From IMG/VR virus record IMGVR_UViG_3300024273_000474, positions 1 through 24,111 of that record: DNA of 24,111 nt, one strand, 5' to 3'. Source of the stretch: a virus. Positions within the stretch are counted from its first letter, which is position 1. Each line of letters starts with the position of its first letter. The notes under the pieces were generated by a model. That model saw only the letters and a list, made by a program, of their open reading frames with translations. It had not been told where the DNA came from and searched no databases. Position numbers and translations under genes: made by a program. Positions 1-24,111 of this stretch are shown here, piece after piece.

Positions 1-409
1 CAGATTCAAGTCCATTTCCAGTGGTGACCAAAGTAAATAATTCTCCGTAACCTTTATAATCAATGATGTTCTTGATGGCGACCCCGATCAACCTGTGCCC
101 TTCGATTGGCGCATCCATATGCGATTCATCAATGTAGATTTCCGATTTCCAAAGGGCGAAACCGGCTTCAGTATGACCAATTGTTTCTCCATTACTCACA
201 AGTAATCCTTTCTTGACAAGAGAGGCAACGGTGCCTGGAATCGAGGCCGAACTCGGGTGAGTCATGTGTTCGTAGATATATCCAGCGTCGATGCAATTAC
301 ACCAAGTGAAGGTATCATCAGCAATTTCGGGAACACCATAATTCATAGCATTCATCTCATTTTGAGCGATGAGCTGGAGGACGGTTTTTTCTTTTTCAGT
401 AATATTCAT
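1..409 (-). CDS. Winged-helix-like protein, C-terminus cut by window edge
   Basis: Reading leftwards from the ATG at 409, an open frame of 136 codons runs off the left edge, so the gene is partial at its 3' end. It begins MNITEKEKTVLQLIAQNEMN. Around residues 55-85 there is a segment (SIPGTVASLVKKGLLVSNGE, then HTEAGFALW) with the layout of a winged helix: a recognition helix, then K-K-G-L-L, a short wing, and a T-E-A-G-x-x-L helix as in MarR-like proteins. This suggests a DNA-binding or regulatory role, but I do not recognise the family. A near-consensus sigma-70 promoter (428-456) lies directly upstream, so it is probably expressed early. No Shine-Dalgarno sequence is visible before the ATG. 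The winged-helix reading is an inference from pattern; that the frame is coding is well supported by the promoter and continuous frame. Confidence 0.7.
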   Translation of the reverse strand, partial: MNITEKEKTVLQLIAQNEMNAMNYGVPEIADDTFTWCNCIDAGYIYEHMTHPSSASIPGTVASLVKKGLLVSNGETIGHTEAGFALWKSEIYIDESHMDAPIEGHRLIGVAIKNIIDYKGYGELFTLVTTGNGLES

Positions 410-427
410 AATCAATCTTATATGTAT

Positions 428-456
428 ATTATATCCTAAAACCCGCGATTTGTCAA
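428..456 (-). promoter_or_regulatory. Sigma-70-type early promoter
   Basis: On the minus strand this reads TTGACA (456-451), a 17-bp spacer, then TATAAT (433-428), an exact match to both consensus hexamers. ATACATATAAG follows the -10 box. The predicted start is about 11 bases before the ATG at 409. No plus-strand gene competes for the site. Confidence 0.8.
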
Positions 457-520
457 CATAGAGAACCCGTTGACTATCAAGGGGTTACAAAAGACTTTTG
501 GTACCAGCCTAAAAATTCAT

Positions 521-543
521 AACTAGTTGATAATCAACTAGTT
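521..543 (-). terminator. Perfect 10-bp inverted repeat at 3' end of nuclease gene
   Basis: AACTAGTTGA (521-530), loop TAA, TCAACTAGTT (534-543) is a perfect 10-bp inverted repeat. It overlaps the TAG stop codon (538-540) of the upstream nuclease gene. On the minus strand it is followed by ATGAATTTTTAGG, so a short T run starts about five bases after the stem. The stem is AT-rich. It may be a weak intrinsic terminator or an mRNA 3'-end stabiliser, and it isolates the nuclease transcript from the promoter at 428-456. Confidence 0.5.
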
Positions 544-1236
544 GTCATTGTTCTTTATCTTTTTATTCAGATAATCAAAATACTCATCTCTGCGCCTTTT
601 TAACTCTTCTACCCATTTATCTCTGGGTTCAATGAAAACGAGAGAATCTTCTGTGCCCTCTACAACCATAATAGTAACAATCTGGTCGATCTTGATTCCT
701 GTTCTTTCCTCAAACATTACTGCGTAGCCACATTCTTGAAGAAAATATCCTGTGATCTCTTCTGAGCTTTTGTAGCGACTAGATGTCTTGAAGTCAATGA
801 TTGATAATTTACCATCAAACTCTGCGATAAGATCGACTCGACCTGCTAGCATTAATTCATCAGAGTAAAGAGGACATTCCTGCATAACAATGTTATCTAC
901 CCTTTCATCCAACACCTTCTTCATTGAATTCCACATCTGAACAACATGAGGCATCTCACTTTCTTTGAGAGCACCTTCTTCATTGTTCAGATATCTTTCT
1001 GCTGTGTAATGAACAGCATTACCACGAGCACAAGCATGGCGAGAGATTCTATTCGCCTCTTCGGCTCCTACTGCTTTTCTCCAAGCATGAATGTGGTGTT
1101 TAGTAGCCCAACCAAGACACGTAGTCATTGAAGGATAATAATTGCCACCTGGCACTTCATATAATCTACCTGCTTTAGTCGATTTAGCAGATAGATTGTA
1201 GTCTAATTCGATTGGATTGTGTGTGAATTTTTTCAT
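538..1236 (-). CDS. PD-(D/E)XK exonuclease, RecB/Cas4/MGME1-like
   Basis: A 232-aa protein with the hallmarks of the PD-(D/E)XK nuclease superfamily, RecB-like branch. An N-terminal RGNAVHYTAERY segment matches the conserved R-G-x-x-x-H...E helix. The core GRVDLIAEFDGKLSIIDFKT gives the metal-binding Asp (GRVDLI), the D-x-K element (IIDFKTS) and the following Ser. A later QECGYAVMFEERTGI matches motif Q-x-x-x-Y of RecB/Cas4/MGME1 exonucleases. I expect a metal-dependent single-strand DNA exonuclease in phage DNA processing or repair. Length fits stand-alone phage members. It follows the 41-aa microprotein with a 3-base gap on the 5' side, so is probably co-transcribed, and ends in a perfect inverted repeat (521-543). 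No iron-sulfur cysteine cluster like that of Cas4 is evident. The exact substrate cannot be read from sequence. Confidence 0.85.
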   Translation of the reverse strand: MKKFTHNPIELDYNLSAKSTKAGRLYEVPGGNYYPSMTTCLGWATKHHIHAWRKAVGAEEANRISRHACARGNAVHYTAERYLNNEEGALKESEMPHVVQMWNSMKKVLDERVDNIVMQECPLYSDELMLAGRVDLIAEFDGKLSIIDFKTSSRYKSSEEITGYFLQECGYAVMFEERTGIKIDQIVTIMVVEGTEDSLVFIEPRDKWVEELKRRRDEYFDYLNKKIKNNDN

Positions 1237-1239
1237 AAT

Positions 1240-1365
1240 TTATAGATAGCTCAACCAAATACAAAGGCATACAAAAATGCATAGTGAAAATGATCCAATG
1301 ATCACCTTCTCGTGTAATTGAAGCGGGCCATATTCGCTCTTTTGTTCGTTGAATGATTTTTTCAT
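1240..1365 (-). CDS. 41-aa single-pass membrane microprotein
   Basis: A short frame from the ATG at 1365 to the TAA at 1240-1242. The protein starts MKKSFNEQKSEYGPLQLHEK and continues with a hydrophobic, Cys-containing stretch (VIIGSFSLCIFVCLCIWLSY) that would span a membrane, leaving a short charged N-terminal tail. It fits exactly between its neighbours: one base after the 82-aa gene stop (1367) and three bases before the nuclease ATG (1236). This tight packing with a plausible transmembrane segment supports it as real, although it is below the length most gene finders accept. Function unknown; it is one of three small membrane proteins in a row. Confidence 0.6.
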   Translation of the reverse strand: MKKSFNEQKSEYGPLQLHEKVIIGSFSLCIFVCLCIWLSYL

Positions 1366-1366
1366 A

Positions 1367-1615
1367 TTATTGTGAGAGGATAACTGGTCGGGCAGGTGGT
1401 TCACCTACTGGGATATTCGGTCTCTCGTCTTTAACATCCATTGTGTAAATGACTTCATCATCGAGATTCGGTCGGGAGCAGCTGCAGTAGCAGTTACAAT
1501 GAGTTGTTTCCATTTCGGAAATAGGTTGAGATGTTACATCCACCACAGCGGCTGCTACGATTACTGCGGTTACTGCTCCTGCAATGAAGTGTAGCCAATC
1601 ATCGATTGTTTTCAT
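1367..1615 (-). CDS. 82-aa membrane-anchored Cys-rich protein
   Basis: I do not recognise this protein. Residues 8-27 (HFIAGAVTAVIVAAAVVDVT) form a hydrophobic, Ala/Val-rich segment that would act as a signal anchor. After it comes a cysteine cluster (THCNCYCSCSRPN), then an acidic stretch and a Pro-rich C-terminal tail (PVGEPPARPVILSQ). A short N-terminal anchor with a Pro-rich periplasmic tail is reminiscent of small spanin-like or inner-membrane phage proteins, but there is no proper lipobox, so this is speculation. It lies between two other single-pass microproteins (1240-1365 and 1617-1724), separated by one base on each side, suggesting a co-translated membrane module. Confidence 0.75.
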   Translation of the reverse strand: MKTIDDWLHFIAGAVTAVIVAAAVVDVTSQPISEMETTHCNCYCSCSRPNLDDEVIYTMDVKDERPNIPVGEPPARPVILSQ

Positions 1616-1616
1616 A

Positions 1617-1724
1617 TTATTTTTCGTTTATTGTGCACCACAAATAATAACAGATTATTGCTACACAAGCGGCACCAATAAAAACCTGCGCGGCTTCTCC
1701 TAATTTTAATGTAATATATTCCAT
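1617..1724 (-). CDS. 35-aa single-pass membrane microprotein
   Basis: An ATG at 1724 opens a 35-codon frame ending in TAA at 1617-1619. The product begins MEYITLKLGEAAQV and continues into a hydrophobic segment (FIGAACVAIICYYLWC), ending TINEK, consistent with a single transmembrane helix. It fills the gap between the zinc-ribbon gene (stop 1727) and the 82-aa gene (start 1615) almost exactly, with two bases and one base to spare. Function unknown. Confidence 0.55.
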   Translation of the reverse strand: MEYITLKLGEAAQVFIGAACVAIICYYLWCTINEK

Positions 1725-1726
1725 GA

Positions 1727-1981
1727 TTAATAATGTTCGATTTTAGATTGCTTGCCAGCTGCTTTATTAATTCCCTTCAAGACATCATTCCAACCAGATC
1801 CTGCTCGTTTAATCATTCCAACAGAACCCTGAAAATTTAACCCTGGGGCACAGACACCTCTCCTTACTGTTCCACCATCTTCGCAAGGACATGGCTTTCC
1901 AACAGGTTCATCTCGGTTATCGATGGTGTGAGTCTCTTCCCACACTTTTTCACATTTATCGCAATAGTAATCGTATATCAT
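1727..1981 (-). CDS. FmdB-type zinc-ribbon protein
   Basis: An 84-aa protein whose N-terminal half matches the CxxC regulatory zinc-ribbon family (FmdB type). It starts MIYDYYCDKCEKVWEE, the usual Y-x-Y-x-C-x-x-C-x-x-x-F/W-E pattern, followed by a second Cys pair (KPCPCEDGG), then the T-V-R-R and P-G-x-x-F-x-G elements typical of the family. The C-terminal half (SGWNDVLKGINKAAGK) is basic and amphipathic. In bacteria such proteins are often annotated as regulators, but their biochemical role is poorly defined. It lies six bases downstream of the 185-aa gene, probably in the same early unit driven by the promoter at 2554-2581. Confidence 0.75.
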   Translation of the reverse strand: MIYDYYCDKCEKVWEETHTIDNRDEPVGKPCPCEDGGTVRRGVCAPGLNFQGSVGMIKRAGSGWNDVLKGINKAAGKQSKIEHY

Positions 1982-1987
1982 AAGTTA

Positions 1988-2545
1988 TTATTTATGGAGT
2001 TTAAACCAATGTGGTGTTTCTCTATTCTTCCAAGTCATCGAGAATCTTTTTTGTTTTGTCTGATAGAATTTTTGGTATGAACCAATGGGGTCATCGTAAT
2101 TCATACACTCGGGGTTAGAGCCCATTGCGAGAGCAAAGGGCGTCATATAGGATTTCTTGATATTCTTTGGTATATCTTTTAGAATATCAAGAAGTTTAGT
2201 CTCTGATACATGAACCTTTCCATACCGATAAGTATATTCTTTGCAAAGACACTTAAAAAGCTGATAGTGCCATTTGTAATTCATATGAGATTCCATTGTC
2301 CATAATGTAGATGGATGTTTCATATGAACAGCCTTGTATAGTTTATTTTCTCGGTCATCGGGTAATTCCCAATATCGTGACATTGTCTTACCAGAAACTG
2401 AAGAGCGCCTTTCTTCTATACCATCAAGAACTCGGTGGGCTGTCGATAGCATTTGTGCTGATTCAAGAATCATTTTGACCACATGCTTATCACAGTGCCA
2501 TTTGGCGGCAACATCTGGTACAGGAGATAAGGCGAAGATATTCAT
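1988..2545 (-). CDS. Conserved phage protein, CDKH family; possible pyrimidine-dimer glycosylase-like
   Basis: A 185-aa protein beginning MNIFALSPVPDVAAKWHCDK, then HVVKMILESAQMLSTAH. This start, with C-D-K-H-V-V-K and the E-S-A-Q-x-L motif, is one I recall from a family frequent in T4-like and other marine phages. Further conserved elements are HPSTLWTMESHMNYKW, the EYTYRYGKVH stretch, and a C-terminal Y-x-K-F-Y-x-x-K-x-K. Some members have been labelled pyrimidine-dimer DNA glycosylase-like, but I cannot see the catalytic arrangement of T4 DenV, so function should be treated as unknown. The family-conserved N-terminus supports the chosen ATG. That matters because the promoter at 2554-2581 places the predicted transcription start essentially at this codon. 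Confidence 0.75.
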   Translation of the reverse strand: MNIFALSPVPDVAAKWHCDKHVVKMILESAQMLSTAHRVLDGIEERRSSVSGKTMSRYWELPDDRENKLYKAVHMKHPSTLWTMESHMNYKWHYQLFKCLCKEYTYRYGKVHVSETKLLDILKDIPKNIKKSYMTPFALAMGSNPECMNYDDPIGSYQKFYQTKQKRFSMTWKNRETPHWFKLHK

Positions 2546-2553
2546 AATGTAAT

Positions 2554-2581
2554 ATTATATATTAAATCTCAATTATTTCAA
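2554..2581 (-). promoter_or_regulatory. Sigma-70-type early promoter, near-leaderless
   Basis: Minus-strand TTGAAA (2581-2576), a 16-bp spacer, TATAAT (2559-2554), followed by ATTACATT and then the ATG at 2545. Only eight bases separate the -10 box from the start codon, so the mRNA would have a leader of about zero to two bases. The -35 box overlaps the stop codon of the 42-aa coiled-coil gene. Confidence 0.7.
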
Positions 2582-2701
2582 GAATCTTTTTCTTAAATCA
2601 ATCTTGTGATTTCTCTTTTCAATTGATTCAAGCCTCCCTTTGAGAGATGATACCTCCTTTTGAAGATCACCAATGATTTTCTTTAATTCAGACTCACTCA
2701 T
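2573..2701 (-). CDS. 42-aa coiled-coil microprotein
   Basis: A short frame starts at the ATG at 2701, which overlaps the TGA stop of the upstream gene (2698-2700) as ATGA, a standard translational-coupling arrangement. It ends in TAA at 2573-2575. The product MSESELKKIIGDLQKEVSSL continues KGRLESIEKRNHKIDLRKRF and is highly charged, with hydrophobic residues in heptad spacing (I-I-L-V-L-L-I), consistent with a short coiled coil. Function unknown. The ATGA overlap is the main support for it being a gene. Confidence 0.6.
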   Translation of the reverse strand: MSESELKKIIGDLQKEVSSLKGRLESIEKRNHKIDLRKRFLK

Positions 2702-3117
2702 TTTACCAGTGTGGGGAATACAGACTTCACAAGGCTTTCTGATACACGAGAGAATTCTTTCTCAATCTTCTTATCCTTTGCTCGACAGATGATATTAGCA
2801 TCTTCTTCAGATACACTCTCCAAAATAGAAATGAAACTAGATTCTTTCTTCAATTTAGAGATAGAACTATTGACTACACAATATCCAATGCGCTTGATGA
2901 TATTATCTAATTTACCTCCAGGCGCTTCATTCACTGTGAATGGTGGTTTACCTGAAGGCAGATCAAGCTTGATCGAGGTATCATAATTTAATTGTAATAC
3001 AGTTCGAAGTGAAAAAGAATCATTTTGCTTCAAGATGTCTTGTCGCTCTGCTCTAGTCTTCGCCTCCTGTATACTTGTGAATATTTGATTTAAGGTTTGT
3101 TCTTCTTTTTTACTCAT
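2698..3117 (-). CDS. Conserved T4-like phage protein downstream of RNase H (DUF6433-like)
   Basis: A 139-aa protein when started at MSKKEEQTLNQIF (ATG 3117). A longer frame starting at 3153 would add 12 residues overlapping the RNase H gene; I prefer 3117 because it sits four bases after that stop. The segment with ILKQNDSFSLRTVLQLNYD, I-K-L-D-L-P-x-G-x-P-P-F and later S-E-E-D-A-N-I-I-C-R-A-K-D-K resembles a family I recall from marine T4-like phages (DUF6433 type) lying near replication genes. No catalytic motif is evident. Position immediately after rnh suggests a replication or recombination accessory. It is coupled to the 42-aa coiled-coil gene through an ATGA overlap. Confidence 0.7.
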   Translation of the reverse strand: MSKKEEQTLNQIFTSIQEAKTRAERQDILKQNDSFSLRTVLQLNYDTSIKLDLPSGKPPFTVNEAPGGKLDNIIKRIGYCVVNSSISKLKKESSFISILESVSEEDANIICRAKDKKIEKEFSRVSESLVKSVFPTLVK

Positions 3118-3121
3118 TGTT

Positions 3122-3982
3122 CTATTTGTTTTGGAAATCCTGCACTGCTTCAATTAGCATATTACATCTTTTTGTGACGAGATATGTCAGAGTATCCTTG
3201 TTTCTTTTATTTGATTGTGATTCGTATTCTTCAACGATCTGATCTGTGACATCCTTTGGAATGAATGACAGATCAATTACTTTCTGATTGCGTTGAAAGT
3301 TTCTTAGGGTTTCTTGATCCATAACAGATGCAAGATCATCTTTGCTCTCATACCATTCTTGAATCTTCTTGGCTCGCAGCGGCTTTTGGCGAAGTCCATC
3401 AACGAATGTGTTATCGGGGCTTAAAATATTGGGCACACCATCACTGGAATCACCCTTGCATGTGTGTTCGAATCGATAGTATAATGGATCATCAACTGTG
3501 ATCAAACCTCTTTTCATAGGGCTGAACTGTTTTACATTGCTATACCTATGTAATTGGAGAAAGTCTTTATCCGCGGATACGATCATCACAGGCTCGCCCT
3601 TGCCGAACTCTTGTGTTCCATCTGAAAGAACTGCAATGATATCATCTGCTTCTGCACCTTTCACATATACAACTGGATAGGGTAGATATTCTGTTAGTTC
3701 CTCTCTCACAAGGTTGATCAGTCGAAAGAATTCGCCCCAATCTAGAGGTGATTCATCACGGGTCTTTTTGCGACCTGCTTTGTAATTCTCATAAACAGTT
3801 TTGCGCCATGAACCTCCATCACATGCGATAACTGTCTGACCGTATTCCTCTCGGAATTTTAGATTATACATACGAATTCGGTTGAGAATCATATGTCGAA
3901 TAAGACCTTCTTCAATTTCTTGAGGTCGGTCTTGAGAGAAGATTGCCGCGATGGCGATGGCTGAGTAGTCTATAATTGTCAT
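3122..3982 (-). CDS. rnh: RNase H-like 5'-3' exonuclease (T4 Rnh, FEN family)
   Basis: A 286-aa protein matching T4 RNase H, the flap/5' nuclease that removes RNA primers and adjacent DNA from Okazaki fragments. The metal-binding acidic residues of the PIN/FEN fold are visible in order: D5 (MTIIDYS), D55 (IACDGGSWRK), the A-E-A-D-D cluster at 110-114, D138 and D140 (VSADKDF), and D178/D181 in the helix-hairpin-helix entry (CKGDSSDGVPNIL). The basic arch segment ENYKAGRKKTRDE follows the second motif. Length is close to that of T4 Rnh (305 aa). A consensus early promoter (4004-4031) lies just upstream. It heads a unit with the DUF6433-like and coiled-coil genes. Confident call. Confidence 0.93.
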   Translation of the reverse strand: MTIIDYSAIAIAAIFSQDRPQEIEEGLIRHMILNRIRMYNLKFREEYGQTVIACDGGSWRKTVYENYKAGRKKTRDESPLDWGEFFRLINLVREELTEYLPYPVVYVKGAEADDIIAVLSDGTQEFGKGEPVMIVSADKDFLQLHRYSNVKQFSPMKRGLITVDDPLYYRFEHTCKGDSSDGVPNILSPDNTFVDGLRQKPLRAKKIQEWYESKDDLASVMDQETLRNFQRNQKVIDLSFIPKDVTDQIVEEYESQSNKRNKDTLTYLVTKRCNMLIEAVQDFQNK

Positions 3983-4003
3983 AATATTTTTTAATATGTA
4001 TAT

Positions 4004-4031
4004 ATTATATCATCTCACATCATAATGTCAA
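4004..4031 (-). promoter_or_regulatory. Sigma-70-type early promoter for rnh
   Basis: Minus-strand TTGACA (4031-4026), 16-bp spacer, TATAAT (4009-4004), followed by ATATACATATTAAAAAATAT and then the ATG at 3982. Both hexamers are exact consensus. The -35 box overlaps the stop codon of the GIY-YIG gene (4028-4030). The predicted leader is about 14 bases and contains no Shine-Dalgarno match. Confidence 0.85.
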
Positions 4032-4441
4032 ATCTTTTTTACAACATGATTTCGGTGAATTTTACATCCAATGAAAGCATTATGATATTCATCTGGCTTG
4101 AAAAGAACCTCTCTATCAACTTGTTCTTTCAATTCCTTATAGGTCAGTTCTCCTTTGGCTTTACATAGATGCAGTATCTCTCGGTCGAAATGATCTAAAC
4201 CATTCTCCTCTACAAGAGACTTTACGGTTTCACTAGAGCCACAGTATGTTTTCCAATCAGACTCTTTTAGTGATCTGCGCTTTCTTTTCTTACCTTTGAG
4301 TGGTGGCTTAGTGACCTTGGAAAAGAAGTTCTTCTTCCCAATGTATTTCATTCCTGTTACTTTATCAGTTACAATATAGACAAAGCCTATATTATCTCCT
4401 ATCATTTCAGTCGTGAACTCTTCGCCTTTATAACTCCACAT
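4028..4441 (-). CDS. GIY-YIG nuclease-domain protein
   Basis: A 137-aa protein with a GIY-YIG-type core near the N-terminus: GFVYIVTDKVTGMKYIGKKN, where F-V-Y-I and Y-I-G-K correspond to the two name motifs. A basic segment (PLKGKKRKRRSLKE) and W-x-x-Y-x-G-S-S follow, then the F-D-R-E-I-L strand-helix with the Glu expected in catalysis. It ends HNAFIGCKIHRNH. GIY-YIG proteins include Seg-type homing endonucleases and T4 DenA. This one is short, with no clear DNA-recognition domain beyond the core, so it could be a homing endonuclease relative or a domesticated phage nuclease. It sits four bases after the Ntn hydrolase gene and directly upstream of the rnh promoter. Confidence 0.75.
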   Translation of the reverse strand: MWSYKGEEFTTEMIGDNIGFVYIVTDKVTGMKYIGKKNFFSKVTKPPLKGKKRKRRSLKESDWKTYCGSSETVKSLVEENGLDHFDREILHLCKAKGELTYKELKEQVDREVLFKPDEYHNAFIGCKIHRNHVVKKI

Positions 4442-4445
4442 AGAG

Positions 4446-5351
4446 TTATTTATTCACATATTCCTTGAAGGATAATAGCTTCCTACTGGATATAATTTCG
4501 AAAAATGTTTTGGCTTCTGGTCCACTCAAACGATTATAATCGAACTTCACAGAAGAATATATTGGTCTATAATGTAGTGTTCTTTCTTTTGGAACAATCA
4601 ATAGCTGTCCTGTGGTGACCATATCATTCTTTTTAGTGTTCCCTGTTCTAATAGGGTTCATGAACACATCTTTATCTGGTGATTGTGCTAAAGCATCAAT
4701 GAGTTCGCCAGGTTCTTTTAGATCAGCACCTATAAATTTAGAGGCATATTCTAATCTCTTCTCACTGCTTTTTCTAGCTCTGATAAGTCTATCATCTGTC
4801 GGATTGGGGTGATATCCCAATTGAGTTAACATCAAGCCATGATTGGTTCTGCAAGAGAATTCCTTTTTAAGTTTTTTGGTCTTATGGATATATTCTCTTG
4901 GAGTCTCTTTGGTCGAATCTTTTTTCTTTACTGTATATCCACCTTCTAGAATATAACAAGTGTCTTGATTGAATACATAAGTTGCACCAGCGAGATTATT
5001 ATCGATAAGAACTTTGAGTGCGGCTTCTGGTGTCTTTTCCAATAGTGCCTTCCGCATTGTTTTTCCATCAGGTGAATAATAACCAATATCGTTTCTTTTA
5101 TTCTTTCTCTTGAGTATTATCTTATCACCTTCTTTTTCATCGCTCTTGACAGAGAAAGAAGCAGAGATGATTGCTACACCATATTCATTGACTCCTTCAC
5201 TCCACCTACTTAGTTTATCATCGATATATAGTCGTTGAACACCATTGCGATTAGATTGAACAACCTCGATATCTGTCTGATAATTTCGGTCGCGGTTTTT
5301 AACGCCGACCCAACCGAATTGATTCAAGTATTTTACACCTATAGTACACAT
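4446..5351 (-). CDS. Ntn-type hydrolase (peptidase C45 / linear amide hydrolase-like)
   Basis: A 301-aa protein starting MCTIGVKYL, so removal of Met would expose Cys2 as an N-terminal nucleophile. This is followed by G-V-K-N-R-D-R (16-22), matching the G-R-N-x-D element of acyl-CoA:penicillin acyltransferase and choloylglycine hydrolase families, then E-G-V-N-E-Y-G-V-A (53-61) with the conserved Asn, and RTNHGLMLTQLGY with the N-H pair. The layout supports an Ntn hydrolase that cleaves or transfers an amide-linked group; the substrate is unknown. Such an enzyme is unusual beside nucleotide-metabolism genes. The C-terminus ends LLSFKEYVNK, resembling the capsid-targeting peptides seen elsewhere in this window. 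A late-type TATAAATA (5358-5365) lies six bases before the ATG. Confidence 0.75.
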   Translation of the reverse strand: MCTIGVKYLNQFGWVGVKNRDRNYQTDIEVVQSNRNGVQRLYIDDKLSRWSEGVNEYGVAIISASFSVKSDEKEGDKIILKRKNKRNDIGYYSPDGKTMRKALLEKTPEAALKVLIDNNLAGATYVFNQDTCYILEGGYTVKKKDSTKETPREYIHKTKKLKKEFSCRTNHGLMLTQLGYHPNPTDDRLIRARKSSEKRLEYASKFIGADLKEPGELIDALAQSPDKDVFMNPIRTGNTKKNDMVTTGQLLIVPKERTLHYRPIYSSVKFDYNRLSGPEAKTFFEIISSRKLLSFKEYVNK

Positions 5352-5357
5352 ATAGTG

Positions 5358-5365
5358 TATTTATA
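5358..5365 (-). promoter_or_regulatory. Possible T4-type late promoter, leaderless
   Basis: Minus-strand TATAAATA at 5365-5358 matches the T4 late promoter octamer. Six bases separate it from the ATG at 5351, so a transcript would begin about at the start codon. A random match is possible in such AT-rich DNA, hence the modest confidence. Confidence 0.4.
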
Positions 5366-5388
5366 TGAAAAGGTTATTATAGATAAAT

Positions 5389-5562
5389 CTATTCTTCTCC
5401 AAATTCTTCATCTTCTAGATCTTCTAGATCTTCGTAATAGCCTATATGGGCAGAACCACAGAATGGGCAGTATTCTGGTTCGAGTTCTTCATCAACCTCG
5501 TCCAGTTCTATTGTGAATTTTGTATAACACTCATCACAAAAATATGTTTTTCTGATTATCAT
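5389..5562 (-). CDS. Small acidic zinc-ribbon protein coupled to nrdA
   Basis: A 57-aa protein when started at MIIRKTYFCDECY (ATG 5562). That ATG overlaps the TAA stop of nrdA as TAATG, which favours it over a start four codons upstream. C-D-E-C and C-P-F-C-G form a four-Cys zinc ribbon, and the tail (EDLEDLEDEEFGEE) is strongly acidic and encoded by a short tandem repeat (ctagatctt twice, near 5415-5432). Function unknown. Translational coupling to the ribonucleotide reductase large subunit suggests a role with it, for example in folding, regulation or thiol transfer, but this is inference; rubredoxin-like or transcription-factor-like roles are alternatives. Confidence 0.7.
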   Translation of the reverse strand: MIIRKTYFCDECYTKFTIELDEVDEELEPEYCPFCGSAHIGYYEDLEDLEDEEFGEE

Positions 5563-7208
5563 TATGCTTCGCAAGATGCGCAGTTAAGTAGATTACGAGA
5601 TAGTTCCTGTGAAGGATTGGTCCCACGATGGTAGTAAAGTGTTTTTACCCCTTGTTCCCAAGCAAAGATGAGTAATTGATTTACTTCTTTGACTGGTGTT
5701 TTTGGGTGGATCATTAGATTGATTGATTGTGCCTGATCGATACTTTTCTGTCGAATCGAGGTCTGTATAATAATTTCTTTTTGAGCAATTTCTCCAAAAG
5801 TCTTGAATACACTTTTCTCTTCATCGGTTAAGAATTCTAGATGTTGTACAGATCCACCATTCACTAGAATCGATTTCCAAATTGTAGCATTATTCTTATT
5901 ATACGTATCGAGCACTCTTTCCAAGTATGGATTCTTATATGTGAACTTACCTTTCGCTAGATCTTTAACAAAGTAATTACTGTTAAGAGGTTCAACACTC
6001 GGCGATACTTGACCAAGGATAAACGAACTCGACGTAGTAGGAGCAATCGCCATTGTGGTTACATTGCGACGACCATACCCTTTCAGTAGTTCGGGTTCAC
6101 CATATTCTTCCGCTAGCGCCGCAGATGCATCGTAAGATTCTCTTTTCATATAAGAGAAAATGTCGGTAGTCAGTTGCTTTGCTTCGAAACTTTCGAATGG
6201 TATCATCTTCGATTGTAGATAAGAGTGCCAACCAAGAACTCCTATGCCTATCGCTCGTTGATTCTCAGCAAACTTACGAGGCGCATCCATATATGGCATC
6301 CCATCTGTTTTGCGAATGAATTCTGACATCACCGCATCGAGGAAGAATGTTAATACCTCAACTGCATCAGTTCCTTTCCATTCATCGTAATGAAGAAGAT
6401 TCATCGATGAAAGGTTGCACACAAATGATTCATCATTACTTGATGATAGTGCGATCTCCGAGCAAAGATTAGAAGCATGAATTTTCATCTTCTTATCCTT
6501 ATAAACATCTGGTGCATTATCATTCATTGTATCAGAGAAGAATAGGTATGGATAACCAGATTCAAATCTCTTTTGTAGCACCTTGCCCCAAATCTTGCGC
6601 TTCGGTTTATCACCTTCAATCATGCTCTTCATCCATTTATCCGATATAGTGATACCGATAGATAAGTTTTGTATGGGGTTGCCATCATCACGAATTTGAA
6701 GAAATTCAAGGATGTCTTTATGCTCAATTGGCATATATGCGGCGAATGAACCTCTACGAACATTGGACTGGGAAACAACATTGGTCACTGTTTCAAATAA
6801 CTCCATGAAGTGCACAGGTCCATTTGATTTACCTCCAGAAGAGATTTCTGCGCCACGATTTCGAAGGTCTCCAAAGTATGCAGATGTTCCTCCACCCATC
6901 TTAGTCATCATGCCGACCTCGGCTTGTTTTGTGAGAATTGACTCAAGTGTGTCATCCACATAAGAACCAAAGCAAGAGATTGGTAAACCTCTCTCTAATC
7001 CATAGTTTGCCCAGATAGGAGAAGATAATGAATACCATCCATAAGACATATATTCTTCAAACTTCTTAGCAAAGTTTCGAATCTTTAATTCTTTTTGCGC
7101 AGACTTTGCGATAGCAGAGATTCTATCTTCGGCCGTTTGCCCTTCTTTCAAATATCCTCTTTCAAGAAACTTGCGGGAGTCTTCATTTAACCAATAGTAT
7201 TTTTCCAT
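5562..7208 (-). CDS. nrdA: Ribonucleoside-diphosphate reductase, large subunit (class Ia)
   Basis: A 548-aa NrdA. It reduces ribonucleotides to deoxyribonucleotides for phage DNA synthesis, working with NrdB encoded just upstream. Visible active-site elements are the redox Cys pair C79 (LPISCF) and C264 (SFVCNLSSMN), the radical-site triad N247-C249-E251 (SNLCSEI), the radical-transfer tyrosines Y525-Y526 (LYYHRGTN), and a C-terminal C-x-x-C (C543, C546; LNCASCEA) that re-reduces the active site. The protein is about 200 residues shorter than E. coli NrdA: the N-terminal ATP-cone allosteric domain is missing, so dATP feedback inhibition through that domain is not expected. It starts 12 bases after nrdB. 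A zinc-ribbon gene overlaps its stop codon. No glutaredoxin gene is seen in the window. Confidence 0.95.
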   Translation of the reverse strand: MEKYYWLNEDSRKFLERGYLKEGQTAEDRISAIAKSAQKELKIRNFAKKFEEYMSYGWYSLSSPIWANYGLERGLPISCFGSYVDDTLESILTKQAEVGMMTKMGGGTSAYFGDLRNRGAEISSGGKSNGPVHFMELFETVTNVVSQSNVRRGSFAAYMPIEHKDILEFLQIRDDGNPIQNLSIGITISDKWMKSMIEGDKPKRKIWGKVLQKRFESGYPYLFFSDTMNDNAPDVYKDKKMKIHASNLCSEIALSSSNDESFVCNLSSMNLLHYDEWKGTDAVEVLTFFLDAVMSEFIRKTDGMPYMDAPRKFAENQRAIGIGVLGWHSYLQSKMIPFESFEAKQLTTDIFSYMKRESYDASAALAEEYGEPELLKGYGRRNVTTMAIAPTTSSSFILGQVSPSVEPLNSNYFVKDLAKGKFTYKNPYLERVLDTYNKNNATIWKSILVNGGSVQHLEFLTDEEKSVFKTFGEIAQKEIIIQTSIRQKSIDQAQSINLMIHPKTPVKEVNQLLIFAWEQGVKTLYYHRGTNPSQELSRNLLNCASCEA

Positions 7209-7220
7209 AATGTATATATC

Positions 7221-8195
7221 CTAAAACAGATCGTCTTCGTCGTATGATTTGTCTTTCTTTGAGTATTCTGTTGGGCGCTTGAAGAAGAAATCAGTTGCAG
7301 TATTTCCTAGCACATCCTCTTCGAACCATTCTGTTTTCTCTAGTAATTCTTGATCAACATCTCCAAACACGGGTTCAATGCCGATCTGTGTTAATGAATC
7401 ATTGAGTCTATTCTTAATAAAATTCTGTAAGATTGGAGTTGAGAGATGTTCTGATTTATAACCATTGACTGACCATTCAATGATCTTTGATTCAGCCTTG
7501 AATGCTTCGATACATTCAGAACGAATCCTCTCGATCAACTCATCATCAAATAACTCTGGATGTTCTTCCCTAATTGTATTCACCAATTTCATTCCAACCA
7601 TAGCATGAATCAATTCTTCTTTTGAAGTATATGCAACTTGCTGCGCTGTATCTTTAAGAAGATTGCGGAAGCGATTGAAATAATTGATGGTGTAGAACTG
7701 CGAAAATAAAGAAACATTCTCTACATATAAAGTAAAAAGAATGAGCGAATAGACGTATTGTTTCTTGGAGTCTTTATAGTGCTTCTTTAGATACTTGCGC
7801 AAATACTTTACACGATTCTGAATGATATCTAGTTTTAGATTCTCCTCAAAGACATCTTCCATATCTAGGACATCAAGGAGTCGTTCATAAGCATTGTTAT
7901 GGATAACTTCAACATTAGCCATAACATAGCCAAGGTCTGTGATAGATGGGTGGGGAAGGTTCTGACCTACATTAGCCCAAAAGGTTTTTACAGCAACTTC
8001 GATCTGACCAATAGCAGATAAAGAGCGAGTGACCATATCTCTTTCTTTGTCGGTTAAGTTGACTTTAAAATCTTGTATGTCAGATTGAAAATTAAATTCT
8101 TTGTCTGTCCAAAATCCATTGTGCATCGCTTCAATGAATTGTTCTGTCCATGGGTATCGATCTGGTTTGCGAGAGATTTGTTCTTCGAATATCAT
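7221..8195 (-). CDS. nrdB: Ribonucleoside-diphosphate reductase, small subunit (class Ia)
   Basis: A 324-aa NrdB, the ferritin-like di-iron subunit that generates the tyrosyl radical. Metal ligands and radical site are readable: E96 and H99 with Y103 (VEVIHNNAYERL, the E-x-x-H-x-x-x-Y motif), E159 (VENVSLFSQF), and E194/H197 (SKEELIHAM). The first ligand appears to be E66 (GQIEVAVK), where E. coli has D84; this alignment is by eye. The acidic C-terminus ending DEDDLF fits the tail that docks in NrdA. A sigma-70-like promoter lies immediately upstream (8205-8232), making nrdB the first gene of the nrdB-nrdA-zinc-ribbon unit. NrdB precedes NrdA here, unlike the E. coli order. Confidence 0.95.
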   Translation of the reverse strand: MIFEEQISRKPDRYPWTEQFIEAMHNGFWTDKEFNFQSDIQDFKVNLTDKERDMVTRSLSAIGQIEVAVKTFWANVGQNLPHPSITDLGYVMANVEVIHNNAYERLLDVLDMEDVFEENLKLDIIQNRVKYLRKYLKKHYKDSKKQYVYSLILFTLYVENVSLFSQFYTINYFNRFRNLLKDTAQQVAYTSKEELIHAMVGMKLVNTIREEHPELFDDELIERIRSECIEAFKAESKIIEWSVNGYKSEHLSTPILQNFIKNRLNDSLTQIGIEPVFGDVDQELLEKTEWFEEDVLGNTATDFFFKRPTEYSKKDKSYDEDDLF

Positions 8196-8204
8196 TATAG
8201 TTAT

Positions 8205-8232
8205 ACTATATACTATTTTGTGAGGTTGTAAA
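8205..8232 (-). promoter_or_regulatory. Sigma-70-like early promoter for nrdB
   Basis: Minus-strand TTTACA (8232-8227), 16-bp spacer, TATAGT (8210-8205), then ATAACTATA and the ATG at 8195. Nine bases separate the -10 box from the start codon, giving a leader of only about two bases. It is one mismatch from consensus in each hexamer. Confidence 0.65.
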
Positions 8233-8250
8233 CATTATAATTCAGTTAAA

Positions 8251-8270
8251 TGGCTCTCATTAATGAGCCA
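8251..8270. terminator. Putative bidirectional terminator at end of the late cluster
   Basis: TGGCTC (8251-8256) pairs with GAGCCA (8265-8270) across an eight-base loop. On the plus strand it is followed by AATTATTTTATTTTT, a good T tract; on the minus strand only by TTTAACTG, which is weak. It lies between the last gene of the middle cluster (stop at 8311) and the nrdB promoter, a sensible place for a transcription boundary. Confidence 0.45.
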
Positions 8271-8293
8271 ATTATTTTATTTTTACTACTAGG

Positions 8294-8311
8294 GAGATTA
8301 TAGGTAATCTC
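8294..8311. other. 7-bp hairpin overlapping the stop codon of the 98-aa gene
   Basis: GAGATTA (8294-8300), loop TAGG, TAATCTC (8305-8311) is a perfect 7-bp stem that begins within the TAG stop codon (8311-8313) of the gene above. There is no T tract next to it. It may protect the 3' end of the late message or act together with the hairpin at 8251-8270. Confidence 0.5.
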
Positions 8312-8607
8312 TATAAACCATTAGACGATCTTTGTCTAATCGATCTCAAAGCACCGTTGGTGGCATCTCTGAGAACCAGGACTGAACCTCTGTTCTTTCG
8401 GGCATAGTCGTATATCTTCTTCTGATTATCATCAGTTAAATCAAGATATTTTGCCCATCTCTCAAACTTATTTCTTCCAGTTTGAAACCTTTGAAAAACC
8501 TCAGTTGGAACATCAAAATCTCTATATTTTCTTTTCTTAGCTTTCATGGGCTTGACTGGATCAAGGGCCACCGCTGATGTTGTCATCTGTTCTTTTTCTT
8601 GTTTCAT
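8311..8607 (-). CDS. Conserved small basic phage protein
   Basis: A 98-aa basic protein of unknown function. The C-terminal two thirds (FERWAKYLDLTDDNQKKIYD, then YARKNRGSVLVLRDATNGAL and a final RSIRQRSSNGL) resembles short conserved proteins I recall from marine T4-like phages. The N-terminus (TSAVALDPVKPMKAKKRKYR) is basic and probably flexible. No catalytic motif is visible. The ATG lies one base after the stop of the upstream 193-aa gene (TAATATG), which argues for this start over an internal Met at residue 8. It is the last gene of the middle cluster, ending in hairpins at 8294-8311 and 8251-8270. Confidence 0.75.
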   Translation of the reverse strand: MKQEKEQMTTSAVALDPVKPMKAKKRKYRDFDVPTEVFQRFQTGRNKFERWAKYLDLTDDNQKKIYDYARKNRGSVLVLRDATNGALRSIRQRSSNGL

Positions 8608-8608
8608 A

Positions 8609-9190
8609 TTAGAATGTTATATCGTCCTGTGTAATATATATACTTTGCTTGGTTTTCACATGAAATCCCTTGAATATTTTTATGTCAAATACTTGACCGA
8701 CGGGTTCATGTTCTTCAACTATAACAGTTGTATTTTGTTTGGCAAGTAATTCACCATTCTTCAATGGTAAATCCTTGGTTAAAATGTATGTACCAGAACG
8801 AAGTCTATTAGAATCTTCTACGAGAAACCAATTGCCCGATTCGCATAATTGGTTATTTTCATCGATTTTTAGGTCTGTAAATTCATTAAGAATCTTTACC
8901 AATTTCTTATCTGAAATATTTGCTTTCTCTTTGATCAGCCAAAGAGCGGCGCCGTATCTGGCAATGGTGCTTCTACCGCCAGGAATCTTTGCCATCAATC
9001 TTCTGATATTGAAGACCAATCTATGGAATGTACCATATGCTTTTTTCTCATCCGATGTTTCGGGCGATTTAAGTTTGTCCCCGTCGGCATCAATGATTCC
9101 CTGTTTGAAAGCATCCGTCTTCTCATAAGGCATTGTGAGTAACCTTAGGAATCGAAGTGTGTAAATGAAATCTGCTCCTCTTAAAAACAT
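8609..9190 (-). CDS. Conserved marine T4-like phage protein (MFLRGADFIYTLRFLRLLT family)
   Basis: A 193-aa protein with the N-terminus MFLRGADFIYTLRFLRLLTM followed by P-Y-E-K-T-x-A-F-K-x-G-I-I-D. This opening is one I recall as strongly conserved in T4-like marine phages, so the start codon is well supported. Next comes F-H-R-L-V-F-N-I-R-R-L-M-A-K-I-P-G-G-R-S-T-I-A-R-Y-x-A-A-L-x-L-I-K-E. The C-terminal half is rich in beta-strand patterns. The role is unknown to me; co-occurrence with virion-type genes suggests a structural or assembly function. It starts three bases after the 120-aa gene stop. Confidence 0.8.
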   Translation of the reverse strand: MFLRGADFIYTLRFLRLLTMPYEKTDAFKQGIIDADGDKLKSPETSDEKKAYGTFHRLVFNIRRLMAKIPGGRSTIARYGAALWLIKEKANISDKKLVKILNEFTDLKIDENNQLCESGNWFLVEDSNRLRSGTYILTKDLPLKNGELLAKQNTTVIVEEHEPVGQVFDIKIFKGFHVKTKQSIYITQDDITF

Positions 9191-9193
9191 ATA

Positions 9194-9556
9194 TTATAGT
9201 GATTGTAATTTTTTAGCGATATGTAAATCAATTTTAACAAGGTCTTTCTGACCCGGTTTCAGAAAATTTAGATATATTAAAAATGTCTTGATTGCGGGCC
9301 AGTGTTTTGTTTCTGTTCGATAAAAGAGCATTTGTGTCGCCGCTGGTCTTTCAAAAACGTTATAGATTGTTATAATATGGTTGAGGAGAAGTCTTTCGGC
9401 TATAATACCAGATTTATCATATTTTCTTAGCAGTCTATTAATATATTTAAATCTTTGCAAATCCTCCTTGAAGTCTTCTATACCCAGACAGGCTGAGTTA
9501 GAATAGTGGTTAGCGGCATATAACTCGAAGTTGTCATCATTTAATTCATTGAACAT
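9194..9556 (-). CDS. Conserved small marine T4-like phage protein
   Basis: A 120-aa, probably all-helical protein: MFNELNDDNFELYAANHYSN, then a segment with FKEDLQRFKYINRLLRKYD and ERLLLNHIITIYNVF. Its end reads W-P-A-I-K-T-F-L-I-Y-L-N-F-L. I recall relatives in marine T4-like phages next to the MFLRGADFIYTLRFLRLLT family, but no function. A TATAAATA octamer sits five bases upstream of the ATG, so this may be the first gene of a small late unit (9556 to 8311). Confidence 0.75.
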   Translation of the reverse strand: MFNELNDDNFELYAANHYSNSACLGIEDFKEDLQRFKYINRLLRKYDKSGIIAERLLLNHIITIYNVFERPAATQMLFYRTETKHWPAIKTFLIYLNFLKPGQKDLVKIDLHIAKKLQSL

Positions 9557-9561
9557 GAATT

Positions 9562-9569
9562 TATTTATA
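9562..9569 (-). promoter_or_regulatory. Possible T4-type late promoter, leaderless
   Basis: Minus-strand TATAAATA (9569-9562) lies in a 50-base gap, downstream of a hairpin (9583-9602) and five bases before the ATG at 9556. The intergenic position strengthens it. A transcript would start at about the initiation codon. Confidence 0.5.
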
Positions 9570-9582
9570 CTTAATCATTAAT

Positions 9583-9602
9583 CACTAAATCCGATTTTAG
9601 TG
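9583..9602. other. 7-bp hairpin between late genes
   Basis: CACTAAA (9583-9589), loop TCCGAT, TTTAGTG (9596-9602) is a perfect 7-bp inverted repeat just after the stop of the 117-aa gene (9607). No T run follows on the minus strand, so it is a weak terminator candidate or an mRNA-end structure separating that gene from the TATAAATA at 9562-9569. Confidence 0.4.
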
Positions 9603-9606
9603 AATA

Positions 9607-9960
9607 TTATCCGTCAAGCTCCTCTGCTTGTACTCCCAATACGAATAGATGGAAGTCGGCGGTATCCTTCTTATATGGATTCTTATCTTTACCCTTTGAT
9701 TTGTAACCAGCCTTATATGCTTTAGAAGCTTCTAGTTTCTTAGCTAGTTGCTTATTATCGAAAATTTTAGAAAGGATAGAATCAATATCACCTTCGGGAA
9801 CCTTGGTGTTGCCACCCTTGACAAATACATCGGGGTTAACACCTTCTTCGATATCATCTTCGAAGATTTCTACACTATGTATCTGCATGAAATCATATTC
9901 ACGTTTTGACGTAGTTTGTTCAAGGAGAATCTCTGTTATTGTGTCTCTTATATTTTTCAT
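9607..9960 (-). CDS. Small virion-type protein with RMF-like C-terminal motif
   Basis: A 117-aa protein of unknown function. The N-terminus MKNIRDTITEILLEQTTSKR contains L-L-E, and residues near 35-45 contain D-I-E-E-G-V-N-P-D; both fit the (L/I)-x-E consensus of the T4 prohead protease. The C-terminal part (ASKAYKAGYKSKGKDKNPYK, then F-H-L-F-V-L-G-V-Q-A-E-E) resembles ribosome modulation factor: a G-Y helix, basic loop, N/C-P-Y, then a second helix with L-G-x-x-A. This similarity is short and could be convergent. The ATG overlaps the TAA stop of the preceding basic-protein gene (TAATG), indicating coupled translation. Confidence 0.7.
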   Translation of the reverse strand: MKNIRDTITEILLEQTTSKREYDFMQIHSVEIFEDDIEEGVNPDVFVKGGNTKVPEGDIDSILSKIFDNKQLAKKLEASKAYKAGYKSKGKDKNPYKKDTADFHLFVLGVQAEELDG

Positions 9961-10310
9961 TATGGGTTTTTGTTTTTGATTCTATCTTTTTCTTGTTGCT
10001 TAATTTTAGGAAGAAGCTTCTTAGCTATCTTTGAAATTGCGGCTTTCTTTTTATCTAGCTTCTTATCAATTACTGCTTTCTGTGCAAAGGATAACTGATT
10101 ATATGGCGCTGTCTTTGCTAACTTTGATCTGAGTAAATTTTTTGCGGCTTTATCCGCTCTCGTTTTTAATTTCTCTGGGTTAGCCTTCTTATTCATCGCA
10201 ATCTTTCTCTTAATTGCAATCTTGGGTGCTAGTCTCTTCATCAAGACCGACCTCTTGCGCCTTTGTTGAACAGTAAGTGCTTCGTTATAAAAGTCCGCGA
10301 ATGATTTCAT
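9960..10310 (-). CDS. Very basic internal-protein-like protein with capsid-targeting-like N-terminus
   Basis: A 116-aa protein, extremely rich in Lys, Arg and Ala, with no enzymatic motif. It starts MKSFADFYNEALTVQQRRKR. The M-x-x-F-x-x-(F/Y)-x-x-E-A pattern parallels the T4 capsid-targeting peptide MKTYQEFIAEA, although P3 is Tyr rather than Leu/Ile. The remainder (KRLAPKIAIKRKIAMNKKAN and similar stretches) looks like a nucleic-acid-binding helical protein. I recall similar basic proteins in marine T4-like phages. A plausible role is a head internal protein packaged with DNA. The ATG overlaps the stop of the upstream 214-aa gene as ATGA, and the next gene starts on its own stop codon, so three genes are translationally chained. 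Confidence 0.75.
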   Translation of the reverse strand: MKSFADFYNEALTVQQRRKRSVLMKRLAPKIAIKRKIAMNKKANPEKLKTRADKAAKNLLRSKLAKTAPYNQLSFAQKAVIDKKLDKKKAAISKIAKKLLPKIKQQEKDRIKNKNP

Positions 10311-10951
10311 ATTTCTATTTCTAACATGGTTTGTTTATTAGGATATTTAAATAATTCTGTTGAAACTGAGTTTTGGGGTTCGACCACAATTAATTCCCCA
10401 TCTACATAAATTATATTCAGCATATGGTATGAACCGGGCCTGCCTCCTACAAAACCGAATTCTTCTTTATTGTGAACAACCATCTTGCCAACCGCTATAT
10501 TTGTCCCCCATTTATGATTATATAATTCAACAAAGGCTTTGAATGCATTGGAATAATTATCACAGTCAAAGATTTCAAAGATGAATATTATGTCATTATC
10601 AAATATGTACCATTCCCATGCTTTTATAATAGTCTTATACTGTTTCTTTGTGATGTCATTATATTTACTGTCTCTGAATCTAATACTGTATGATGTCAGA
10701 TTACTATTTGATATGATCTCAGCCGTAAGAGCGCCTCTTCTTACTATTGCACCCGGCTCAGGTATATCATCATTTCCTTTCTTGAAGATGCCCCATCCTT
10801 CTGTGGGTGGATTTAAATGTTTCGCCTCATTATCTGGGTTATATTGATATGAGGCAATAGTCATAGTCTTACCCAAATTCATTGAGAGGATAAAATAAAT
10901 CCCAAGGACTGAACCTATAACAAAAGGCAAAAATTTCATAATATTTTTCAT
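10307..10951 (-). CDS. Membrane-anchored papain-like cysteine-peptidase-like protein
   Basis: A 214-aa protein. Residues 5-25 (MKFLPFVIGSVLGIYFILSM) form a signal anchor. The C-terminal domain has F-D-C-D-N-Y-S (C130 at the start of a helix), YHMLNIIYVDGELIVVEPQN (H176 on a strand, followed by E-P-Q-N at 191-194). This C...H...(E/N) order, with D-C-D-x-Y and V-E-P-Q, resembles the papain-like or transglutaminase-like cysteine-enzyme fold seen in some phage and lectin-associated proteins. Activity is unproven: it may process cell-envelope peptides, or use the fold for binding. It follows the coiled-coil/TM gene by 15 bases, so a lysis or envelope-related pair is possible. Family not identified with certainty. 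Confidence 0.65.
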   Translation of the reverse strand: MKNIMKFLPFVIGSVLGIYFILSMNLGKTMTIASYQYNPDNEAKHLNPPTEGWGIFKKGNDDIPEPGAIVRRGALTAEIISNSNLTSYSIRFRDSKYNDITKKQYKTIIKAWEWYIFDNDIIFIFEIFDCDNYSNAFKAFVELYNHKWGTNIAVGKMVVHNKEEFGFVGGRPGSYHMLNIIYVDGELIVVEPQNSVSTELFKYPNKQTMLEIEI

Positions 10952-10966
10952 AATCGTGATTACATA

Positions 10967-11227
10967 TTAGCGGATGAGGAAGAATAGTGTGCCGATGCCG
11001 GCGGTGATAATTGTTGTTAAGATTGTCCAAAAAACTCTATTCACAAGCATTACGGTATTTGTATTATCATGTGTTTCTTGTTCAACTAGTCTTACTCTTT
11101 CCTCTATGGATTCAAGTTTTGAAAGAGTGGATTTGACAGTTATATCGATAGATGATAGCTTTTCCTCTGCTCTAGCGAGGGAAACCACTGCATCTCCAAT
11201 TCTCTGTAGGTCGGTTTTTTCGGCCAT
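10967..11227 (-). CDS. Coiled-coil protein with C-terminal TM, XhlA-like (holin-associated?)
   Basis: An 86-aa protein: a charged amphipathic N-terminal part (residues 1-60, including KSTLSKLESIEERVRLVEQE) with heptad-like spacing, then a C-terminal hydrophobic segment (VFWTILTTIITAGIGTLFFL, about 66-85). This topology, and the R-x-x-x-V-E-Q-x-x-H-x-N-T-x-x-x-x-x-V-N-R-x-F-W pattern, is like the XhlA haemolysin family, which acts with holins in phage lysis. It could equally be a membrane-tethered structural or superinfection-related protein. It lies 22 bases after the 613-aa polyprotein gene and upstream of the cysteine-peptidase-like gene. Confidence 0.7.
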   Translation of the reverse strand: MAEKTDLQRIGDAVVSLARAEEKLSSIDITVKSTLSKLESIEERVRLVEQETHDNTNTVMLVNRVFWTILTTIITAGIGTLFFLIR

Positions 11228-11249
11228 ATAATTTTTCGGTACGAGATAG

Positions 11250-13091
11250 TTATTTCTTTTTACAGAATTGTTTGTATGCTTTCTGAATTACGGAAGGCAT
11301 CATTGTTAGATCAATGTTGGCTTCTGCAATAAATTCATTGATATTTTCAGGCTTTTCTCCAAGAGAAACTTCTACCACTCTAGTAAGTCTCTGATGTGCC
11401 ATACTATTCTCTTTCATCTCTTCACCTTTTGGACGATCTTTGGTATTGGATGGATAATGAATTCTTACGGGATTATTACTTATAAAGATTAATTCGCCAT
11501 CGGCATCTAGACCAGCCATGGTATAGTTACCATCTTTCATTTTAAGATCATTCATAGGCCCAAGTTTGATAGCGCCTTGTCTTACATTAGAAATGAGGGG
11601 CTTGAGATTATGTTTCTTGATAAGTTTTTCTCTTTTATTATCATTATCCTTTGTTCTGATCCAAGCCTTTTCTAATTCCTTAAATGGAAGTGCAGCTTCT
11701 TCAAGCTCAATTGATTCAAGCAGCTTGCGATCCTTTAGTTCAGACCTTACAACATTATTTGGAGCTTCCATATTGGATGGAGCACGAACTCCAAGGAGGG
11801 CAGTAAGACCTTGTGTTAGATCAGCATCCTTAATCTTGCCAGATTCAATTGCTTTTACAATGTTCTTTGTAATAGTAGCGCGTTGATTCTTCTTTACTGC
11901 ATCGCTCATGATCACGATCTTTTCAACCCAAGATTTCAGAGATTCTTCACCCTTTTTAATAGAGTACATACCTCTATGTGTTTTAACCTTGATCGCTTCT
12001 TCAAGATCAGCTGCTTCCTTAACTGGTTTGATTCTAACGTATTTCTTTTGGATTGCGTTGCGTTTCCAATCCTTCTTATTAAAGTTTCTGAAGTTTTTAA
12101 CTTCATCATATTCATCATAAGTCAGTACATTTGTCTTTTCAAAGTCCATATCTCTTGACTCACCTAATACAGCATCTACACTACCACTTGGAACTGTGAT
12201 TGGATCGCCCTTCATTTGCTTAATCCCTTTCTTGATGGCTTGAGCAGAGTTGTGGGCTTTTACGTCAACTGTTTGACCCTTAAAGAGTTTACCAGCTTTC
12301 TTCGTGATAGTAACTGTCCACCATTTGATTGCTTCTTCAAGGTCTTTATCAGACTCCTTTACAAACTTGGTGATCTGACCTTTTAAGATCTTCTTAGCTG
12401 CATCTGCATGAGCCTTAGATATTTTCGATTCTAAATCAAGATCTTTCATCTTCTTAATCAATGCGTCGGCATCCTTTCCTCCTTTGAGTCTTAGCGCTTT
12501 AAGAACCGATTGGACTGTTGCACTTGCTTCTTCAAGATCAACAGATTCTTCTTCAAGCGCTCTAACACCAAACCTAGGGAAATACCTATCATTTCTCTTT
12601 TTCTTAATGTTAGCCTTATCCTTATCATTCGGATTCGCGAATATTTCCTTGGCTTTTTTAAGATCGCTTGCGGAAATTTTCGTATCTTGATCTTTCTTAG
12701 CAATTAAATCTCTGAACTTAACAGCAGCGGGCGTGGTCTTCAGTAACTCAATTGCGTGGCGAATATCACGATAAAAAACAGCTTCATCTAGATCAGTTGA
12801 TTCGACATAGGCATTCAACTCATATTTGCCAGAATCCATGCCATAGACTTGAAAGGCTAGTCTTTTCTTTGTGTCTTTACCTTTCTTGGTAACCTTAACG
12901 ACATATCGATTAGTCTTACCCTTACTTGGCTTCTTGGGGCCAGTTGAGACTTGATTGAACCAATCATCTTCATCAACTTCAAATCCTTTTTTCTTAGCAA
13001 GATCTAAGGCAGCTTGCGATGCGGCTGTAAATGTATTATGATATAGCTCGTAATTAGCTTCTTCAATGTTTGCGTTTTCTTGAGTTTTCAT
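11250..13091 (-). CDS. Candidate head polyprotein with repeated (L/I)-x-E-A cleavage sites
   Basis: A 613-aa protein from MKTQENANIEEANYEL (ATG 13091). A longer frame to 13220 is possible but would overlap the upstream gene by over 120 bases and adds a low-complexity Lys/Ser segment, so I reject it. The protein is a string of small, unrelated-looking, Lys-rich domains separated by near-identical linkers: NIEEA (8-12), DLDEA (100-104), DLEEA (185-189, 250-254, 362-366), ELEEA (462-466) and FIAEA (587-591). These match the T4 gp21 prohead-protease consensus (L/I)-x-E with Ala at P1'; the last reads NEFIAEA, sharing EFIAEA with T4 internal-protein targeting peptides as I recall them. The first domain (NYELYHNTFTAASQAALDLA onward) resembles one I recall from other phage structural proteins. 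I infer a head-packaged polyprotein or scaffold. Predicted fragments are 22-124 residues. Confidence 0.75.
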   Translation of the reverse strand: MKTQENANIEEANYELYHNTFTAASQAALDLAKKKGFEVDEDDWFNQVSTGPKKPSKGKTNRYVVKVTKKGKDTKKRLAFQVYGMDSGKYELNAYVESTDLDEAVFYRDIRHAIELLKTTPAAVKFRDLIAKKDQDTKISASDLKKAKEIFANPNDKDKANIKKKRNDRYFPRFGVRALEEESVDLEEASATVQSVLKALRLKGGKDADALIKKMKDLDLESKISKAHADAAKKILKGQITKFVKESDKDLEEAIKWWTVTITKKAGKLFKGQTVDVKAHNSAQAIKKGIKQMKGDPITVPSGSVDAVLGESRDMDFEKTNVLTYDEYDEVKNFRNFNKKDWKRNAIQKKYVRIKPVKEAADLEEAIKVKTHRGMYSIKKGEESLKSWVEKIVIMSDAVKKNQRATITKNIVKAIESGKIKDADLTQGLTALLGVRAPSNMEAPNNVVRSELKDRKLLESIELEEAALPFKELEKAWIRTKDNDNKREKLIKKHNLKPLISNVRQGAIKLGPMNDLKMKDGNYTMAGLDADGELIFISNNPVRIHYPSNTKDRPKGEEMKENSMAHQRLTRVVEVSLGEKPENINEFIAEANIDLTMMPSVIQKAYKQFCKKK

Positions 13092-13098
13092 TATTTTT

Positions 13099-13836
13099 TT
13101 AATCTTTATTAATCTTTTTAGCGATATCATCTTTGATCTTGACTGGATATTTCTTGCCTTCAAATTCGAATTCTTTCTTGCCAGCAAGTTTAGCGTCTGC
13201 CGCAGCTGCGGTGAATGCATTGCTTTCTTCTTTTCTTTTTAGAATTCGCTTTACAGCTTCGGCCACTGATAGTGTCTTCTTATCATTTTGTTTTTTATCT
13301 TCCTTAGTGAATCTTCTTTTCTTTTCTTGACTTAATGCCTTCATCACAGTTTTAGAAGTTGATCGGCCGACATTTTTAAAAATTTTAAGAAGCTCATCTA
13401 GCTCTTTATCTGATAGTCTCATATAATCAGATGTTGTGGCTTCAGATTCCATTTCTGGCTTCTCATGTGAATAACCCATTTTCTTCATTTTCATATGATC
13501 TTCTGGCTTTTCAGCCTTATATTCTTTGCCCGTCTTGGGATCATACATCATGTGGGGTTCAAAATCTTTTGATTCATCCATGTTCTTGGCAATCTTATCG
13601 GCCACATCTTTCTTCAACTTGACCTTATATGTCTTATCTCCGAATTTAAAGTCTTTCTTGCCTGCTTTAGCAGCCTGTGCGAGAGCCCCCATAAAGGCAG
13701 GGACATCTTCATCGATTATGTTTTTAGGTATAAATTTTTCTCTTTTCATTATAGTTTTTTGCCCTGGGCTATTCTCTTTGTATTTATAAGATATCTGTTT
13801 TGTACCTATCTCTAAATATTCGTTAAATTGTATCAT
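13099..13836 (-). CDS. Prohead-core-like protein with an internally duplicated domain
   Basis: A 245-aa, Lys-rich protein. Two copies of one module are visible: residues 46-85 (PAFMGALAQAAKAGKKDFKF with F-G-D-K-T-Y-K-V-K-L-K-K-D-V-A-D-K-I) and 207-245 (NAFTAAAADAKLAGKKEFEF with E-G-K-K-Y-P-V-K-I-K-D-D-I-A-K-K-I). Between them lies HMMYDPKTGKEYKAEKPEDH, then MKMKKMGYSHEKPE, a motif I recall from phage structural proteins. The start MIQFNEYLEIG overlaps the upstream stop as ATGA and has an F-x-x-Y-L-E element like capsid-targeting peptides. A second possible start, MKREKFIPKN at 13749, lies 32 bases after a TATAAATA octamer (13781-13788) and would keep both repeats. Probably a scaffold or internal head protein. 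Confidence 0.75.
   Translation of the reverse strand: MIQFNEYLEIGTKQISYKYKENSPGQKTIMKREKFIPKNIIDEDVPAFMGALAQAAKAGKKDFKFGDKTYKVKLKKDVADKIAKNMDESKDFEPHMMYDPKTGKEYKAEKPEDHMKMKKMGYSHEKPEMESEATTSDYMRLSDKELDELLKIFKNVGRSTSKTVMKALSQEKKRRFTKEDKKQNDKKTLSVAEAVKRILKRKEESNAFTAAAADAKLAGKKEFEFEGKKYPVKIKDDIAKKINKD
13781..13788 (-). promoter_or_regulatory. Possible T4-type late promoter inside the 245-aa gene
   Basis: Minus-strand TATAAATA (13788-13781) lies within the first 20 codons of the 245-aa gene and 32 bases before the in-frame ATG at 13749. It could drive a shorter product and the downstream polyprotein. Its location inside coding sequence makes chance occurrence a real alternative. Confidence 0.4.
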
Positions 13837-16190
13837 CCTCCAACCTTTGCTGCTAAATCTTTATCTGCGCCATCCCAAGTACCTTTACTCTTAGTTGCGA
13901 AAGAATTTACTCTTGCATAGCCCCATTGAGTCGCGGTTGTACCAGGGCGATGACCTGTTTTCCAAGCGGCGACACCACGGTCGAAAACTTGTTTAAGAAT
14001 ACCGTATGAGATGCCAGTTTTATCTGCTTTCTTCTGAAGACCTTTCTTTGTATCTTCATCAATCGGTATTGGTTCTAGCTTGGCTTTCTTTCTAAGAGCA
14101 TTTAATTTCTTAACAACACCCTTTTGATTCTTCGAACCTGGAACTTCTTTCATGGCTTTACGAAGAAGTTTAATCATTTCGGGGTCCATTGTACCTTCAG
14201 ATTTAGTATATTGACTTTTAATCCAATCTTGGGCAATCTTTGATCTCGGCTGCTGATCAGTAAAATTCTTCATCTTCTTATAAGCATCAGTTGTTGCCTT
14301 TTTCCAATTTGAGCCGATTGAATTATCCACGACGACAAATTCATTTCTGAAGAGTGCTTGGAATTTACCGATATTCTTTTGAACATCTTGCCACATAGAT
14401 GTGACCTCAGCTGACCCGAGGCTTCTTGATCTTTTTGCGTCGCGTTCAATTGCGGTGTCGAGGTCTGTATTAACAAAGATCATTGCTACATCGTAGCCGA
14501 TAGCTTTCAACTGTTCGGATTGGCCTTTGATCTTAGCAAAGTCTTTTCCAGTTCCATCAATGATGAGTCCGAGTCGGCCAGAGATATAAAGTCCCATCTG
14601 TTTAGCAGTGAGGGCTTTTGCGCCTCTTCTTATCTCTTGTCCTTTTGGAGAAAAGATAAATTCAGGTTCCAGTGTGCCTCCAGCTTTAACAATGGCCTTC
14701 TCAAATGCAGGATCAGAATTAACTAGTTTGAGACCAAGGGCACCCAATCCTGTTTGACCCACTGTGAATGATTTACCTGATCCAGGTCCACCCGCGAGGA
14801 ATACGGCTTTAAAGATTGCTGGATCATTTACACCCTCTTCTACATTATCCTCAGTATCTATGATAGGATTTTTATCTTCAACAAGTGTGTAGCCCAACTT
14901 AGGAACATTATTATATCTATCTAGCTCTTGACCGGATGGTGTTTGAATTGATACACCGCCTTTAATCTTTACAATTTTAAGCGAAGAAGCATTTGATCCA
15001 TATTCTTTTTTCAGATGCTTCTTGAGTTCTGACATAGAAAAGTATTCAGTCTTCTCACCAAACATATCTTTGAATTTCTTAGTATGTTGTGACGGTTTTG
15101 TTGTAGCAGATGCATCACCAGGTGCGGGCTTAGTTGATTTCTTCTTAAAGTGTGCGGCTCTTTTCTGTTTTGTAGATTTGGCCATCTCATCACCGTCTGC
15201 ATCTTTTGCAAAATACTTGGCGGGTTGAGAACCTTTTCGATCTTCAATTTCCTTATCTTGTTTTACCTCAATGATTTTATCAAGGAAATATTTCTTATCG
15301 TCAGAGCCGAGAATAAAATTTGTACATCTTTCTACAACAGAGTGCATCTCGCCGCTCATTGTGAGGAATTTGTCACCTACTAGGAAAACATCTTCTGCGA
15401 TATATCTTTCTCTAATATTAGTCTTCTTTAATTCGATGTGTTTGCGAAAACTTGTCATCTCTTTCAATCCCATTCTCTTTCGAAGAAGATTGAAAACCGC
15501 TAATTTGTCGCCATAAGATTTCGGCAAGCCGTTTGCGAATGATTTGAAATCACCTTCGATTGCTGCTGCTCTCATCTTAGAAGCAGACATACCTGAAACA
15601 TCATCTGCATCTGGGTCTCGTTCGCCCGCAGATACAATCGAGATTCCATCTGGAAAATCATAGAAACCGTGGCGGGCTTGGACGCCATTATACTTGGTTA
15701 GTAATTTCTTAAAATCTGAAATTCTATCAGCACCAACAACCATTGTTACTTGTGTATATCCTGCATCATAGAGATAAACCAGAGCATCAATTGCATTCTT
15801 GATCTTATTATCTAGAACAATGTTGCGCCCAAACTTAGGGAATATCTTCCGCATCAATTGAACCTTCTCTTTATATTTAAGGGGGTTCTTTTTCTCATCA
15901 TCTGATTGTGATGCAAAAATTCTATAATCATTACCGATAGCAAGCGAAGCAACCTTGATCAAGAGTTTTTCGTGGCCTGTTGTGGGTGGATTGAATCGTC
16001 CAAAGGTAAATACAGCAGCTTTTATTTTCTCTTCTCTGAATTGCTTAAATCCTTTTATGTTTATAGATTCTAAGGTGCGCTTTCTCTTCTGCGCTTGATA
16101 AGCAAGAATACCGTCGGGATCATAATCTGTCCCAGCCGCGTTGGTGTAATCAACCACCGTTAAGTCTTTAAAGCTATATTTATCTTTCAT
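13833..16190 (-). CDS. Nucleotidyltransferase / P-loop kinase fusion with phage virion modules
   Basis: A 785-aa mosaic protein. Residues 58-240 form a cytidylyltransferase/NMN-adenylyltransferase-type domain: FTFGRFNPPTTGH (61-73, with the T-x-G-H nucleotide site), VVGADR (151-156) and SGMSASKMR (199-207, the S-x-S-x-x-R signature). A linker region includes MTSFRKHIE, YIAED (263-267) and QPAKYFAKDADGDEMAKSTK. Residues 461-640 are a P-loop kinase/zeta-toxin-like domain with Walker A GGPGSGKS (467-474) and I-I-D-G-T-G (543-548). The C-terminus (715-781, including GVAAWKTGHRPGTTATQWGY) matches a phage domain I recall as DUF5824. GFKQFREE (47-54), YIAED and NVEEG (449-453) look like targeting or protease sites, so it may be cleaved into separate enzymes. 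Substrates are unknown; NAD-related nucleotides are one possibility for the first domain. Confidence 0.8.
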   Translation of the reverse strand: MKDKYSFKDLTVVDYTNAAGTDYDPDGILAYQAQKRKRTLESINIKGFKQFREEKIKAAVFTFGRFNPPTTGHEKLLIKVASLAIGNDYRIFASQSDDEKKNPLKYKEKVQLMRKIFPKFGRNIVLDNKIKNAIDALVYLYDAGYTQVTMVVGADRISDFKKLLTKYNGVQARHGFYDFPDGISIVSAGERDPDADDVSGMSASKMRAAAIEGDFKSFANGLPKSYGDKLAVFNLLRKRMGLKEMTSFRKHIELKKTNIRERYIAEDVFLVGDKFLTMSGEMHSVVERCTNFILGSDDKKYFLDKIIEVKQDKEIEDRKGSQPAKYFAKDADGDEMAKSTKQKRAAHFKKKSTKPAPGDASATTKPSQHTKKFKDMFGEKTEYFSMSELKKHLKKEYGSNASSLKIVKIKGGVSIQTPSGQELDRYNNVPKLGYTLVEDKNPIIDTEDNVEEGVNDPAIFKAVFLAGGPGSGKSFTVGQTGLGALGLKLVNSDPAFEKAIVKAGGTLEPEFIFSPKGQEIRRGAKALTAKQMGLYISGRLGLIIDGTGKDFAKIKGQSEQLKAIGYDVAMIFVNTDLDTAIERDAKRSRSLGSAEVTSMWQDVQKNIGKFQALFRNEFVVVDNSIGSNWKKATTDAYKKMKNFTDQQPRSKIAQDWIKSQYTKSEGTMDPEMIKLLRKAMKEVPGSKNQKGVVKKLNALRKKAKLEPIPIDEDTKKGLQKKADKTGISYGILKQVFDRGVAAWKTGHRPGTTATQWGYARVNSFATKSKGTWDGADKDLAAKVGG

Positions 16191-16191
16191 G

Positions 16192-17427
16192 TTATCTTTC
16201 CCATCCTTTAATCACATCTTTACTAAAATTGTTGGTAGAGAATTCAAGTCTATCCACAAGTTTTACTGCACCATTGCTTGTCTTATCAATAGCAACAAAC
16301 CCTTCTGAACCTGTAACCTTGAATCCATTCTTAGTGCGCACAAATGTTTTCATCTGTTTCACCTTATCTAGTTTATTTATAATAATCAGCTTGGCATCTA
16401 CGATGGCGTTTTGGAGTTCAAATACAAGTTCAAGATTCTTTCTATTTTTCGATGAGAAGAAACTCATGAGTTCTTGCTCCTTCTTATCGACTCCTTCTTT
16501 ACCCTTTGGTGATTTTCTTTGTAATCTTTCTTTTTCGAATTTGGCCTTGAACCAAGCGATCAGATCATTGACATGTTTTGTAGGAGATGCTATTCTTTCT
16601 CCTTTACGAACTAGTGTATTATTAAATGTTTCGAATTGTTGTGCAAGAGATTGATTATTTTCAATCTGGCGAAGAGTCGATCCTGCAATCTTCTGAAATA
16701 TCTTTCCAGCATCTGTTAGAGCCGTATTAACCTCTAAGGTATCTGCCGCGGTGAAAGTAGCCTTGCCACTCACATCATTATATTCAGCATCTTGAAACCA
16801 AACAGAGTCGGTCTTATTCAACTTAGTCATATCAACCTTGAATTTGGCAGTCATGTTTTCGAATGAATCGCCTTCGTATGTTGTATGGAAGACCACACCA
16901 ATCTTTGCTTTTGCTATCTGCTTACCGAGATTAGAATCCACAGGAACGGAATAAACAATGGTGTTGGGTTGGAATGTGTAATAAGATTGCCCTTCAATGG
17001 ATTCGTTAGAGACATCTCCAGAGGTAAACATTATGTCACCTTGAATAACACCCTTGATTCCCAATTTCTTTAATTCATTGTATGCGATTATCAATTTGTC
17101 CGCAAGATCACCTGATGTATCAGCCTTGACGTCTGCTTCAGATTTATATACCTTAGGATCTTTATTGAAAATACCTTTCTTAGCAACAAAGAATTTTCCA
17201 TCAGAAGGGTCAATCCCAGCAAAGACGGCTGGTGCACCATCCCATTTAACTGTTACATCATGAGAATTGCTGGCATTACCTGCAAGCATATCTCTTAAAG
17301 ATCGGAGAGCAAAGATGGCTTCTCTAGCCCCTTTAACACCACCATAGATCACACGATCTTCGATGTGTGTCATATGGGTATTCTTGCCCGACTTATTTTC
17401 TAATATATACTGTTTAAATGTTTTCAT
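16192..17427 (-). CDS. Ligase-superfamily nucleotidyltransferase with capsid-targeting-like N-terminus (DUF6267-like)
   Basis: A 411-aa protein. The N-terminus MKTFKQYILENKSGK closely parallels the T4 capsid-targeting peptide MKTYQEFIAEA, with I-L-E as a predicted prohead-protease site. Downstream are motifs of the covalent nucleotidyltransferase (ATP-dependent ligase/capping enzyme) superfamily: motif I K61-W-D-G (VTVKWDGAPAVFAGI), a motif III-like strand VIQGDIMF (127-134), motif IV EGFV (375-378) and motif V KLVD (389-392). A large helical insertion separates III and IV. T-H-I-E-D at 20-24 and D-P-S-D-G-K-F-F-V-A-K-K-G-I-F match a family I recall as DUF6267 in marine phages. Lys61 would be the adenylated residue. 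Whether it joins DNA, RNA or something else is unknown. The ATG overlaps the cupin gene stop (TAATG). Confidence 0.8.
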   Translation of the reverse strand: MKTFKQYILENKSGKNTHMTHIEDRVIYGGVKGAREAIFALRSLRDMLAGNASNSHDVTVKWDGAPAVFAGIDPSDGKFFVAKKGIFNKDPKVYKSEADVKADTSGDLADKLIIAYNELKKLGIKGVIQGDIMFTSGDVSNESIEGQSYYTFQPNTIVYSVPVDSNLGKQIAKAKIGVVFHTTYEGDSFENMTAKFKVDMTKLNKTDSVWFQDAEYNDVSGKATFTAADTLEVNTALTDAGKIFQKIAGSTLRQIENNQSLAQQFETFNNTLVRKGERIASPTKHVNDLIAWFKAKFEKERLQRKSPKGKEGVDKKEQELMSFFSSKNRKNLELVFELQNAIVDAKLIIINKLDKVKQMKTFVRTKNGFKVTGSEGFVAIDKTSNGAVKLVDRLEFSTNNFSKDVIKGWER

Positions 17428-17747
17428 TAAAGTTTTTTCTCAGATTTTGCTTCGGTAAATTCTCTAAATGATTGCATGTATTTTTCTTCGATAGAAATTT
17501 TAAGTGGTGTTGTACCTGATTTATATAGTCTGTGATAATCCATCTTTTTCACCTCGAGAATATCTCCAGCACACATCTCCTTTGGGATTTCATTATCCAT
17601 TTGGAACATCCAACCTTTACCTTCTAAGACAGTAATGGTTCTATTTTCTCTATCACGGTGCCAAACCAATTCATCCGATTCAATGTTAGATTCAAATGTA
17701 CGAATCTTTAGTTTGCCTTCTGTTTTATCTGTGTATGGTTTACTCAT
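17427..17747 (-). CDS. Cupin-fold protein with C-terminal SFREFTEA tail
   Basis: A 106-aa protein when started at MSKPYTDKTEGK (ATG 17747, one base after the upstream stop); a GTG start eight codons earlier is also open. Residues about 28-85 have a cupin-like strand pattern: L-V-W-H-R-D-R-E-N-R-T-I-T-V-L-E-G-K-G-W, then P-K-E-M-C-A-G-D-I-L-E-V, D-Y-H-R-L-Y-K-S-G and L-K-I-S-I-E-E. The G-D and H-R positions suit the second cupin motif. Metal binding is plausible through the two His residues, but the full H-x-H set is absent. The C-terminus MQSFREFTEAKSEKKL resembles the capsid-targeting peptide, here at the wrong end of the protein. Function unknown. Confidence 0.7.
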   Translation of the reverse strand: MSKPYTDKTEGKLKIRTFESNIESDELVWHRDRENRTITVLEGKGWMFQMDNEIPKEMCAGDILEVKKMDYHRLYKSGTTPLKISIEEKYMQSFREFTEAKSEKKL

Positions 17748-17748
17748 A

Positions 17749-18270
17749 TTACCAAAAAAAGTTGCCTCCACCTTTTAAGCCAAGTTCTGATGCATATCGT
17801 GGAAGATTGCAACTCCAGTAACCTGCTTTTGTTTTATCTTTTTTAGCTGCGCAGTTGTGGCGAGCCGCGAATGATTTTCGAGCTTCGGGATCATCGATCT
17901 TAGCCTTAAGACCAGATGTATCACCAAACTGCACCTTGATTACATTACCCTTATCATTTTTTACATAGACATAAAATTTCTTTTTGCCTCCTCTTTTGGG
18001 CTTATTCAAATCAACTTCATCACCTTTATATTCTGCTTCAATCAATGGATGATCAAGTGGAACTTCTTCACCTTCATACATTGCAAGTTTACCTATGTCA
18101 GTCGATAAGAGATATTCATCAAACTCACTCAAGGGTTTATACATCTCTTGTAGTTGTCTAGCATGTTCAAATAACTTATAATAATTATCTGAATGTGGAC
18201 GAAAAATATTCTCCGACAGAGGAATCTGATTCTCTCTGTGAAATCTAAATGCTGCTTCTAATTGACTCAT
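17749..18270 (-). CDS. Conserved phage protein with RHNC...YWSC motif
   Basis: A 173-aa protein. The N-terminal half (MSQLEAAFRFHRENQIPLSE, then N-I-F-R-P-H-S and F-D-E-Y-L-L-S-T-D-I-G) and the C-terminal half (KKFYVYVKNDKGNVIKVQFG, SFAARHNCAAKKDKTKAGYW, then S-C-N-L-P-R-Y-A) are both ones I recall from myoviruses, where they occur fused or alone among structural genes (DUF6321-like C-terminus). Two cysteines (R-H-N-C and Y-W-S-C) could bind metal. The sequence P-L-I-E-A-E-Y is another (L/I)-x-E-type site. I know of no function. Its ATG overlaps the TAA of the preceding 602-aa gene (TAATG), so the two are translationally coupled. Confidence 0.75.
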   Translation of the reverse strand: MSQLEAAFRFHRENQIPLSENIFRPHSDNYYKLFEHARQLQEMYKPLSEFDEYLLSTDIGKLAMYEGEEVPLDHPLIEAEYKGDEVDLNKPKRGGKKKFYVYVKNDKGNVIKVQFGDTSGLKAKIDDPEARKSFAARHNCAAKKDKTKAGYWSCNLPRYASELGLKGGGNFFW

Positions 18271-20078
18271 TATTTTAAGAATTTGATAAATTTATCGTAA
18301 GGTATCTTTTTAGTTCCTTCAAAGTTAAATGAAAATCTACCTGATGCATTTGTACCTGTTCGGAATGCCGTGTAATAAATTTGATTATCTTCAATATCAC
18401 TAACAACATATAAATCAATATTTAGATATTTTTTATCTTGTGTATTGAGTCGGATGCCTGAGATAGGGAATTGAACATCTTTTAATTTAGCCTTTTTCTT
18501 TTCAACATAGTCTGAGGCTGATCCAAGATATTCATATGATTTGCCGCTCGATTTGCCATACACTTTATACATCGGAAGAGATGTTTTACCGAAGTAAACT
18601 TCTTTATGCATATCAATCACGGAACTTAATATCTCATCACTATTTGTTGTGCCGATGATTGATTCGACCGAGGACAATGAATAGGAGTTTGATAATAGTT
18701 TAGCGACAATATCAATGTTGATTTCTTTAGATGTTCTAAAGTTTGTTATCTCTGTACCAGTCTTATAGATAAGATAGTCTTTTGTATTATATAGTTGTAC
18801 AATAGTATTTCTTTTATTTTGAACTTCAGTGACTAGTTTATTTGCATTAGAAATACTGATCTTCTCAAGTTTACTATTAAGATTTCCCGCAGCTTTCTTT
18901 TCAATGAGAAATTTATCACCTTCGATGTATTGCTCCATCATCAGCATGTCTGCTTTATCTAAGCCAAATAATTTCTGGTATTTGGCGAATACAATGTTCT
19001 TTTCTGATTTGGCTGCTTTCTTAAATCTACTAGTTATCTTTAACGCAAAATTTTGTATCGATTTTGCTACTTTTAAATATAACCCTTTTATCTTTTCGGC
19101 GGCTGTCTTAAAAATATCGAACACTCCTTCATTCATCTGAAAAGATTCACTAACGATATCTGTGAAATAATCATCGTATGACGGCAACCCATATTTCTGA
19201 ATGATATATGCTGTTACCTTACCTAACTGGGCCTTGTCTGCGGATTTCTTTAATGAAACTTGAATCAGATTGATCTTACTATTTTTTCCAGTAATAACAC
19301 CATTTTTATCAAATGTGAATGTATCTGTTTTCATCGCCTCAATTGTTTTACCCGCATCGGCAGATGAGATGATCATATCTGCTGTATTAGCCTTAACACC
19401 CGTTATCGCAACATTGTCATTCTGTTCTTCTGCCGCATAATAATCATTGATTCTACCGTGAATAATGTTTGCCTTGAATTTCACAAGAGGCATGAAGTCT
19501 GCCATTCCTGCTATAAGACCAATCATCTCAGCAAAATTCTTTGCTGTCATTGTGTCAAACTTAGAGATAAGATTTGATTTGCCCTTTGAATCCCAGTCTT
19601 GTCCATTACCCAAGATACTTTTTATATTGGCAATAACCTTTGGGCGGTCGGCTGCATCTGCTTCTACATCTTTATAATATACACCAAGTGCTTGAACGGT
19701 TTCAAGTGTGGGAGTATCTTTACCCCAATTAATATCTGAGCCCAATTTTAAACCATTGAAATAGTTATCAACTGCTTTTTCATGCCAAGCAAATGAGCCT
19801 ACTGATTTTCCATCTGGTGCATCGAGAATCTCAAATGCAGCACGGAGTTGTTGAGTATTATCTCCAAAAATTAGAGCATCACTTGGTATATTAGCGGGGT
19901 CTAATTTACTAAAGACGGGGCTCGGGGGTAATTTTAATTTATCTCCTACCTTATTTTCAAAGGCAGAGATTTTATCGGTCTTTAAAGTAAAAAGTGAGCC
20001 TGGTCCATATTTGCCAGCACTCACAGTTGCTTCGACAATTATGTCTGAAATTTCTTTGTAATCTTTAAATGATAGCAT
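18270..20078 (-). CDS. Large virion-type protein with targeting-like N-terminus and possible nuclease core
   Basis: A 602-aa protein of unknown function when started at MLSFKDYKEISDIIVEATVS (ATG 20078); an ATG nine bases upstream (20087) is the alternative. I prefer 20078 because M-x-x-F-x-x-Y then aligns with the targeting peptides of neighbours. I-V-E-A gives a protease-type site. Around residues 229-290 the pattern T-A-D-M-I-I ... N-L-I-Q-V-S-L-K-K-S-A-D-K-A-Q-L-G-K resembles divergent PD-(D/E)XK nuclease cores (Asp234; Lys277), but this is tentative. A second M-N-E-G-V-F-D-I-F-K element at about 315 precedes an amphipathic, Lys-rich region, so it may be another fusion. It is the first gene after the late promoter at 20112-20119. 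Confidence 0.75.
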   Translation of the reverse strand: MLSFKDYKEISDIIVEATVSAGKYGPGSLFTLKTDKISAFENKVGDKLKLPPSPVFSKLDPANIPSDALIFGDNTQQLRAAFEILDAPDGKSVGSFAWHEKAVDNYFNGLKLGSDINWGKDTPTLETVQALGVYYKDVEADAADRPKVIANIKSILGNGQDWDSKGKSNLISKFDTMTAKNFAEMIGLIAGMADFMPLVKFKANIIHGRINDYYAAEEQNDNVAITGVKANTADMIISSADAGKTIEAMKTDTFTFDKNGVITGKNSKINLIQVSLKKSADKAQLGKVTAYIIQKYGLPSYDDYFTDIVSESFQMNEGVFDIFKTAAEKIKGLYLKVAKSIQNFALKITSRFKKAAKSEKNIVFAKYQKLFGLDKADMLMMEQYIEGDKFLIEKKAAGNLNSKLEKISISNANKLVTEVQNKRNTIVQLYNTKDYLIYKTGTEITNFRTSKEINIDIVAKLLSNSYSLSSVESIIGTTNSDEILSSVIDMHKEVYFGKTSLPMYKVYGKSSGKSYEYLGSASDYVEKKKAKLKDVQFPISGIRLNTQDKKYLNIDLYVVSDIEDNQIYYTAFRTGTNASGRFSFNFEGTKKIPYDKFIKFLK

Positions 20079-20110
20079 AGTTCCCATAAAATTAAATGAA
20101 GGTGTTTCAT

Positions 20111-20545
20111 CTATTTATAAGATTTCCATTCTTCATATAACACTTTAGAACGTTTCCATGGCTCTTTTTCCCAAGGCTCTTGAGAAGATTTCCAAGATAT
20201 CATTTTACCTTTCCATCGACTGAAGCCAGCACCTCGGACTAGATCAACTAGTTCACCTCTTGCATACTGTTTCACATGAACCATCTCGTGCGCAAGAGTG
20301 TCCATAATCAGATCGTGTTCGACTGCTGAATCCATTCTTATAGCGAATACTCGAGGTCTATGATTCTTATCTTCCCAAATACAGTCACCATATAGACCTT
20401 CTTTATCTTTTAGACCTCTTTTTAAGGTAATATTGATCTCAATGTTTTTTATCCTAGGTAATAATCTTTTCAAGAAAAAGAGAGTGGCATCTTCGACCTC
20501 TTCTCTGAGTTTCTTTGTCCCACCTATAACATCAATAATTATCAT
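20111..20545 (-). CDS. SprT-like zinc metallopeptidase
   Basis: A 144-aa protein with a zincin motif H-E-M-V-H (86-90; DTLAHEMVHVKQYARGEL), giving two His zinc ligands and the catalytic Glu. The preceding helix and the following W-K-G-K-M, P-W-E-K-E-P-W and LYEEW elements are typical of short SprT-like phage peptidases. Its target is unknown; related cellular proteins (SprT/Spartan) act on DNA-protein crosslinks, which may or may not apply. A perfect-consensus early promoter (20556-20583) lies immediately upstream, so it is expressed apart from the helicase operon, and the predicted leader is only about four bases. Confidence 0.85.
   Translation of the reverse strand: MIIIDVIGGTKKLREEVEDATLFFLKRLLPRIKNIEINITLKRGLKDKEGLYGDCIWEDKNHRPRVFAIRMDSAVEHDLIMDTLAHEMVHVKQYARGELVDLVRGAGFSRWKGKMISWKSSQEPWEKEPWKRSKVLYEEWKSYK
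20112..20119 (-). promoter_or_regulatory. T4-type late promoter opening the virion cluster
   Basis: Minus-strand TATAAATA (20119-20112) is an exact T4 late octamer. It overlaps the stop codon of the metallopeptidase gene (20111-20113) and lies about 30 bases upstream of the 602-aa gene. Its position at the switch from replication genes to virion-type genes supports it. The predicted start is about 20105. Confidence 0.7.
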
Positions 20546-20555
20546 ATATGTATAT

Positions 20556-20583
20556 ATTATATCTGGATTTAGTTATATGTCAA
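20556..20583 (-). promoter_or_regulatory. Sigma-70-type early promoter for metallopeptidase gene
   Basis: Minus-strand TTGACA (20583-20578), 16-bp spacer, TATAAT (20561-20556), then ATATACATAT and the ATG at 20545. Both hexamers are perfect. The leader would be about four bases. The site occupies nearly the entire gap after the helicase stop at 20586. Confidence 0.85.
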
Positions 20584-20585
20584 GG

Positions 20586-21944
20586 CTATATCTTGAATGA
20601 TGAATAATCTGATCCTGTCTGTTGAGATTGAGTCTCATTAGAGAGTGTCTGTGCAGAATCTTCAACATCATATAATCTCATCTTTGCCCGATCAATCCCC
20701 ACGATAAATCTCTTATTCTGAGTTGGATCATTATATCTGTTCTTGAGTTGTTTAACCATCAATTGATTCATACCCTCAAGTTGCTCGGTTGAAATCAGAG
20801 CCACCATTAAATCGGCGGTGGCAGGAAGTCCGAATGATTCAGATGTGTCTGTAATCTCAACATCTGTATTTCCAAACCCTGTTCGAGTCACCTGTGTTGC
20901 CGACCAGATTGGAACATTGAATTCTACGGCAAGACCACGGAGTTCCTCAGCGATTGCTTTGATATAAGAATACGAATTGATCGAACCACCAAGTCCTTTC
21001 ATACGAGCAGAAGCAGCAATGTTAAGATAATCGATATAGATGACATCGGGCTTGAAGTCTTTCTTTAGTTTCAATTCATCTAGGAGTGCACGGAAATGAC
21101 CTGTGTGTGCAGCGGCGGTAGGATATTCCTTGATGATCAATTTGCCATTGGTCTTTGCCTGAATCTTTTGTACCTTGTTATCAAAGGTTTTCTTAGGCAT
21201 ATTCTCAATGTCTTTGATGTCAATATCGAAAAGGTTCGCATCAATTCTCTCAGCAATCTTTTCCTCTGCCATCTCAAGAGTGATGTAGAGCACATTCTGA
21301 CCTTGAGAAAGTGCAGCTGAGGCAAAATGACACATGGCCAATGATTTACCAACCCCTGTTCCTGCTAAGATGATGTTCAATGTTTTTCTACTAACACCAC
21401 CCTTTGTGATCTCATTGAATTTCTCAAGATCAAAGGCAAACTTTTCTTCTTTCATATGATAGAAGTCAAATCTTTCTTGTGCATTCTCGATGTAATCGTG
21501 ACCAACATTCGAATCGAATGAAACACCGAGGGCATTGGAGAGAATCTCAGGTATGGCACCCTCGGTTCTCTCCTGCGATTTACCATCAATGATCTGAATT
21601 GATTCCATTATAGCGAGATATACGGCGCGATCCTTGCACCATTTCTCTGTGGAATCAGTCAACCATTCTTCATCAACCTCATCTTTTTCATCGAGGCTCT
21701 TAATGAGGGTAACAACATCATTCGCATCCCTTCTTGTTATATCTTCTGACTGTTGAAATTCAATCTCTAGTGCAGAAGAATTTGGTAACTTATTGTAAGA
21801 ACCAATGAATGATAATATTAGTTTATATACAGGAACATATTCATCTTCAAAGTATGTAACCTTGATATGTGGCAATGCTTTGCGCGTGAATTGTTCATTG
21901 TGTAATAAATTACTAAGTATTATCTTCTGTAGGTTCTTCGCCAT
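20586..21944 (-). CDS. 41: DnaB-type replicative helicase (T4 gp41)
   Basis: A 452-aa hexameric 5'-3' DNA helicase, the counterpart of T4 gp41, which unwinds the replication fork with primase. The N-terminal domain (1-150) is helical, with Q-F-T-R-K-A-L-P-H-I near the start. The RecA-like motor has Walker A GTGVGKS (195-201; LAGTGVGKSLAMCHFA), the T-L-E-M-A-E segment (H1a, 222-227), Walker B VIYIDYL (301-307) and WSATQVTRTGF. The C-terminus (QLKNRYNDP, R-F-I-V-G-I-D-R-A-K-M-R-L) carries the usual arginine-containing strand. It overlaps the small gene upstream by 32 bases, matching the T4 order uvsX-40-41. Strong identification. Confidence 0.95.
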   Translation of the reverse strand: MAKNLQKIILSNLLHNEQFTRKALPHIKVTYFEDEYVPVYKLILSFIGSYNKLPNSSALEIEFQQSEDITRRDANDVVTLIKSLDEKDEVDEEWLTDSTEKWCKDRAVYLAIMESIQIIDGKSQERTEGAIPEILSNALGVSFDSNVGHDYIENAQERFDFYHMKEEKFAFDLEKFNEITKGGVSRKTLNIILAGTGVGKSLAMCHFASAALSQGQNVLYITLEMAEEKIAERIDANLFDIDIKDIENMPKKTFDNKVQKIQAKTNGKLIIKEYPTAAAHTGHFRALLDELKLKKDFKPDVIYIDYLNIAASARMKGLGGSINSYSYIKAIAEELRGLAVEFNVPIWSATQVTRTGFGNTDVEITDTSESFGLPATADLMVALISTEQLEGMNQLMVKQLKNRYNDPTQNKRFIVGIDRAKMRLYDVEDSAQTLSNETQSQQTGSDYSSFKI

Positions 21945-22227
21945 ATTCTTCTTCGTCTTCTTTATCTAAAACTGATGCCAATATATCTCCCATCAAATTA
22001 TTGAAATTGATAGAATCTTCCAATTCCTTTATACTATACTTTTCATTCCCGTTGTCAATCTGATAATTGAAGTTTAATGTAGCATTATCTGCTTCAGTAT
22101 CTTCTTCAATTTTCACTTCACCATAGTAATAGACAACACCTTCGTATTCGCCTTCGGTGATTTGAAAGCCATAGAAATCAAGGTCTTGCTTTTCAACAAG
22201 TTTGTATGTGGGTAAATTATCCGACAT
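21913..22227 (-). CDS. Small acidic protein in gp40 position between uvsX and gp41
   Basis: A 104-aa acidic protein: MSDNLPTYKLVEKQDLDFYG, then F-Q-I-T-E-G-E-Y-E-G-V-V-Y-Y-Y-G-E-V-K-I, ending with a run of Glu/Asp. In T4 the gene between uvsX and 41 is gene 40, a small protein implicated in head-vertex assembly. Size and position match, and I recall similar small proteins in marine T4-like phages labelled as head vertex assembly chaperone. I cannot confirm homology from sequence by eye. The frame overlaps the end of uvsX by 11 bases and the start of the helicase gene by 32 bases. A GAGGAAGA stretch inside the uvsX 3' end could serve as its ribosome-binding site. Confidence 0.75.
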   Translation of the reverse strand: MSDNLPTYKLVEKQDLDFYGFQITEGEYEGVVYYYGEVKIEEDTEADNATLNFNYQIDNGNEKYSIKELEDSINFNNLMGDILASVLDKEDEEEYGEEPTEDNT

Positions 22228-23284
22228 CTTCCTCTTCCTCCATATTCACCTCTTCATCTGGCGCAAGCATTTCAACTGTTCCAACCTTGAATTTCTTTTC
22301 GATATATTCCTTGAAATCTGTCGCATCAAAAATGACATCCCAAAAATCTTTCTTCAATGTATCTTTCATACGAACATTACCAGAGAGTTCATCACCAGTT
22401 GATGGGTTCTTTGCCATATACCAACCATTCTTTGGCTTAACGACATATCCACCATCAAGAGCGACCTCTGTAAGACCTGACCACTTTTCGATTCCACCTG
22501 TCCAAGTAACCGAGATAGGAATCTTTGACTTCTCTTTCACAAACCTTGATTTCTCAATGTTGATAACAAAGTTGTAGCCCATCACTTCTGTTCCAGTCTT
22601 TTCTTGGCGGCGCCCAATGATCCAAACATTATCAGCAGAATACATCACACCTGTTCCACCCGATACCACAGCCTTTGAAAACATCTCTTGAGTCTGATAG
22701 GTATGATTGACAGCCAATAGTGGAATATCATTCAGAGTAAGTTTAGGAGTAATCATTCGAAATAAACCCTTGAGAGCTTTTGCTCGAGTCATATCAGCGA
22801 CTGATTTCATATTCTCAGCATCATCAACTTCTTTCTTAGATGCAATGTTACCGATAGAATCAATGATTACGATTACCTTATCATCTCGAGTTATCTCATT
22901 CAATTGGTGAACTAGATCAAATTTAAGTTCTTCAATGTTTGTAACTGGGGTGTGTAGAACACGAGATGTGTCAATTCCAAAAGATTCAAAATATGCTTGG
23001 GGTGAACCAAATTCTGAATCATAGAACATGAGAACAGCATCATCATATTCTTTTAGATATGCGGCAGCCATAAGGAGGGCAAAGGATGTTTTGAAGTGCT
23101 TGGAAGGCCCCGCCAAAACTGTCAGACCTGATGCTAGGCCTCCATCGACCGAACCAGAAAGCGCCGTATTGATCATCGGCACTTGTGTTTTTGTCAGCTT
23201 CTTCACACCGAAGAGCTTGGATTCTGACAATACTGCGCATCCCGCTGTGCGAGAGGATTTTTTTAGTTTATCTAATAGTGACAT
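22217..23284 (-). CDS. uvsX: RecA-like recombinase UvsX
   Basis: A 355-aa T4 UvsX-type strand-exchange protein, acting in recombination-dependent replication and repair. Walker A is GPSKHFKT (59-66), the variant form found in T4-like phages, and Walker B is VIVIIDSIGNI (D142). F-Y-D-S-E-F-G (87-93) matches the Y-D-x-E region and L-A-V-N-H-T-Y-Q-T-Q-E the loop L2/Gln sensor. It ends in an acidic tail (EEVNMEEEEDVG) typical of UvsX. A sigma-70-type promoter (23292-23319) precedes it; only seven bases lie between the -10 box and the ATG, so the message is probably leaderless. First gene of the uvsX-40-41 unit. Confidence 0.95.
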   Translation of the reverse strand: MSLLDKLKKSSRTAGCAVLSESKLFGVKKLTKTQVPMINTALSGSVDGGLASGLTVLAGPSKHFKTSFALLMAAAYLKEYDDAVLMFYDSEFGSPQAYFESFGIDTSRVLHTPVTNIEELKFDLVHQLNEITRDDKVIVIIDSIGNIASKKEVDDAENMKSVADMTRAKALKGLFRMITPKLTLNDIPLLAVNHTYQTQEMFSKAVVSGGTGVMYSADNVWIIGRRQEKTGTEVMGYNFVINIEKSRFVKEKSKIPISVTWTGGIEKWSGLTEVALDGGYVVKPKNGWYMAKNPSTGDELSGNVRMKDTLKKDFWDVIFDATDFKEYIEKKFKVGTVEMLAPDEEVNMEEEEDVG

Positions 23285-23291
23285 AGTGTAT

Positions 23292-23319
23292 ATAATATAT
23301 TAATCATCGTAGAAGTCAA
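23292..23319 (-). promoter_or_regulatory. Sigma-70-type early promoter for uvsX, leaderless
   Basis: Minus-strand TTGACT (23319-23314), 16-bp spacer, TATTAT (23297-23292), then ATACACT and the ATG at 23284. One mismatch from consensus in each hexamer. The predicted start coincides with or lies within a base or two of the start codon. Confidence 0.7.
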
Positions 23320-23328
23320 TGATTTATT

Positions 23329-23628
23329 TTATTCTTTGACAAATAAGCCATTTATCATTTTACCTTTCCTACCCTTGATTACATCATAAGCGGCTTCAAG
23401 ACATTCCGTAGTTGTCAAATCGCATAAGTTTGAGAGAATGATAATTGTTACTAACATATCGCCGATTCCATCTTTAATCTCTTCTTTATCTTTCTCACCA
23501 AGAGCGATTAGAGTCTCGGTTAATTCTTCTTGTGTCTTTCCAATCTGTTTAATCGGATTAGACTTTTTAAGTATTTCTTTTTCATCGGCCCATTCAAGGA
23601 CAAGTTTTTCTAGTTCTGTGTAAGTCAT
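23329..23628 (-). CDS. MazG-like nucleotide pyrophosphohydrolase
   Basis: A 99-aa protein of the all-alpha NTP pyrophosphohydrolase (MazG) superfamily. The metal-binding E-E-x-x-E is at 34-38 (KTQEELTETL), followed by the E...D...D helix (EEIKDGIGDMLV, with E50, D53 and D57). Such enzymes hydrolyse (d)NTPs to monophosphates; in phages they are proposed to modulate nucleotide pools or alarmones, but the substrate here is unknown. It is a single-domain form, about the usual size for phage MazG proteins. It begins one base after the stop of the 79-aa gene (23630), so the two are probably co-transcribed. Confidence 0.85.
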   Translation of the reverse strand: MTYTELEKLVLEWADEKEILKKSNPIKQIGKTQEELTETLIALGEKDKEEIKDGIGDMLVTIIILSNLCDLTTTECLEAAYDVIKGRKGKMINGLFVKE

Positions 23629-23629
23629 A

Positions 23630-23869
23630 TTATTTTAATCGGGCTGGGCCTTTTGTAACGAAAGGCATTTTACTTTTTTCTCCTATGTATCTATCGCATG
23701 ATGAATCATAGAAAAGTTTGAGAGCGACAGATTTGCCAATCACCACCTTCATATATTCTTTGTGTTTATATTCTAGTATTTCACCCTCGACATCTATCAT
23801 CTTTACCTCTTGGGTGATGATGCACTTGTCATCATAGACTACTTTTATTTCATCATTATTATAATTCAT
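23630..23869 (-). CDS. Small unknown protein upstream of MazG
   Basis: A 79-aa protein I do not recognise. It starts MNYNNDEIKVVYDDKCIITQ and has alternating hydrophobic and charged residues that suggest a small beta-rich fold, ending KMPFVTKGPARLK. It has no signal peptide, membrane segment or metal motif (two isolated Cys only). Tight spacing (three bases after the edge gene, one base before the MazG gene) makes it a real gene, and implies a shared transcript with MazG. Confidence 0.65.
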   Translation of the reverse strand: MNYNNDEIKVVYDDKCIITQEVKMIDVEGEILEYKHKEYMKVVIGKSVALKLFYDSSCDRYIGEKSKMPFVTKGPARLK

Positions 23870-23872
23870 AAT

Positions 23873-24111
23873 TTACTCTACTTCGTAATTAGAATATTTC
23901 ACTACATTCTCAGAGAATGTATCTTCGAATCCTACCTTATCATGATCCCAACCATTGAAACAATAATCAAAAAGGTGATCGTGAATTTCAGTATCATCCA
24001 TACCTTCGATCCATTTCTCTTTCTTGACTTTAGCTACAAGTTTATCAAGGTACTCCTCTTGAATCTTACCCAATTCTTGGATAAAGTCTCCAGTCTTGAA
24101 TGCTTCGTCGT
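23873..24111 (-). CDS. Partial gene of unknown function, N-terminus beyond window
   Basis: The frame is open to the right edge of the window. Twelve codons upstream of a possible TTG start at 24073 continue the same frame (DEAFKTGDFIQE) without a Met, so the real start is almost certainly outside. The visible 78 residues are acidic and helical: EEYLDKLVAKVKKEKW, then D-D-T-E-I-H-D-H-L-F-D-Y-C-F-N-G-W-D-H-D-K-V-G-F-E-D-T-F. I do not recognise it. The closely packed neighbour downstream suggests one early operon. Confidence 0.65.
   Translation of the reverse strand, partial: DEAFKTGDFIQELGKIQEEYLDKLVAKVKKEKWIEGMDDTEIHDHLFDYCFNGWDHDKVGFEDTFSENVVKYSNYEVE

Follow-up and report, generated by a model that had tools for sequence, protein, structure and literature searches.

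The gene on the minus strand of the window from position 13091 down to 11250 encodes a protein of 613 residues, P0001, which is probably the precursor of several small, mostly basic internal head proteins that are cut apart by a gp21-type prohead protease, packaged and ejected together with the DNA. By the window we mean the whole stretch of DNA analysed, IMGVR_UViG_3300024273_000474, a linear 24-kb fragment from IMG/VR; its phage is a marine T4-like myovirus. P0001 is a string of small cassettes, and in related phages the cassettes recur in shuffled combinations whose joints lie at the same linkers.

The sequence-only reading had given the position of the gene (11250..13091) correctly; the gene reads on the minus strand, and a plus-strand reading of the interval is ruled out by stops throughout. 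The frame can be extended to an ATG at 13220, but it would then overlap the upstream gene, whose stop lies at 13099. The seven motifs listed in that reading, namely NIEEA, DLDEA, three times DLEEA, ELEEA and FIAEA at residues 8, 100, 185, 250, 362, 462 and 587, are all exactly in place. In comparison with 20,000 composition-preserving shuffles of P0001, the pattern [LIF]xEA is strongly over-represented: 7 matches were observed and 0.73 +/- 0.84 expected, and none of the shuffles attained 7. The stricter pattern [DEN][LIF][DEA]EA occurs 6 times (expected 0.04). The 30 other genes of the window contain 6 matches to [LIF]xEA in total. The T4 late promoter TATAAATA occurs at 5 sites versus 2.3 expected, which is not significant. 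Pfam gave no domain in P0001, PHROG gave only the uninformative phrog_3808 (E 0.005, no functional label), and phmmer against the PDB gave just a weak match to Csn2 (E 0.22), which we judge to be due to chance. For the individual cassettes, searches with Pfam, PHROG, phmmer and Foldseek found no known function or fold.

The cassettes are described here from the N-terminus, with all coordinates on the minus strand and with a slash marking the predicted cut. The chain starts with an 11-residue leader, MKTQENANIEE/A (13059..13091, site 1), whose cut position fits a short N-terminal propeptide. Cassette O (residues 12-103; 12783..13058) ends with the linker ESTDLDE/A (site 2) and is defined by a DNA homology block and by a stand-alone gene in the related locus L020; the block, shared with L004, L003 and L009, covers residues 10-104 and has both edges at linkers. 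Cassette a2 (residues 104-188; 12528..12782), ending with ESVDLEE/A (site 3), occurs in other contexts in L015 and L025, and an 83% identical copy of cassette a3 (residues 189-253; 12333..12527; ESDKDLEE/A, site 4) is found in L015. The most widespread cassette is A (residues 254-311; 12159..12332) with 19 copies on 18 contigs; it has 12 different neighbours on its left and 12 on its right and is tandemly duplicated in L008/L009. Cassette G (residues 312-365; 11997..12158), delimited by means of relatives, is joined to A without an LxEA and ends with EAADLEE/A (site 5). Cassette H (residues 366-465; 11697..11996; ESIELEE/A, site 6) is missing between A and B in L007 and L004. The remaining part, cassette B plus the C-terminal mini-domain I (residues 466-613; 11253..11696), was delimited by alignment and AlphaFold2 models and contains FIAEA at residues 587-591. 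The earlier description of the stretches between the sites as compositionally distinct small domains is supported by these data.

Judged from sequence comparison, six of the seven sites are module joints common to the relatives. The seventh, FIAEA at residue 587, had also been proposed as a cut site, and it is probably none: in an alignment of 12 relatives the position reads FIKES, FISKS, FVASS, FISSA etc., with Lys, Ser or Thr taking the place of the P1 Glu in several of them, and in both AlphaFold2 models it lies within a helix of the compact, best-predicted C-terminal domain. For these two reasons we count six credible sites, which agree with the pattern L/I-x-E (often before Ala) of gp21 substrates. 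Because A and G, the two cassettes within the piece 254-365, are not separated by an LxEA, and because residue 587 is excluded, the predicted number of products is six domain-bearing fragments plus the 11-residue leader instead of the up to eight proteins suggested before. If cleavage takes place as predicted, the mature fragments would have computed masses of 7.1-17 kDa and pI values of 8.75-9.57.

Among isolate phages, tblastn detected only Melnitz (46% over residues 3-95), and near-identical DNA was not found there. In IMG/VR, the first query retrieved 21 related loci, and two further queries added more. The small domains recur in these relatives, where their order, their number and their distribution over genes differ and where they are connected by linkers of the type ES(V/T)DLEEA; a lack of the repeated linkers in homologues, which would have spoken against the sequence-only reading, was not observed. 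Cassettes were defined by cutting the proteins at the linkers and by subsequent clustering. The 44 non-redundant polyproteins, including those of loci recovered later, have 44 architectures. Clustering sorts their cassettes (median length 69 aa) into 49 families of at least two members and leaves 49 singletons; 33 of the 322 co-occurring family pairs occur in both orders, and there are 5 tandem duplications. The longest polyproteins (L031, L098) contain 11 LxEA sites in about 900-930 aa. L098 (3686-6475) and L116 encode a 931-aa polyprotein that has 11 LxEA sites and linkers of the same DNA sequence, but the clustering found none of its cassettes in the others; the pool of cassettes is far from exhausted. 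A further domain, DKDIDNDGDVDSSDEYLHKRRKAISKA, is present in the polyproteins of L029, L015 and L098 and at the same locus in the cyanophages P-HM2 and S-SM1 and in HTVC008M; we take it to be EF-hand/dockerin-like.

The borders of homology between these proteins coincide with the motif. In alignments with at least 80% identity, 79% of the internal starts and 75% of the internal ends of homology blocks lay at the motif, compared with 20% and 18% for random placement; the maxima of 1000 random placements were 45% and 50%. When all BLAST segments were used, the signal was weaker (40% versus 17%), because divergent alignments end early; we rely on the high-identity version. The comparison with L004 is illustrative. 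On both gene flanks the DNA of the two phages is about 84-85% identical, and the flanking proteins (the DUF6267 protein and a 193-aa protein) are 93-95% identical; inside the polyprotein, detectable DNA similarity is confined to the blocks corresponding to residues 10-104 and 456 onward, whose edges lie at the linkers. In L007, the DNA blocks matching residues 250-311 and 459 onward are adjacent, so that cassettes G and H are cleanly absent. Not every junction adheres to LxEA, as E/G or E/N variants are sometimes found in the relatives. Note that a MAFFT alignment of isolated cassettes against the full protein misplaced fragments; an alignment with colinear rows was used instead.

The linkers are conserved at the level of DNA as well. 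In P0001, five copies of the linker DNA repeat were located on the minus strand: a divergent direct repeat of the family D1 at 12781..12803, direct repeats with the core GATCTTGAAGAAGC at 12526..12548 and 11995..12017, a further copy with the core GACCTTGAAGAAGC at 12331..12353, and a direct repeat with the core GAGCTTGAAGAAGC at 11695..11717. The consensus is about 23 nt long and reads GAATC(A/T)(A/G)(C/T)TGATCTTGAAGAAGC. The P3 Leu of the linkers is encoded by CTT in 92% of the cases (n=85) versus 36% for the remaining Leu residues of these genes (n=950; chi-square p 2e-20, where the p-values of the linkers do not stem from independent tests, as the sequences share ancestry), and the codon GAA is used for 99% of the linker Glu residues versus 82% elsewhere. 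A scan of all viral contigs in IMG/VR with GARTCNRYTGATCTTGAAGAAGC retrieved no more than 39 stretches. Of the loci, 37 were newly fetched, some being other stretches of already known contigs; in these 37, 61 of 61 matches to the linker pattern lay in one frame of long open reading frames with repeated LxE. The conservation at synonymous positions suggests that recombination happens at the linkers. The codon bias could instead reflect common descent; the linkers join different cassettes in different places, however, and this implies travel or recombination of the linkers. Since recombination of T4 at short repeats is documented for microhomologies of 6-10 bp (PMC9391042), recombination between linkers would suffice as a cause of the shuffling.

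What is known about T4 allows us to compare the linkers with sites of the prohead protease. The protease of T4, gp21, has L/I-x-E as its pattern and cuts behind the Glu; gp22, gp67 and one more core protein each end up as several fragments through its action. The internal proteins of T4 carry N-terminal targeting propeptides of 10-19 residues, whose residues 4 and 7 control targeting and whose residues 8 and 10 control processing; an Asp at residue 10 prevents the processing of IPIII (PMC9026906). The sequence of the linkers supports their proposed assignment to the gp21 type LxE/A. The remark that no such multi-cut internal polyprotein was known from T4 has to be qualified with regard to gp22 and gp67, which are multi-cut substrates of gp21 (PMC9026906); hence what is new is not the multiple cutting but that many folded modules are fused and shuffled. 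In a logo of 153 sites selected by LxEA, where the search pattern itself fixes P1 as Glu and P1' as Ala, P3 is Leu or Ile in 88% and P2 is Glu in 58%. The same cassettes are found behind linkers and behind N-terminal leaders. Cassette O follows the leader MISFSQYLIE/A in L002 and the linker DLEE/A in L004, and in L020 it constitutes a separate 111-aa gene with the leader KKFIKE/A; a second cassette follows the leader MQTFKEFTE/A in L026 and ESTQIQE/G in L009. Relatives have MISFSQYL(I/K)E at the N-terminus where the window has MKTQENANIEE. The cut position of the latter fits a targeting sequence of the T4 type, but its lack of aromatic residues at positions 4 and 7 is a weak point of the proposed entry into the head; N-termini with both these aromatic residues and an LxE cut around residue 10 are present in L002 and L009. 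By sequence, gp22 of cultured relatives has AELEE/A (Melnitz) or ETLEE/A (C48C1), and gp23 of Melnitz has FLSE/A. A gp21 gene was found in Melnitz, HTVC008M, C48C1 and two related contigs; it was not found within the 24-kb fragment of the window.

The window contains UvsX-like and gp41-like genes, a DUF6267 gene, a cytidyltransferase fusion and ribonucleotide reductase genes, and their order resembles that in the cyanophages S-SM1 and P-HM2, the pelagiphage HTVC008M and the methylophage Melnitz; some of these genes were identified from sequence and are presumptive. Aromatic residues at both positions 4 and 7 occur in 4 of 31 window genes (0.32 expected from shuffling, P<2e-4), all of which are located near P0001; the N-termini are MKSFADFYNEA, MKTFKQYILEN, MIQFNEYLEI and MLSFKDYKEI. 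All genes described in the following lie on the minus strand. A Lys-rich protein of 116 aa (9960..10310) has the capsid-targeting-like N-terminus MKSFADFYNE/A. Next to it, a stand-alone gene of 117 aa (9607..9960) consists of cassette W, a domain that is the C-terminal cassette of the polyproteins in L017, L021 and L034; as W is both gene and module, gene and cassette are interchangeable forms. On the other side of P0001, a second, smaller polyprotein-like gene of 245 aa (13099..13836; N-terminus MIQFNEYLE) contains one cassette twice, as the divergent copies VPAFMGALAQAAKAGKKDFKFGDKTYKVKL... and NAFTAAAADAKLAGKKEFEFEGKKYPVKI...; this cassette recurs, sometimes in tandem, in relatives. The gene at 13833..16190 encodes a 785-aa fusion of a nucleotidyltransferase (cytidyltransferase-like), a Zeta-toxin-like kinase and DUF5824, as determined by domain searches. 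It is a homologue of T4-GC190, with 46% identity to the member in P-HM2. The kinase part is a separate gene in HTVC008M; fusions and splits therefore extend to the neighbours of P0001. The cytidyltransferase T4-GC190 was detected in purified virions of S-SM1 (PMC3037559), where its N-terminus is MKKFSAFLNE/A. The adjacent DUF6267 protein (16192..17427) likewise has a capsid-targeting-like N-terminus, MKTFKQYILE/N. DUF6267 is widespread in marine T4-like phages (255 phage records). The protein of the window contains the motif KWDGAP, which we take to be reminiscent of the KxDG motif of ligase-type nucleotidyltransferases. Finally, a 605-aa protein (18270..20087) without significant Pfam or PHROG match has the capsid-targeting-like start MLSFKDYKEISDIIVE/A. 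The whole minus-strand block 9960-20087 may encode internal virion proteins.

Structure prediction for the full protein of the window gave a mean pLDDT of only 47.6; from this AlphaFold2 model we considered no more than O, B and the C-terminal region. A relative with five cassettes from L007 (336 aa, alignment of 23 rows) was modelled with pLDDT values of mostly 70-88 in the cassette cores. In this model, pLDDT is below 50 at residues 114-125 and 182-191, which hold the linker residues Glu 124 and Glu 188, whereas the first of the three linkers (Glu 55) is placed with medium confidence in a long helix and not at a clear hinge; part of cassette B is of low confidence, too. The expectation that the sites lie between compact folds is thus supported for the linkers at Glu 124 and Glu 188, which are at low-confidence hinges, and fails for residue 587. 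A Foldseek search with the five-cassette model against the PDB and BFVD gave nothing below E 1e-3.

From these findings we infer the following course of events. The cassettes (about 50-150 aa) would fold independently, joined by linkers of the type E-S-(T/V)-(D/E)-L-E-E/A, and the single chain would enter the prohead core. There, a gp21-type prohead protease would cut after each LxE at the six sites, giving the 11-residue leader and six mature fragments, which would stay with the DNA and be ejected as the internal proteins of T4 are. The released fragments would most plausibly act as early host-takeover or counter-defence factors. The T4 proteins Ip1-3 inhibit distinct GmrSD restriction enzymes (PMC12373910), and it is this analogy together with the rapid turnover of the cassettes that suggests such roles. 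Recombination between linker copies might add, remove, duplicate or permute cassettes with frame and cut sites kept; the frame would be preserved because all cassettes share one frame and are bounded by the same DNA of 22-23 nt. The linker would then serve two purposes, as an in-frame recombination joint of 22-23 nt in the DNA and as a prohead-protease site in the protein. The result would be an open-ended system of cassettes, whose rapidly reshuffled set of small injected proteins needs a single transcript and a single packaging event for its delivery. We propose this dual use tentatively, at somewhat less than even chances.

Several other explanations were weighed against processing by the prohead protease. 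The chain might stay uncut, like beads on a string, with the linker as a flexible hinge and recombination joint and the whole protein acting as one multi-domain protein in the virion or in the infected cell. Modular shuffling alone would yield the same pattern, the linkers are predicted to be disordered, and LxEA is not strict at every junction, as exemplified by A-G in the window and by E/G and E/N in relatives. A simple hinge, however, needs no Leu at P3, no Glu at P1 and no Ala at P1'; moreover, the motif is of the gp21 cut-site type and recurs in gp22 of relatives, and N-terminal targeting leaders that precede cassettes end in LxE/A as well. We consider an uncut chain unlikely. A chance origin of the motif has a negligible probability: the content of Lys, Glu and Ala is indeed high, but the result of the shuffling and the recurrence of the linkers over tens of contigs, where they define the borders of homology blocks, refute it.

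A role in assembly was considered as well. P0001 could be a component of the prohead core or scaffold like T4 gp22 and gp67, which is cut many times and whose fragments leave the head or stay as filler, so that nothing of it would serve injection. The Lys-rich composition would suit such a protein, and T4 gp22 and gp67 are indeed cut by gp21, with most of their fragments removed (PMC9026906). A scaffold should be conserved in close relatives, though, and the modules of P0001 change while the flanks stay 93-95% identical; in addition, cultured relatives already have a separate gp22 beside gp21, and the cassettes of 50-150 aa include several that are predicted to fold. P0001 itself is located after the DUF6267 and cytidyltransferase genes, which is not the place of a conserved core protein next to gp21/gp23. 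A scaffold is therefore quite unlikely. For a polyvalent protein as defined by Iyer et al. 2017 (PMC5512222), i.e. a multi-domain injected conflict protein that is processed by its own peptidase or left uncut, one can cite that P0001 is multi-domain, variable and plausibly injected, and that the idea of several conflict functions per chain is the same. The Pfam and PHROG searches detected neither a peptidase nor another polyvalent-protein domain in P0001, and its very small cassettes are held together by a single recurring linker, which makes this explanation very improbable.

If P0001 is the precursor of packaged and injected proteins, a single gene of marine T4-like phages supplies many injected factors by way of a modular precursor that undergoes reshuffling. 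This would matter, as the internal proteins of T4 belong to the front line of phage counter-defence and each known one has its own gene. The 49 recurring families would then be a catalogue of candidate host-takeover or anti-defence proteins, and the 23-nt DNA pattern is a direct way to find such genes. The same short sequence as recombination joint and protease site is a testable case; if the dual use is true, phages would have their own equivalent of a polyprotein joined with an array of cassettes.

In the open-licence PMC literature, which leaves most subscription journals outside, we found no description of a phage polyprotein with exchangeable modules bounded by prohead-protease sites. Multi-cut gp21 substrates, packaged and processed internal proteins, and polyvalent proteins are already known, and P0001 shares features with each of them. 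The T4 proteins IPI, IPII and IPIII (Ip1-3) are small and basic like the predicted products of P0001, and their set varies between relatives; their N-terminal propeptide of 10-19 residues is removed by gp21 at L/I-x-E, and after injection they block different GmrSD enzymes (PMC9026906, PMC12373910). Each of them, however, has its own gene and its own targeting sequence, whereas in P0001 many would be fused, with predicted internal cut sites and a set altered by intragenic cassette exchange. T4 gp22 and gp67 exemplify one precursor with several gp21 cuts at LxE, as proposed for P0001, and gp22 of relatives has the identical LEE/A; these are scaffolds with mostly removed fragments, in contrast to exchangeable modules that differ between near relatives. 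Polyvalent proteins such as DdrB of phage P1 likewise combine several conflict-type domains in one polypeptide, are proposed to be injected and have been likened to viral polyproteins by their authors (PMC5512222); their domains are larger and often enzymatic, and release is credited to an embedded peptidase; neither a domain in common with P0001 nor a repeated cut-site linker was found. Substrates of the SPN3US prohead protease include head proteins with several sites (propeptides of gp53 and gp54; PMC10052503), but there propeptides are removed, the chain is not divided into many mature proteins, and the motif is A-x-E. The closest counterparts in cultured phages are three genes annotated as 'hypothetical', Melnitz gene 20 (QZI94753.1), C48C1 WJE87968.1 and HTVC008M AGE60466.1, which also follow the DUF6267 and cytidyltransferase genes and contain LxE linkers. 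The Melnitz gene shares cassette O and the HTVC008M gene shares a cassette of L002; in comparison with P0001, the linkers of all three are fewer and less regular.

Follow-up and report, generated by a model that had tools for sequence, protein, structure and literature searches.

T4-like cyanophages and their relatives rank with the most numerous viruses of the ocean. In known ligases motif III reads DGE, with a glutamate as the acidic residue, and nick-sealing DNA ligases need an OB domain and motif VI. T4 cleavage sites carry Ala, Gly or Ser after the Glu. A 2010 review reports that homologues of T4 DNA ligase were not found in cyanomyoviruses; it allows that distant homologues may exist and holds absence, with the host ligase standing in, to be more probable (PMC2984593). 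For the T4 head, another paper states that the first ten residues of IPIII are enough for packaging, residues 4 and 7 contributing to targeting and residues 8 and 10 to processing (PMC9026906).

The DNA analysed here, referred to as the window, is a 24,111-base stretch of a viral record. The open frame at 16192-17427 (minus strand, ATG start, 411 aa) is a real gene. Its product matches Pfam PF19782 (DUF6267) over residues 16-402, the full length minus the leader (352 bits, E 6.6e-105), and PHROG 455, whose function is likewise not assigned (331 bits); no NCBIfam model matches it. On the basis of AlphaFold2 modeling and VIA-align comparison, we predict that it is a covalent nucleotidyltransferase of the polynucleotide-ligase superfamily. 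A tblastn search with the protein at E 1e-5 finds 456 of 50,697 phage records, 353 of which cover 80% or more of the query at a single site. Synechococcus (357), Cyanophage (61), and Prochlorococcus (24) are the main names among them, and a few records belong to Methylophilales, Pelagibacter, Vibrio, Stenotrophomonas, and Pseudoalteromonas phages. Because the first two counts resemble those of the window UvsX (375 Synechococcus and 61 Cyanophage records by name), DUF6267 appears close to universal in T4-like cyanophages, by name counts rather than by pairing record with record. Cyanophage annotations place it in T4-like gene cluster 71 (T4-GC71) and label it 'hypothetical'. The literature searched, which holds few subscription journals, does not mention 'DUF6267', and searches on capsid targeting with cyanophages and on Kyanoviridae with RNA ligase or nucleotidyltransferase gave, among the papers listed, nothing on the reading proposed here. 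Within that literature the family assignment appears new, while the kind of enzyme and the kind of tag are both already known.

Relatives were drawn from viral contigs (best 80 per scan), and 36 loci came from contigs of bacterial and archaeal genomes; the latter are probably phage contigs because they come mostly from metagenome bins. One isolate assembly, a 188-kb Nonlabens xiamenensis contig (L411), also has the gene and is probably a phage contig. A DUF6267 frame is present in all 415 loci collected, and 399 frames are complete with at least 250 aa. Alignment A2 has 83 rows, namely the window protein and 82 representatives at 80% identity; of the 95 representatives available, the 12 that came from annotated phage records were left out, as was the copy of the window itself.

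The sequence-only reading had laid out K61-W-D-G, QGD, EGFV, and KLVD as nucleotidyltransferase motifs, and all four are present and near-invariant in A2. Motif I, K61-W-D-G-A-P (17230..17247; minus strand, like the other features of this protein), contains the predicted nucleotide-accepting lysine and is kept in 82/83 rows, with K61 in 82/83 and D63 in 83/83. A motif Ia-like K83-K84 (17176..17181; compare AKRTG of T4 RnlB) has an invariant K84 (83/83). Next comes the motif III-like Q129-G-D131 (17035..17043), in which Q129 is kept in 82/83 rows and D131 in 83/83. Here the proposal holds for the presence and conservation of QGD, with an Asp at the place of the ligase Glu. Motif IV, E375-G-F-V (16294..16305), and motif V, K389-L-V-D-R393 (16249..16263), lie 14 residues apart, counted from E375 to K389, and are kept in 82/83 rows, the remaining row being incomplete; E375, G376, K389, and R393 each give this count. 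The exception row is a truncated frame of 256 aa (L413). Lys61 and the EGFV glutamate, whose loss in homologues had been named as telling against the assignment, are thus each retained in 82/83 rows. Among 401 complete DUF6267 frames, K-x-[DN]-G-x-[PS] occurs in 399 and EG[YF]V in 398. The search pattern for motif V missed 41 of the 401, chiefly short cyanophage forms, in which its Lys is nonetheless aligned (invariant K302 in alignment A3). The family has two further conserved stretches, an invariant H181-T-x-Y184 (H181 83/83) and N-x-H-x-x-H-x-E-D directly past the leader. The acidic residue of motif III, the EG of motif IV, and the Lys of motif V are therefore all present in the order of the superfamily, and the 14 residues from E375 to K389 equal the distance from E312 to K326 of the Naegleria gruberi RNA ligase (NgrRnl), as numbered in mutant entry titles.

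The AlphaFold2 model of the window protein, made with A2, has a pLDDT of 91.1 and a pTM of 0.87, the leader being its poorest part. For syn9 gp183, a 320-aa protein that represents the short form of the cyanophages and is about 27% identical to the window protein, the values are 88.2 and 0.83. VIA-align 2 was applied to Foldseek's best 1000 chains per model, and 999 PDB chains were aligned for each. For the window model all 50 matches listed are ligases, led by NgrRnl with a Z of 8.8 (rmsd 3.7, 183 aligned), and for syn9 gp183, 49 of the 50 listed are named ligases and the other is a chain of an NHEJ complex, the top match again being NgrRnl (Z 8.4, rmsd 3.7, 176 aligned). These two values are modest as evidence of fold. 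The window model further matches RNA editing ligase 1 (8.2), Trl1 (7.8), T4 Rnl2 (7.7), T4 Rnl1 (7.3), and human DNA ligase 1 (7.0). The program cautions that a Z below 8 may reflect no more than a common arrangement, and that models without a clear match typically reach a best Z of 7 to 8. In Foldseek searches of the PDB neither model has a match at E 0.001; carbonic anhydrases come first for the window model, and the top eight rows for syn9 gp183 are tRNA and DNA ligases at E 0.03-0.29, Trl1 being among the RNA/tRNA ligase matches.

Sequence profiles do not reach the ligases. PF09414, PF01068, and PF01653 do not match the window protein up to E 0.1, and a PDB sequence search with the protein or with the 83-row profile finds no ligase. 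In hhalign the RNA-ligase alignment gives 16.6 and the DNA-ligase alignment 21.4, against 27.2 for the best of 44 unrelated neighbour families. The motif pairings within these alignments (KWDG with ligase KFDG, and EGFVAI with EGYVLK of T4 RnlB) span only 21 and 11 columns and were given no weight. Because this profile comparison fails, predicted structure and motifs are what carries the assignment. We accept ligase kinship because many different ligases, and practically nothing else, fill both VIA-align lists while the carbonic anhydrases drop out, and because the conserved residues spell out the ligase motifs in order, with the NgrRnl-like spacing from IV to V. The earlier claim of a ligase-superfamily enzyme is thus borne out by two models and by conserved motifs, and a fold unrelated to nucleotidyltransferases, the outcome that would have told against it, was avoided; what it lacks is a significant profile link to RNA or DNA ligases. 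Superfamily membership with covalent chemistry is, on these predicted folds, highly probable. The 'long insertion between III and IV' of the sequence-only reading corresponds to residues 227-356 (16360..16749), between motifs III/IIIa and IV, which are mostly helix in the model by DSSP and carry 23 K+R against 17 D+E. An OB domain and motif VI are absent, the protein stopping 22 residues past K389 with one helix.

We propose that the lysine nucleotidyltransferase (polynucleotide ligase) superfamily has in DUF6267 a branch that had gone unrecognised. In the proposed mechanism, Lys61 would take AMP from a nucleotide cofactor, ATP being likelier than NAD+, and Lys84, Asp131, Glu375, Lys389, and Arg393 would serve to bind nucleotide and metal. 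The helical insert may replace the absent OB domain in holding the nucleic acid, and the enzyme would most likely seal nicks or breaks in DNA or RNA. Because there is no OB domain and the likeness is to RNA ligases, RNA joining and AMP transfer to other targets stay as alternatives, and we regard end-sealing as the main activity as an evenly balanced proposition.

The distribution of known ligases bears on this proposal. Among 13 named phages with DUF6267, PF01068 is found in two (DLP6 and S-CRM01) and PF09414 and PF01653 in none, leaving 11 without a recognisable ligase. The T4 gp30 profile phrog_114, which gives 576 bits with gp30 itself, is likewise strong in DLP6 and S-CRM01; its matches of 16-19 bits in three others (HTVC008M, P-HM2, and S-T4) are too weak to be taken as ligases. 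The idea that a phage has either DUF6267 or a DNA ligase but never both is rejected, as DLP6 and S-CRM01 have the two. Since 11 of the 13 phages have no recognisable ligase and the review allows for distant homologues, DUF6267 is a candidate for the missing ligase of T4-like cyanophages, in which it would be the best candidate for the absent ligase activity.

The gene lies in a run with genes for a DnaB/gp41-like replicative helicase (20586..21944, minus strand; phrog_19, E 1e-122) and a UvsX-like recombinase (22217..23284, minus strand; phrog_97, E 1.5e-83), both upstream. Its conserved partner, at 13833..16190 on the same strand, joins a HIGH-type cytidylyltransferase (GRFNPPTTGH, SASKMR), a P-loop kinase (GGPGSGKS), and DUF5824, and in the window the HIGH-type motif and the P-loop are both intact. 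Of the 330 loci with 1.5 kb or more of sequence downstream of DUF6267, 297 have a cytidylyltransferase within this distance, and 313 have one somewhere in the locus. PHROG 455 covers DUF6267 and the cytidylyltransferase together, and the S-PM2 protein named cytidyltransferase is a fusion with DUF6267 (591 aa, TM 0.90 to the window model); none of the 415 loci has such a fusion. The domain order of the partner is that of NadR, as described in PMC9503650. Its identification as NadR itself is rejected, TIGR01526 giving 20.5 bits against a cut-off of 341.

In a second view of the enzyme, DUF6267 has the ligase-superfamily fold and would self-adenylylate, but would pass AMP or another nucleotide to a protein, a small molecule, or an RNA 5' end instead of sealing strands, as a delivered host-modifier. 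T4 Alt, a delivered ADP-ribosyltransferase, would be a precedent. The missing OB domain and motif VI fit this view, as does a nearly fixed partner that is a HIGH-type nucleotidyltransferase of nucleotide metabolism, sometimes with a P-loop kinase and in S-PM2 even fused to DUF6267. The leader-tagged virion enzymes of S-CREM2 described below also include a SAM hydrolase and a kinase. However, the nearest folds are RNA ligases that seal strands, the gene is close to UvsX and gp41, and the untagged cyanophage forms would act only within the infected cell. On balance we consider AMP transfer unlikely, though the strongest of the alternatives.

A further alternative is that DUF6267 is an RNA ligase that mends tRNAs cut by host anticodon nucleases together with the adjacent kinase, in the manner of T4 Rnl1 and Pnkp. 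The best structural matches are indeed RNA and tRNA ligases, including Trl1 with its kinase module, and the adjacent kinase weakly matches zeta toxin and polynucleotide kinase profiles. The window's kinase profile is found in only 94 of 330 loci, however, against 313 of 330 for the cytidylyltransferase, which makes a dedicated role in tRNA repair rather improbable.

Nucleic-acid sealing, the activity we favor, would in the window's branch be combined with a T4-type leader that would direct packaging into the head. The sequence-only reading had described a targeting-like peptide, and residues 1-10, MKTFKQYILE (17398..17427; pLDDT low, below 50 at residues 8-12), do resemble, by position and by chemistry, the capsid-targeting sequence of T4. 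The first eleven residues of the window protein are MKTFKQYILEN, T4 IPII and IPIII start MKTYQEFIAEA, and IPI starts MKTFKEFTST. Residues 4, 7, 8, and 10 agree with those important in T4 IPIII. The residue past Glu10 is Asn, which departs from the Ala, Gly or Ser at T4 cleavage sites. The annotation of the relative C48C1 includes a head maturation protease, and none was seen in the 24-kb window fragment.

A strict leader pattern occurs on DUF6267 in 160 of 414 loci and elsewhere at 377 same-strand and two opposite-strand frame starts. Because the loci are partly near-copies, distinct N-termini are the fairer count; among frames of at least 100 aa, the pattern is found in 85 of 185 distinct DUF6267 N-termini (shuffle mean 0.29, max 2), in 115 of 1,350 other same-strand ones (shuffle mean 1.4, max 6), and in none of 663 opposite-strand ones (shuffle mean 0.55, max 4). 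In 150 of the 156 kb of C48C1, whose DUF6267 is 57% identical, the coding strand has ten starts that fit the pattern, belonging to eight frames, and the opposite strand has none. Four adjacent proteins of this phage carry the leader, namely DUF6267, one of 123 aa, the cytidylyltransferase (read from a GTG start that precedes the annotated one), and one of 90 aa. A helicase annotated beside UvsY in the same phage (L416:19419-20918) has the leader-like N-terminus MKDYSHFMVEA on a DNA repair enzyme. Cyanophage DUF6267 proteins are without the leader (MAKNTHLEHLED, MSKNTHLEHLED), and the next gene often has it. Within the window's branch the leader is kept as a pattern, the entropy at its positions being partly fixed by the pattern used to pick the rows. 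On the DUF6267 tree, leader presence takes 13 changes against 31.7 with shuffled labels; because the tree comes from a quick search and some tips scored 'none' have near-matches, it was used only to call the leader clustered.

Within the window only DUF6267 fits the strict pattern. Near-matches stand at or near the N-termini of three further minus-strand frames, 9960-10310 (MKSFADFYNEA), 13099-13836 (MIQFNEYLE), and 18270-20087 (MLSFKDYKEISDIIVEA). A leader-like stretch, MQSFREFTEAKSEKKL, also forms the C-terminus of a cupin-like ORF upstream of DUF6267 (17427-17771, minus strand). Separately, a 656-aa protein (11250-13220, minus strand) has nine [IL]-x-E-[AGS] sites like those of the T4 prohead protease (shuffle mean 1.4; 0 of 500 shuffles as high), and may be a polyprotein-like head protein.

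Published virion lists show which leader-bearing proteins mass spectrometry has found in cyanophage particles. The S-SZBM1 list of 30 proteins includes protein 140 and excludes 141, a leaderless DUF6267 (PMC9146016). Protein 140, the cytidylyltransferase, starts MRFRQFIIEA. It is the only one listed of the three annotated strict-leader genes of this phage (140, 191, and 192), a count that leaves out three further strict matches. The S-CREM2 list has 52 proteins (PMC10665884). Four of its six strict-leader frames are listed, and for these four, whose annotation was compared, the proteins are a SAM hydrolase, an APH/ChoK-like kinase, the cytidylyltransferase gp154 (which starts MKNFSSFLTEA), and ORF136. 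The S-CREM2 DUF6267 gene (58905-59762) is without a leader, and its product is absent from the list. In the same phage (L497, record 3837-13331), a virion Cas9-like nuclease has a leader-like stretch near residue 17, and ORF13 is a near-match. S-SM1 virions contain the cytidylyltransferase T4-GC190 (PMC3037559), and in P-HM2 T4-GC190 is the gene after DUF6267. A kinase is reported from S-CRM01 virions, according to PMC10665884; we infer that it is the product of the S-CRM01 gene near DUF6267 that is annotated as a kinase and starts MISFDQFLSEK. The authors of PMC10665884 consider that virion cytidylyltransferases and kinases might be contaminants and leave the choice between cargo and contamination open. 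The targeting leader common to these enzymes speaks for real cargo. In the part of the literature examined DUF6267 has not been detected in virions, the two lists checked (S-SZBM1 and S-CREM2) concerning leaderless forms; the paper on DLP6, which is a leader-bearing phage, does not mention mass spectrometry. The earlier proposal that the window protein is packaged in the head thus draws its support from the match of its leader to the T4 sequence, and packaging in the window's branch is, judged from this leader, probable.

The leader might instead be no more than an amphipathic start of the common kind, or a peptide that docks to some other partner. The absence of the tagged S-SZBM1 proteins 191 and 192 from the virion list would agree with this, but at the positions examined by mutagenesis the pattern is identical to the T4 tag, and tagged enzymes of several functions are present in virions. 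We therefore find a function other than packaging quite unlikely. Weakest is the idea of a ligase relic that serves as a structural or DNA-binding protein with its pocket conserved for another reason, which would suit the lack of a sequence-profile link to ligases and the precedent of T4 IPI, a leader-bearing inhibitor protein rather than an enzyme (PMC3012670), yet is very improbable given that the predicted catalytic positions are near-invariant down to about 26% identity, unlike in relics.

Taken as a whole, the best explanation is a branch of the ligase superfamily, likely joining nucleic acids, with a T4-type capsid-targeting leader in the window's branch, and we consider this combination somewhat more probable than its negation. 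For the window protein itself, covalent chemistry, nucleic-acid sealing, packaging, and delivery are what we infer from the predicted fold, the motifs, and the leader. A broader and more tentative reading, which we hold possible but doubtful, is that marine T4-like phages have in DUF6267 a ligase that was overlooked and that, in a large marine branch, it is a tagged and delivered enzyme packed with the tagged nucleotidyltransferase and others, as an injected kit that would mend or modify nucleic-acid ends before phage gene expression. With these proposals, a near-universal 'hypothetical' gene of ocean phages becomes a candidate with simple and decisive assays. In addition, the leader would offer a sequence rule for which phage enzymes enter the head, and it bears on the question of cargo versus contamination raised for cyanophage virion cytidylyltransferases and kinases in PMC10665884.

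Among known systems, the RNA ligases NgrRnl, Rnl2, REL, and Trl1 are like DUF6267 in the predicted fold and the motif I Lys; the EG[YF]V form of motif IV is common with T4 RnlB, and the Lys 14 residues past the motif IV Glu with NgrRnl. DUF6267 differs from them in its helical insert of ~130 residues between motifs III and IV, in the Asp of motif III, in lacking an OB domain, and in a profile similarity below detection. The ATP-dependent DNA ligase of the T4 gp30 type is alike in superfamily fold and in its replication and recombination neighbourhood, and DUF6267 occurs where gp30 is mostly absent. In contrast to gp30, DUF6267 has no C-terminal OB domain or motif VI and no PF01068 match. The cytidylyltransferase/NMNAT-like protein of cyanophage virions (T4-GC190) is encoded by the adjacent gene and has a similar leader in S-SZBM1 and S-CREM2, whereas DUF6267 (T4-GC71) belongs to a different fold family and is without a virion report in the portion of the literature examined. 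Compared with T4 IPI-III, the body of DUF6267 is a conserved enzyme-like protein rather than a small internal protein, and its delivery is putative. Its leader in the window protein is nevertheless alike to that of IPII and IPIII, with the same ten residues in length, aromatics at positions 4 and 7, Ile at 8, and Glu at 10.
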